DNA of 64,000 nt. Origin: Tricholomella constricta (Eukaryota > Basidiomycota > Agaricomycetes > Agaricales > Lyophyllaceae). A program made the translations under genes and the position numbers. The first letter of the stretch is position 1, and the number at the start of each line of letters is the position of its first letter. The stretch spans positions 186,001 through 250,000 of the forward strand of contig JAACJP010000042.1 in assembly GCA_013368375.1 (NCBI GenBank), given 5' to 3'. The notes below the pieces were generated by a model. It made no database searches and was not told where the DNA came from. It worked only from the letters and a program-made list of their open reading frames with translations. Of this stretch, positions 1-64,000 are shown piece by piece.

Positions 1-582
1 TTCATCGAAAGAGATATTCTAAACACTGCTATTCTTCCAGATGAACCAGAGAATGTCGCCTCGTACATTACAAAGACGACATATAGATCTGGCCTTGTCG
101 GTCCCAAGGTCACATCATTGATACCGACAGCGAATAGCCCAGGCAACACACTCGATGGCGAGATCGACTGGAAAAGGCAAACATTCTCTATTGCTGGCTT
201 AGCCACTCGATGGGAGGAGTTGCGGAGCAAACCAGAGGGTATTACTGATAGGTCAGTGGCGGCTCTTGTGGCTTGATGCATTTGTTCCTCGGTCTAACCA
301 CCTTGTAGTACGCGTGAATGGCGATGGATCGGCAAGCGATTCATGGTGAAGTATAAGGACAATACGTGGTTGGTACGTCACAACCCTCTCGACATCAGCG
401 CGCTTCCGCCCCATAACGTTCCCTGTTTCTAGGCAAGAGTTGGCTCCCCTTACGGCCCTGTAGATGCCACCTTTACCATCCGTCAATCTCGCATTCTCCA
501 CCAATCGAATCCTGCCACAATTGCCTTCTCCTCTGGTGTTTCGGCCCGAGACAGGCTATTTCTACTGATGGTCATGATTTAA
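1..582 (+). CDS. 3' end of a DUF6593-like gene (partial)
   Basis: The reading frame is open from base 1 and continues through three exons (1-251, 309-372, 433-582) joined by introns of 57 and 60 nt with GT-AG ends, then stops at TAA 580-582. The visible C-terminal part is about 154 residues. It has the layout of the agaricomycete DUF6593 family: an I-D-W segment, an E-W-R-W-I-G-K-R segment, and a hydrophobic C-terminal block (R-L-F-L-L-M-V-M-I). The splice phases agree at both junctions. The start lies outside the window. The family has no established function, and the assignment rests on motif resemblance only. Confidence 0.55.
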
Positions 583-816
583 CTGCGAAACGAAGCGGCA
601 GCAGAGAAAGGTAACACCTTCAAGTCGGCTCAATATTTTTATAACTTATGCCCCTGTGCACTAGGAAAAAGCTACGGTCGCCGTTGCCGCCGGACATTTG
701 GCAACATCGGAGACGCCTCCAGTCCATCGTGGGCTGATTCGGAGGTAGAACGGCATGTAGAAAATGACCGGCTTGATGATCATATGTCGAACGCTCCTGC
801 AAAGTTGCTTACCCAT

Positions 817-2310
817 TCTTTTCAGACATACACCCTATATATATATATCTTCTATTGCTTGACAAATCTCTATACCCTGTTGACCACTACTTCAATTCTA
901 CCCAAGTTTATTTATCCACAGTCAGACACAGATTGCGTGGATTTCTCAACGCCCCTGTCCCACATTAGCGAGTCACGAAGAACCTACGCAGTATCGGGGC
1001 CTTCAAGGTTCGTAGCCGTGTTCAAACTTTCGGTCATATCCTCACTCAGGAGATTACTGTTCATAGCATTATTTGCATGATCTGTTGAATTTCAAGAGAA
1101 ACTTGCCCATTCTTCGATCTCGAAGGATATAGGCATTCTCCCTCCTTCAATAGGCCTTTCAACCCTTACAATCCTCAATTGGCAATTGTTCATAAGTAGG
1201 TGTTGCTGCATCGCGTTGTTTTCGGACACAGCTACTTCAAATGGTTATCGACCGATATCAATTGTCGGCGACGACCGTTCCGTAGAACTTTTCATATTAT
1301 TGCATCGCCTTCAAGGGTGAATGCTGCGGCAGATTTTGGAGAAGCTGCGCAACCTCCTTAACCGCACTTTGCATTGACTTTGCACCCTTAAGACTGATAC
1401 GTTGATCGTGGTGTATCTGATCAGACATACTTTTCTTGCACATTCCAGACGAAAAGGCCGTGCATAAACTGCTGCGGGTAATACACCATCCTGAAACGTC
1501 ACACATTTGTTGTTCCTTGTTGTTCAGAGTTCATATAGATTGTGGATTTCACACACGTCGCAGACTTCGTTCCATCGTTCGTACACCATTGCTCGGCACA
1601 AACAATAATGGGTTCCGCACATTTCTCTCTTCTCCTCCTCCCTCTCTGATTCACTATAAACAGAAAACCGTAACAGACTGTTGACCTACCGCGAGGCACA
1701 GCATCTTGGGTGTCGAGAGTGCTATATTTATGGCTTTCCACTTGACAAAGCTGGCCAGCGTGCCTTAGGCGAGAAGCTCTGGCCTACACCTTCCGACTCA
1801 ACTTCGACCGAGCATTCTGGCGTCTCAGGAGATCAATTCATTGAAATAATATCTCACCTCTTGCACGAATGTTACGCGGTATGGCCCTCAGAGAGGCTGA
1901 ATTCGGCGACAGGATTCAAGGATGGTCAAAAGCACCTGGTTATTGCCGTCGCGGTGTGTAGGCGCCGAAACGATGATCACATTCCAAAGGAGGAGGATAT
2001 GGTGAAATTGAAGGCAATTTTTGCCGCGAATGGGTTCACTGAGGAGCCACAGTGGTTCCTTTACGATTGAATATAGTTGGTGAACTCTGTGTGCCTCTCA
2101 TTTCCCAAGGCGGATAACTGATGATATATTCCTCATAACAGACTACCACCTAACTTACGCCTGTAGCGTTTGATACCTGCAGTGTTCCATGTTTCGCTCG
2201 CTTTATTTGCCCCGTTTTCAGCTCCAATTTCTCGGACTGCGCTTATCCAACTAATGTAAACTTGCATGTTGTCCTTCAGAAAACGTCGACGATTGACCCC
2301 CTGTGATCGG
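817..2310. repeat. Tandem direct duplication, copy A
   Basis: About 1.49 kb that recurs directly downstream at 2311-3798. Both copies open with a segment reading ttttcagacatacaccc and close at a tgtgatcgg segment. Similarity runs through the upstream sequence, the small gene and its 3' flank. Substitutions and short indels separate the copies, so the duplication is not very recent. In copy A, 817-1607 is the apparent promoter and leader region of the small gene; I see no other coding sequence there. Confidence 0.85.
1608..2070 (+). CDS. Small two-exon gene, copy A (136 aa, unknown function)
   Basis: Exon 1 is ATGG (1608-1611), the intron is 1612-1663 (52 nt, ends aaacag, with a ctgat-type branch site), and exon 2 runs 1664-2070. 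The spliced start reads M-E-N-R-N-R-L-L-T-Y-R. Without this splice the frame has no ATG near its beginning, and the same splice works independently in copy B, which is the main support. The product is soluble, with no signal peptide or membrane segment. It contains an H-L-V-I-A-V-A-V-C strand-like block and ends E-P-Q-W-F-L-Y-D. I do not recognise the family. An additional 5' exon cannot be excluded. Confidence 0.6.
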
Positions 2311-3798
2311 CTTTTCAGACATACACCCCATGTATATCTTCTATTGCTTAACAAATTCTCTACACCCTGTTGTCCACAAATTCAATTCTAATTAAATTTA
2401 ATTCTTCAGAATCAGACAAAGCTTGCGTGGATTTTTCAACGCCCCTGTCCCACATTGGCAAGTCATGAAGAACCTACGCAATATCGGGGCCTTCAAGGTT
2501 CGTAGCCATGTTCAATCTTTTGGTCATATCTTTAACCCAGCAGGTTACAGGTTACTGTTCATAGCATTATTGGTATGATCTGTTGAAATTTCAAGAGAAA
2601 CTCGTCCATTTTTCGACCTCGAAGGATACAGGCATTCTCCCTCCTTTAAGAGGTCTTTCAACCCTTACAATTCCCAGTTGGCAATTGTTCATAAGTAGGG
2701 GTTCCTGCATGGCGTCGTTCCCGGGCACAGCTACCTCAAATGGTTATCGACTGATATTGATTGTCGGCGACGACCGTTACCTATAGAAATCACTCCAATA
2801 GAACCCTTCATATTATTGCATCGCCTTCGAGGGTGATTGCATGCTGCGGCAGGTTTTGGAGAAGCTGCGCAACCTCCTTATCCGCACTTTGCACCCTTAA
2901 GACTGATACATTGATCGTGGTGTATCTAACAAGGCATACTTTTCTTGCACATTTCAGACGACAAGGCCGTGCGTAAACTGCTGCGGGTAATACACCATCC
3001 TGAAGCGTCACACATTTGTTGTTCCTTGTTGTTCAGAGTTCATATAAATTGTGGATTTCATACACGTCGTAGACTTCGTTCCATCTTTCGTACACGATTG
3101 CTCGGCACAAACAATAATGGGTTCCGCCTTTCCATTTCTCTCTTCTCTTCCTCCCTCTCTGATTCTCTCTAAACAGAAAACCGTAACAAACTGTTGACCT
3201 ACCGCGAGGCACAGCATCTTGGGTCTCAAGAGTGCTATATTTATGGCTTTCCACTTGACGAAGCTGGCCAGCACGCCTTAGGCGAGAAGCTCTGGCCTTC
3301 ACCTTCCAACTCAACTTGGACCGAGGATTCTGGCGTCTCAGAAGATCAATTCATTGAAATAATATTTCACCTCTTGCACGAATGTTACGCCGCATGGCCC
3401 TCAGAGAGGTTGAATTCAGCGATAGGATTCAAGGATGGTCAAAGGCACCTGGTTATTGCCGTCGCAGTGTGTAGGCGCCGAAACAATGATCATATTCCAA
3501 AGGGGGAGGATATGGTGAAATTGAAGGCAATTTTTGCCGCAAATGGGTTCACTGAGGAGCCACAGTGGTTCCTTTACGATTGAATATAGTTGGTGAACTC
3601 TGTCTGCCTCTCATTTCCCAAGGCGGATAACTGATGATATATACCCTCATAACAGACTACCACCTAATTTACGCCTGTAGCGTTTGATACCTGCAATGTT
3701 CCATGTTTCGCTTTATTTGCCCCGTCTTCAGCTCTAATTTCTCAGACTGCGCTTTTATCCTTCCAGAAAACATCGACGTTTGACCGTGTGTGATCGGT
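2311..3798. repeat. Tandem direct duplication, copy B
   Basis: Second copy of the 1.49-kb unit, directly abutting copy A. It differs from copy A by scattered substitutions, small indels (for example in the 56-nt versus 52-nt intron) and loss of part of the 3' flank. The stretch 2311-3116 is the copied upstream region and holds no other gene that I can see. Confidence 0.85.
3117..3583 (+). CDS. Small two-exon gene, copy B (136 aa, unknown function)
   Basis: Paralogue of the gene at 1608-2070. Exon 1 is 3117-3120, the intron 3121-3176 (56 nt), exon 2 3177-3583; the spliced start reads M-E-N-R-N-K-L-L. The proteins differ at about 17 of 136 positions, mainly in the first half. The last about 25 residues are identical apart from one E-to-G change. 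Both copies keep the full frame despite an intron-length change, which suggests that the protein is maintained. Function unknown. Confidence 0.6.
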
Positions 3799-5062
3799 TC
3801 TTCGAGTATTTTCTCGCATTCGAGACTGATGAGCTCGGATGCGCTTGCAGGGAAACAATTTTCATTCGTCTCTTGCGCTTGCTCAGCACCTTCCTTCTGT
3901 CCTGGACTACTCTTATTCGAACTCCTGTTTTCACCTTCATCAGTGTTGGTTATATTAATTCAGCGGTTCATTTTTGCTGGTCAATGCGTCAACCCGAGTG
4001 AAAATGTGAAGTGCGTACCCTCAAAGCTAGTCGTCTCATGCCTGGAGAACCTTTAAGGTGGTACTGATGGTCTTCTTATCTAGAGCAACCTGAAGGACGG
4101 GCGGGGCTGAGGCCGGTGGGTGCAAATCAAGAATTTCGATGGCGCGCACCTGGCATGTATAAAAATTCAACGGTCGCCGAGCTTGACAGTTTCCTGTGAG
4201 TCTCGGGAAAGATAATATTACTTTTATTCATAAACGTATCGGGCAGAATGCCGTCTTTCACCTGGTGGACAGTAACTGACCTCCGAAGGCTGTGCGTAAG
4301 TGTCTATGTATATCATACTCTTAGACGTCCCTTCTCCGTTGACATGTCGACCTACACTTCTACCTACACCTATGCAGGCCCCAGACTTCTGAAAGGCACT
4401 ATCATCGCTCCTCGCAGTGTATTTATTGATCGAGTCCCTCCCAGAATGCGGCTCGAGTAAGGCCGCCTCGTACGTCCCCATTGCTTTCAACCAACCCACC
4501 CACTCACCCAACCCCTTTCCTTCTCTCGCTTGCCCCCACTCGCACAGGGACCCGAGCGCCTAAAGGGCCTATTCACACTCCAAGGTATCATCGTCGCCGG
4601 CGCACGCATCTCGCTGCATTCCAACTTCTTACCCGGTCAAGGAAGTGAAACCATTTGCCGAATTCTACGCCGCTAGCACCCGGGTCACGAAAGACGCTCG
4701 CTGCATGGCTGTTTCCCATGCAGTGACTGACCATCGAAGTCTTTTCCTTGACGATTGTCCTGGCCATCCCACGATGGTTCGGCGTGGGCGACAGAGCAGG
4801 AGATCAAACACCCGCCACGTTACCTTCGTCGCTGTTCCAGCATCGTCCCTTCCCATAACGATCCTCAGCACGTATATACATTGTCTGATGATTGATTTCC
4901 AAGTTCTATTTATAGAACTTGGTCTTTCTACTCCAAGAGCGCAGTGTGGGAAAATGTTGGATCAATTTTGATGATCAGTGATGATGTTTGGTTCTGAATC
5001 CTGATGCTATCGTTGATTAGTCAGGCATGCATGGTGAGTACGTTATGTAAGTGGGTGCATCT

Positions 5063-5101
5063 GATCACGTTGCCGTCCGAGCAATTGGACGAGCATGTGA
5101 C
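5063..5101. repeat. Dispersed CACGTG/GTCC palindrome, site 1
   Basis: An imperfect inverted repeat of about 39 bp built on gatcacgt, gtccgagcaattggac and gcatgtgac. Closely related palindromes occur at about 7351-7452, 22793-22990, 25091-25128, 41038-41077 and 41110-41152. The core gtccgagcaatcggac can fold as a stem closed by a gcaa loop. Confidence 0.7.
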
Positions 5102-7350
5102 TATCATCTGGTCATGTGCATGTTCGCGCCATGCCCGCCAGTTTTCAATTCCAATTTTTTCTCAGCAATCCGGCGATTATGTTATTATTGTTTATTTTTA
5201 GTTCGTGTCTGCCCTAAACTGCCGCGTTGTATATAATCAGCCACTCCCTTTGCTGACTCTTTTTTTCCCGCCCGTTCACTTTCGTCGAACTACTTTACTT
5301 ACAAGTACTATTACACCGTTGTTTAGTCGTTATTTCAGCAATATTTCAGCAATGCTAAATTAATGTCTTGAAGTTCATACAGTCGGAAAACAATGTATAT
5401 ATATGCATACCTTTAGTCTGTGTGGTCAGTCATTACTTACACCCTTGTATGCGTCAACATTAACTTCAGATTTACAGACACCGTCGCTGAGGCAGGCGAT
5501 TGTGTTCGAGCTGCTCGGTTTCAGATTATGCCCAGATAAAGTCACCGCTTTCTACGTGCGTGTTGCGACATCTTTGAGCCAGCCATGCAGGTGCACCTTG
5601 CGGGCCTGACAGAGTGGAGCTCGTTTCGAGTTGGTATGTTTTTCTGGTGCGTGTCTACTGTTTTTGGACATTAATATCGGTGATGAGTCTCGGTTATATG
5701 CTTTGACGGCCGCCATTTCCATCTGTCTCCGTAGCAGCTGGTGCGAGGGCGTGCAGTACGCAGCTTGTACAGTACACCTCTGAACATGCGTGATGAGGAT
5801 GGAGGAATTTACGCGCTTAGTCTGCCCGCGGCAGGCTCAGGTTAGGGGTACAGTGTGCGTTGCACTTTATTCTGCGATTTTTTATCATTGAACGTTATGT
5901 GTCCGGTATTCCACTTTCCGTTTATTCGACAGGTAAGGGCGCGTCAAACTCTTCAAAAGTCTTCCTACCAGCGATTGCGAATACGAAGGGCTGGTTTATG
6001 GCCACGACTGTGCAGTATGACAGATCTAATGGTACGTTCGCCTCACATTGAAATGAAACGTAGGGTTCAACCGTTTGTCAGCCCTAAAACTCTTGCCTGT
6101 TGCTGTTCTGCGTGTCGCCTTTGATACTCGCAACGAATGGCGGACCATGCTGAAGCAGTTTCTGTCCCTGCGCTCAGCTTAACTGAGCATCGTCACTTAA
6201 CGTTTAACAATGGACGTGTTGAATGTGCAAACTTTTTTGTGTTTAATACTGCCATTCTTCCGGTTTGAACGCCGTCGCACTCGTCCAAATACTGTCGCCT
6301 CGCTCTGGTCCGATCCGGCAAATTGTGCCGATTCCTGGTGGGCCGCGTTGACTTCGTCGCAGTGGTGAATTTCAATAAGACGTCATGCTATGTAATATAA
6401 AGTTGAGACGGTGAATTTTCAGCAGTCTTGATGAACACTGTGTCTATTGCAGGTGCGTTTTTTTTTGCCCGTACCTGTTTGAAATTTCTCTCGCTCATCT
6501 CTAGTCACCTGGTCGTTGAACGGAAAACACATTGTCATTGGGTTACGCAGAGGCCGTGTTCCGTATATCCTCACAAACGGGAGCGTCATTCGCAAATCAC
6601 GAGTGCATTCGAATAACACTCCCTCCAATCTTACAGACTGTTCTTTGACTTTTGCTGAACGCCTGGTGGTATGGTGTCGGTTATGAGAACATATGCGTGC
6701 ATCTGTCGAAATGTATGTTTATCAAATCTTCCCTTGACTTGTACCAGTTCTGATGATTAGCAATCCTCTTACACTTTATAATATTCGTGGAACCGCTCGG
6801 GTTTTGAGCCTTCTACTTGTCCTAAGCTGTAACTGTGGCCAAATCTCGCAAAGAAAAACAACAAAGTGATAGGCAAAAAGAAAGAAGAAAGAAGAAAAAA
6901 GAAAAAAAGTCGCCCCACTCGATGTTCTGAAGCCCGCCGCAGTGCAATCAACGTTGTCCGGTAACCTGCTTAGGTTCATGACGTTGCAGCTGTGCAGGCC
7001 GCTCTCGCCGACTGTGTGTCCTTCTGTTCCATATGGGTATTGACCTCACGGCCGGCTCAGCGATCTCTGACGCCTACTATGGGAGTGGTCCTGTATCAAG
7101 GCGCTCTCGAGCCCGTGTTCTGGGGGTTGAGTATTCCTGAGCTTCGAGCTGGGCTACGCTTTTTAACCAGGGCAGTCGGCACAATACCCTAAACAGGGGA
7201 CGAGTTTATTTATTTATTTGTTCAAGATATGTCTGTTCTGGCAACTTTGTTAAGGAGACATTACCCTTGATGTCATGACATAAATAAAACACATAAATGG
7301 CTTATGAGTTACGAACAAAGGCTGCGGCTCTACTGCGACGCTTTTATGGT

Positions 7351-7452
7351 GGTCACGTGTATGTCCAGGCAATCGGACAATAACGTGATTATACGTGTGT
7401 CGCATGACTTTATAGTGTCACGTGTTTGTCCGAGCAATCTGACGATCACGTG
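7351..7452. repeat. Dispersed CACGTG/GTCC palindrome, site 2 (two copies)
   Basis: Two copies of the same palindrome family at about 7351-7390 and 7417-7452, each with cacgtg or an acgtg arm and a gtcc...gcaatc core. Both are more diverged than the other sites. Confidence 0.6.
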
Positions 7453-8253
7453 GCTATATACGCATTACCGAACACTTAGGTTACTGAAATCATTACAGGA
7501 GCACGTAGCCGTTTAATCGTTCACCTGCGTGTAATGTGGCTTTCATCTGGTGACGTGCCTGTTTGATGGTTGTTTGAATGACAAGCGTCCATTCCTGTGA
7601 TTGTGAGTTAATATGCATATCTTGGTTTTGAAATGGTAATACTACTGTCTGATCTTATCCGTTTGGTTGAACATAGATTTATTGTATGTTATACAGGCTT
7701 CTTGAAGTAAGTTTATTGCGTTATATTCACGCATGTGTAATGTGCTATTGACAGGTGCTACTCTTTCTGCCGTTCAAGATATACTGTACTATTACGACCA
7801 AGTCTTCACGTCACGCGTAACGCGGGTCGTCGAAGAGAAGAGATTTCGGCCGAATAACGCATAACTTTCTGGTTTGAAGAGTGTTACGAAACACCGAAAA
7901 TCAGTCAAAATTCGCATTTTTTTGGGGACCACGCTGTGTTAGCTTGGCACAGAACTCCCAGTGTCGAAACTGCTAACAGGCATGAAGAGTTTTGCTCTTC
8001 GTCACGCCGAAAATCTGGCCTTGAAGAGTTGAAGATATCAAGTTTTTCCGTAACATGTAGCATTGATTTAAGAGTTGGTCGTAATAGTACAGTATGTTGG
8101 CTTTGCTGCTCTGGGCCAACTAGTCGACATCCATCCTTCTCTTCTGAATTGGTTCTCTGCTTTGGTCGGTGTAGTCAACTCTTCTTTTCAAAACTGTGCT
8201 TGGAGCGTGTTGGAGCGCGATGGAAAATCCCTTGATAAGGATGTAAGGTTGTG

Positions 8254-8881
8254 TCACGGTCTGTGTGTCGTCTTGTCGTGCTTTCTTACCTTGCTAAAAC
8301 GGCGTTCAAGCAGCGCTATGGATCTAAGAACGTGGACCATTTTCTTTTTCCCTCCTCTCAGGGGAACGACGACAAATGACATTTGGATTTCGACTATATC
8401 ACCCGTCCTGAAGGTTTGTGGGGCTATCTTTGTGTACCTATTCACTTTCTTAGCGTCTTTAATTTGTTTCTTCTAGCCTGGACTCTCACCTTGTAGTGCC
8501 TTCGCTGTCGATCTTTCTTTCGAAGTAAAGGACCTGGTTGTCCGCTGTGTGGACATTGTCTTCTCCTCCTACCTTTGCCAGCTTGCCGTCTGGATCTACG
8601 TCAGCGCCGAGCGGAATCTCGGGTTCTCCTCCAGCCTCGTTCTTGGGGATGAAGTATCTGTTTGACGCTTCAAAGACACCTGGAGATGCAGTAGCCGGCT
8701 GCAGCTCGTTGGCCTTAAACTGCCTGTCCGTATGCTTGTGTATGTTCTCCGCTATGAGGAGCGATGCGTTGAATGTTGGTGAACCCAGACCCGTCAGCGT
8801 TACCGACTGTCGTAGATATCGTGCATTTGTCCTCGGAAAGCTTTTGAAACGTAAGAGCGTGACGATGAAAGAAAATGGCAA
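8254..8881 (-). pseudogene. 3' part of an agaric-specific gene family (two exons visible)
   Basis: Read on the minus strand, an exon from about 8860 to 8490 joins across a 52-nt intron (8438-8489, gtgaga...gaatag) to a last exon 8437-8254. The first exon contains T-G-L-G-S-P-x-F-N-A, E-A-S-N-R-Y and D-P-D-G-K-L-A-K-V followed by H-T-A-D-N. The second contains F-R-T-G-D-I-V-E-I-Q-M-S-F and V-L-R-S-I-A-L-L-E. I recall this combination as the C-terminus of an expanded family of uncharacterised agaric proteins. The splice is phase-consistent. I could not follow the gene upstream of about 8870, so it is called a partial or decayed copy. Function unknown. Confidence 0.6.
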
Positions 8882-10185
8882 AACAAGAAGATGCTTAAGT
8901 ACGTCTCATTCTCTTGTGCCCTTGTTTCCTTACCGCGAGGTTAATTCACAGGGTGGTAGGCTGTGAGATTGTAGGCTCCCGTGCACTATAAAGACCGCTT
9001 CCTCCGCTTCGTCGTCCTTATTTGAGTGGAGCCATCTCCATGTCTTTGGCTTTTCGAACGCTTGAATGTGTAACGTGTTCGCTATCTCTTCGTTCTACAA
9101 AGTATGATTGTCATTGCGGTGCGTGGATCGTACATGTAGCTGCGTGCTCACTTCAATTAATTTGCAGAGCCTCGCGTCTCGCCCCTCTGGTGCTGAGCTT
9201 GCGAGCTGTTCTAGCTGTTGAGCTTCGTTTCATCAATGTCTTGGCCCGTGTGTGCGAAGTTTCGATTCTCTTACCTGCTGCATGCTGTGTTTGAAGGTCA
9301 GTATTCATTGTCACAGGGGTACGATTATACTTTACGTTGCTCGCGTTCGCTGCCTTGTATTTCGTTCGCTTCTGATTGACCTGTTTATTTGGTCTCGTTT
9401 TTTTGACAGTCCATGTGCGTGCTTTAATTTGGAATCCTTCTCATGAAGATCTCTTGCCTACTCCTTCTTCGCGTTCTTGATGCCGCTTCGGAAATTTTAC
9501 GTGCATCTGTACACGGTGTATCCATTTTCGCCGCGATTGTTGTTGGTCCTCTTATCTGGTCTTCTGCCATCTTTCTTATTGTATTGCCTTCTTTGTTTGA
9601 GACGTCTGGTGTGTCTTCTCATATTCCTCGAAATGGTGCGGATGTCTTCTTGCATGCTTCTTGAATTGCGTCTTGAATTGCGTCTTTGGAGTTGTTTCTG
9701 ATGAGCTGTCGGAGGCGTTCTTGTTTCCATGGTCTGGTTTCGCTCGCGTCGTCCTTTTAGGTTCTCTGTTTTCCATCTGCTTTCCGTCCGCGGTTGTACC
9801 CCCATCTCATATCCGCGGCGTGCGGTGTGCGTTCGTTATGAGCCGCTGGAGTAGCGCAGGCGCGCCACTCCGAACGCGCAAGAGCCCACGAAGGTGCTAT
9901 TTGTACATGTATGGCATGAGCTTCGGAGCATTTGTAAGCAGTAGATAGATAGCGGGGAGAGAGCAGAGGCATCTCCCCGAGCAAATACAACTATCGAAGA
10001 AGAGCAGAGCAGAGCAGGGCAAACGAGCCCACTCCACCGCTTCGTTGCCTTTTATTGTCTTCATGTCTTCTGTTTAACCTGTCTTTGTTTACTTTGTCGG
10101 TTTCTGCTTCTACTGTTTCTCGTATAAAAGGTCTCGTTCTGGTGACGTTGGAGTTTCGTCTACTCTTGTTATCGCCTGTGTGATC
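8882..10185. other. Stretch without a supported gene
   Basis: Probably the lost or unresolved 5' part of the minus-strand gene below it, plus the promoter region of the gene starting at 10186. The only structure I can point to is an 8-bp perfect stem at 9953-9960/9972-9979 (cggggaga/tctccccg). The 102-aa minus-strand frame at 9497-9805 is a low-complexity shadow. Confidence 0.4.
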
Positions 10186-12389
10186 ATGCCTTTCAAGTCC
10201 GGTAAAGGTTCTGCTAGGTTCGTCGTGCATTTGTCTTCTTAGTTTCGTCAACCCTGAGCCTTATCCTTTGTCTCGGTTTTCTAGCAAACAGAAAAAGGTC
10301 GTCCAAGACGCTTTCCAGTATGTTTTGGGCTTGCTGTCGTCGTGTTCTGTTGCATTGTTTAATGTTGTCGCTTTTGCTTGTAGTCCCGACGATGATGATC
10401 TGTCTGCGTTCGTTTTCAATTACATGTCCAGCTTATCTTTTTTATTTATTTTTATTCTTGTCTCTAGCTTGCTGGATAAAGCACTGAAAGGTGGAGTTGT
10501 TACGTGCGTGTCCTTCTTTATTCAATGGTTGTCGTATCTGACGCGCTTGCTTAATCAGCCCTTCTGCAAGTCCGAAGAAGTCTGTGAGTCCGAACAAATG
10601 ACAACTCGAGGTCGACTCCGACGTGTATGTCTTGATCAGACTCTTTATTATTTTTATATGTATATTTCGTTCGTACTGACCGTCGCTCGCTTTGTTTAGG
10701 GAGATATTAGCTTCTTCGGCTTCGCCTAAGAAATCGCGTGTGGCTGATCCTTCTGATTCTCCTCCTTCTGAGCCTGATGGGCTTTTGCCGTCTGCTGTGC
10801 CTGACTCTCCTTCGCCGTCTCGTCCTCGTCGGAATCGCCAGCTCTCGGAGAAAGCAAAGATGGTGGACCTTTTGCCTGAGTCTCCTTATAGGTGTGTAGC
10901 ACGCATTGCAGCAGAATGAAACCCCTCTGAACTCGATTACTTTTGAATTTCGTCTCCTAGACGTTCAACGCGCCAAACCGATACTGCATCCGGCCATGGT
11001 AGTAAGCCTCGTCGCAAATTAAAGTTAGTTTTTTACTTTTGCTTTGTTCTTTGCATTGTTTCTTATTATTTACATGGTGTGTGTGTCAGATTCGCTGTAA
11101 CCCCGCCGTCTATGGTCTCCGAGGATGAAAGTGTGCCTGATGTCGGCGTGTATGTCAAATTTAATCAAATTGCATTTAACTGTTCATCTTTTTTATTTCT
11201 TTGTTTTTTTTTTTAGTGCTTTCCGAGCTTCCGGCAACTCCAGTACTTTGTCCAAGTCGAATGTCGCGCGAACCGATTCTCCTTTGGACAATGTCACCGA
11301 CAAGCATCTTGGTGTGGATGATTTCATAGCTGGTTTTGCGCAGGAAGGCGATGGATTGGAGTCCACTGACAGTCCGCTCGCTGAAGACGGGCCTGCGGAG
11401 GTTATTTGTGAGTGTATCTTCCTGTTATCATTGTATATATTTTATTTATTATATTCTGTCATGCACTGGTGCAGGTGTCATGCGTCCCGCCTTATGGGGG
11501 AGACTTGCAGACTGTTATGAGGATCTCCCGGATCTCGGGTGTGTGTCTATAATTTTCTTATATGTTGATTGCTTACACTGTTGCTAACTGACGTTCTTTA
11601 GCTCCCTCAGGACTGTTGTTCCGCACTCTGCGGACAACATGGACTTCGTTCTTCCCGAGCTTCAGTTCGGGACGTGTTCTGTCCGCGCCATGGCTCAGGT
11701 CATGGATCCAGTTAACATCCCGTGTGTCCTTTTGTAAGCTGTGATAAAAACTGTTCTCAAATTTGCCTCGTGCTTTTTCACTATTAGTTTGATGGTCAAT
11801 GGAGTCTTGCGTTTTGAGCGCGAGGGTTCATTCGCTAATCTGTCTCGAATTCATCCGGATCGCCTGGAAGTCACTCCGGACAAGCGACTACGATTTACTG
11901 GATCGGGCACCGCTGTTCTGGGTGTGATGACGGGGCTTGTCATGGAAAGCTCTCTCTTTACACCTGCTGTTGTTGCGGGTGGCTATTTCACGGTCCACCA
12001 GATCGTCATCGCTCCTGCTGAACAGGAGGCTTTGCGCGAAACCACTCTGTGGGGATCGCTTCTCGGATTTACTTCGATCCGAGGCCCTGTTCATCCGGAA
12101 GGAATCGCATTCTCAACGATTCCTGAGGGGAAAGGCAAGAACTACGGATACCAGGCTTCCGCTTCTCCGAACAAGGCAGCTGCGTCCTCATCGCTGGTCA
12201 AGTCTCGCTCTGCTCCGTTGCCTGCTCGTTGGGGCACTGCAGTTGGCTATGAGAGCACTGGTGTGTTTCGTCTTTGTTTTCATTTTATTGTGGTTTTATT
12301 TTTTATTAATTTTTGCTTGCAATCTTTGTAGTACCCGTCTTTGACGGCCGCGCGTCTAAAGGACACTGTTTCGACTTCTCGACGGCGAG

Positions 12390-12792
12390 TGTTAGGGCGA
12401 CCTTTAGAGCAGAGCTTAGTCGTACTGGCAAAGGGGAATCCAAAGTTATATTGATGTACTGTAACGAGGTAAATAAGGCTTACCTGGCAAAGGGGAATCC
12501 AAAGAGAATAGTGTAAAGGATTCCCAGATGCCAGGGGGCCGGCTATATACAAGTGTGATACATGAGGGCAGGCTCTCCATAGTGTACTGTACATGTGATA
12601 ATAACGACATGTGATAACCATGACAGGTGATAATGATGAGCGGGTTCCGGATGCTGTCTGATGGTAACCGTCGTCGGGATGTCAGGTGATCGGGAATATG
12701 AACAGGGAAACGAGGGGAATGACAGGGGCGAGCGCACGTGTCGGGGAACAGTTGGTGAGCGTCGGAGGTCGTGAACGGGTGTTCCCCTAACA
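12390..12792 (-). repeat. 3' LTR of element 1
   Basis: 403 bp with tgttag/ctaaca ends, identical to the 5' LTR by eye. The polypurine tract follows immediately at 12793-12808 on the plus-strand coordinates. Confidence 0.95.
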
Positions 12793-15700
12793 TCACCCCC
12801 CCTTTTGAATCGCAACGACTCGGTGCGGGGTAGCGGTGGCGAAGATGGCCGGGGATAATGTGAACATGCCACGAATGTGGCGGGCAGCGTCGGGGTTGTC
12901 GCGGTGGAACTTGCGTACCAGATCGGGGGCGATGACATTTTCGCGAGGTTCCCATGAAGCTTCTTCGTAACCATAGCCTTTCCACAGGACCTTGTACTGT
13001 AGTTTTTTGCGGAAGGTTCGGCTATCGAGGATCTTTTCAACTTCGTAATGGGGTTCGTCGTCGATTATGTCAGGGGGAGGAGGAGGATTGGACCGACGAC
13101 CTTCGATCGGATCAGCGACGGCGGGGATGAGTTTCACGACGTGGAAGACTGGGTGGATGCGCTTCATGGACTGAGGCAGCAGGAGACGGTATGCGAGCGG
13201 GCCGACTCGCCTTTGCACGACAAAAGGGCCAAGGTAGCGATGCGACAATTTCTTAGATGGTCGGGTCGTAGAAATGTCGGTCGCGTCCAAGTACACCTTG
13301 TCGCCAGGCTGGTAGTCGGGCGTTGGGGCGTGTCGCTGGTTGTAGTACCGCTCCATGTCGTCTTTGGCCTTTGAGAGCGCTGCCTTGGCTTCTTCCTGTG
13401 CTTCCTTCATGCGCTCCACAAACTCGTCGGCCGACTCATTCTTGGAAGCGCCCCGACGTGGCTCAAAGCCCATGCGTGGATGCCGACCAGTGTCGAGCAG
13501 GAAGGGGGTCTGCTGCGTCGCCAAATGTACATGGTTGTTGTAACTGAATTCGGCGTCGGGCAAGAGGTCCTCCCAGTCGTTCTGACGCTCATTGCAGAAG
13601 ACCCGCAAGAACTGTTCCAGCTCCTGGTTGACGCGTTCGGTCTGTCCGTCGGTCTGCGGGTGGTACGCCGTCGAAGCCGACAGCTTGATACCCAGGAGTC
13701 GGTACAGTTCGCGCGTGAATTCGGCGACGAACTGTGGACCTCGATCGGAGACAAAGGCATCTGGGAGACCGTGGAGCTTCCAGACGTGGCGCCGGTAGAG
13801 GTTCGCAGCCCCCAAAGCCGAACAAGTCGTGTGCGACGCGATGAAGTGCGCGCGTTTTCCGACCGAATCCACGACGTTCATGATCGCGTCGTGGCCATTG
13901 GACTCGGGGAGTTCGGTGATGAAGTCAACCGACACGACATTCCATCGACCTTCGGGAATGGGGAGCGGCTGCAGCTGTCCGACGGGGAGTTGGCGGCGGG
14001 GTTTCGTGCGCAAGCACATGTCGCAGGTGCTGGTGTAGGAACCGATAAAGCGCGACATCTGGGGCCACCAGTAGTTGCGCGACACCAGCTCTAACGTCTT
14101 CCAGCGACCTGGGTGACCGGCGACCTTGGAGTCGTGGTGGTGCTCCACGATGCGTCGGCGGAGGTCAGGAACGTTCGGGACATAGATCCGTCCACGGAAC
14201 GTGAGCAGACCGCCTTCCTCTCCCCACTCGCCAAAGCGAAGGGAGCGACCGGCGATCTTAGATGCCCTGACCAGTTGCGCCGCTTTCGCGACCGCATCCT
14301 CCTGTGCGCCATCGCGGTTGCCTTTGCGAATTGCCTTCAGCACGTCATCCTCTTCTCCGACCAATACAAGACCTTCAGTCGCACGAACCGCGAAGAACTC
14401 GGGTTTGAGCAGTACGATGTCGGCGTTGTCAGCACTTCCGTCGCCATGGTCGGAGCGGCGCGATAACGCGTCGGGCTTGCCCATGCTACGGCCAGGACGG
14501 TGGTGGAGGGCGAAGTCGAAGTTAGCGAGGTAGAGCGACCATCGGGCTTGACGCCGATTGAGTTTCTTCGCGGTGAGGAAGTACTCAAGGTTCTTGTGGT
14601 CGGTCCAGATCTCCACCTTGTGCTTTGCGCCTTCTACGAAGTGTCGCCACTCCTCCAGAGACCGGATGATCGCTAGCATCTCCTTGTCATGGATCTCGTA
14701 GTTCCGCTCGACGGCGTTCAAGCTCTTTGAGTAGAACGCGACGGGGTGCCATTTACCATCGGACGGCGACTCTTGCGACAGGACCGCGCCCGTCGCGAAG
14801 TCAGATGAATCGGCTTCGATGCGGTACGGTCGGTCGTCGTCAGGGAACATGAGAACGGGCCCCGATGTGATCGCCGACTTCAGAAGGCCAAAGGCCGACT
14901 GTTCCGACTCTCCCCATCGCCAGGCGACGTCCTTGCCCGTCAGATCAAACAGGGGTCGGGCGTGATGCGAGAAGTCCTGGATGAACCGTCGGTAGAAGTT
15001 AGTGAAGCCTAGGAATGCTTGCACTTCCTTCTTGTTCTTCGGCGCTGGCCATTCCAACACTCCAGCGACCTTAACAGGGTCCATCTCCGCTTGCCCTTGC
15101 GAAATGATCAGCCCCAGATACTCGATCTTGGTCTGTTCGAATTCGCATTTCTCGGGCTTTAAGAACAACTGATGTTCGCGGAGTCGGTCCAGTACTAATC
15201 GCGCGACCCGACGGTGTTCCTCTAGAGTCTTGGTATAAATCAAGATGTCGTCGAGGTACACGCAAACAACACCTTCGGCGATCAGATCGCGGAAAATATC
15301 ATTCATCATGGTCTGAAATGTGGCGGGGCTGTTCGTGAGGCCGAAGAACATGACGAGCGGCTCGAAGAGACCGCGGTTCGTCCGAAACGCTGCCTTCCAC
15401 TCGTCGCCTTCCTTGCATTGTTGTACCCCCATCGGACGTCCAGCTTGGTGAAGTACCGCGCGCCGCGAAGGTTATTCACCAGTTCGCTAATGAGGGGCAG
15501 CGGGTATCGGTTCTTCACCGTGAGCGCATTGAGCGTCCGATAGTCCTGTACCAGGCGGAGCGACCCGTCCTTCTTCTTGATGAAGAAGACCGGTGATGCC
15601 ATGGGCGACTTGGACGGTCGGATACGACCCGTCTCGAGATTCTCTTTGAGGAACGCGTCGAGTTCAACCTGTTCCGCCGGTGACAGCGGGTAGACCTTCG

Positions 15701-16820
15701 TGCCGGTTGGTGACGCGCCCGGCTCTAGTTCGATCGCATGGTCCCATTGCTTGCGCTCTGGGAGCTCATCGAACGCAACTTTGGAGAAGACATCTTCGAA
15801 GTCGTGGAGGTGGGTGGGTACGGCATCGCGGAACGTTTTGGGCACGGAGTTAGCAGCGTGCGCTTCCGCAAGTCGCTGCGATGTCGTTTGGCTGGCCCGA
15901 ATATGTTCGGCGGTCGGGGTCGGATGGATCGCGGTCGCGAAGATGCGATCGCCATTCAGGAAGGTCTCCGTCAGGAAGTCGTCGGACTCTGGGTCGGGTT
16001 CCTCCAGGATCGGAGTGTAGGGGAGGGACTCGTCGTCATCAGAGTCGTCCTCCACGTACGGATTGGTCGGGGCCCGCAGGTCAGGCTCAATCGTCGGGAT
16101 GCCATCGGCTCGACAGGCACGGATTGCTGCGCGCACTTTGGTACGTGCGCGCCGATCGGCTTTGACCTCATCCTTGCAGGTGTCGCACTGCATCGGACAG
16201 CGACTCATCTTCACCTCTTTGGTCTCCCAGTCGATCTCAGGGTTGTGGTTTTTAAGCCAGTTGAACCCGAGGATCATGTCGTGCTTGCCTAACTGGGTGA
16301 CCCCGAAGACGGCTCGTTCGGTATGACCATTGTATCGCAAGACAGCTTCTACGATGCAAGAGACCGAACCGCCTTCGTTGAGGGTGCCGTCTACGTTGTA
16401 AACTGGGGATGGCCGACTAAGCACCTTGGTCGTGAGTTTGTGTTTCTCGACAAAAGCGATATTGAGAAAGCTGCCGGTCGCTCCGCTGTCCACTAGCACA
16501 GTGACGGCGTGCGACTCCTGGGTGTCGGTGGTCTCCAGTTCAACGTTGAGCCACAGGGATCTGGGGCAGGGGGAGGCAGCGGCGATGAAGCGACTAGGAA
16601 GTCGCTTTTCCCAACGGGGTAGGCCACGACGCGACGGAGCGATCGGCTTTGCGACTGCGATCGGTGTCGTCGGGTCGGAGGGGTTTTGTACGTCTTTGTC
16701 GGTCGGTGCACTCGTAGGAATAGCAGCAATAATAGGTGTATTGGCATATTCTACGGACAGTGGAGCGAACCGATTACGACTAGACAACGGGGGCGTACGT
16801 TCCACCCGTTGTGCGATTAA
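12793..16820 (-). pseudogene. Pol of element 1 (PR-RT-RH-IN-chromodomain), frameshifted in RT
   Basis: From about 16820 down: a retropepsin with the D-S-G-A-T-G active site near 16480, a reverse transcriptase with Y-L-D-D-I-L-I-Y near 15250, RNase H (E-A-D-S-S-D-F-A, then W-T-D-H-K-N), integrase zinc finger (H...H...C-x2-C) and catalytic D, D, E (V-D-F-I-T, S-D-R-G-P-Q-F, T-D-G-Q-T-E). A C-terminal chromodomain follows (Y-E-V-E-K-I-L-D, then W-K-G-Y, then S-W-E-P). Compared with element 4 (63461-63496), element 1 lacks 7 nt around 15414-15422. This moves RT out of frame between W-G-Y-N-N and E-G-D-E-W-K. It could not now make its own RT. Confidence 0.93.
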
Positions 16821-18061
16821 AAACCCTCCTCAGCGTCGGAGGTGCCCGCGTCGGCCGACGATGGAGTCTGGTCAGCAGGAACTGCGTCTTTGCGGGCTAG
16901 ACGCTCCATGATGAGCGCCTCCAGCTCGTCGTCGAGCATGTGGCGCACGTCCCAGCGCAAGGGACAGTCACGCGAGTAGTGACCCTTCTTCTTGCACCGG
17001 AAGCAGTGGTCGTCGGCAGGTGCGACCCGGTCGCGCATCCGATCGACATCCATCGGGACGCCCTGGGGGAGCGGCCTAGGGGCTGGTGCGATGGAAGCGC
17101 GAGGGGCGGGAGGGGCAGAAGTGGGAATGGGAATGGGAGTGGGGGCAGTAGCGAACGCCCATCGTGCGGCTACGGCGGTGGTTGGGCGGCCGTCCGGCGC
17201 CTTTGTCGGGACCATCCGACGGTGGAAGTCGTCCTCCGACCTCATGATGAAGTCTTGAGAACGGGCGATCCTCAGCCACTCCTCAATCTTCTCGTCGTGC
17301 GGGCGACCCGTGGTGATGCTTCCAAGTCGCCTCGAAAGCTTTGGGTCCATGCCCCGACGGAATTTGAGGACCAGGTGGCGCCCATCAGGGTAGCCTGCCT
17401 TGACCCACAGGGATCGGAACGAGTCGATGTACTCGTCGATCGACCGACCGTTCTGGAAGTACGCCGTCGACTCCAAGATGAGCGCGGCGTCAGCGACTTC
17501 GTCGAAGAGGAAGAACTCGCCGCGGAAGGTGTCTTCGAAGTCCTTCCAGGCGGGAAAGACGTCCTTGGCGGTTCCGAACTGGAACACCCGACTGACGAAG
17601 TCGGCGGCTCGTCCGTGCTGCATGTACGACAGCACCCATACAATTCGGGCGTGGTCGTCGGCGAAACTTCCCCCGCACAAGGAGAAGTAGAGGTTGCAGG
17701 CGTTCCAGAACGCGCGACCGCCTGACCGGGCGCCGTCGTAAATGGGAGGGGGCGACGGTCGGAGGTGGTGCGATCCTGATTGCGGAGCGCCTGGCAGCAG
17801 AGGGGTCGTCGCAGGCGACGGAGGGATCGTCTCAGGCGGCGGAGGGGTCGTGTCTGCTTCGGGAGCAGCGGGGGTGGGATTGGGGGGTGTCCCCGACATG
17901 AGTTTTTCGAAAAGAGCGGAGAGGCGGTCCATAGAGGCCGAGTTGGATGTGTTGGAGGCGGAGAGAGCCGAAATCGTGGCTTCCATATTCGCCAACCGCT
18001 CCTCCGTCGTGAGGAAGGGAGAGAACGGTCGTTCGAGCGGCATGTCACCAAATTCGGACAT
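16817..18061 (-). CDS. Gag of element 1 (414 aa)
   Basis: Intact frame starting M-S-E-F-G-D-M. It has a Pro/Thr-rich linker around residues 75-115 and the retrotransposon gag core around 120-275 (including F-P-A-W-K-D-F-E-D-T-F and the Y-x-x-x-F-R-S-L-W motif). Near residue 350 is a CCHC zinc knuckle (C-F-R-C-K-K-K-G-H-Y-S-R-D-C). It forms the capsid-like particle and binds the element RNA. Nearly identical to the gag of element 4 except that this copy is unbroken. It could therefore still supply Gag in trans. Confidence 0.93.
   Translation of the reverse strand: MSEFGDMPLERPFSPFLTTEERLANMEATISALSASNTSNSASMDRLSALFEKLMSGTPPNPTPAAPEADTTPPPPETIPPSPATTPLLPGAPQSGSHHLRPSPPPIYDGARSGGRAFWNACNLYFSLCGGSFADDHARIVWVLSYMQHGRAADFVSRVFQFGTAKDVFPAWKDFEDTFRGEFFLFDEVADAALILESTAYFQNGRSIDEYIDSFRSLWVKAGYPDGRHLVLKFRRGMDPKLSRRLGSITTGRPHDEKIEEWLRIARSQDFIMRSEDDFHRRMVPTKAPDGRPTTAVAARWAFATAPTPIPIPTSAPPAPRASIAPAPRPLPQGVPMDVDRMRDRVAPADDHCFRCKKKGHYSRDCPLRWDVRHMLDDELEALIMERLARKDAVPADQTPSSADAGTSDAEEGF
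16820..16826 (-). promoter_or_regulatory. Candidate -1 frameshift site at the gag/pol junction of element 1
   Basis: The heptamer G-GGT-TTT sits directly before the gag stop TAA (16817-16819). A -1 slip here reads GGG TTT TTA ATC and enters the pol frame, which is open from this point. It fits the X-XXY-YYZ rule, and the same heptamer is at 62065-62071 in element 4. Inference from sequence only. Confidence 0.6.
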
Positions 18062-18175
18062 CTCGAAACGGGACTGGGCGGGCGATCAGAGCGAGCGCGC
18101 GTTGGACGGTTGCGTGTAGCAGACGCGTGTTTCGGCGCGGAAGCTGGTCGGTCGGCTTCGTCGGGTTTCTAAGAG

Positions 18176-18185
18176 ACACTATTCT
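18176..18185 (-). promoter_or_regulatory. Self-priming site of element 1
   Basis: Two bases after the 5' LTR the minus strand reads agaatagtgt. Its exact complement, acactattct, lies inside the LTR (18303-18312 in the 5' LTR), about 35 nt downstream of a tatata box, where the transcript should start. This is the Tf1-type arrangement in which the RNA 5' end primes reverse transcription. No match to a tRNA 3' end (tgg) is present. Confidence 0.75.
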
Positions 18186-18187
18186 GC

Positions 18188-18590
18188 TGTTAGGGCGACC
18201 TTTAGAGCAGAGCTTAGTCGTACTGGCAAAGGGGAATCCAAAGTTATATTGATGTACTGTAACGAGGTAAATAAGGCTTACCTGGCAAAGGGGAATCCAA
18301 AGAGAATAGTGTAAAGGATTCCCAGATGCCAGGGGGCCGGCTATATACAAGTGTGATACATGAGGGCAGGCTCTCCATAGTGTACTGTACATGTGATAAT
18401 AACGACATGTGATAACCATGACAGGTGATAATGATGAGCGGGTTCCGGATGCTGTCTGATGGTAACCGTCGTCGGGATGTCAGGTGATCGGGAATATGAA
18501 CAGGGAAACGAGGGGAATGACAGGGGCGAGCGCACGTGTCGGGGAACAGTTGGTGAGCGTCGGAGGTCGTGAACGGGTGTTCCCCTAACA
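18188..18590 (-). repeat. 5' LTR of element 1
   Basis: 403 bp. Contains the tatata promoter box (minus strand, about 18341-18346) and the predicted RNA start near 18312. Confidence 0.95.
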
Positions 18591-18782
18591 GCGAGCTTTG
18601 CTGCTCTCTCTTCCCACAGCCTTCCTCGTTTTCGAGGGAATAAGGAAGAGATACCGTTCGAGAGTGTCGTCTCTGTGGTGTACAGCATTCGACTCTACAC
18701 CAACCACAGCGGTGCAGAAGCTTTGTCCCTCAGTGTGCTCGCTGTCGTCGTTCTCAGCCTGCCTTTGCGTCGTTTGTCCTGA

Positions 18783-19157
18783 GCCGGAGTTCGTGGGACT
18801 GATCTCATATTTTTTTTTTATGTATATATACCTGCTGTTGGCTTGTGCTTCTTTCCCCACATCTTGATCATCTGCATGCATTCAGATGATAATTCAATAT
18901 ATAACCACTTCTTGGTCTCTGCCAGTGTGTGTGGAAGAGCTATGATGGTAGGTGAGTGAAGTTGTTGGCATCTGCGTGACATTTTATTATGGCAGCAAGC
19001 GGGCAGCCTGTGGTGTGCTGTTTCGATCAACCTGCTTTACCTCAAGTCTCGCAAGTGTTTGCCAGGCAACATTGCCAGCTTACACGTCGTAAGGTCTTAA
19101 TAATGGTAAGTGAACAAGCCTTTAGATGTTCTCGTGTACTTGTATAAACAGTTGCTG
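18783..19157. other. Intergenic, between convergent genes
   Basis: 375 bp between the 3' ends of the plus-strand gene ending at 18782 and the minus-strand gene ending at 19158. AT-rich with T-runs; nothing coding is seen. Confidence 0.5.
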
Positions 19158-21536
19158 CTATGTCTGTGGCGCCTCGTTTTTCCATTCATTTTTCATTGCT
19201 TGAGCTTCGTCTTTCCTGATCTCTGCATTTACCAGTGCTGCAGGAATGACTGTAACGCGAGTCCATTGGGCAAGATCTTCGTCTCGGTTGACGTATTTCG
19301 CGTAATTGTTCGGACGAGTGAGGGTAAGTCGGTTCATTGTCGTCCCATGAGTGTCCTTTGGGGAGTCCCAGAACCAAAAGGTTCCTTCGTTTAACTCAAC
19401 CACAAGGCCGTGGGATCCCCATACAAAGTTGCTTTCTTGTCGAAGGACCTGTTTCAGAACGTCATAATGTAATGATCTCTTGGAATTGCTTTTTACTCAC
19501 TTTTGGCGATCGCTGCATCACCCAGCCACATGTTGCTGATCTGTCGTTGTCGACATGCCCTGCTGCAGCGTATGCAAACGTTCCAAATGCTGATGTGTTT
19601 GGAAAGCCTAAAATATTTTTTAGTCCTGATGCTTCTTCGGACGTGACCTGAAATGTTTCATTTAAGGAAACATGCATGAATGCTATATGGTTTATTTTTG
19701 ACCTTATCCTTTTCTGCGAATGGTGGCAGAAAACCTGCCAAGAAACGATGATGTTTCGCTGTCATTACTAGTAATCCTATGTATGAGATTGTATCTATTA
19801 AATAGTTGTTGGTTATACGCACTGAAGTTTGTGCTTTGCATTCTTACACGTAAATTGTGTATATCTGTTCCTTTCTGTCGTGTGGCAGGGCGAGGTTTGT
19901 CAGAAGTTTTCTTCAGAGGTTTTACCTTGTGCAAAACTGTCAGAAACGCCTCGCGAACAAATAAATATGCATTACATTGATGTTATGAGGTTAACCATAT
20001 ACAGTGTGGCGACCTGGTGCTTTAACCATAACGCCTCCGCTAGCCAGGCGATCGCGTGGGATATTGGTTGATGTCCTGACAAAGGGAGTTTGTGCAACAG
20101 TCTGAAAGCGAGATAATGACAATACAGTACCTCATGCTTTCTTGACAACTTTTGATTGTATCGGCTATCTTTTTGTTGTCGTCTGCAAATCTTTTGTCCA
20201 GGGATTTTACGTTGTAAACGATGCCCCCAAACTAAGTGGTATGTGTTGTCAATTGCATGTAGAGTGGCACAGGTATTTGACTTACTACTTTGTCCCAAGA
20301 TGGTTCATTGTCTTCTGCGTTCTTCTTTGTCCATAAGATGATTGACACCATCTTTGTTTAATCTGTTGGAGCACAGATGCGGTGAAATTTGTTGACTTTG
20401 ATGTACTTGTTAGGCTTTAGCGTGCCGTGGCTAATTCCGAGTTGTATTTGTGCATCTGTCTCCACAAAATGTTTCTTGGAGTCGACCTCGGCTTCGTTAA
20501 CACTTGGCGAGTATTAATGATGATGGAATTGCGGAATAATTATCAAACTTACCGCTGAACACCAATCCAGTATGCAGCTTTGCGGCAGGTCTTGCCAGAA
20601 ATGAATGCCAGTTTGATTTCATCTCTGTTGACACGAGCTTCGTTGAAGCAGGACAAGAGAAACGGAGGAATATCAGGGTCTGTCATCTTCTTGTCTTTCA
20701 AAATGGCCTCCACGCGCTGAATGAACATTGACAGGATCTTATTCTGGAGTTCAGTACGGTCTTTCCCCTAGAGATAGTCCAAAATGTCATCAAAATTATA
20801 AGTGTATAAGAGTCTATGGTGATCGTACCATTATAAGTCCGTGTAGCGTTTTCGAAGGGGGCATCTGAATTGTGTAGGCTGTATTAGCATATGCCAGAAA
20901 GAAAAAAAGGATAGAATAAGTGTCGCCTTTTTGCTGCCATCCATTTCCTATGAGAATTCAGATGAATCAGAAATTCACGCATATTAACATGTGCACCTTA
21001 CATTATAGTACCGATTCATGTCCTGCGATACTCGTGTACTCAGCCTCGAGCCAAAGAAGGTTTGCATGAATGCATGCCCAGTGACCAGGCCAAGGGTAAA
21101 TTGGGACCGAGTTTGGTCTGTGTCTTGCCCCCAATCCAGTATTATCTCATTAAAGATGTTGTGAGCGACTTTGCTTTCTGATCTGGCAATCACCGTTTGA
21201 ACAACATCTGGCAGTGCTATATTATTGACATCAGTATGCAAATCCACATATTTATTGATATGCAGCAATACGTCTTGGTTGGGGCCCTGAAAGGACGTCT
21301 TTGGTCTCTCCTGGTAAGAGAAAGTCATTGTCTCCTTCACGTCTCCAATTTGTATCGCCTATGTCTTCAGACACCTCAGATTGTGTGTCATCACCAAGAT
21401 AGGAAATATCCGAGAGAGAACTATCTGATTCGCAATCGTTGTTGTTGTGTCCGTCGGGGAAAATTCCGGAGTGAATCTCATCGACTGCGAGATGGAGTTG
21501 GGCGAATTTCGACCGTTTAGCAGATGGACTATCCAT
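19158..21536 (-). CDS. TET/JBP-like 2OG-Fe(II) dioxygenase gene (12 exons, about 564 aa)
   Basis: Minus-strand exons: 21375-21536, 21002-21310, 20829-20864, 20553-20767, 20397-20502, 20286-20351, 20131-20231, 20014-20101, 19850-19949, 19703-19776, 19501-19647, 19158-19448. All phases agree. The C-terminal third has the double-stranded beta-helix iron ligands: H-V-D-N-D (about H450, D452) and T-H-G-T-T (about H502), with F-V-W-G and T-F-W-F-W between them. This resembles the TET/JBP family that oxidises 5-methylcytosine or thymine in DNA. The N-terminal half is acidic and then helical; I do not recognise it. Two weak points: a TAA in frame at 20358-20360 is removed only if 20352-20396 is a 45-nt intron, and one intron (20102-20130) is only 29 nt. 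If those introns are wrong, the gene is broken. Confidence 0.55.
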
Positions 21537-22792
21537 GATGGTGGTGAAGATCAAGATCTCAGACACTGATAAGATCAATAACTCATACACTGATAAGATC
21601 AACATCTTTTTGCCTATACATGTACAAATACTTATGTAAGCATGCTTTTAAAACATATATAAAAAATGACGTGGCACGTTTCAACCATTTCTTAACACAC
21701 ACTTGACCTTTTTGTTGTCGTTGCAGCCTTATTAAGGTGTATGCGCTACTCAAAGATGCACGACCTTCTGCAGCCCAATATGGGTGAATAAGAGTGCAGT
21801 ATGTCTGTATATGTGTCTGACTCCATACTAAACACTTTCCGACATTTCTGTCCTCTGTGTAGCCTGCGAAGCTCAAGGTGTGTGAGTATATTTTGCATGC
21901 AAATTTCTCACTGTGGCCTACCATCCCAGTCATGCTTGTGATTGCAGATCTGTCTGATGTTGCATATGAGAGTGATAGAAGTGAACAGGGTGTGTATAGC
22001 TGAGTCAATGCATCCTAAAGATGCAGGCCTTTGTTTTGAAGAGCAGAAATTTGTCAGACTGCAGGCAACAAGATAGAGGAACAAGGTAGAGATACTGCTA
22101 CAGTAGGAAGGTGCTATGCCCTTCCATTGTCAAAAACACATGGGAAGTCATTCTAGACAATGAGGAGAACCTACCAACTAACTTGACGTACTGCAACACT
22201 GGGGTTTTAGTGGGTATGAAAGTGGCCCATCCTCCTGGATGGAACTGATAGCCTTAACTGCTGTCAGGCCAATTCTGAGTCCCACACTGCCTCCCAAAGG
22301 GAGCTGTGTGCTAAGAACATTTCCCTGAAGTGAAAACCCAATTTTTAAATCATTTTCACGTCTGCGGAGGGAAACTTCTGCCTAAACTGGGTAGTGAGGC
22401 TAACATGTGATAGTTGTACCTATTAAAGCATCACTAACAAACAATAAATAAAAAAAATAGGTAGAGTCCGTGTTCTTGGGCTTGCCTGGACTGCTGATAA
22501 CAACTGCGGAAAACAAGGCATTTATTGTGTCTCAAATTGGGGGTATGTATACGAATACCAACAATCAAATTTTTGATCACAACAGAGTTTTACACTGTCA
22601 AGGGATATTTGCAGGGATGTGTCGCCTCTTCTGTCTTGTGTGTTTGCCATGCATTCACTCTCTTCTTCCCGCCGTGTCATGATGTTTTGCATCTATATAT
22701 TGGACGAGCTTCCTGACCAAACGCCCCGACCAGATGTCGTATGAGCAGTCAGATGGCTGTGTGACGGTCTGTTCATGATCAACAATGTGATG

Positions 22793-22990
22793 TTCTGATC
22801 ACGTGCTCTACCGATTGCTCGGACGACAACGTGACGTTCTGCGGGCGACAACGTGATGCTCTGATCACGTGCTCGACCGATTGCTCGGACGACAATGTGA
22901 CGTTCTGCGGACGACAACATGACGTTCTAATCACGTGCTCGACCGATTGCTCGGACGACAACGTGACATTCTGTTCACGTGCTTGCTCGA
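22793..22990. repeat. Minisatellite built from the CACGTG/GTCC palindrome
   Basis: Three imperfect tandem units of about 65 bp (unit starts near 22795, 22860 and 22926). Each reads ctgatcacgtgctcgaccg, attgctcggacgac and aacgtgacgttctg. The units are related to the single palindromes elsewhere in the window. Confidence 0.8.
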
Positions 22991-25090
22991 CAGTTTGAAT
23001 CTTGCCTTCTGGCCTTCAAGGCTCTTACTGTTGTTCCCTTTTCGAATTGACCCTTGGCGAGATAGTCACCGCTGCGGTCCATTCCGGGCGCTTCGGGTAC
23101 CATCGTTAAGGTCGTCTTCGAGCTTGAGAATCTTCGTCATGTGCTTAGGGACGCTGGGAAGCTGGGGGAGTGAGTCGTAGTACTACCTCATGCGCGATGT
23201 GGCGCTCAGTACTTGGTGTGGTTTTTTGTACATTGTGGTATGTGTTTCTTATCATGTCTTATCCGCTGAATCGGTTGTTAGTGCTGTTTTGGCAGTAAGG
23301 TCCCAGTACGCTGGGCTTTGACGTTAAGCCGCTGTTAACGTTAAGAGGGGTCTGGATGGGATGGGGGTAGGTATGGGCGGTGGGGAAGATGGGGAAGGAG
23401 TAGACGTGGATGCGGAGATGCTGCATATGTATGTGGACCTAGAGATGGAGGATGAACGGGAGGGCCCGGACGGGCAGGCGATATAACGGCGTCGAAGAGG
23501 TGCGTGTTAGGTTCTACTGCCTGTGTCTACTTTAATTTGATGTTCTGTTGCAGCCACGCCATACAAGGAGGTTGCTCGTGCTGCTCGGGCTGCACTCGCC
23601 TTCGAACTCGGACTAGAGCCTGCGTACGAGCGAGGTGTGTTTGTCTTGTCATTCCGTCATCTTTCTCTGGCTAACTTCAACACCGCTCGTCAGTGTCTCC
23701 ACGACTATCACCAAGATCGAGATCGCCAGCGGCAACTGCTTCTGCCACTCAGGCATCCTTCGAGCATTTACCGCGGCATCGACACTGACTTTTTTGCGCT
23801 CAATTTCACCTTTATTTCCGCCTCTGCGACGGAGTATCGCTACATCTAGACTCCAGTCAGTAGAGACCTTTTGCATGCCTGTCACCATTGAGACCCACGT
23901 CGGTGTCGGCGACACGTCCGAATCCACTTTTGTTCTCCGGCATCTGTCTGCGTGTATTGCGTTCGGAAATTCCAGGTCTATGCGAGGCGGGCGTGGTGCA
24001 AACTCTGCAACGAGGGAACGGGAGCCTGTGATTGTGGTCGACTTGGGGCTGGGGACATGGTGATGGCATGGAAGGCAGGGCGTGTGCTTCGTAATATAAA
24101 CGATAAATGATAAAGTGAGATCCTGACTATGTTACATCAACAACTCAGGTAGTAGTGCCTCGTCGGGAATAGATGGGAGTAAGTAGTAAAGTAAGGTGGG
24201 ATAGTGACATTTGGAGTGGAGGAGGTAAACTATCCAATGCGACAACCCCAGCAGCTTTGGCAACTTGTAACAAAAAGAAATGATATCTCGTAGCAAGTTT
24301 ATTGACACTTTCGACGTAGACTCCAATTTATGTCCTTACAATCAACACCGAACAGTAGAAATTAAGTGTTTCATGTAACTCACTACTACCCGGAGTCTAC
24401 CCTCCCGATTACTAGAGCTAATATGAAGGACATAACAGGCGACGCAGGGGTATACGGAATCTGTGATGTGAAGGACAGAGCGGCGGAAAGCGATCATCGT
24501 CATCATCGGAGAGACAAGAGGATGAGAAAAAAGATCAGCTTCCATGAAGTCTACGCGTAAGACGGACACGACAAAGACCTTGTCATCTGAAGTAGAAGAC
24601 GCGATGGTGTCGGGGCTGAGCATCAGAAGATACTTCACGACTTCAGCCTCATCAAACCCCAACCTCTGAATAGCACCACCCAACGGATGCCTGCCCCTCA
24701 CACCATCTGAACCCATCCCTTTACCGTTACGGTTCCTTTTTTTCTTCTATTTTTAGATCATGCCTGCCCTAAACAACTGCGGCGTATATAACCAGCCACC
24801 ACATTTGATAACAAATTTTTCCCCCGTCCCATTACAATACCCCGTTATAATCAGACCGCCGTACACAAGTACGGTTACGTCGCCACTGAAAGCTATATCC
24901 GCCCAATAAACCCATATAACACGGCTAGTCTACTTCATTATAATTTGACTACGCCCTGCCTAGCTTGGTAGTGTAGCTTGTCAGGCAGAAAGAAACGAAA
25001 AAAGGAACAATCGAAATTATTATACTTGGTACCAAGTATCATCCGCGAAACTCGCCTCAATGTAAGTCTCATCATATATTTGTGCTAAAT

Positions 25091-25128
25091 GATCACGGTG
25101 TCGTCCGAGCGATCGGACGAGCACGCAA
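25091..25128. repeat. Dispersed palindrome upstream of the JmjC-like gene
   Basis: gatcacggtgtcgtcc, gagcga and tcggacgagcacgc: a 38-bp imperfect palindrome about 90 bp upstream of the ATG at 25219. Confidence 0.65.
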
Positions 25129-26639
25129 GTCGAAATCACATTACAATTTCAACCGCGCGCTATACTGATCTTCTTCACAGTCTCTCCTTCGTGTCGCTCG
25201 TCGTTATAACTCGTCGTAATGTCCGTAACCTCCCGCGCTTCCCGTGTCGCTCTTCCTAAGGAGTTCGAATCCCTGCCGTGGATTTCGGACGCCTTCGAAG
25301 GCTGCGCCACCCTGGATTCTGTATTCCCTTCTGGGCACCTGCTCGAAGTAAGTGACTTCCGTTGAGTGTGGCGTTTATGTCGTTTCCTTCTTCCGTCTTT
25401 CTTTTCTGTCTCGTTTCCTTGTTTTATCATTGCTTTATTAACGTGTTTTGAAGGGCTACGCAGACCGCGTGTTGAAGAGCGAGGTCGATTCCAGGTCTGC
25501 TGCGGAAGTCGCTCTTACCCGCTATCTGAAGGGCGAGCTCCTCGATAAGCATTCCCTGGCAATGGTTTTTGCTCGCCTGATGGCTTATCGTGTGCTTGAC
25601 GTCGCTGTGCTGATGGATTCGACGCGTCATCGTCCGCGAGTTGGGAAGCCTGGCATGTGCATCCCCACGAATCGCCTTGTACGTATTCCCGTGTATTCCT
25701 CATCCGCTACGTCTCAACCACTCCATTTAGCCTTTGAAATTATTGGTCGATTGCAAGGCCTTTGTAGAAGAGCGCTGCAGCACCCTTCGTCGTGGCTTAC
25801 AGAGCTCAGAGGTCAACAATTCTGATGGTGTTTCTTCGTCTGGAACTCTTCGGCACTTGTACAACAGCATTTGGAAGAGGGATCGGCATGTGCAGCTGCA
25901 TACTGTGTTATTAAATATTGAGGTGGCTGCATTCCATCTCGGTTATTTGATGCAGGTATGTTGTTCTTTTTTTAGTTTTGTTCTTGCCTTGCTCTCGCCC
26001 CGCGTTCGCTAATTCCAATGTAGGGTCGTCTGGACCTGCCTTCTAACTTTTCAGATCTCAAATTCGGAGAGTGAGTACACTATTCTATTTTTTGCTCTTA
26101 TCAGCTACCGTTAACTTATGCTGTATTCTCAAAGGGATAGCGACAATCACTGGGTTATTCCCAGTAACTATAGCATGCAAAACCTGAGGCTTCCTTTGCA
26201 CGTTGCTCTGGCGGTGTCTCCTCTCTGTTTGTTATTTTCTAAAAACTTGATGGATGGACCTGGTCGTGAAAAGTTGTTCGATGTCAGGTATTTCCACGTG
26301 AAAGTTATGCAGACACTGATCCTCCCTTTACTTAGTTATGGAATTCGATCAGCTTCGCTCATCGACCATCTTCCATTGTGGCTGCTGAGAGAGCCCTTTG
26401 GTCGATGTTGTTTAATATTGCCCGAGGCGAATCTTCTGTTGCCTCTTTGCAGACGGCTCTCGATTTCCTGTCGGGTTTGGAAATCGAGACGGGTAAATGG
26501 CTTTCAGTTATGTCTACAGAAGATACTTCTCTGCCTGCTGTCGGTGCATCTGGTCTAAATGACGCAGATGCTTCCTTTCCTGTGCCAGTAGGTCCTGGCT
26601 CCAATGCGTTCGCCCCTACGCATTCCTCTGCACAGTCGT

Positions 26640-27150
26640 CTATGCATTCGCCTGCTCGTTCCCCTTCGCGTCCGCGTTCCCCTTCGCGTCCGCGTTCCCC
26701 TTCGCATCCGCGTTCGTCCTCGCCTGCGCGTTCCCCCTCGCGTCTGTGTTCTCCTTCGCGTCCGCGTTCCCCCTCGCGTCCGCCTCTCGCGACTGACGAT
26801 GACGACATGGGCGATGTCACAGTACAGGGGCCGCCGCGTCCGCGTTTCCCCTCGCGTCCGCCTCTCGCGACTGACGATGACAACATGGGCGATGTCACAG
26901 TACAGGGGCCGCCGCGTCCGCGTTCCCCCTCGCGTCCGCGTTCCCCCTCGCGTCCGCGTTCTCCATCGCGTCTGCGTTCTCTATCGCGTCCGCGTTCCCC
27001 CTCGCGTCCGCCTCTCGCGACTGACGATGACGACATGGGCGATGTCACAGTACAGGGGCCGCCGCGTCCGCGTTCCCCCTCGCGTCCGCCTCTTGCGTCT
27101 GACGACGTCGACATGGGCGATGTCACAGAACAGGGGCCGCCGCGTCCTCG
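26640..27150 (+). repeat. Coding minisatellite (Arg-Pro-Arg-Ser-Pro-Ser)
   Basis: Two nested repeats inside exon 6 of the JmjC-like gene: a 12-bp unit ccgcgttccccctcgcgtcc-like giving R-P-R-S-P-S, and four copies of a longer block encoding D-D-D-D-M-G-D-V-T-V-Q-G-P-P (near 26797, 26871, 27025, 27099). The antisense 289-aa frame over this region is a shadow. Confidence 0.9.
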
Positions 27151-27429
27151 TAGGTCCAGCCACATAACTTTCGTCGACACGAAAAAAAGCGGCCCAAAAT
27201 CTAGTGCGACGCCTTTGTTGCGTGTCAAGAGGAAGCGGCGCGCTCATCGCTCTCGTACAAACAACGTGTTGGATGACGACGAACCAGATGTGGAGTCGGA
27301 GGACGACGACGTCCCCATTCCTGCACCATCGCACATTTCAGATGACTTTTTGGCTGTTACAGAGCTCATTGACATTACGGCATTTGATGTACGTCACTCT
27401 ACATACAATTTCTGATCTATTTGCCATGC

Positions 27430-27650
27430 TGTAACGGGGTTACAGAATTTGGGGACCTTGTTGTTCACACTAGACGTAAGCTTGACAAGTCTGTCGATTG
27501 CTACGTATAGGTGTACAAGGTTGTTTATACTTAATTAATGTAATGAATTAAATAGGCAACACCAGAAGGTGTTGCCAAACAATAGCGTAATCGTCTCGAT
27601 AAGATATGATTAGATAACCAAGATTAGATAAGATAGTGGGCGTCCTTACA
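27430..27650 (-). repeat. 3' LTR of element 2
   Basis: 221 bp. Begins tgtaac and ends ttaca. Contains a 9-bp perfect stem (27555-27563/27568-27576). Confidence 0.95.
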
Positions 27651-28007
27651 TACCCCCCTTTAAGATCGCGTGTAGCGATCTTCACCAGGGAGTTGGGCAG
27701 GAAAAGGAGAGTAAAAGGAGGGTCTAGGTCCCGGCGACCTAGACCTATCAAATAATGCAAGAATACGTAGGTATAATACGTATTCTTGACTTAACGAGTA
27801 GTGGATGCATTAGCGCCACTGCACGGCCTCAAAGTGCCGTGCGGCAATGAATGGTGGTGAGGACATCCAATGTTGCGTTAATACGCAACCTGCGGATTGC
27901 TCCTCGGGAGTCAGGTGGTCTGCACCTGACAATGGCGGTCGGCCCGGCGGTACGCCCTACGTGTCGAGGTCGGTTCGTTGACGGGGGGATTAAGTTGTCT
28001 CCCCGAC
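27651..28007 (-). other. 3' untranslated part of element 2
   Basis: 357 bp between ORF4 and the 3' LTR. No gene. Holds the polypurine tract at 27651-27662 and at least six perfect stems of 7-12 bp, including 27758-27769/27777-27788. Confidence 0.8.
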
Positions 28008-30962
28008 CTATGACTCCATCACTGTGTCGGGGTCGGTGGTGTTGTTGTCCACCGGACCCTGGCTGGTGGTAATCACCGCCAGTGATAAAGGCCCTGTAAG
28101 GGCCGACACGGGGTCCACTTGGGTTTCGGTAGCTCCAGTTGGAGCTGCCACGACTGTGGAGGGTGTCGCGGGGGCAGGTATAGCTGCCGCCGGGTCCGCC
28201 ATTTCGACGTTGATGGACGTCGATCCCGATGAAGCTGGGTGATGCAGGCCTGGGGGGAGATATTCCCCCACCCGAACACGGAGTCCTCGGAAGTGTGGGT
28301 CTTCACCCACAAACATCCATTCTGAACTCACTAGACAGTCTAGTGATTCGGTCTGGAATTCCACGTGCATCAGTGTTTGGATGCGCGTGATGTCGTCGGT
28401 GGTGGGATGGTACCACCCATCCCACTCAGGGATGGCGGGCGGAACACCCATTTCATCTAGACGATGAACTCGATCGTCGTCAACATTGCGGAACAGGTCC
28501 TTATAGGGACCTGCGTTAGAGTAGTTATGGTCCAAATAATGTAGACCATAAGTGTAGCTATGGTGTATCCAGCTTACTGGAATACCAATGTTGATAAGGT
28601 GTTGCAAGACACCTTGTTCAGTGATCCGCACCTCCGGAGGGATCACTTGGATGCGAGGTATGGTAACCTCAGGGCCTTCGATCGGTGTGAAAGGCCGATC
28701 TGGATTGGCCTCGTTATAGGCAGCCACAGCCTCTGAGTAGAGGTATGGCCGCGCAGTAATGGTCGCGAAAAGTCGCATGAACCATGACCGCATGCTGTGG
28801 GTAGTTGGCGCTAGTACATTTGCCAACAAGTATCCCCAAGTTCCGCGCCTATGTACGCGGAACCGGTAGTCCATGACGATTCCTCCGTATTGGTTTTTTG
28901 AACCAATACGCCCATGGTGAATCATATGTCGGCACCAGTGCTCGACATCGAGGGCATGGTCGGGGCCTGGCTGAGGCAGGCCAGCGCCTCGTGTAGGCTT
29001 GTCCGGCCTATATTCGAATGCCCTCCCAGGCCGCCTAATTGGCGCGGCCTGCCAAATGGGTGACCGTGTATCGAACGGTCGGTTGACGCTTCTAAATTCA
29101 TCCATGGCTGCTCGAGCCATGGATCGGTCGCGCAAATGGGGCGCTACCGAGAGGGAGACTCGCCGGAACTCCCTAAAGAGCATAAAGGCCTCTGCCCGCT
29201 CTTCATCCGTCACGCCGGGGCGCCGATCGTTGATCAGTGCATACAACTGATCAACTTCACGAGGGTTCATTGGGAACCCGCGTGGTGCGACGGCATATAG
29301 CCGTCCCGATGGGGGACGAGAATTGTGTCCCGTCCCCAACTCGCTTTCGGACACTCGCGCTGCAGTGCCTAGTGCGTAGGCACGATTCTGGGCGGACGAT
29401 ACATATATCGTCCGCACTAGCATATCCCAAAAGCGGTTGTCCCTTTCGTGGCGATCGTTGATGAAGACCACCCCGAGCTCGTCAGGGATCCGCCCCGGCA
29501 TCTCCTTCTCAGCTTTGCGAGCCATATTCTCGCGATGCTGCTTTTGCCCGGCAGCCTTCTTCTTGCTGACAGGCTTGTCGTCGTCAGACGACTTGCCCCA
29601 GTCCGATTCATCCATAGCCTCGGCATATGGATCCGATGCCTTCTGTTTGCCTTTGGATGGCGGCGTTGGGGGCTGCACCATCGTACTAGGTGGTGCAGGG
29701 GCTGGCGCTGGCAAAGTATATTTGCCAACAGGTTCCTTCTTCTGAGAACCTCGTTCTGGGTTCCGCACCCGGCTTTCTCCCGGGGGCGGTAACGCTCCGG
29801 ATAGGTTTTGCGGCTTTGCTTCCGCTGACGTCGACGATGTCGACACTGTGCGCTCGATTTCTCGAGCAGGTAAGGGGCGCACTTCGCGCGTCCCTTGATC
29901 CTCTCGGCGCTCTTCCCGTTGAGAACCATAATCAAGTGGGCGTTCGTCACGCCACACTTCCTGGTCGGGGTGGCGGTTGTACCGCCGATTCTCCTGTTCC
30001 AGGCGTCGTTCCGGACGCCTGGGCTCGCTCCTCTCTTGTCGTCGCGGCTCGTATGAGGTGCGTTCTTCTCGACGCACCTCCATTTGCTGCCTTTTTATGG
30101 GTCGGGACGATGGTCCCTCCCCGCGATCCGGCGATGCTACTGCCGGCCGTTTTCTTGCCAGGCTGAGTTGCTCAGCCATGGCCGCTTCTCTCGCTTTCAC
30201 GCGTCTCAAATCCGCGCGAACTCCATCGTATGCATCAAGCAGCTGGGTTATAACCAGCTGCGCCATTCCATCGTCCAAGAAATCACAAAATTCGCGGTGA
30301 ATACCCGCGTCTTCCAATCGATCCAAGAGAGAAGAAAGGAGACCATCGTCTGCGAATGGTCTCCTCGAACTTGACGCAGGCGATACTCTGCGATCGTCTG
30401 CCATCCTCCGCGAACTCGACGCCGACGACGCTTTGTCGTCTGCATTCGGTGCGACATGTTGCCGCACCTGTTCGCCGCGCACCACTTGCGCCGGCGGAAC
30501 ATTTGCTTGCAGACGACTTTGGTCGTCTACCTCCATCTTCTCCGATTCGTTGTACCGCGTATTGTGCGGTACAGGCTGCATGGGCATTTGGGGGTACCAC
30601 GTCGGTTGCGGGTACCCCATGAAACCCGCCATTGATGGCATCTGTTGGAATGCCAGCCCTGGCGGGTAAAAACCACCCATAGGTGGTTGTTGCCCTTGGT
30701 GGTGCGGTTGGCTCATATGGCCAACCGTCGGAAATGTTTGTTGCCCCTGATGGGGCGGTTGGCTCATATGGCCAACCGGAGGATATTGGTATAATTGGGG
30801 CTGCGAGCCCATGTAAGTTGGGGGCAGGGGCGCATTTTCCGCGCGCCCCTGCACTCCCTCCCCACTTGAACTCGGCCCCGAGTTCAAATTTTGCTGGTCG
30901 GTGCGGCTGTCGCCGCCCCGAATCGCGTCGTTGCTGGAGGTTGGTACTTGGCTGGGGTACAT
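28008..30962 (-). CDS. ORF4 of element 2: 984-aa protein after pol (unknown)
   Basis: Intact frame in the sense orientation, starting 128 nt after the pol stop, at the place where env lies in retroviruses. Residues 1-150 are Pro/Gln/Gly-rich with a duplicated V-G-H-M-S-Q-P-x-H-Q-G-Q-Q unit. About 185-250 are acidic and helical, about 270-380 are very rich in Arg and Glu, and about 400-480 are Pro/Lys-rich. About 490-900 look like a folded domain with many aromatic residues (for example W-G-Y-L-L-A-N-V-L, W-Y-H-P-T-T-D-D-I). I see no signal peptide, membrane helix or furin-like site, so it is not an obvious envelope protein. I do not recognise the fold. It may be a nucleic-acid-binding or particle-associated factor; that is a guess. 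Confidence 0.85.
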   Translation of the reverse strand: MYPSQVPTSSNDAIRGGDSRTDQQNLNSGPSSSGEGVQGRAENAPLPPTYMGSQPQLYQYPPVGHMSQPPHQGQQTFPTVGHMSQPHHQGQQPPMGGFYPPGLAFQQMPSMAGFMGYPQPTWYPQMPMQPVPHNTRYNESEKMEVDDQSRLQANVPPAQVVRGEQVRQHVAPNADDKASSASSSRRMADDRRVSPASSSRRPFADDGLLSSLLDRLEDAGIHREFCDFLDDGMAQLVITQLLDAYDGVRADLRRVKAREAAMAEQLSLARKRPAVASPDRGEGPSSRPIKRQQMEVRREERTSYEPRRQERSEPRRPERRLEQENRRYNRHPDQEVWRDERPLDYGSQREERREDQGTREVRPLPAREIERTVSTSSTSAEAKPQNLSGALPPPGESRVRNPERGSQKKEPVGKYTLPAPAPAPPSTMVQPPTPPSKGKQKASDPYAEAMDESDWGKSSDDDKPVSKKKAAGQKQHRENMARKAEKEMPGRIPDELGVVFINDRHERDNRFWDMLVRTIYVSSAQNRAYALGTAARVSESELGTGHNSRPPSGRLYAVAPRGFPMNPREVDQLYALINDRRPGVTDEERAEAFMLFREFRRVSLSVAPHLRDRSMARAAMDEFRSVNRPFDTRSPIWQAAPIRRPGRAFEYRPDKPTRGAGLPQPGPDHALDVEHWCRHMIHHGRIGSKNQYGGIVMDYRFRVHRRGTWGYLLANVLAPTTHSMRSWFMRLFATITARPYLYSEAVAAYNEANPDRPFTPIEGPEVTIPRIQVIPPEVRITEQGVLQHLINIGIPVSWIHHSYTYGLHYLDHNYSNAGPYKDLFRNVDDDRVHRLDEMGVPPAIPEWDGWYHPTTDDITRIQTLMHVEFQTESLDCLVSSEWMFVGEDPHFRGLRVRVGEYLPPGLHHPASSGSTSINVEMADPAAAIPAPATPSTVVAAPTGATETQVDPVSALTGPLSLAVITTSQGPVDNNTTDPDTVMES

Positions 30963-31090
30963 GTTGGTTTGTGTTGAGAGGGTTGAAAATCGGTTGCGCG
31001 TCTAGCGCCAAACATATTTAACCTTCTGTCATAACTTTTGATGGTTATGTAATTTTCCTGATCGCCGTGGTCACGTGACCGCGCCACATT

Positions 31091-34000
31091 CTAGGTTCGT
31101 CGCGGTAATCTCGACGCGCTCTTCACCCCTTGTAGTTCCAAGTAGCGATCCAGTGCCGCTAACTTGTTACAATTGGTGTGCGGTTCCCAGGTGGTGTCTC
31201 CCAGGCTCCACCTAACCTGATATTCCACAGTATTATTTTGGGTCCATCTATGGCCCAAAATGTCTTCTACAAACCATTCGTGATTATCCGGCGCCCCAAA
31301 ATCGTAGGGCTCCGGATGAGTTCTATTAGGGAACATTGTATCATTCGTTGCGTAGTATGGGCGCAACATCGATATATGAAATGTTGGATGTATCCGGCGC
31401 TCCATGAGTGCCGTAGGTAATTCCAACGTATAGTTCGACGTGTCTGGCATGGCCTTCAGCACTTTGTAGGGCCCGACGAATTTCGGGCACAATTTACGGG
31501 TGCGTCCCTTGGGGAGGTTCAAGTTCTTGGTGGATAAATACACCAAGTCTCCCCCCTTTATTTCTGGACCAGCGGATCGGCACCTGTTTGCCTCGCGCGT
31601 TTGAAATACACGCGCTTCGATTATAGCGTCATGCGCCTCCGCTATATTCTGCAATGCGCGTTCCGCATACTCTCGAATTCCCTTCGGTATTACGCTGTCT
31701 GAGCGTATCTCTTTCAACATGGACGGCATGTATCCACTATTCAGCTCAAATGGAGCGAACTTGGTAGTAGCCGATACGCTCGCATTTATCGCGAACTCAG
31801 CCATGGGTATACAATCTACCCAATCCTTTTGGTCATGCCTCACAACGGCACGAAATATCTGGCCAATACTACGATTGGCTCGCTCCGTTTGTCCATCCGT
31901 CTGAGGATGGAAAGATGTCGACATTAGGAGCTTAGCTCCTAATAACTTATCTAGTTCGCGCCACCAGCGTGACGTAAACTTAGAGTCTCGATCACTTACG
32001 ATCGAGCTTGGCAGGCCATGGAGCCTGACGATCTCCCGTAAGTATACCCATGATAATTGGGCTGCTGTCATCGTCGTATGTATGGGTATCATATGCACCA
32101 TACTCGTCATACGACAAATTACTACCCATAGGTAATTATATCCCTTTGATTCTGGAAATGGACCGATAAAGTCCATTCCGATAGAATCCCAAGGCTTAGT
32201 TGGTACTGGCAGGGAGTGTAGTTTCCCTGACGGTTTTTGATTCGACGTCTTGATCTGCTGGCAGTACTCGCACGTTTTACAAAATGTACGCACGGTCGTG
32301 GCTAGTGATGGCCACCAATACCATCGTCGAATATATTCAGTAGTCCGTTCGGCACCGAAATGGCCCATAGTTTTATGGGCTTGCTCAATAATTGTGGTGA
32401 TGAGCTCGGGTTCTCGCGGTATACATAGAACACTATCATTTATAGCGTTCGTGGTCCAAATGAGATTGTCTTTCGTGGTGAACGTACGAAAGTCCATGGG
32501 GTTAGCGAGAATAACTGAAAATAGTTTATCCTTTGGGTATCCAAGGATAACGTCGTGACGGATCTTTTCATCCGTTTTGTCTGGGGGAGGAGAAACTGTG
32601 TCCCTCCCGAGGACAATATCTCCGACCGTACGTTCCCGTTCGGTTGGACTCATGCTTTTCTGAGGGTTTGACGATGTTCCGGATGCGGTACTTGGTGCCG
32701 CAGCCTCCATTATCTGAGCCTTGACATCTCGATCCTCCTGGCGTTCTTGAAGACGCTTGCTTCGACGTATTTCTACGTCTTTCATCGCTCGAATCTCAAC
32801 TACTTTTTCCACAATTTCATGGTATCGTGGTACTGGTAGATCTTCACCAGTAGGATTGATTCTAGCATCAGCAGCTACGAAATCGTGGACGTCGTAACGA
32901 TCTTGATGGTTATCGCTCTCGAAGTATCGCGATAGACAGTCGGCGACTTTGTTCAGTTCGCCTTTCACATAGGTTATGTCGAAGTTAAATCGCGACATGT
33001 ATTCCATCCATCGACGCTGCCTAGGTGATAAATTCACCTGGGTCTTAAAGAATTCGAGGGCTTTATGGTCGGTAATGATGTGGATTTTATAGCCCACAAG
33101 TTTATCCTCCCACTTAAGTAACGCTTCGAGAATAGCTAAGGTCTCGAGTTCATGCACAGCATAATTCTGCTGTGCATTAGTGAATTTTTTGGACATGAAT
33201 CCAGCCGGCTGGGCTTGGATCCATGTAGGTCCTTGTCCATACATCGCACCGACGCCTGACTTGGAGGCGTCACAGATAATCCAAATTGGTTCGCCTGTCT
33301 TCGGTTGAATCGGCCGAACAATTGGCGTTGTGCAGCATATATGCTTTATCATTTCAAAGCATCGCTGATGAATTGGTCTCCAATAAAATGGCGACCCATT
33401 CTCGGTCATCGCCATTAGTGGACCAGTGTATGCAGATATATCTGGGAGAAACTGTCCCAGATAGTTAACAAGTCCAACGAATCGTTGGATATTGTTGTAA
33501 TTCCGTGGTATCCTCCAGTCACGGATCCGTGCCAGTTTGTCGGCGTCAGGGTGAATTCCTTGGTCGTCGATAATATGACCAAGGCAATCAACGCGATCCG
33601 AATACAATTCGCATTTCTTCCATTTAAGGTAGAGTGATTGTTCGCGTAATCGTTCGAACACAACTCGCAAGTGGTCTTCATGTTCCTCAATAGAGTTCGG
33701 GAATATGAATATATCGTCCAAGTATACATGCATGAACTTCCCAATGACGTCCCGAAAGATGGACATCATTAATCGTTGAAATGTCGCGGGAGCATTACAG
33801 TCCCCGATTTGCATGATGTTACTGATGTATGTTCCCGCTATCGTTGCGAAGGCGGTTTTATGTACATCTTTTTCAAGGATGCGTTCTTGTTCATACGCAT
33901 CCGTTAAGTCAATTTTGGACCGTATTTTTCCCCTGACGACATCTTCGCGAATAACTTCCTGGTCTGGCAAGGGCGTAACGTCCTTGATCGTGTTATCGTT

Positions 34001-34990
34001 ACGCTGGCGTGCGTCCAAGGGTGTTCTCAGGGAGCCGTCTTTTTTCGGGATACATAGCAGCGGCGCTGCTTGCTTCACCGAACGAGGCTCCCACCATTTA
34101 GAATCCGTATACCGATTGACCTTCGCGTAGAATTCCTCGCGAAGGGACATTGGGCACCTCGGCGCGTGGTACTGGTACTGTTTCTCATCATCGACGAGAA
34201 TAATCTCGTGATTGACTTCCCGCCAGGGTGGTAGCTGTTGTTTCGTACCACCCACCATATCTTCGAATTCGTCATGCCATTGCTGGCGAAGTCGTGGATA
34301 ATCTTCCGCGGTAAGGCCTCCATTGGGTGCCTTACCTTTTCCGTTCACCGTTCTTGCAGCGCGAATGTGCGCTGTGTCTTTATTGCTAGGTTTAACATCA
34401 AACCTAGCTCGTAGTTTTACGAGAGCAAAGTCACTCTCATCCTTCACTGGTAACCGATACAACGGCCGTTTAGCCCGTTGTATATTCACCGGAAAATTCA
34501 TTTCCGTTGGCTCCGATACTTCCTCAGGCCATGGATTTCGGTACGCTTGTCCTCGCGTGCCTACATTTCTTCCTTCGTGAGCCCGCATTGACGCTATTAC
34601 TGCGTTCCATTCTTGCGGCATCCGTGGGTCGAACATCCACTCATATTGTGGATGTGGATTTGGTCTATCCCAAAATGATCGATTACTCGTATTCGTATAC
34701 GGCTCTGATTCCGTATCCTTGTCGGCCCCGCTCGTCTTATGCGCTTCATTATCGCGCTGATGTTCTTCGCATGGCTCGTCAACCTGTGCTCGTTCGTTCG
34801 AAGGCTCGTTTTTTGCCTTCTGCTGTCGTCGTTGGGGTTTTCTCTTCTTCGGAGGTGGCTTATCCCCCTCCTTAAGAGTTTCTTGAAACTCTTCCTCGGA
34901 TAATAAAAGTGCTGGATGATCCTTCGGTAGGCTGTTTATCGGCCTACCCTCATTATCAGGATCATCGTCATCTTCTACTGTTACTTTTAG
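31091..34990 (-). CDS. Pol of element 2 (RT-RH-IN-chromodomain), read through from gag
   Basis: The frame continues from gag directly after its UGA. The first 118 codons are acidic then Lys/Arg-rich, and the first ATG is only at 34636. Then comes reverse transcriptase (P-K-K-D-G-S-L-R, Y-L-D-D-I-F-I near 33720) and RNase H (I-C-D-A-S-K-S-G, I-T-D-H-K-A-L-E-F-F). Integrase has its H-H-C-C finger (H-F-G-A-E-R...C-x2-C) and D-D-E residues (M-D-F-I-G-P, S-D-R-D-S-K-F, T-D-G-Q-T-E). A C-terminal chromodomain-like module ends the protein (F-V-E-D-I-L-G-H, V-R-W, T-T-W-E-P). All motifs are intact, so the enzyme is probably functional. Confidence 0.92.
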   Translation of the reverse strand, partial: LKVTVEDDDDPDNEGRPINSLPKDHPALLLSEEEFQETLKEGDKPPPKKRKPQRRQQKAKNEPSNERAQVDEPCEEHQRDNEAHKTSGADKDTESEPYTNTSNRSFWDRPNPHPQYEWMFDPRMPQEWNAVIASMRAHEGRNVGTRGQAYRNPWPEEVSEPTEMNFPVNIQRAKRPLYRLPVKDESDFALVKLRARFDVKPSNKDTAHIRAARTVNGKGKAPNGGLTAEDYPRLRQQWHDEFEDMVGGTKQQLPPWREVNHEIILVDDEKQYQYHAPRCPMSLREEFYAKVNRYTDSKWWEPRSVKQAAPLLCIPKKDGSLRTPLDARQRNDNTIKDVTPLPDQEVIREDVVRGKIRSKIDLTDAYEQERILEKDVHKTAFATIAGTYISNIMQIGDCNAPATFQRLMMSIFRDVIGKFMHVYLDDIFIFPNSIEEHEDHLRVVFERLREQSLYLKWKKCELYSDRVDCLGHIIDDQGIHPDADKLARIRDWRIPRNYNNIQRFVGLVNYLGQFLPDISAYTGPLMAMTENGSPFYWRPIHQRCFEMIKHICCTTPIVRPIQPKTGEPIWIICDASKSGVGAMYGQGPTWIQAQPAGFMSKKFTNAQQNYAVHELETLAILEALLKWEDKLVGYKIHIITDHKALEFFKTQVNLSPRQRRWMEYMSRFNFDITYVKGELNKVADCLSRYFESDNHQDRYDVHDFVAADARINPTGEDLPVPRYHEIVEKVVEIRAMKDVEIRRSKRLQERQEDRDVKAQIMEAAAPSTASGTSSNPQKSMSPTERERTVGDIVLGRDTVSPPPDKTDEKIRHDVILGYPKDKLFSVILANPMDFRTFTTKDNLIWTTNAINDSVLCIPREPELITTIIEQAHKTMGHFGAERTTEYIRRWYWWPSLATTVRTFCKTCEYCQQIKTSNQKPSGKLHSLPVPTKPWDSIGMDFIGPFPESKGYNYLWVVICRMTSMVHMIPIHTTMTAAQLSWVYLREIVRLHGLPSSIVSDRDSKFTSRWWRELDKLLGAKLLMSTSFHPQTDGQTERANRSIGQIFRAVVRHDQKDWVDCIPMAEFAINASVSATTKFAPFELNSGYMPSMLKEIRSDSVIPKGIREYAERALQNIAEAHDAIIEARVFQTREANRCRSAGPEIKGGDLVYLSTKNLNLPKGRTRKLCPKFVGPYKVLKAMPDTSNYTLELPTALMERRIHPTFHISMLRPYYATNDTMFPNRTHPEPYDFGAPDNHEWFVEDILGHRWTQNNTVEYQVRWSLGDTTWEPHTNCNKLAALDRYLELQGVKSASRLPRRT

Positions 34991-34993
34991 TCA
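34985..34993 (-). promoter_or_regulatory. Candidate UGA-CUA stop-readthrough site between gag and pol
   Basis: Gag ends TGA (34991-34993) and the next codons are CTA AAA GTA in the same frame, open for 1299 codons. UGA followed by CUA is a known leaky-stop context in RNA viruses and cellular readthrough genes. The arrangement is gammaretrovirus-like rather than the frameshift used by elements 1 and 4. Inference. Confidence 0.6.
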
Positions 34994-36841
34994 TTCTCTT
35001 CGTTTCTCCAATGACCGATGGCGTCTAGCTCGGCCATCGGTATCCTCCATTTTTACCTTAGTCGCTGGTATAGCGACTCCATTGACGACAACTTCGTCAC
35101 GGTTAAAGTCCAGCACGACGTTATTTGCGCGCATAAACGGTGTGCCTATAATCACGTCGTATCGATCAAAGTTAGCAAGGTCCATGTAGACCTTGCCTTT
35201 AAACCCTAGCAGAGCGGCTTCCACCGTCGTACCAAAGTTTACTGTGGCCCGACTTCCTTTAGTCCCGAGCTGGAGGATTAATGGATCCTCCAGCGGAAAT
35301 ACTCGAATATCGGCCACTTGAGCGAATGACGGCGTAAGTCCGGTAGTTGTACTCCCGGAATCCCAAAGGGTCCAAGCCTCATGTCCACCTACGTTAATGT
35401 AGGTGACAAGGCACTCCTTGTCCTTTATCGGAACTACGGGACGAGCAATTTTGTCCCTCCCCGTCCGCACTTTAACTTTGCGAACTGGTGGTTTATCATT
35501 GCGTTCTTCTGACGCAATTACTTCTGTCATTGCAAACATACGCTCGGTCTCATCGTCCCGAGCATAGTATTCATTTTCGTAGACCTCCATGTCTACGAAC
35601 TCATCGCCTTCGTCTTCATTGTCCGCCTCTGTATCAGGGCATCCATTGTCTCGTCCGTCCGGGTCCTCGGGAGACGTGTCTTCATCGTCCGCCTCACTTG
35701 CCGCGTCAGGTGCCGCTGTACGTGCGGCCCTTAGGAACGCTCGCTGTTTCTTGGGCTGTTTGCAATCTTTTGCAAAATGCCCTAGTTTTCCACAATTAAA
35801 GCACACTTCCCCCGGAGGGTGGTTGTGATGATCGTGGTTTTTAGGTTGATCGAAACGCGGACGATCTCCTGTCTTTATTGCTGGTTTTTCGACGTGGGGC
35901 TTCTGCTCTCCACGTCCAGATTGATCCTGATACGCTGGCTTGACATATGGCTTTTCATTTACTGCGCCATACACCCGTCGAGGCCTGTTGAAATTGTTGT
36001 GTGGAGCGTTTACTCGCCCCCCATCTGGTTTCCGCATTTGGCTCGGTTGACTTCGCTGAGCGGTTATGGTCCGCTCAAAGTAATCAGCTGTTTTCTGGGT
36101 GGCTTGAAGTGCTAGGCCCACCGCTAGGAACTCTTGGGCTGTATTGATTTGGGGTGATAGCCCGTCATCGAATAATGCCTTCCGCATATCGCGCGGAAGT
36201 GTTTTGAGAAATTTCTCCAGGAACGTCCAATCATCCGTTCTTGCTGCCATGTTCATGGCATGATCCACAAGGTCGTCATACAGACCTTGTATGCCTTTGC
36301 TCGCCGAATAGGTAACGGCGTTAAAGTCGTTACGAGCATCCTGCATGGTTGAAGGCAGCACGAACCGATCGTACAGCCCTAGTATGACGTCTTCAAACGT
36401 CCAGGACTGCTTTTCGCGGTTCACATGGATAACATGGCGATTGTACCATTTCCGAGCTTCACCATCAAGGAACTCAGATGTTATCAGAACGCGCTCTTGG
36501 TCGCGTTCTGCTCCTCCAAACTGGCTCACGGCTAGCATCACGACAAGGCTGGCTAGCCATTCTTCCAATTCGCCAAACTTGGCGCTTCCACTATAAGTGC
36601 CTACGGACTTTGAGTCCGCACGGCGAGATTTCATACCATCAGGGAGCGATAGGCGTACAGCCAGTCGCTCGTGTATCAGTTGATGCAACCGTTCGTGCAT
36701 CTTAGTTTTATGCTGCTCTCCAGCAGCATATATTCCGTCCGCAATTGATTGACTCCTGCGAATCGGGTCAGGCATTGAGTAGCCTCGACTTTGAAATCGA
36801 GGCTGAGCATGTGAAGTGGGTTCACTTATACGAACCCGCAT
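34991..36841 (-). CDS. Gag-protease of element 2 (616 aa)
   Basis: Residues about 75-260 form the retrotransposon gag core (G-E-A-R-K-W-Y, W-T-F-E-D-V-I-L-G-L-Y-D-R-F). A CCHC zinc knuckle (C-F-N-C-G-K-L-G-H-F-A-K-D-C) lies near residue 350. A long acidic linker follows, then a retropepsin-like domain (L-W-D-S-G-S-T-T near 505, D-V-I-I-G-T-P-F near 575). The start ATG (36839-36841) lies inside the end of ORF1. Confidence 0.93.
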   Translation of the reverse strand: MRVRISEPTSHAQPRFQSRGYSMPDPIRRSQSIADGIYAAGEQHKTKMHERLHQLIHERLAVRLSLPDGMKSRRADSKSVGTYSGSAKFGELEEWLASLVVMLAVSQFGGAERDQERVLITSEFLDGEARKWYNRHVIHVNREKQSWTFEDVILGLYDRFVLPSTMQDARNDFNAVTYSASKGIQGLYDDLVDHAMNMAARTDDWTFLEKFLKTLPRDMRKALFDDGLSPQINTAQEFLAVGLALQATQKTADYFERTITAQRSQPSQMRKPDGGRVNAPHNNFNRPRRVYGAVNEKPYVKPAYQDQSGRGEQKPHVEKPAIKTGDRPRFDQPKNHDHHNHPPGEVCFNCGKLGHFAKDCKQPKKQRAFLRAARTAAPDAASEADDEDTSPEDPDGRDNGCPDTEADNEDEGDEFVDMEVYENEYYARDDETERMFAMTEVIASEERNDKPPVRKVKVRTGRDKIARPVVPIKDKECLVTYINVGGHEAWTLWDSGSTTTGLTPSFAQVADIRVFPLEDPLILQLGTKGSRATVNFGTTVEAALLGFKGKVYMDLANFDRYDVIIGTPFMRANNVVLDFNRDEVVVNGVAIPATKVKMEDTDGRARRHRSLEKRRE

Positions 36842-38070
36842 GTCTTGACGGCCGTTAGCCGTCGCGTCGTATTATGTTTTCCGACGGCCCCATTTCCCAG
36901 TCCACCATCCGAACCTTGAGTTTGCGAGGCCCATTGCCTCGCCATCTCATCTACAGGCATATGTCCTTCGAAGACGACTCCTTGATCATCATAATTCGTG
37001 AACTTGCTCCGTGATAAATCAGCGTTTCTCAAACGCTGATATGCGACTCGGTTGTTCCAATCTTTCGCTAATGGAACACGGCCATCCTTCGCATCCATAG
37101 GTACTTGAATAGCTGGCGCGCTTTCGTCGCCAGCTGCTTGCGGGGTTGTATACTTACGTTCCGTGGGTGGGTCTAACGTAGACTCACTAACAGGGGCCCA
37201 TTTGGATCCCTGTGGTTGCGCAAGATGCTCTTCACGAGTCATTCTTTCGCGCTTTGCTGCCGCAGACCGACGACGATAATCGTCGTCAGATTCTCCTAAC
37301 TGTCGCGCTTGATGCAGCGCCGATACTGCCATGGCAGCCTCATCAAGAGGCTGGTTCGATTTGGCAGCCACTGCTTGAGGAGTGAAGAGGTCATCCCAAC
37401 GACCTTTTCCTTTGTTGAACGAGGCTTTCTTAGGTACAGGCGTCCCAGCGATCGAGCTGACTGCTGAATTCGAAGTTCCCTTAGGGTACTTCTTCCTGTA
37501 TTCCGTAACTACTACGGACAGCGCTTCCAAGTATCGGTCGGCATATGCTTGTGCGACCATTTCTCCAACGGATTGTGCTCCGGTAGATCGCAGAACGAGC
37601 CTATCCGCTCGTTCCTCCAGTCGCCTTCGCCGATGCTCGCTAACCACATCGGTGGTGTCCCAGAATTGCTTCACTTGAAGCGCAAGCAGTTCCCTTTCGC
37701 TGGCCTCTTCTTCATTAGCCTCGGGGTCGGACAAGTCGTCTTCGTCCGACTCCATCTTGATTATGCTCAGGGTGGACGCCCCGAACGCTCTATTTGACAG
37801 ACGGCTGTCTGGCCATCTGCTTCCCGCCGTGGAGCCAGGTCGATGTGACCTGGCCAATTCGTCGGCCAGGCTCCCAGGCACATTGGTGCTTGCTATTGGC
37901 CAAAGTTCCTCCGATTCTACTCCTAGTGTATTCTGCGCTGGTGGACTTTGTCCACCAGCGACTGATCCGACTTCCACTGGTTGCAGTGGAAGTTGTGATG
38001 GAGGATGCGCTGCGAGCGCATCCTCGAAGACCGGAGTTCGGCTCTTTCCGGATGTGGGAGTTGGTGTCAT
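36826..38070 (-). CDS. ORF1 of element 2: 414-aa protein before gag (unknown)
   Basis: First ORF after the 5' LTR, with its ATG 108 nt downstream of it. It overlaps the gag start by 16 nt in the -1 frame (gag ATG 36841, ORF1 TAA 36826-36828), so gag is probably made by reinitiation or leaky scanning. The protein is acidic around residues 105-135 (D-E-D-D-L-S-D-P-E-A-N-E-E-E-A). It has helical Arg-rich stretches (H-R-R-R-R-L-E-E-R) and no membrane segment or known domain that I can name. Confidence 0.8.
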   Translation of the reverse strand: MTPTPTSGKSRTPVFEDALAAHPPSQLPLQPVEVGSVAGGQSPPAQNTLGVESEELWPIASTNVPGSLADELARSHRPGSTAGSRWPDSRLSNRAFGASTLSIIKMESDEDDLSDPEANEEEASERELLALQVKQFWDTTDVVSEHRRRRLEERADRLVLRSTGAQSVGEMVAQAYADRYLEALSVVVTEYRKKYPKGTSNSAVSSIAGTPVPKKASFNKGKGRWDDLFTPQAVAAKSNQPLDEAAMAVSALHQARQLGESDDDYRRRSAAAKRERMTREEHLAQPQGSKWAPVSESTLDPPTERKYTTPQAAGDESAPAIQVPMDAKDGRVPLAKDWNNRVAYQRLRNADLSRSKFTNYDDQGVVFEGHMPVDEMARQWASQTQGSDGGLGNGAVGKHNTTRRLTAVKTCGFV

Positions 38071-38177
38071 CGGGTCTGGGTCTCGTGGGTTCTTTTGATG
38101 ATGGTTGTTCTAAATGGAATGTGGTTCTGCGTATGTAGTGGGTACGCAGCAATAGAAAGCAAGGTAGCTTAAAAAAA

Positions 38178-38398
38178 TGTAACGGGGTTACAGAATTTGG
38201 GGACCTTGTTGTTCACACTAGACGTAAGCTTGACAAGTCTGTCGATTGCTACGTATAGGTGTACAAGGTTGTTTATACTTAATTAATGTAATGAATTAAA
38301 TAGGCAACACCAGAAGGTGTTGCCAAACAATAGCGTAATCGTCTCGATAAGATACGATTAGATAACCAAGATTAGATAAGATAGTGGGCGTCCTTACA
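38178..38398 (-). repeat. 5' LTR of element 2
   Basis: 221 bp, one base different from the 3' LTR. A tataaa box lies on the minus strand about two thirds into the LTR. Confidence 0.95.
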
Positions 38399-40681
38399 CA
38401 TGCTGAAAAAAAAAATGCTGTTGACCTCCCAGGACATAGACTTTGATTCTGCACCACTTGGGCTGAAATCTTCTCCGGTTCGTAGCGTTCTCTTGCTTTC
38501 CCTGTTCGTTCGTCTCATTCGATGGTACTCAGAAGGTACAAGGCTCTCGCGAGTTTGAGTATCACTATGCAGGTGGCTCCGAGCCGTATAAATATATTCC
38601 CTCGTTTCACGTAAGCCATCGATTATTCCTTCTGGTTAGGTTTATCTTTATAATTATATTGTGTGTTCTCGTAGTCTCAGTCAGACGTCGATTGGTGGAA
38701 TAGGATGCACGACATCGTCGTTCCAGGCTACGTGAAGGACCTTCCACCTCATTTGGTAGCTGACGAAGGATCTTCCATATTCGCTATCGGAAACGCGGGG
38801 CTGGAGCTCCTCACTGATGCCGAAGTACTGGAAAAGTTGAGGCACAAGCATATCCTTGTCTACGATATGCCTTGTAGTCCATCTCGATTCGATTCTTCGG
38901 CTTTGAAGCGCTTGGGTGCGTTGCGAAGTCCTCGTACCTTCTATGGTGCGTCTTACCTTTGTTTATGATTTTATTTTTTCCGTTTTCTTTTTATTCTATT
39001 TCTTACTGACAAATACAACGCTCGAAGATTTATCTGCTCTTTGCAATCGCGATGTCGGAAACAGAGAATGAGCACGCGTTGGAACCTCTCTTGACATCCT
39101 TGAGTGTGTCAAGGCTGGCTACTCCCAGTCCATCAATGGATTGGATTACCCGCTGGCGCTCGATCCTTTCCCCGTACAGCCGTTCTCTACGGATATGGAA
39201 GCGTGGACATACACTCTTGATTTTGCCTTCTGTCGACGGACGGAGCAGGTGCCTGTGACGGAGATACGGTGGGGATTGGCTGCCACCGCTGGCGCATCCA
39301 ACAGGTTCCATATCGACTCGTCTGGATTTGGGACCTTTGTGCAGGTTGATGTCGGCGTGAAGCTTTGGCTCATTGCGACTCTCAAAACGCCGAAGCCATA
39401 CGAATCCATGGCCGACATTGATGTCTTTCTCGATCTGTTTGACATAGATCTTACCCACAGCACGAAGTGGCAGGTAGAGCTGCTGGTTCTCAAGCCTGGC
39501 ATGAAGCTGTAAGTTTTTATTATCTAATTCCGGTAAAAGAATCCGTGTTTGACCTATAAATTCATGCAGAATTATGAGGCCAAATACCTTGCATGCTGTC
39601 GTTTCGCCGGAGAACGTTATCTGCCGGGGAGGGCATTTCTACGCCTCCTCCACATTGCTCGACACTGTGTATGGCTGTTATCATACTTTCGTTGTAATGC
39701 ATCGTGTCACGAATTCGGAGCATGCTGCAGCTTCTGAGCAGCTGCTCACTCGCATCCTGTTCTTCTTCCACAGCCGTTTAACGGGATCCGGTCTCGAGCA
39801 CGAAGGTGAGTTAGTTTTCTGGTGACTGTTGACCTGATCCTTGGGCCTGAAGACTTCTTTTAGAAGATGATGCTTCTCATCTCCCGAATCTCGAAACGTT
39901 TGACGGCGTACTGCAGTTATTGACTCTCGCCAACTTTTTCGAGCTGTCAAACGCATTAGCTCCGTGGAAGTACGACACTTCCTGTCATCGTCATCCCCAC
40001 CGGGTGCGCGCAGTAGCAAATCGTCGGATAGCACGTCAACTGGTAGAATGGCTAATGTGTAACTTCATCTTTCACGACGAAGGTGACGCAGTTATCAGCT
40101 CTAAAGTTATGATGAAGGAGCTGTACTGCCGTCATTTGGCTAACCAGGCAAAGGCGCTTTTGGACTACAAGACCGCCGCAGCTGCTGCCAATGTAAACGG
40201 ACTGCTTCCGAGTTGCACCCCGGATCGCCTTCGGAGAGCGTTGGATCTGACCTTCCAAGAAGGTTATGCTGAGCTTGCGTGGAAGGCGGTGTCGAATGTC
40301 AAGGTCGCATCGTTCGCATGGTCGGGTCCTTCATACAAGGTGGAAAGGCGAGCTGAACGGGTCTCCAGTACGTTGTTGTATGATCATGTGATTTTCCTTG
40401 CTTATCTGTATTTCTTTTTAAACATTGCAGTTAATGAGAAGATACACGGATTATTGGTGGAAGACACGGCGTATTTTCGTCGTATCCATTCGCAGGTCGC
40501 ATCCGCTAGCTCTTCGTCGCGCGGCGATACAATCTCTGCTGTTCGCGCTTCGAAACAACGTGCAGACCTTGGTTCTTCCGCAGCTGGTGCGGTTGGCTCT
40601 GATGAAGAACCTAGTGGTAGTGACAGTGACACTGTTCAAAGTTATCGTTCGACCATCTCGCTCATGAATTTCTACAGGTGA

Positions 40682-41929
40682 AAGACCCAGCAAGAAGTCC
40701 CGCAAATAGCTCGTTCCATGCTTAGCGCGGCAGAATCCCACCCGTTCACTGTTTTATATATATATATAATACGTAGTTTCTAAAGCTTCTTGTCGTCACG
40801 TCAACTTTTGCAGATGTTAAACATTTTTTGTCCTGAACCTCCTGTACATCCGTAGCAGCAATTATTCCAATCATGAAAAAGGGAAAGAAGATTGTCATTA
40901 ATCCTGCTCCACCTGCTTTGTACCTTGCCGTCGTAGGTCCTCTGGCTGATTACGAGAGCCACGGCACAGAGCAAGGATGAGTTTCGAAGCAATAATCTCA
41001 ATATCGCGGCTTCAAGAATTAATGATGATGGTCTTGTGTTCACGTGGACGTCCGAGCAATCAGACGAACACGTGATCAAAACATTACGTTGCGGATGAGC
41101 GCGTGAGCAGATCGTCACGTTGTCGTCCGAGCAATCGTCCTAACACGTGATCAAACATCACATGGCCTAACATCGTACGACATCTGGTCAGCTTGGGGTG
41201 ATTCTTTTATCCTCTGCTGCTTTGCATCTTTGGCTAACATGCACATCTCGGCGCTATTCTCTTCTGTTTGCTGTGCTCTGATATTCACGACGCTGGCCTG
41301 TTCTTCTAACGGTGTTTTATATGCCCAAGACCTGCCGCGTGAGTCGTCGTGTTTAATTTTTACGCTTTTGCCTGATCGCTGTACAATCCAAGACGTTCTG
41401 CTGCGTGAGTTTTCGTCCCAGCTGGTGCGTCCTATCTGCTTTCTCTTATCTACAAATCCATCTGATAGTGTGCATACAGACATCCAACGTGTCCAGTGGT
41501 CTAGGCCCTCTCACTGGTGCACCAGTTGAACCTATCTCCCATCTCCGTGTCTCTGTACCGAAGCTCCGTGCTTATTCCATGTTGTCTGCCCCTCGCGGGT
41601 GTCCATTTTTGGCGCTCCGTGCGTGTTTATCAAATCCCGTACCAATGCTCCGCGCTTGTCTCATGTTATCTGCCCCTCGCGGGTGTTCATTTTTGGCGCT
41701 CTGTGCGTGTTTGTTGCCGTATCCACCGCTCTGTACATTATTTAAGGTCCATTTCTTGCATTTGATCTGCAAGCGCATCTTGTCAGCGGCATTCTGCTGC
41801 GCTCGCCAAAAATTGTTAAGCGTACTCGTGATCTTTCCCTCTCAACATGCTTTCCTGGTTACGCCTCACTTAATGTTTGCGGTATCTTTAACCTATGTCG
41901 TCTCTCGTATGTGCCTTTTGTCTTTCAGC
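40682..41929. other. Between the JmjC-like gene and the Helitron frame
   Basis: Holds two dispersed palindromes (41038-41077 and 41110-41152) and an 81-bp tandem duplication (about 41566-41646 and 41647-41727; both copies contain tgcccctcgcgggtg). The frame from 41405 to 41929 is open but unlike the conserved Helitron protein and probably includes introns such as one ending at 41928. N-terminal Helitron exons may lie here but I cannot place them. Confidence 0.45.
41038..41152. repeat. Dispersed CACGTG/GTCC palindromes, two copies
   Basis: 41038-41077 and 41110-41152, both with gtccgagcaatc cores and cacgtgatc arms, 30 bp apart. Confidence 0.7.
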
Positions 41930-43017
41930 AACGAGCCATCACAGAGTTGTATCTCTTCAAAGCCTTCAGGTGGGGCTCCTCTTCCTGCTCTCCGACTTGT
42001 CGACCTTCATCCTCTGTTTGATTGTAATGCTTCTTCAGATTCACGGGCTTCCAAGTATGTCTTTGTAGCTCATGTAACACCAAACGACCTGTACAAATAT
42101 CCCGTCAGTCAAGGCTTTCTGTATAGTCGAGCTTCTCTTCCTACGTTGGTACCAAAATTGCCAGTTTCAGTTCTTCGCATGCTTGCCCATCAACATTCAA
42201 TTCCTGTGAAGTCGAAGATGTACAAGCACGAGGTTTGTTCGCTGTTTTCCTTTCATATTTGTTCAGCCTGCTCAGAGTTTCTGAGTGTATTTCAATTGGA
42301 CGCAATTCCTCATGCTCTACCGAGACGCCAACGCTTTATGCAGCAGCCCACTCCTCCCGCGGAGGACAGCATCCGTGGCTGTCAGCAGCCTGCCTCTCCT
42401 GTCGAAAATAATGTTGACGACGTGCCTTCTTTCTGTTCAACTGGATCCTCTGATATTGATGTGTTCACGCCTCCCAGGGAGGTGCTTGCTCCTCTCACAC
42501 CTCCTCCTACGCCTGCTGCGCCAAAATCACGGAAACAGACATATACGTGTTATTTTAACGCGATCGATGTGGAGCCTTTCGTCTTACGCTCTTCTGCTCT
42601 ATCATTGGATAACTATATTCTTGTATTCCTCGCTCATGTCAATAGTGCTGACCTTCTGCAGTACACGAGCAATCCACAGCTTGTAGTGGTCAACATGCCC
42701 GTAAGCGCCATGCTGCCGCATCTTCCCGTAAGCCGCTTACGATCACTTGCTCGAATCCACGACGTTTCTTTGAATGGGGCGGTGTGTAGAGCGGATGTTT
42801 TATCTTCCTTCGCAGGTCATGACTGTATGGCCTGCACCCTGTATTCCACTGTTCTTCGTCCAGTTCCTGCACCCAAGAAGTTGCTTCTTGCCCGCAAAAC
42901 CACCCCGATACATTCCGATTCCGCTGCATCTCCTACTGTTTTTGATGATATGGAAGCTTCTACGACCACGTTCCCCCCCCCTCCTGCAACCCCTGCTCTT
43001 GTCGAACAAGTTGTTTC
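41930..43017 (+). pseudogene. Helitron protein, N-terminal part, cut by element 3
   Basis: The frame (N-E-P-S-Q-S...) encodes the N-terminal region seen in agaric Helitron proteins: P-S-G-G-A-P-L-P-A-L-R followed by two related modules of about 85 residues. Each module has L-P-V-S-x-L-R-x-L-A and a C-x2-C pair (I-C-S-A-C near 42262, D-C-M-A-C near 42823). The modules are separated by a Pro-rich linker. The frame is interrupted at 43017 by a retrotransposon and resumes in phase at 49933. The start is not resolved. Confidence 0.75.
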
Positions 43018-43512
43018 TGTTAGGGCAACACTACTAATGATAGCGGGCTCCCACAAAAATACTCTACTAGTAAGGTTTAGAGAGAGAGAGAGAGAGAGAG
43101 AATGGGAATAGGAACGATGTTGGTTATTCTAGTAATCTCAAGTGTTCACACTAAGAGTAGTGGAAATCCTAAGAGAACTCGAATGAGGACTCTGGATGGT
43201 TTATTGTCCTATATATACTACTTTACAAGATACATGCTAGAATGGTACCGTATACATGTGTCCATGAGGGAATACAGCTATTGGTTAATAACATGTGGAT
43301 GCAGCATGTTGAACTGTGCTCTGAGTAAGCAATGAGTCAGCCATGAGTAAGCCATGAGTAAGCCATGAGTAAGCCATGAGTAAGCCATGCTGCGTCGCAG
43401 TCATGCTGACTGTTATCCTTTACATACAACTATCTACTTTAGATAAGATGTCCGATTGGTTCCCTGATTAGATAAAGAGAGATTAGATATCGAAAAAGTT
43501 CATCTCCTGACA
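43018..43512 (-). repeat. 3' LTR of element 3
   Basis: 495 bp with a (ga)n run at about 43079-43102 and an 11-bp minisatellite catgagtaagc repeated about five times at 43330-43390. Confidence 0.95.
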
Positions 43513-43766
43513 TTACTCCCTCACTAGACTCGACTTCCAGGCGAGACGTCTTCTTCTTAGGTCATTCTGGTGACCCCCTCTGCTGGTAGAGTGACTGTTG
43601 GGCCACTATCCGTTTTGATGGATAGTATGATGGTCCCATCGAGCATTCGACTGATTGACTCCACCAGGCCGAAGATAATGTGAGCATTGGATGCCCAAAA
43701 GAAAACGCGGGTGCCGACTGGGTAAGGGTTCATGTTTTCGAGAGTAGGGTGATGATGGGTATGGAC

Positions 43767-46700
43767 TTAGGGTTCTGTGATATTTATCCGAGATTTGAGA
43801 CCCTGTGGCATGTGTGTGTGATTTTCATATGGGCGGAACAATTTAAGGAAGTCCTCGTGTGATGTAGCTTGAATTCTTCGAGGGGCAGATGGATTTAGAC
43901 GATGGAATTCATTTACAGCATCCTTGGCATTTTCGACATTTCTAGCTGGTTCCCAGGTGTTGTGTTCAGCGGTATAGCCTTTCCACTTCACTAGGTATTG
44001 GAATTGGTTTCTGAAGAGTCGAGAATCAAGGATCTGCTCGACTTCATATTCTAGCTGTCCTTCAATCTCTACTGGGGGTGGTGGTTCAGATGTTTGTCCG
44101 GGAATTTCCGGTTCTGAATAAGGGCGAATTCGTGAGACATTGATGACAGGATGAATTTTCAGGGTTGCTGGCAATTTTAGCCTGACTGCGTTCTCCGAAA
44201 TGATTTCGATGATCTCGTAGGGTCCAATTCTCTTTTCGGTCAACTTGCGCGATGGACGCGTGAGTTGCAAGTTGTCCGTTTCAAGCCAGACCTTTTGTCC
44301 CACTGAATATTCCGGTACATCTCCTCTTCGCTGATCTGCATATCTTTTCATTTCCTCTCTGGCTTTACATAATGCCGCCTGGGCTTCCTTGTGTATTTTC
44401 TTCATTCGGCTAGCGAATTCATTTGCTGCCTCATTCCTGCTTTGTCTTCTTGGTTCAAATCCCATCCGGGGATGAAGTCCGTAGGTAGCATAGAATGGCG
44501 ACACCTGTGTTGCCGAGTGAATAGCATTATTATGTGCGAACTCGGCTAATGCCAGCCATTCAGGCCAATCATTTTGCCGGTAGTTCACAAATAGTCGTAG
44601 ATACTGTTCAATCTCCTGATTTGTTCGTTCTGTTTGCCCATCTGTTTGCGGATGAAAGGCGGTGGTTAATTTAGTTTGTATTCCCAATAGTTTATTTAGT
44701 TCTTTCATCATTTCTGATGCGAACTGGGGTCCTCGGTCTGCTATGATGTTGTCTGGCATGCCGTGTAGCTTCCAGACATGGTCCCGATATAGTTTAGCCA
44801 GCCCTGTAGTAGATGTTTCCGATGTACAAGGGATGACATGAATTCCCTTTTTTGCTCGATCAACCACTACAAGGATTGCATCGTACCCCTGCGCATGCGG
44901 TAATCCCGTGATGAAGTCTGCTGCTACTGCCTTCCAGGGTTCCATTGGTGTGGTGATTGGCATTAATTTACCGGCTGGTGGTGCGGGAAACTGTTTGAAA
45001 CGTTGGCATTTGTCACATCCATCCACATAGGCGAAAATGAACTTGGTCATTCCTGGCCACCAGTAATTTCTAGAAACCAGTTCCAGAGTTCTGAAACGAC
45101 CCGGGTGTCCTGCCACTGGTGTATCATGATGGAGTTTGACAATTTCTCGTCGTAGTTGGACATCCTTTGGTACATAGACCTTGCCTCTAAATAAAATGAG
45201 TCCTTGTTCTTCGGTCCATTCTTCTGATCTCAATCGCTTTGTTGGTGATCGTTTCATCTCTTCCACTGCTTTCACTACTGATTCGTCCAGCTCCTTTGAC
45301 TTCCGAACACGTGTCAACAAGTCTTCTTCTGCTCCATCGATTAACACATGGCCTTGTTGCAGTGCTTTGATCGCAAAGAATTCGGGTTTCAGCAGTGTCA
45401 CCTCCATGTTGTCACTTTCCACTCCCTCTCTATGATCTGGCCTCCTGGACAGGGCATCTGCTTTCCCCATAGAGCTGTGCAATAATTCAAAATCAAATCT
45501 GGATAGATATAGTGCCCATCGAGCCTGTCGTCGGTTAAGTCTCTTTGATGTCATGAAGTATTGAAGGTTTCTGTGATCTGACCAGATCTCAACCTTATGT
45601 AATGCTCCTTCGAGATGATGTCGCCAAGTTTCCAGCGCTCAAATGATGCCCAGCGTTTCTTTGTCATGCACGTCATAATTACGCTCCACGTCACTGAGTG
45701 ATTTTGAGTAAAAAGCACATGGCCTCCATTTATCATCATCACATTTCATAGATAAGATTGCTCCTGTTGCAAAGTCCGAAGCGTCTGATTCCACTCGCAG
45801 CGGTTTATCGGGTTCTGCCGTTACCAAGATCGGTTTCGACGTGAAACGTGCTTTGAGTTCCTCAAAAGCTCCTTGTTGTTGTTCTGTCCATTCCCACTTC
45901 TGTTCTTTCCGTAATAGATTATTTAGGGGAGTTGCAATTTTGGAAAACCCTTCAATAAATCGACGATAGAAGTTGGCAAACCCCAAGAATTTCCTAACAT
46001 CTTTTACAGACTTCGGAATGGGCCATGAGGTTATTGCGTCGGTTTTGGTGGTGTCCATCTTTACTTCTCCTCCTCCCAGAATCAACCCAAGAAATTCTAC
46101 CGAAGTAGTGCTGAAGAAGCACTTCTCTGGTTTTAAGAATAAGTCGTTTGTCAACAGGATCTCCAACACTTCTTCCGTAATTTGCTCGTTCTCCTCTTTT
46201 GTGTCCGTAAAGATAAGTATATCGTCTATGTAAACTACTACGTGTCCTTTGTCAATCAAATCTTTAAGTAAACTATTCATCATAGTTTGGAAGGTAGCAG
46301 GCGAGTTGCAAAGTCCAAAATACATAACGAGTGGTTCGAAGGCCCCCCTGTGTGTGGTAAAGGCTGCCTTCCATTCGTCTCCTTCTTTAATACGTACGTT
46401 ATTATAGCCCCATCGTAAGTCCATTTCAGTAAAGTATTTCGATTTTCCAGCTTTGTCAATAAGGTCAGATATCATAGGTAATGGATAGTTATTTCGAATT
46501 GTTCCTGTATTTAGATACCGGTAGTCCTGTACCATTCGTTTCTTTCCGTCCTTCTTCGGTACAAAGAACACTGCACTGGTTTGTGGAGACTTGCTTTCAC
46601 GTATATATCCTTTTTCCAGTTGATCATTTAGGAAGTCGTCAACCTCCTTCTGTTCTACTGGTGAAAGTGGAATGTTTCGGGCCTTCTTTGGTATGAAGTC

Positions 46701-47706
46701 CGGCTTCAGTTCAATTTTGTGATCCCACTTCTTCCGTTCTGGCATTCGTTGTGATGCCCTTTTCTCGAAGACTTTAAGCCAGCGTCGGTACCGCCTGGGT
46801 ATATGTTTCTCCAACTCTTCTGTAGTATATATATGTTTTTCGTTTTCATCCTTTTCTGCCATTCGAATAAAGACATCTTCCACTACCTCGTCGAGGTCTT
46901 TGTCAAAAGTGATCTCCTCCAAGATAGCTTCCTCGTCCTCTGTCATGATGCCTCCTCGGTAGAGGTGAGTCTCTTCATCCTCTATCTCTTCAACTGAAGG
47001 TTTATATTGCCATTTGCTAGCAATGGCCTTTCGTTTCCTTTCTTTTTTTGCTTGTCTGATGTAGACATTGCATTCATGTGGGCAGCGTGTAAGCTTCACC
47101 TCACCTGTTTGCCAGTCTATCTCAGGATTATGTTTTTTTAGCCAGGTATGTCCAATAATTACATTGGTCTTTCCCAATTCGGTGATTTCGAATACTGCAC
47201 GTTCCTTGTGTCCCTTGTGATTAACCATCAAGGTAATCTCTTCAGTGATTGATCCACTTTGGTTCAGTGTCCCATCCACGTTGTATACTTTTATGGGGAC
47301 GTGTTGCCCAGCCCTGCTGTTGGACATACTTCCTGTCAATAAACATGCCCGTCGCCCCAGAGTCGAGAAGGGCTTGAGTTTGTGTTGTTGCATGTGTGTC
47401 GACAGTTGTGATAGTTATTGAAAGCTTTAATTCCTTTTCGAGATTAAGGGTTCTGATAAAATATTGTTCTCCCTCTTTCGGACCGGTTGTAAGAGAAATC
47501 AACTCTGTTGGTTTGGGAATTAAGCATGGCTCCTGGCCACCAAGCTGACTTTCGTCAGGCCCCCGTTCAGTTGTAGATAAGGGTGTAGTACTGCGTGTAT
47601 TAATACTTCCTGTCTCTACTCCTGTAATAGGCTTATCCGAGTCATTCATATTGTCCACCGGTAGAATAGCAAATTTGTTTCTGGAGTCAAGTGGGGGAGT
47701 ATTCAC
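43767..47706 (-). pseudogene. Pol of element 3 (PR-RT-RH-IN-chromodomain), one TGA and one frameshift
   Basis: Protease D-S-G-A-T-G near 47360; a frameshift near 47300; RT with Y-I-D-D-I-L-I-F near 46220; RNase H start E-S-D-A-S-D-F-A near 45780. A TGA stop at 45639-45641 replaces the Arg found in element 1 (A-I-I-R-S-L-E-E-W). The same frame continues through W-S-D-H-R-N, the integrase finger, the D-D-E residues and a chromodomain (Y-E-V-E-Q-I-L-D, W-K-G-Y-T, T-W-E-P) to 43767. The frame upstream and downstream of the TGA is the same, so a single base change explains the break. Confidence 0.9.
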
Positions 47707-48970
47707 TTGTCTCCGTTTGGAAAACCCTGGGTTTCCATCTTTCCTTTGCAGTAGTTGATGATTTCTTCATAGGACATGTTTCGTACATCCATGCGTGATC
47801 GACAATCTTTGGCCATGTGCCCAGGCCGTCTGCATTTGTAGCAGATGATTGGGCCTCGCTTGTTTCGATCAACGTCCATCGCATTTGGGTCTCGGGCTGG
47901 AGCAGGGTTGGTTGGGATATTTTGCTGTGTCTGTGTCTGTTGTGTACCAGTTCTCCATGTTTGGCTTCGATTTCCTTGTGGTTGCAATGATGTGGACCCT
48001 GTTCCTGTCTTTTTGGAGTGTCCTGTTCCATATCCGGCATAAAGCTGTTCCTCGGCTTTAGTCTTTCGCCACTGCCGGTCTGATGCTATCGTCCTTGTGT
48101 ACCATTGTTGTATGGTTACTGGTGATGTTTCCGCATTGGAGAGTTTTTCTCTGAGCGCCTTATTGATAGAGCGCTTAAACTCCTCGACAAGCGGAGTTCC
48201 CACATATCCTGATCCTCGTGCGGCATTCTTGAAATCCTGCACATGTTGATCCATTGTCTTTGTTCCCTGTGTCATGGTCCGTAATCGCAAGATCTTGGTA
48301 CTTTGTAGATCTGGATCTCCGAAATCGGCCATGAATAGGTTCCAAAATTCTTTAACCGTTTTGAACAAGGGTTCTCCTCGTACTTGTTCTGCCTGGTAGA
48401 GTTCCTCAATAAGGTTATCTCTCCACTCTGCTGCCATGTCGTCTTGCATGTAGCTTAGTATCCAGTAAACTGTGGACCTTGGGTTTGCAAACTGTTCTGG
48501 CATTCCCCCAATGTAGAGTCTGCATGCATTGGCAAACGATTGTGCATCTGCCATTCTTCCAGAGAATTTGGGTGGAGTAGCGAACTTTGGGTGTTTGTAA
48601 CTACCCTGATGTTGCATCTGAAGTGGGGGTGTGGGAAGGGGTCGGCGTGGTGAAGAGTGATGGGATGAGCCATACTATGAGGGCGTGACGTGAAGTGTTG
48701 GGGTGTGTGAAATGTGTGTGATTGTTGCTGTAATTGCCTTTCAGCGTTTTCGGCTCGTCGTTCCAATTGCTCAATGTATGCCGCTACTGCTGGGTCTGGT
48801 TGGGTTTGGGGAAAGGAAGAGTATGTAGTGGGCAGGGGTGCGGTGTTGACAGGTGGCGGCATGTTGAGGGGTACTGGAGAATGAGGGGTCCAAGCATTGT
48901 ATTCCATGTTGGATATCGGTGACGGTGCTGAGGAGGACTGTATGGTGGTTGTAGAGGGGAATGTGATCAC
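47703..48970 (-). pseudogene. Gag of element 3, frameshifted
   Basis: The N-terminal part (48970 to about 48620) is Pro/Ser/Thr-rich with a short coiled-coil-like L-E-R-R-A-E-N-A-E-R-Q-L. A single-base indel near 48620 shifts the frame to the conserved gag core (F-S-G-R, Y-W-I-L-S-Y-M-Q) and the CCHC knuckle (C-Y-K-C-R-R-P-G-H-M-A-K-D-C near 47840). Confidence 0.85.
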
Positions 48971-49436
48971 CGATGGATTTCGGTGTTGATGGAACGTGGT
49001 GAAAGCTCGATAGTACCTTGGTCCGGGCGCACGACCCCGAGTTGGACCTTAGGTGATGTATGGGAAAATTGGGAAAACCGTTACACGTGTTGAACTTCAC
49101 CTCCTGTAGGCCTACAGGCAGCGGACAACAGGTGCAGAGGGTGGGCGCCTATTCCGTCTTGCTGTACGAACCAACCCGTGTCTTCTACAACACACACGGC
49201 GATGGCGAGGTGGTTTCCCCAAAGGTCTACCAGCACTCCTTGTTCGGAATCCTTGGGCTAGTCGGACTCAACGTTACTAGACCCTCAAACGGACCCTTGT
49301 CATACGAATAGGGAATAGGGGGTGTGCCAGAAAGGTAGAAGAGTAAGTAAGGTTTTTGATAGTGGATGAAATGGAAACGTGCAAAGGTTTTTTCTTGAGA
49401 ATGGTGGGAGGGCGCGATGAGAGATTCGAGTTCTTC
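48971..49436 (-). other. 5' leader of element 3
   Basis: 466 bp between the gag start and the 5' LTR. No gene. The self-priming site is at 49424-49434. Confidence 0.7.
49424..49434 (-). promoter_or_regulatory. Self-priming site of element 3
   Basis: Two bases after the 5' LTR the minus strand reads agaactcgaat. Its complement attcgagttct occurs in the LTR (minus strand of 49589-49599), just downstream of a tatatata box at 49625-49632. It has the same geometry and 2-base spacer as elements 1 and 4, although the sequence is unrelated. Confidence 0.7.
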
Positions 49437-49927
49437 TGTTAGGGAAACACTACTAATGATAGCGGGCTCCCACAAGAATACTCTACTAGTAAGGTTTAGA
49501 GAGAGAGAGAGAGAGAATGGGAATAGGAATGATGTTGGTTATTCTAGTAATCTCAAGTGTTCACACTAAGAGTAGTGGAAATCCTAAGAGAACTCGAATG
49601 AGGACTCTGGATGGTTTATTGTCCTATATATACTACTTTACAAGATACATGCTAGAATGGTACCGTATACATGTGTCCATGAGGGAATACAGCTATTGGT
49701 TAATAACATGTGGATGCAGCATGTTGAACTGTGCTCTGAGTAAGCAATGAGTCAGCCATGAGTAAGCCATGAGTAAGCCATGAGTAAGCCATGAGTAAGC
49801 CATGCTGCGTCGCAGTCATGCTGACTGTTATCCTTTACATACAACTATCTACTTTAGATAAGATGTCCGATTGGTTCCCTGATTAGATAAAGAGAGATTA
49901 GATATCGAAAAAGTTCATCTCCTGACA
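49437..49927 (-). repeat. 5' LTR of element 3
   Basis: 491 bp, with the same minisatellite and tatatata box as the 3' LTR. Confidence 0.95.
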
Positions 49928-49932
49928 GTTTC

Positions 49933-52900
49933 AGCATTCTGTGCGGCCACTGCACCAAAAGTTTTCGAAGAAGCCGGCTGCGCTGTCTGTGGGCTGCTGA
50001 CTCCTCTTTCTGAGCTGTCCCCCCTGAAGCAAGTGAAACAGCTGCTTCACATATTGCATGCACCTGGCGTAACTCGCGCAGAGCGTTTGCATCGCGACGA
50101 ACCTATTTGCGAACTCCAGGGACCTGTCCTCGATTCCGCTTGCGACCGTATATGTGTTCGCTGCAGACGGGCGATCCGCGACGGCCGAGTGCCTAAATTG
50201 GCTCTGGCAAGAGGTCTGTGGCTTGGTTCAGTGCCCGCTCCGCTAGCTGTTCTTACGTACATGGAAAAATTCTTGGTAGCTAGAGTGCGGCACTCAAACT
50301 GTTTCGTTCGTGTCGCCTCCTCGGGAAGGCATCGAATGAAGGCTCATATCATTTCTTTTGAATCGCCAACTCCTAAGATTTATTCCATGCTTCCTCCGCC
50401 GAAAGAAGAACTCGACGAATATCTCGCCATACTTTTTACAGGACCTTGTATACCAACGGAGGAGGATTACAAACGGACTCCAGTACTAGTTCGGCGGAAT
50501 TTTGTCCGTACTGCGTTGGACTGGCTTGTGCTGAATCATCCGGACTACGCTGACGTAGGTATATCCGAAGATAATCTGGCTGAATACCCTGAAACGGAAC
50601 CTTTAGTATCGGTTATCTATCGGGAGAGTGCTTCTATTCAAACTTTTGAAGGTTCGAGTCTTCACAAGGACGAAGATGAGGACGGCATCAAACATGGGGA
50701 CTGTCCCTTTGTGGTTCATGGTCTTACCGGAGACTCTTTAGGAGCCAAGTCTACAGAGGTTTTGAAGGGCCTGGCTTTAAAGCATTGGCGTTCTGGTGGC
50801 AAAGTACTGCGCGTAGGTCATTCTTCCGAACCGTCTTCCATCTTTAAGAATCCTGCACTGTATCCTCAGATGTTTCCTTGGTTGTTTCCATACGGCCTAG
50901 GAGGTGTGGGTTCCACTACTTTGGGTGCTGATACACACAAAAAACATCTGCTTATGTACCACGATAAATGTTTTCAGTCTAATATTGCTTTTCTGTTTGC
51001 TGCATTCAGTCATCATCAGATTGCGGCCGCTGCTACTAGCAGCTATCTTGTTGCAAAGACAGCAAAGTTTAGCCATATAGCAGAACGAATTCTTACTGTG
51101 AACCAAGACGTGTTACAGGACATAGCTTCAAAACTTGCAGCTGGGGAGCACTTCAAGCCGGTCACGCCGGATGAAAAAGAATGTTTCCGGCTGGTCAACG
51201 ACGTGGAACACTGCAGAGCTAAAGTATGTGGTTCTAACACCAGCAAACAGTACATGCGGAATGAGATATGGTCTCTTGTCGCAAATCAAGGTGCTCCTTC
51301 TTGGTACATAACATTGTCTCCAGCGGATATCAATCACCCTATATGCCTTTATTTTGCGGACACGAAGGAGAAGTTCGAACCCGTGCTCCGTGAAGACGAC
51401 GAGCGTTTTAGACTGATTGCGAAGAATCCTGTTGCTGCTGCCCGCTTTTTTCATTTTATGGTTGAAGCTTTCTTGACACACGTCCTAGGTTTTGGTACAG
51501 GCAAAGCTGGAATTTATGGCGAAGCATCTGCTTATTATGGTGCGGTAGAGCAACAAGGTCGTCTGACTCTCCATTTACATGTACTTGTGTGGATCCGCAA
51601 TGCTCTTAGCCCAGAGGCTGTTAGGAAGGCCGTACTGGATCCGACGTCCGACTTTCAAAACAAATTGGTCCAATATCTGGAAGCCGCTTATCAAGGTGAA
51701 TTTCATGCGCCTTCTATGGATGTCGTTGCTGAAGATGTTAAAAAGGCTGCTCAAGATCCCATGTATGCAAAGCCAACACAGACAATGCCTGTTCCCCCGC
51801 CTTCGCCTTGTGTCAGCAAGTGTAGTGCCTGTGTGTCGTGTGCAGAGCTTTCGTCTTGGTGGACACAGTTTCGCTCTACCGTGGACGACATACTGTGGTA
51901 TACAAACGTGCACACCTGTCAAGCTAACATGAAAGAGGATGGCTCAGTAAAAAGGAACAAACCATATCTCGGGTGCCTTGACAACATATGGAAGAAGTGC
52001 AAGGCACGCTTTCCTCGTACCGTCTTTCCTCAGTCAGAAGTTGATCCTGCCACAGGATCTTTGCATGTCAGGAAGATGGTACCGTGGTTGAACACTTTTA
52101 CCTATGCTGTCACTTATTTGTTCCGCTGCAACACGGATGTAACCAGTCTCAGGTCTGGTACAGCTATCAAGGGAGTGCTGTACTATGTTACCAAGTATGT
52201 AACTAAAGCCAGCATGAAAAGCTATGTTGCATTCGAGGCGATACGTGGTGCTTTAAGTAAAAACACCGAAATCATTGCCAGTTCCGACTCATCAAAAGAA
52301 AAAGCTCGGAGCCTTATGACGAAACTTGTTAACTCTCTTAGTGCCAAGGCCGAGATGGGGTCGCCCATGATGTGTTTGTATCTTCTCAAAAATCCAGACC
52401 ACTACACCAGCCATAAGTTCCGTGATGTATATTGGCAGGATTTTGTATGTGAGGTACAGAAATCATGGCCTAATGCAAAAGAGCATGGCAATATGCCGCC
52501 TGAGAGGGTCGTGCTGTTCAAAAAGAACGATAACGTGTATGGAATGTCTCGTGTTCATGACTACATTTATCGTGCTCCTGAGTTGAGCTCTCTGAATTTA
52601 TACGATTGGGTATCTACCTGTGATCGACTGCCCAACGGTCGGCTCGGCAGTGCAAAGGATGACGATCACATTATCGACGCCAGCGATTCAGATGACAATG
52701 ATGATGTTGGCTGTGAAACCCGTCGAACACCTTTTGGAGGCGGTGCAAAGAATAAAAGACCTAGCGGCTCGACACGGCACACCTTTATGCCAGAACATCC
52801 ACTTGCATCTTCTCATTGCACTCGCTGTAGGACTGGTGCCGGTCAGCATATTCCGAATTTCATGGGTGCCGCCCTTCCAAGATTCGATCGCGGGGACCGC

Positions 52901-55900
52901 GAATATTACTGCACCGTCATGATGACACTTTTCGTTCCTTGGAGAACTGGACTTGACCTGAAACACGCTGATCAGTCTTGGGACCAAGCGATGGCATGTC
53001 AGTCTTTCTTGCCCAGACACGCAAGTATAATAGATAACTTCAACATCCAGCACGAATGCTTCGATGCTCAGGACGATTTTCATGCGCAATTTAATCGAAA
53101 AGACGTGAATATGCCGGCTTGGACGAACACGGAAAACAATTTCTTATTGAATAGTCGGCAACATACACCAGTAGAAGAATTCGTCGCTGATACTGGCAAT
53201 CCTCCAGACGACGTTACGATATCCGGCGACTTAGGAAAGTACTTTCTAAATAAGTACGCGGCTCTCCTTAACATGGAAGAATCAATGAAGGACAGCGGGT
53301 GGGGAACCCCAAGGTCCGAGCTCTTACCTCGTCATTGCAGCGACACGTCGGCTACACATGTACCCTATCAATCACCTTCAGACTGGAAATCCGCAGTTGC
53401 CAAAGCTAGATCTGCTCTGCTCGAGAAAAGAGCGAAACATTTTGCCGATACTACATCAGCTGTCGTCAGTCGTTCAAACATTGTTGACATAATAGACCGG
53501 TCCTTCCTTGAAAAAACTTACAAATCTCCGACATGGGATGCAAAAATCCAAATGATTGTTGATGATTTTTCGTTGAATGAAGAACAGAAGAGAGCCTTTT
53601 ATATCGTCGCTAACCACGCCGACAATCCGAAGTCTGAGCAACTCAAAATGTATATTGGTGGCATGGGCGGAACTGGTAAATCCCAGGTTTTAAAGGCTTT
53701 AATAGAATATTTCAACATGAGAGATGAGGATCATTGTTTCGTAGTTGTTGCTCCCACCGGTACAGCAGCTGCTCTGTTAGGAGGCTCTACATACCATTAT
53801 ATGTTTGGAATCAACACCATGATGAATCCGAGCGCAGTTCAGCTAGCAGAGATCAAGACTCGCTTGGCTGGTGTGAACTATGTTTTTTTCGATGAAGTGT
53901 CCATGCTTTCCTGCCGTGATTTACATCGTATCAGTGCAAGATTGGTTTCCGTTCTTGGAAGCCCATCAATTCCTTTTGGTGGCATGAATATGATATTTGC
54001 TGGAGATTTCGCGCAACTCCCTCCTGTGAAAGGGAAAGAGGCAGTCTCATTGTATAGTAGGACGGCTGGGCGTAAAGGACGAAGCATTGCAGAACAAGAG
54101 TCTGGTATGGGAAAGGTCCTCTGGCATCAGGTAACTACGGTAGTTATTTTAAGAAAGAACATGCGTCAAGTATCGCAGAGTGATGACGATGCGAAGCTGC
54201 GCACTGCTCTAGAAAATATGTGATACAAAGCTTGCACCCAACGAGATCTAGACTTCATTTCGTCTCGAATTTCAAGAAAGTCTAGCTCCAACCTCAAAGG
54301 TGCGACTGCATCCTGTGTTGCAGACAAGAAATTTCGTAATGTATCAATCATCACCGCGCTCAATGTGGACAAAGATGCAATAAATATGCTGGGTTCACAA
54401 AGATTTGCTGCAGAGACTGGCCAATCCTTAGTCGAGTTCTTCTCTGAAGACCGTGTCAGTGGTGATGCGGAAGGCAAGACACGGCGCTGGACTGCTGGAA
54501 GATCCCGTATCAGGCGCCAGCTATCGCGAGAACTGCAAGACGCTCTCTGGGAAGCACCTCCTTGTTTGAATGACAAATTGATCCCTGGTAAACTTTCTCT
54601 GTGTGTGGGTCTTCCAGTCATGATACGTCATAATTCTGCGACAGAGCTGTGCATGACTCGGGGTCAGGAAGGTTATGTTCATTCCTGGCAAGCATCTAAA
54701 GGCTCTCGAGGGCAATTGGTGCTTGACGTACTTTTTGTTCGTCTTGCCGACCTACCTCGTGCTGTCCAGATATCTGGTTTACCCACGAATGTTGTACCCA
54801 TTGTAAAAACCACGGTAAGCACACTGTGTGTTATGCCCAACGACGAAGAAATCTCAGTCTCGCGTACGCAGGTAGAAGTGTTACCTAACTTTTCGATGAC
54901 AGACTATGCTTCGCAGGGGAAGACGAGGCCGTGCAATGTGATTCATCTCAATAACAGCAGCAACCATCAGGCTGTTTATACGGCGCTATCTCGAAGTGCA
55001 TCGGCTGCTGGAACCCTTGTACTGGACACTTTCTCGTACTCAAAAATAACTGGAGGTGCGTCTGGTGCTCTTCGACAAGAATTTCGCGAGTTGGAACTTC
55101 TCGACGACATCAACCGGCTCAGGTTCGAGGGTGCGCTGCCAAAAGGTTTTCATGATGCAGACTGGAGGAACGAGGCTATTGACTCTTATCGAAAGCGTAC
55201 ATCCAGCTGTATGGTGGAGTGCGTCGGATCCGTTTTTAGGCTGGTCCGTTACAGATCGCGATTGGGACCTGATCGAAAAGAATGGTACAGCAAATGAGAC
55301 ACTGTCCGCTAACGCTACTTCCACTTTTGTGCCTGCCAGAGGTACCAATACGTTCCTTTGTACGCCGAATTCAATTGTGATGTACCATCGGTCGCTGATT
55401 CACCCCGTATTGCTGCACGTGTATTTTCGTCCATTGAAATTTCTCTTAAGTTGGCATGGTCTTCCAACAGCTGCGCTTATGACGCTGTTGTTGTGCTGTT
55501 TGGTCATATCTGGCATGCAAGCCATGTTGTGCGGACAGCCGACTTCAACTCAATAAGCCCACGGTATTTGGGACCTTTGATGCAAGCCTTTTCTCGTTCT
55601 CCTAACGGACCGCTATCGTCAGCTAGAGACGCTCTCCGCGCTCAGCTGTATTGGGACGCTCCTACAGATTTTCCGTGGGGTCAGTTCACTCAGTCCACAG
55701 AATCCTTGACAACCTGCTGAGTACTGTGAATGTCGTAACCGTGGCTACCTGCTTCTGTCCAAACGGCCATGCTGTACGAAGAGCGCCCAGGGATGTGTTC
55801 AGTTCGTTTATATTGCTTATGTCGGCGTCTTCTATTCAGGAACATGTTAGACAGATATCTATGGATGCTGGGAACCGGTGTCAGGCTTGCGCTGAACCGA

Positions 55901-56200
55901 CACGCCTTGTTCATAGCTTCGTCAACTTTCCCCTCATTTTAGCTTTTGATCTCGTTTGTGATATTGTCGACATTGACTTCTCGCTAGAAATACGGTCCGA
56001 GGGCAGAGAATTAACAGCTTACAGCCTACGAGGAGTCATTTATCATGGCAACGACCATTTTGTTTGTTGATCAAGTATGGCAACACGACGGAATGGCGCG
56101 AGAAGGCGTCCCCTTCCTTGAAGGTTCTTTTGACAGTCTTGACATGTCATCTGCAGGTGTGCATAGGGCCATCACTGCCATATACACTAGATGCGCATAG
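49933..56200 (+). pseudogene. Helitron Rep/helicase with C-terminal USP-like protease domain, decayed
   Basis: Continues the frame of 41930-43017. In order: Cys-rich region (C-V-R-C near 50158); L-A-R-G-L-W-L-G; Rep HUH motif H-L-H-V-L-V-W near 51570; the tyrosine motif Y-Y-V-T-K-Y-V-T-K near 52185; and a PIF1-type helicase with G-G-M-G-G-T-G-K-S (about 53660), F-F-D-E-V-S-M-L-S, G-D-F-A-Q-L-P-P-V and L-R-K-N-M-R-Q. A TGA at 54221-54223 interrupts the helicase; the same frame then continues to about 55185 (D-Y-A-S-Q-G-K-T, Y-T-A-L-S-R-S). Further frameshifts near 55186, 55340, 55690 and 56065 separate a C-terminal domain with S-N-S-C-A-Y-D-A-V and G-V-I-Y-H-G-N-D-H-F. That resembles a ubiquitin-specific protease Cys and His box. 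The Helitron termini were not found. Confidence 0.88.
54221..54223 (+). other. In-frame TGA within the Helitron helicase
   Basis: The codon follows E-N-M and precedes Y-K-A-C-T; related helicases usually have Arg here. CGA to TGA would be one CpG transition. The frame is open on both sides. Confidence 0.7.
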
Positions 56201-57211
56201 GATAATTGTGATGATGATGGTGATGGTAGATCGAATCTTACTGTCTTTGCTCAGAGTAAGAGTGACCCCCTTGTCTTCGAGAAGAACGATGATTTTAGAT
56301 CTGCGGCGTGAAGTACTTCTCTCAATACGAAAAGTTGGGGGAAACTCGGCTTATGAATAGGGTTCTGCATATGTCTAACATTATAAGCAGACATACGCGA
56401 TGGTGAGCACAGAAAACGGGATGCACAGATCGCAAAGCACACCCTGGGCGAAAACTTGATGCTCGCAGCTGTGGCGATCGACACGAAGAAGCGGATAAAT
56501 GTGTTTGTATACTCTGGTAATTTGTCATGCGTCAGCCGAAATTGAAAGAAAGTTCCACACCTTGAGGCACTGTGGTCCAAACCTGAACCTCGTCCAACGG
56601 TCCTCTACAAGACCATCGTTTTGGACTGACTGTTGATTGCATGGGTGGCACCTGACGTCCTCCACCGCGTAGCGAGGATCATTCCTGTATAGTACGCCCT
56701 TGTCGTCTCAAAGTGCAGGATCGCATGTGGGCCCGATTCGTCTGCCAGCCAAAAAATGTTAGCGGCGTCAGTTACTTCAGATGAGTGTGGTCAAACATTT
56801 TGCTGTCTGTAGTTACTGTATTGCCGCGCGAGGTGCTACATAGTGCTGTGCAACAGTCGCCATCATGGTCGCTTTGTAGTGAATTTCATAACAGCTTGTT
56901 CAATTCAAACGGCTACGACAATTTTAATCTACAGCCTTCAGACGGAACGATGGTGGTGGGACGGAGAAAAACTTGTTTAGACTTGTCGTGCTTGATTATA
57001 ACGGGCGAGTAAGTTTAGGACAAGCTTTCTTAAGCCTGCCCTCAACTAGATTCACGCCTGCCCTAAATGGTTTTCAGCCTGCCCTACACTTACGCGCCCG
57101 TTATAATCTGGCACAACAGGTTTAAACAACTTTTCCTACCTTGATCCCGTCCCGCCGCCACCGTTGCCGGTCGTAGTTTGTCATAACGCTAGTCTCCATA
57201 ATATTGGAAGT
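56201..57211. other. Between the Helitron frame and the KOW gene
   Basis: No gene supported. The Helitron 3' end should lie here, but I could not choose a CTRR terminus. A long inverted repeat sits at 56994-57108. Confidence 0.5.
56994..57108. repeat. 21-bp near-perfect inverted repeat with 73-bp loop
   Basis: Left arm 56994-57014 (gattataacgggcgagtaag then t) and right arm 57088-57108 pair with a single mismatch. Weaker pairing continues inward (gtttaggacaagc against gcctgccctac). The loop contains cctgccct three times. The cccgttataatc word also occurs at about 24843-24854. Confidence 0.8.
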
Positions 57212-59638
57212 ATGGGTAATAATAATAATGAAGCAGATGAAATTTCCAATGTAAGGTACTATTGTCAGCTATCTGCAAAGCTCACCTGACGCTTGTGTCG
57301 TAGAGACCTTCTAAGGTGCCGAGTAAGCGCTCTCGATTGGAGGTACGACGATTAACCTGTCAGCTGTTAATTTAAATCTGACATGCTAGCTCTTAGGCGC
57401 AAGCTTGGTCGTTTTTGAGTTTGGAAGCGACCGTCGACAATGCCAGCGAGGATGAGGACGATGCCAACGAAGAAGGTTCGTGGTTTCAACATCTGTGATG
57501 TTTTTGTTTTTGAAATCATGCTTCCTCTAGATAGTTTCATCCAAGATGATGATGAAGACGACGATGACGAGCCTGTCGCCCTAGACCGGACGCGCTCGCA
57601 CCATCTTCTTTTGCTTGAAAAAAAACACCCGTGCGCAAGAGGATGGTTGGGATTCCTTGCTTGATCGTGCGCGTGCCCGGGGGCGCACTAATGATTCGCA
57701 TTCGTCTCTCACACATTCACCTCATGATTTGTCTTTTGTTGTTGGTAACCCGTGTCTGTGGAGGGTTGCCGTGAAAGTGAGTAACACCACTTATTCAAAA
57801 TCAGCTCTAACACAAGCCCAGCCAGGGTGTGAGGAGTCTGTGGCTTTCGTCCTGATGAAAAAAAATATGTTGGCGACGTGTCTCGCTGGCCTATTCGATC
57901 GATCATTGGTCGAGCCTCGCGGCCTGGCTGGATTGTCGTGGAAGCGACCAAAGCCAGCGATGTTCAGGAGTTGTGTCAAGGTGTTGCTAATGTATTTTGC
58001 AAACAGGTACACGTCGTTGAGCCGAAGGATGGACCGTCTTGGCTCAAAGAAAGTGTTTCCTACTTACCCTCCAGTCCATCCTGGCTTCGCCTAACGAAAT
58101 ACCCATACTGCGGCGATCTGGCTTTCGTCAAGGATTACAGCGACCGGGGGGCGGACGTCATAGTTGTCCCTCGCATCGACTTTCGGCGCCGAAAGTCAAC
58201 CATTGGAAAACGGACACGTACCAGCAATCCTCCTCGAAGTGGGAAGGCAAGTACCACCCGTCCCCAGCAAGCCCTCTTCGATGCCGACAAAGTAATAGAG
58301 ATTTGGGGACATAAGTCCGTCGAAACTCGAAACCAGGCTTTTGTTTTCAAGGGCAACCTCTTTCTCGATGGACACTTATGCTTAGAAACAGATGACTTCC
58401 ATCCCGATGCAGCCATCCCGTCGATCGACGAAATAGCGCTCTTCAGTCACTCGAAGTCCATTCCTAAAGAGTTTATAGCACATACATTGGAAATCATGGC
58501 AGCGCGTCGCCTGTGTTCAGGTGATCCCGTCAGGATAGTGACAGGTCAAGCTCAAGGTGCCTCTGGTACAGTCGAAAGCGTCATTGGCGAGGAGGCTGTC
58601 GTTTGTTTATCGTCTGTCAATATGCAGCTCACGTTGCCCGTCGACGCTTTGCGAAAGAAGGTCACAATCGGGGACAAGGTCGTCGTCGCAGCCGGACCCC
58701 ACGTGGGCGTTACTGGGTGGGTAATATCAAATAACCAAGACTTGCTTGTAGTCTACAGTCACCAAACTGCGCAGGAGGTGGGCTCTCTTGTATGTCGTTC
58801 ACAACCAGGGTATTGATGTCGAGCCAGGTGGTTGTTCCTTCTCACTCTGTCAATTTTTCGGAGTCGAGTTTCAATCATCGTAGACCGAATCACGAGGTGC
58901 AAATTCTCCGCTGGGAAATCGATCCCAACATTGGACGACAAGTTCGGATCATCGGTCACGGTAGATGGAAGGACTATACAGGGATCATAAAGTCAGCCGA
59001 ATCCGGTAATGTTTTTGTGGTTGAAATTCAGGCCACAATGCGACGGGAGCACATCCAACAATCGAATCTGGTCTTACTGTACGTCTTGATCTTGTTTCAC
59101 AAACCTGACCGGTCTCAGTTAAATCTTATCTAGGGATGATCCTGACCTGACTGTGTTAGGCTCCACACAGACTAACTCCTTCACGAAACCTAAACCTTCC
59201 AGCTCATTTTTAGGGTCTGGTGAAAGGATGGACATTGGACCATCGGCTCTTCCTTTGACGCCGTCAACACCTCTTCCTCCCGCCTCCAGTGTGTCATTTA
59301 GCCCAGCTTGGAACCCCTCTTCTCGGACCCTGAACTCCCTTTCTGTGTTCCGTAAGTTTCTTCTGGATATATATCACTGAGGAACATTGACCAGTTTTGT
59401 GCCTGTCGTATGTATAGCCTACAACCCGTGGATGGAATCACCCTTTCTCGCAGGAAAACGAATCAAGGTTCAGTTCAAGGATACCAAAGCCGTCCTTCGT
59501 GACCCAGGGTGGAGCCATGGAGACTACGAAGGTAAATTCGGACTTTGGGTTGGAACCGAGGCATCTTTGGCCAAGATTATGCTCGGAGTGCACTCGACGC
59601 TCCTGGTTCCGGAGAAATACGTCCAACCCGTGGTGTAA
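57212..59638 (+). pseudogene. KOW-domain Spt5-like gene with two homopolymer frameshifts
   Basis: Exons 57212-57250 (M-G-N-N-N-N-E-A-D-E), 57304-57342, 57397-57475, and 57531 onward; later introns end at about 58844 and 59155 and again before 59454. The N-terminus is acidic. Then comes an NGN-like region (G-C-E-E-S-V-A-F, R-S-I-I-G-R-A-S-R-P-G-W-I-V-V-E-A), and KOW-type strands (L-C-S-G-D-P-V-R-I-V-T-G, I-G-D-K-V-V-V, I-G-R-Q-V-R-I-I-G). It ends Y-V-Q-P-V-V. In fungi Spt5 binds RNA polymerase II; this belongs to an expanded agaric paralogue group of unknown role. A run of eight A at 57618-57625 (seven expected) and another at 57858-57865 (nine expected) shift the frame. These may be sequencing errors or true decay. 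Confidence 0.75.
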
Positions 59639-59767
59639 CGCTGCAGGCGGACGTTAACTGGCGCATGCATTTTGCGAAGAAGGGTTCAGTTGAAGGCGCG
59701 CTTGCTGAGCTGGATGCACTGCCGAGTGACGCGAGCCAAAAGCTTCCAGGTACATGTCGCCCTTTCC

Positions 59768-59978
59768 CGGCGGGCGTCGAGTCGTCGTTGACGTAGTAGA
59801 ATTTGCAGCGGTCGAGGATCGCGTCGATCGAGCCTTTGATGTAGTACACCTTGCGCGGCATGCCGTTCCCGATCGGGCTGAGTGTCGTGGGCATGCCAGG
59901 GTGCTCACGGTGGATGCCAGAGATGGCCATATATTCTTGCTTCGAATTGAAGGGGCGTTCGCAGAGGCGCTCGAAGGT
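59768..59978 (-). pseudogene. Single exon of a PMR1-type Ca2+-ATPase (fragment)
   Basis: On the minus strand an acceptor (cccaatag) at 59979 opens a 70-residue frame with E-R-P-F-N-S-K-Q-E-Y-M-A-I-S-G, then K-V-Y-Y-I-K-G-S-I-D-A-I-L and D-R-C-K-F-Y-Y. This is the nucleotide-binding domain signature (K-G-x-x-D-x-I-L-x-R-C) of Golgi Ca2+/Mn2+ P-type ATPases. No other ATPase exon lies on either side, so it is a displaced gene fragment, perhaps moved by a transposon. The end near 59768 is where resemblance stops. Confidence 0.6.
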
Positions 59979-59988
59979 CTATTGGGAG

Positions 59989-60309
59989 GAACACATTTGT
60001 TGGAGCAGCATGGGCAGCTCGAGATCTATGCGATCATTGCTGCACCAACGCTTCCTTCGCCTTCTTCTATATTTCTTCCATCCTCTTCGTTCAAAATTTT
60101 AATTTAAAGCAACATAAAACTCCACTTTGCACAATAGCTGCGGCCAATCTTTCCGTCCCTCCATTTGTTACCGCTCAAGATTTATGTCGCTGGCCTCAGA
60201 GCCTGTAGCTCCTCAAAAGCCTGAAAAGGCGCTCTGAGAAAGTGGGGAAATGTGCTCTCTGATCGGGGAGTTGAGCCATGGGTATGAACATTGCGAGAGC
60301 GTGGGACGG
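59989..60309. other. Spacer before element 4
   Basis: 321 bp without a supported gene. The sequence just before the LTR is gacgg (60305-60309); its partner lies beyond the window. Confidence 0.5.
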
Positions 60310-60740
60310 TGTTAGGGGAACACCCGTTCACGCCCTCCGACGCTCACCGACTGTCCCCTGACACGTGCGATCGCTCCCGACCGATCGCGCCCCCGACCCC
60401 GACGCTCTGACCCAAGCGTCGGTGTACATACTTATACATCCCTGTCGCTACCTCCCCTTCCAGCGCGCGCCCGATCCCGACGTCCGACATCCCGACGTCG
60501 GTCGCCCGACCTCGTGCCCGCGCCCTGAGCCACGAGGATCGGACAGCGTCGGGAACGTGTACATACACGCACCACTGCCCATCCGTTATCATTTATGTAC
60601 CATACACCCCAGAGCGCCGGCCCTCACGTATCTTATTCGTATATAGTCATCCTCCCGACATGGGGGAATCCTTTACTCTATTCTCATTGGATTCCCCTCT
60701 GTCAGCACGACTAAGCTCTGCAGCTGAGGTCGCCCTAACA
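60310..60740 (+). repeat. 5' LTR of element 4
   Basis: 431 bp; tatata at 60640-60645; predicted RNA start at about 60673-60675. Confidence 0.93.
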
Positions 60741-60742
60741 GC

Positions 60743-60754
60743 AGAATAGAGTAA
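60743..60754 (+). promoter_or_regulatory. Self-priming site of element 4
   Basis: agaatagagtaa, two bases after the LTR, is the exact complement of ttactctattct at 60673-60684 in the LTR. Element 1 has acactattct and agaatagtgt at the same places, so both sides changed together. Confidence 0.8.
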
Positions 60755-60867
60755 CTCTAGAAACCCGACGAAGCCGACCGATCCGCTTCCGCGCCGAAAC
60801 ACGCGTCTGCTACACGCGACCGTCCAATGCACGCTCGCTCCGATCGCCCGCCCAGTCCCGTTTTGAG

Positions 60868-62074
60868 ATGTCCGAATTTGGTGACATGTCGCAGCGACCG
60901 TTCTCTCCGTTCCTCACGACGGAGGAGCGGTTGGCGAATATGGAAGCCACAATTTCGGCTCTCTCTGCCTCCAATACCTCCAACTCGGCCTCTATGGACC
61001 GCCTCTCCGCTCTTTTCGAAAAATTCATGTCGGGGACACCCCCCAATCCCACCCCCGCTGCTCCCGAAGCAGACACGACCCCTCCGACGCCTGAGACGAC
61101 CACCCCGCTGCCAGGCTCTCCGCGATCGGGATCGCACCACCTCCGACCGTCGCCCCCTCCCATTTACGACGGCGCCCGATCGGGCGGTCGCGCGTTCTTG
61201 AACGCCTGCAAGCTCTACTTCTCCTTGTGCGGGGGAAGTTTCGCCGACGACCACGCCCGAATAGTATGGGTGCTGTCGTACATGCAGCACGGGCGAGCCG
61301 CCGACTTCGTCAGTCGGGTGTTCCAGTTCGGAACCGCCAAGGACGTCTTTCCCGCCTGGAAGGACTTCGAAGACACCTTCCGCGGCGAGTTCTTCCTCTT
61401 CGATGAGGTCGCCGATGCCGCGCTCATCCTGGAGTCGACAGCGTACTTCCAGAATGGTCGATCGATCGACGAGTACATCGACTCGTTCCGATCCCTGTGG
61501 GTCAAGGCGGGCTACCCAGATGGGCGTCACCTGGTCCTCAAATTCCGTCGGGGAATGGACCCGAAGCTCTCGAGGCGACTCGGAAGCATCACCACGGGTC
61601 GCCCGCACGACGAGAAGATTGAGGAGTGGCGCTCATTCTCAAGATTTCATCATGAGGTCGGAGGACGACTTCCACCGTCGGATGGTCCCGACAAAGGCGC
61701 CCGACAGCCGCCAGCCCACCGCCGCAGCTGCACGATGGGCATTCGCTACTGCCCCCGCTCCCGCTCCCGCTCTCGCTCCCCCCGCCCCCCACGCTCCTGT
61801 CGCACCAGCCCCCAGGCCGATCCCCCAGGGCATCCCAATGGACGTAGATCGGATGCGCGATCGAGTCGCGCCTGCCGACGACCACTGTTTCCGGTGCAAG
61901 AAAAAGGGTCACTACTCTCGTGACTGCCCTTTGCACTGGGACGTGCGCCACATGCTCGATGATGAGCTGGAGGCACTTATCATGGAACATCTAGCTCGCA
62001 AGGACGCAGTCCCCGCCGACCCGACTCCATCGTCGGCCGACGCGACTGCCTCCGACGCCGAGGAGGGTTTTTAA
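60868..62074 (+). pseudogene. Gag of element 4, frameshifted
   Basis: The first frame (M-S-E-F-G-D-M to about 61629) and the second (from about 61640, with R-F-H-H-E replaced by S-Q-D-F-I-M-R) together cover the whole of element 1 gag, including the CCHC knuckle near 61888. The net loss of 8 nt lies between gaggagtgg and ttctcaaga. The stop TAA is at 62072-62074. Confidence 0.9.
62065..62071 (+). promoter_or_regulatory. Candidate -1 frameshift site, element 4
   Basis: G-GGT-TTT directly before the gag stop, as in element 1. The pol frame is open from here. Confidence 0.6.
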
Positions 62075-64000
62075 TCACACAACGGGTGGAACGTACGCCC
62101 CCGTTGTCTAGTCGTAATCGGTTCGCTCCTTTATCCGTAGAATACGCCAATACACCTAATATTGCTGCTATTCCGACGAGTGAACCGACCAACAAAGACG
62201 TACAAAACCCCTCCGACCCGACGACACCGATCGCAGTCGCTAAGCCGATCGCCCTGTCGCGTCGTGGCCTACCCCGCTGGGAAAAGCGACTTCCTAGTCG
62301 CTTCATCGCCGCTGCCTCCCCCTGCCCCAGATCCCTGTGGCTCAACGTCGAACTGGAGACCACCAACACCCAGGAGTCGCATGCCGTCACTGCCCTAGTG
62401 GACAGCGGAGCGACCGGCAGTTTTCTCAATGTCGCTTTCGTCGAGAAACACAAGCTCACGACCAAGGTGCTTAGTCAGCCATCCCCGGTTTACAATGTGG
62501 ACGGCACCCTCAACGAAGGCGGTTCGGTCTCTTGCATCGTAGAAGCTGTCTTGCGATACAACGGTCATACCGAACGAGCCGTCTTCGGGGTCACCCAGTT
62601 AGGCAAGCAAGACATGATCCTCGGGTTCAACTGGCTTAAAAACCATAACCCCGAGATCGACTGGGAGACCAAGGAGGTGAAGATGAGTCGCTGTCCGACG
62701 CAGTGCGACACCTGCAAGGACGAGGTCAAAGCCGATCGGCGCGCACGCACCAGAGTGCGCGCAGCGATCCGCGCCTGTCGAGCCGACGGTATCCCGATGA
62801 CTGAGCCCGACCTGCGAGCCCCGACCAACCCGTATGTTGAGGACAACTCTGATGAGGAGGAGTTCCTCCCCTACACCCCGATCCTGGAGGAACCTGACCC
62901 AGAGTCTGACGACTTCCTGGTGGAAACCTTCCTGAATGGCGATCGCATCTTCGCGACCGCGATCCATCCGACTCCGACCACCGAACATATTCGGGCCAGC
63001 CAAACGACATCGCAGCGACTTGCAGAAGCGCACGCTGCTAACTCCGTGCCCAGAACTTTCCGCGACGCAGTACCAACCCACCTCCACGACTTTGAAGACG
63101 TCTTCTCTAAAGTCGCATTCGATGAGCTTCCAGAGCGCAAGCAATGGGACCATGCCATCGAACTGGAGCCGGGCATGTCGCCGACGGGCACGAAGGTCTA
63201 CCCGCTCTCACCGGCAGAACAGGTCAAACTCGACGCGTTCCTCAAGGAGAACCTCGAGACAGGTCGCATCCGACCGTCCAAGTCGCCCATGGCGTCGCCG
63301 GTCTTCTTCATCAAGAAGAAGGACGGGTCGCTCCGTCTGGTTCAGGACTACCGGACGCTCAATGCGCTCACGGTGAAGAACCGATACCCGCTGCCCCTCA
63401 TTATCGAACTGGTAAATAACCTTCGTGGCGCGCGGTACTTCACCAAGTTGGACGTCCGATGGGGGTACAACAACGTCCGGATCAAGGAAGGCGACGAGTG
63501 GAAGGCAGCGTTTCGGACGAATCGCGGCCTCTTCGAGCCGCTCGTCATGTTTTTCGGCCTCACGAACAGCCCCGCCACATTTCAGACCATGATGAATGAT
63601 ATCTTCCGCGATCTGATCGCTGAAGGTGTTGTTTGCGTGTACCTCGATGACATCTTGATTTATACAAAGACGCTAGAGGAACACCGTCGGGTCGCGCGAC
63701 TGGTACTGGACCGACTCCGCGAACATCAGCTGTTCTTAAAGCCCGAGAAATGCGAATTCGAGCAGACTAAGATCGAGTATCTCGGGCTGATCATTTTGCA
63801 AGGGCAAGCGGAAATGGATCCGGTTAAAGTCGCTGGAGCGTTGGAATTGATAGAAAGATGCTAGAGATGAGACAAGAACCTTGAGTACTTCCTCACCGCG
63901 AAGAAACTCAACCGGCGTCAAGCCCAATGGTCGCTTTACCTCGCTAACTTCGACTTCGCCCTCCACCACCGTCCTGGCCGTAGCATGGGCAAACCCGACG
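62075..64000 (+). pseudogene. Pol of element 4, internal deletion, incomplete at window end
   Basis: Protease D-S-G-A-T-G near 62400 and RT with Y-L-D-D-I-L-I-Y near 63640 are intact, including the W-G-Y-N-N-V-R-I-K-E-G-D stretch that element 1 has lost. The frame ends at about 63864 in filler DNA with TGA and TAG triplets. Beyond it [10 protein letters not shown] resumes after the RNase H gap and runs to the window edge. Confidence 0.92.

Follow-up and report, generated by a model that had tools for sequence, protein, structure and literature searches.

Organisation of the element

The second element of the 64-kb window (the whole stretch of DNA analysed), here called element 2, is a Ty3/gypsy LTR retrotransposon of about 11 kb (Table 1). 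It shares with other Ty3/gypsy elements the LTRs, a 5-bp target duplication, a polypurine tract, a CCHC knuckle in gag (Pfam zf-CCHC, E 1.3e-7, passing the cut-off), the pol order reverse transcriptase, RNase H, integrase (Pfam RVT_1 196-356, RT_RNaseH 449-550, Integrase_H2C2 743-797, rve 814-911), SH3_Tf2-1 and a weak C-terminal chromodomain match (Chromo 1123-1166, E 0.00095, 19.5 bits against a cut-off of 25.1). The protease match in gag is also weak and lies below its cut-off (RVP_2, E 0.0014, 18.9 bits against 20.3), and the best PDB match of pol is Ty3 Gag-Pol (E 6.6e-116). The element probably belongs to the chromovirus branch (Tf1/sushi-like).

It differs from Ty3/gypsy elements in carrying about 100 short perfect hairpins over its full length and in having a large extra ORF 3' of pol (ORF984). 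No primer-binding site was recognised after the 5' LTR, where the longest complementarity to the LTR, as for self-priming, is 6 nt. ORF984 is without a match in Pfam (E up to 0.001) or in the PDB (E up to 10), and its AlphaFold model has a mean pLDDT of 29.8. Judging from its sequence, it contains a basic, low-complexity stretch that may bind nucleic acid. An Rfam search gave no matches, and no relatives were confirmed in viral contigs.

Table 1. Parts of element 2 and individual hairpins, with positions in the window (W, A, O_C6 and O_C2 are compared sequences).
Feature	Position	Strand	Remarks
Whole element 2	27430..38398	-	101 hairpins (at least 7 bp, loop 1-12), mean spacing 108 nt, 21% of bases within hairpins
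Target-site duplication, left, CATGC	27425..27429	.	CATGC flanks the element on either side
Target-site duplication, right, CATGC	38399..38403	.	as for the left copy
3' LTR, 221 nt	27430..27650	-	100% identity with 5' LTR; holds 9-bp hairpin 27555-27563/27568-27576
5' LTR, 221 nt	38178..38398	-	9-bp hairpin 38303-38311/38316-38324, found in 4/4 sequences compared
Polypurine tract adjoining 3' LTR, sense AAAGGGGGGTA	27651..27661	-	read from the sequence
ORF414	36826..38070	-	5' of gag, overlapping it in a different frame in this copy; 13 stems of at least 7 bp
gag	34991..36841	-	CCHC zinc knuckle, weak protease match; 17 stems
pol	31091..34636	-	reverse transcriptase, RNase H, integrase zinc finger and core, SH3_Tf2-1, weak chromodomain; 24 stems
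ORF984, large extra ORF 3' of pol	28008..30962	-	34 stems, the densest ORF
Longest hairpin, 12 bp, loop 7	27758..27788	.
Hairpin, 10 bp, loop 5	27721..27745	.	sister lineage A: one internal pair altered on both arms, 11 bp there
Hairpin, 11 bp, loop 3	37936..37960	.	outer pair C-G (W, A), A-T (O_C6, O_C2), compensatory; inner pair broken in both O copies
Hairpin, 11 bp, loop 3	38001..38025	.	outgroup copy O_C6: outer G-C to A-T
Hairpin, 10 bp, loop 4	37970..37993	.	stem of at least 7 bp retained in 4/4 sequences
Hairpin, 10 bp, loop 3	37018..37040	.	stem retained in W, O_C6, O_C2; broken in A
Hairpin, 10 bp, loop 6	35269..35294	.
Hairpin, 10 bp, loop 6, within pol	33152..33177	.
Hairpin, 10 bp, loop 9	30824..30852	.
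Hairpin, 10 bp, loop 9	30337..30365	.
Hairpin, 10 bp, loop 4	29392..29415	.
Hairpin, 10 bp, loop 7	29229..29255	.
Hairpin, 10 bp, loop 5	29100..29124	.
Hairpin, 10 bp, loop 5	28886..28910	.

An excess of short perfect hairpins

The initial annotation described element 2 as saturated with short perfect inverted repeats, and this texture is real. With loops of 3-15 nt we counted 94, 53, 26 and 14 stems of at least 7, 8, 9 and 10 bp, against 5.1, 1.25, 0.25 and 0.1 expected from 20 first-order Markov simulations. All 24 arm pairs listed in that annotation are perfect, some being longer than noted (9 bp at 28328, 10 bp at 31923, 11 bp at 38001), and its estimate of about 0.1 chance stems of 10 bp or more was right, with 14 observed where it had listed at least nine. 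A recount with loops of 3-12 nt, using a slightly different rule for loops of 3-4 nt, gave 98, 57, 28 and 14 stems against 5.5, 1.35, 0.32 and 0.13; all 60 exact dinucleotide shuffles fell short of every one of these totals. When loops of 1-12 nt are allowed, the median spacing is 83 nt, and hairpins are found in all four ORFs and in the LTR. The stems of 10 bp or more comprise eleven of 10 bp, two of 11 bp and one of 12 bp.

The excess persists when the encoded proteins are held constant, as the annotation had asked of its codon-shuffle check: for stems of at least 7 bp with loops of 1-12 nt, 30 synonymous-codon shuffles per ORF gave 2.4 stems for ORF984 (34 observed), 2.3 for pol (24), 1.6 for gag (17) and 0.8 for ORF414 (13), so that the four ORFs together hold 88 stems against 7.2. 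Overall the excess is about 18-fold over dinucleotide simulations and about 12-fold over synonymous shuffles.

Elements 1 and 3 had been described as different from element 2, and nothing comparable is seen there. Set against 200 shuffles for each region, the ORFs of element 1 have 5 stems of at least 7 bp (3.45 expected; 3 of at least 8 bp against 0.84), the visible part of element 3 has 4 (2.1 expected; 2 of at least 8 bp against 0.49), a fourth gypsy element at 43.8-49.0 kb has 1 (2.5 expected) and a Helitron has 3 (3.2 expected); a mild excess occurs at 18.1-27.4 kb (11 against 4.6) and at 55.6-60.7 kb (6 against 2.6). Together, the simulations, the codon shuffles and these other elements rule out chance, composition or codon usage as the cause, an explanation to which we attach negligible probability.

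Loops, spacing and predicted folding

Loop lengths of 1-12 nt are enriched in element 2, mostly 4-9 nt, and those of 0 nt and of at least 13 nt occur about as often as by chance. Across loops of 1-2 nt, the innermost pair likewise stays close to the chance level, which is what one would expect if it is hairpins with loops of at least 3 nt that have to form. The loops are A/T-rich with C as the commonest 5' closing base, and among their trinucleotides AGA and A/T-rich ones are the most over-represented; no motif common to the loops was seen. Nor was regular spacing found, the distribution looking random (CV 0.73 against 0.80 for the null).

In 54 windows of 200 nt, the predicted fold of the sense RNA is much more stable than that of dinucleotide shuffles (mean z -3.59, 87% of windows below -2), in line with the RNA-structure selection that the annotation offered as one possible cause. 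The antisense strand reaches a mean z of -3.2, the sense strand being slightly better (p 0.035), and the corresponding values are about -0.75 for element 1 and about -0.55 for host sequence. In a 300-nt context the mean pair probability exceeds 0.5 for 90 of the 101 hairpins on the plus strand and for 89 on the minus (sense) strand.

Hairpins in the copies of the family

The Helitron and Spt5-like neighbours of the element point to a mushroom-type fungus as the probable host. The family counts tens of copies in the 44-Mb genome, falling into three lineages with 77-92% DNA identity, all of which carry the hairpin texture in the pieces examined. Three outgroup copies have 34, 31 and 33 stems in 4.0-4.3 kb, the last two copies being 99.8% identical, and the outgroup counterpart of ORF984 has 12 stems in 1.5 kb; the 5' piece of B_C57, poorly aligned at 62% identity, has 14 stems in 4.1 kb. 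Among the 53 hairpins of the 5' part, 14 are present in all four sequences compared and 11 more in three.

Stems differ less between copies than their surroundings do, and loops roughly keep pace with the background or exceed it. The difference rates for stem, loop and other positions are 0.067, 0.203 and 0.207 between W and O_C6, 0.074, 0.176 and 0.199 between W and O_C2, and 0.150, 0.274 and 0.195 between W and O in ORF984, although such pairwise stem rates are biased low and overstate constraint because the stems were picked as perfect in one sequence. These loop rates bear on the idea that the hairpins are dispersed packaging signals, which Gag or the ORF984 product would recognise by a motif in the loop, an arrangement put forward for some single-stranded RNA viruses. 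As in those viruses, many small hairpins are scattered along the genome, here over four ORFs and the LTR and with loops mostly of 4-9 nt, and the basic stretch seen in ORF984 might bind nucleic acid. The loops of element 2, however, show neither conservation nor the common motif that such recognition implies, and the spacing looks random; we therefore regard this explanation as very unlikely.

Our main basis is a polarised test that is free of the stem-choice bias, in which 757 differences between one B copy and one A copy were polarised with the outgroup (an earlier version had 415 changes); its p-values assume independent changes. Stem-breaking changes numbered 73 against 127.9 expected (0.57 of the null, p 1.6e-8), stem-making changes 37 against 22.0 (1.7 times the null, p 0.002), and stem-to-stem changes inside retained stems 12 against 1.1 (p 1e-9). 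The deficit of stem-breaking changes is uneven: 13 against 44 in the 5' part, 48 against 72 in ORF984, and 12 against 11.9 in a 1.5-kb pol piece. The stem-making excess comes mainly from one 1.5-kb piece of ORF984 (18 against 5.8; 19 against 16.2 when that piece is left out), as do 9 of the 12 stem-to-stem changes. This concentration of stem-making and stem-keeping gains limits the support that they lend to selection on pairing.

Mutations private to single copies behave differently. Among 504 of these, 68 were stem-breaking and 17 stem-making where the null fractions predict about 66 and 16, which is the neutral rate. Excluded from this count as poorly aligned, interrupted or recombinant were B_C57 in both pieces and, for the 5' piece, also B_C2, A_C11 and A_C11b. 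The last two copies supply 200 of the 271 singletons that group A shows in the 3' piece. Private mutations are probably mostly post-insertion and say little on reverse-transcriptase errors.

Had the arms changed together, as the annotation proposed to check, matched changes should be visible, and some compensatory pairs do occur (Table 1), but double changes are few. Double Watson-Crick changes from W to A affect 8 of 534 and 1 of 290 pairs; in the 3' piece, 13 double changes compare with 8.5 for slid-partner controls, which is not much above, and 8 of the 13 are Watson-Crick. In the polarised data, ancestral pairs changed 68 times on the A and B branches, and in 4 cases the outcome was again a Watson-Crick pair. 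Within copy groups no stem pair was found in two Watson-Crick states; this search, which also excluded the 3' piece of A_C11 and A_C11b, had low power at about 1% divergence. Replacement of one hairpin by another at the same place between lineages did not exceed chance (2 against 2.8).

These counts also bear on a mutational origin, in which template switching by reverse transcriptase (or host repair) inside hairpins perfects imperfect palindromes and the stems are a functionless by-product. Quasipalindrome or template-switch mutagenesis would indeed yield perfect short inverted repeats, and the stems of element 2 are strikingly perfect: perfect stems of at least 8 bp are enriched 38-fold, those with one internal G-U or A-C 12-fold and those with other mismatches or bulges 5-fold. 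The absence of a clear strand preference (see below) and the new stems among polarised changes, concentrated as they are in one piece, would also fit. Frequent conversion, however, predicts many matched two-arm changes, which are scarce in the counts above; unbiased conversion would presumably not lower the loss rate, whereas losses fall well below the null; and elements 1 and 3 and the fourth gypsy element of the window lack the texture. Conversion as the main cause, the second of the causes offered in the annotation, is thus unsupported and in our judgement unlikely, though palindrome conversion may contribute slowly to new stems.

Proposed selection on pairing and the strand on which it may act

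The comparison of sister copies suggests that the substitution pattern is best explained by selection on pairing. We hold, with moderate confidence, that the element 2 lineage has been under selection along its whole length to fold, when single-stranded, into numerous small local hairpins (stems of 7-12 bp, loops of 3-12 nt). The annotation's other proposal, selection for structure over the whole element, is supported, though unevenly: fold energies and the shortage of stem-breaking differences speak for it, but this shortage is marked in the 5' part, smaller in ORF984 and nil in the 1.5-kb pol piece. Packaging, stability and dsRNA evasion, the three pressures that the annotation named, are alike candidates.

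Selection on sense RNA should tolerate G-U over A-C. When the outgroup branches are included, polarised stem losses comprise 36 G-U and 27 A-C (p 0.31; single-copy baseline 24:25), in which no clear G-U preference is found. The first, unpolarised G-U tests gave near equality, resembling strand symmetry, and enrichment is no higher for hairpins carrying a single internal G-U than for those carrying A-C. Selection might bear on single-stranded cDNA or on both strands instead of the sense RNA, either because cDNA hairpins matter or because sense and antisense transcripts fold to avoid annealing into Dicer substrates. Nearly equal folding of the two strands, the dominance of Watson-Crick pairs and the rarity of stems longer than 10 bp are consistent with this, but the A and B branches alone lean to G-U (28 against 15 A-C, p 0.07) and the slightly better sense fold leans to sense RNA, and we consider the reading possible but rather doubtful. 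We are similarly tentative about its broader form, whole-genome selection for Watson-Crick mini-hairpins in single-stranded DNA or both strands, independent of sequence and of sense-RNA rules, which might for example prevent the sense transcript, its antisense counterpart and the cDNA from pairing with one another in the cell.

If there is selection on pairing, it would act on genomic RNA and/or single-stranded cDNA in the replication cycle. Each hairpin would contribute little and be replaceable by another, density outweighing any single site, as in codon bias. The likeliest role, we propose, is that the long transcript and the cDNA would be held folded as small self-contained hairpins that re-form behind the ribosome or reverse transcriptase; the molecule would thereby be made compact for assembly into particles and would pair less with other strands.

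Relation to known systems and implications

Genome-scale ordered RNA structure (GORS) is known from some positive-strand RNA viruses, and whole-genome ordered structure has been discussed mainly for RNA viruses. Like those genomes, element 2 folds better than shuffles along its full length, coding and non-coding, but its signal consists of short local Watson-Crick hairpins of 7-12 bp with mismatched forms less enriched and no G-U preference detected, and its carrier is a retrotransposon, in which selected hairpin density of this kind would be unusual.

A DNA-integrated family with tens of copies provides a natural mutation-accumulation control. Since private variants are neutral to stems and differences between replicating lineages are not, selection on structure can be separated from mutation within one genome. 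The purpose of whole-genome structure thereby becomes testable, and the finding raises the question of why neighbouring gypsy families manage without the hairpin texture.

Hairpin excess in element 2

The Ty3/gypsy LTR retrotransposon that we call element 2 (10,969 nt) carries 94 perfect stems of at least 7 bp with loops of 3-15 nt, against a mean of 5.1 in 20 first-order Markov simulations; for stems of at least 10 bp, the same type of simulation gave 0.1 expected and we found 14. With the same loops, stems of 7, 8, 9, 10, 11 and 12 bp numbered 41, 27, 12, 11, 2 and 1, respectively. Loop lengths of 1 to 12 nt were enriched, those of 13 nt or more being at chance. Exact dinucleotide shuffles (loops of 3-12 nt) averaged 5.5 stems, and none of 60 reached the 98 of the element. 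The 24 stems listed in the initial annotation were all perfect at their coordinates. Protein-preserving codon shuffles, a check that it had suggested, averaged far fewer stems than were observed in each of the four ORFs: 2.4 in ORF984 (34 observed), 2.3 in pol (24), 1.6 in gag (17) and 0.8 in ORF414 (13).

A systematic scan of the window, per kb, showed that the block of high stem density begins and ends with element 2. As the initial annotation had noted, no comparable texture was found in element 1 (5 stems vs 3.5 expected) or in the visible part of element 3 (4 vs 2.1), and it was absent from a fourth gypsy-type element (43.8-49.0 kb; 1 vs 2.5) and from the Helitron (50.0-55.6 kb; 3 vs 3.2). 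Mild excesses of stems of at least 7 bp occur at 18.1-27.4 kb (11 vs 4.6) and 55.6-60.7 kb (6 vs 2.6).

Features of the window with their positions
Feature	Position	Strand	Description
Direct repeat	26607-27140		228 nt; two adjoining copies 92% alike and a weaker overlapping third; just beyond left end of element 2
Element 2	27430-38398	-	Ty3/gypsy LTR retrotransposon
ORF984	28008-30962	-	Extra 984-aa ORF, 3' of pol
Stretch after 5' LTR	38139-38177	-	Starts with seven T; complementarity to LTR at most 6 nt
Fourth gypsy element	43767-48970	-	Ty3/gypsy with chromodomain; gag, RT, integrase
Helitron	50033-55556	+	DUF6570, Helitron_like_N and PIF1 helicase domains
Spt5-like protein	57878-58816	+	NGN and KOW domains

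Element 2, whose sense is the minus strand, has identical LTRs of 221 nt and a polypurine tract and is flanked by the 5-bp target duplication CATGC; no primer-binding site was recognised after the 5' LTR. Its gag contains a zinc knuckle, its pol contains reverse transcriptase, RNase H, integrase and SH3_Tf2-1 domains with a weak chromodomain match, and its best solved relative among PDB matches is Ty3. ORF414 and gag lie in two different frames in the window copy, and 42 of 73 gag matches in the genome have a reported open frame of at least 950 aa, room for both together. ORF984, where hairpins are densest, has a basic, proline-rich N-terminal half. Nothing in Pfam matched it at E 0.001 (a single hit, at E 9.6, is meaningless) and nothing in PDB, and structure prediction gave no usable model. 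The ORF is present in both main lineages of copies, A and B (84% aa identity), being more divergent between them than gag and pol.

Age of the hairpins

The genome (44.1 Mb, 118 contigs) yielded 39 matches to pol, 46 to ORF984, 73 to gag and 105 to ORF414, counts that are lower bounds for repeats, yet include some broken copies as several pieces. We compared 20 further copies, two pieces each, with an outgroup of three 5' parts and three pieces of pol and ORF984, all within one genome and with about 4-8 kb per outgroup copy. In the 3' piece, the identity of lineage A to the window copy is 87.6-88.7%; in the 5' piece it is about 92% (eight of ten copies 0.915-0.919, one 0.921, one 0.867); the outgroup shows about 82% identity in the 5' part, 87-88% in pol and 77-81% in the ORF984 counterpart. 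A copy on contig C57 (34063-45505), whose 5' piece aligned poorly, combines a pol of B type (98%) with an ORF984 of A type (84%), suggesting that the lineages recombined.

The hairpin texture is old. The 5' piece contains 36 stems in the window copy, 36 in a lineage A copy and 34, 31 and 33 in outgroup copies O_C6, O_C2 and O_C24, the latter two being 99.8% identical to each other. For lineage B, lineage A and the outgroup, 1.5 kb of pol holds 12, 12 and 8 stems, and 2.9 kb of ORF984 holds 32, 30 and 22. All four sequences compared share 14 of the 53 hairpins of the 5' part, and a further 11 occur in three of them. Compensatory changes are seen, e.g. C-G to A-T in the outer pair of 37936-37960.

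Selection or mutation

Single-copy variants (n=504), probably mostly post-insertion mutations, included 68 that break and 17 that make stems, where random placement, computed from null fractions, gives about 66 and 16; among about 141 variants common to several copies, 11 were breaking and 9.5 making. We then polarised 757 differences between one B and one A copy, both with few private mutations, using O_C2. Of these, 73 were stem-breaking vs 127.9 expected (p 1.6e-8) and 37 stem-making vs 22.0 (p 0.002), the p-values treating changes as independent; another 12 fell within stems that were retained, vs 1.1. The breaking deficit was uneven (5' part 13 vs 44, ORF984 48 vs 72, 1.5-kb pol piece 12 vs 11.9), and one ORF984 piece held most of the making excess (18 vs 5.8; 19 vs 16.2 elsewhere) and nine of the 12 stem-to-stem changes. 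In pairwise comparison, arms evolved more slowly while loops were near or above the background rate, which indicates that what is constrained is pairing, not the regional sequence.

The initial annotation had offered repeated template-switch conversion, perfecting imperfect palindromes, as a possible cause. Frequent conversion predicts many matched double changes, but few were found: none within groups (where power is low), 8 of 534 and 1 of 290 pairs from the window copy to lineage A and, among 68 polarised changes of ancestral pairs, 4. The data thus do not fit frequent conversion; the substitution pattern fits purifying together with weak positive selection acting on the replicating lineage.

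Folded state and possible benefit

Both strands fold strongly (z -3.59 for the sense and -3.17 for the antisense strand), and 89-90 of 101 hairpins were predicted to form on either strand. Selection on sense RNA is expected to spare G-U. The G-U to A-C ratio of polarised changes, 28:15 for branches A and B alone (p 0.07), became 36:27 with outgroup branches included (p 0.31), the single-copy baseline being 24:25. The enrichment of hairpins with one internal G-U did not exceed that of hairpins with A-C. Loops are A/T-rich, most commonly with C as the 5' closing base. Pairs that would leave loops shorter than 3 nt are near chance (5:10 and 4:17 in the window copy vs 1:3). Together, these loop features point to real folded hairpins, in RNA or single-stranded DNA.

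The density, conservation and substitution pattern of the hairpins are observed, the acting molecule and the benefit inferred. We propose that the element gains from being split, while single-stranded, into many small, fast re-forming hairpins. The gain may be compaction or packaging or, alternatively, that strands would be kept from annealing to each other and entering RNA silencing.
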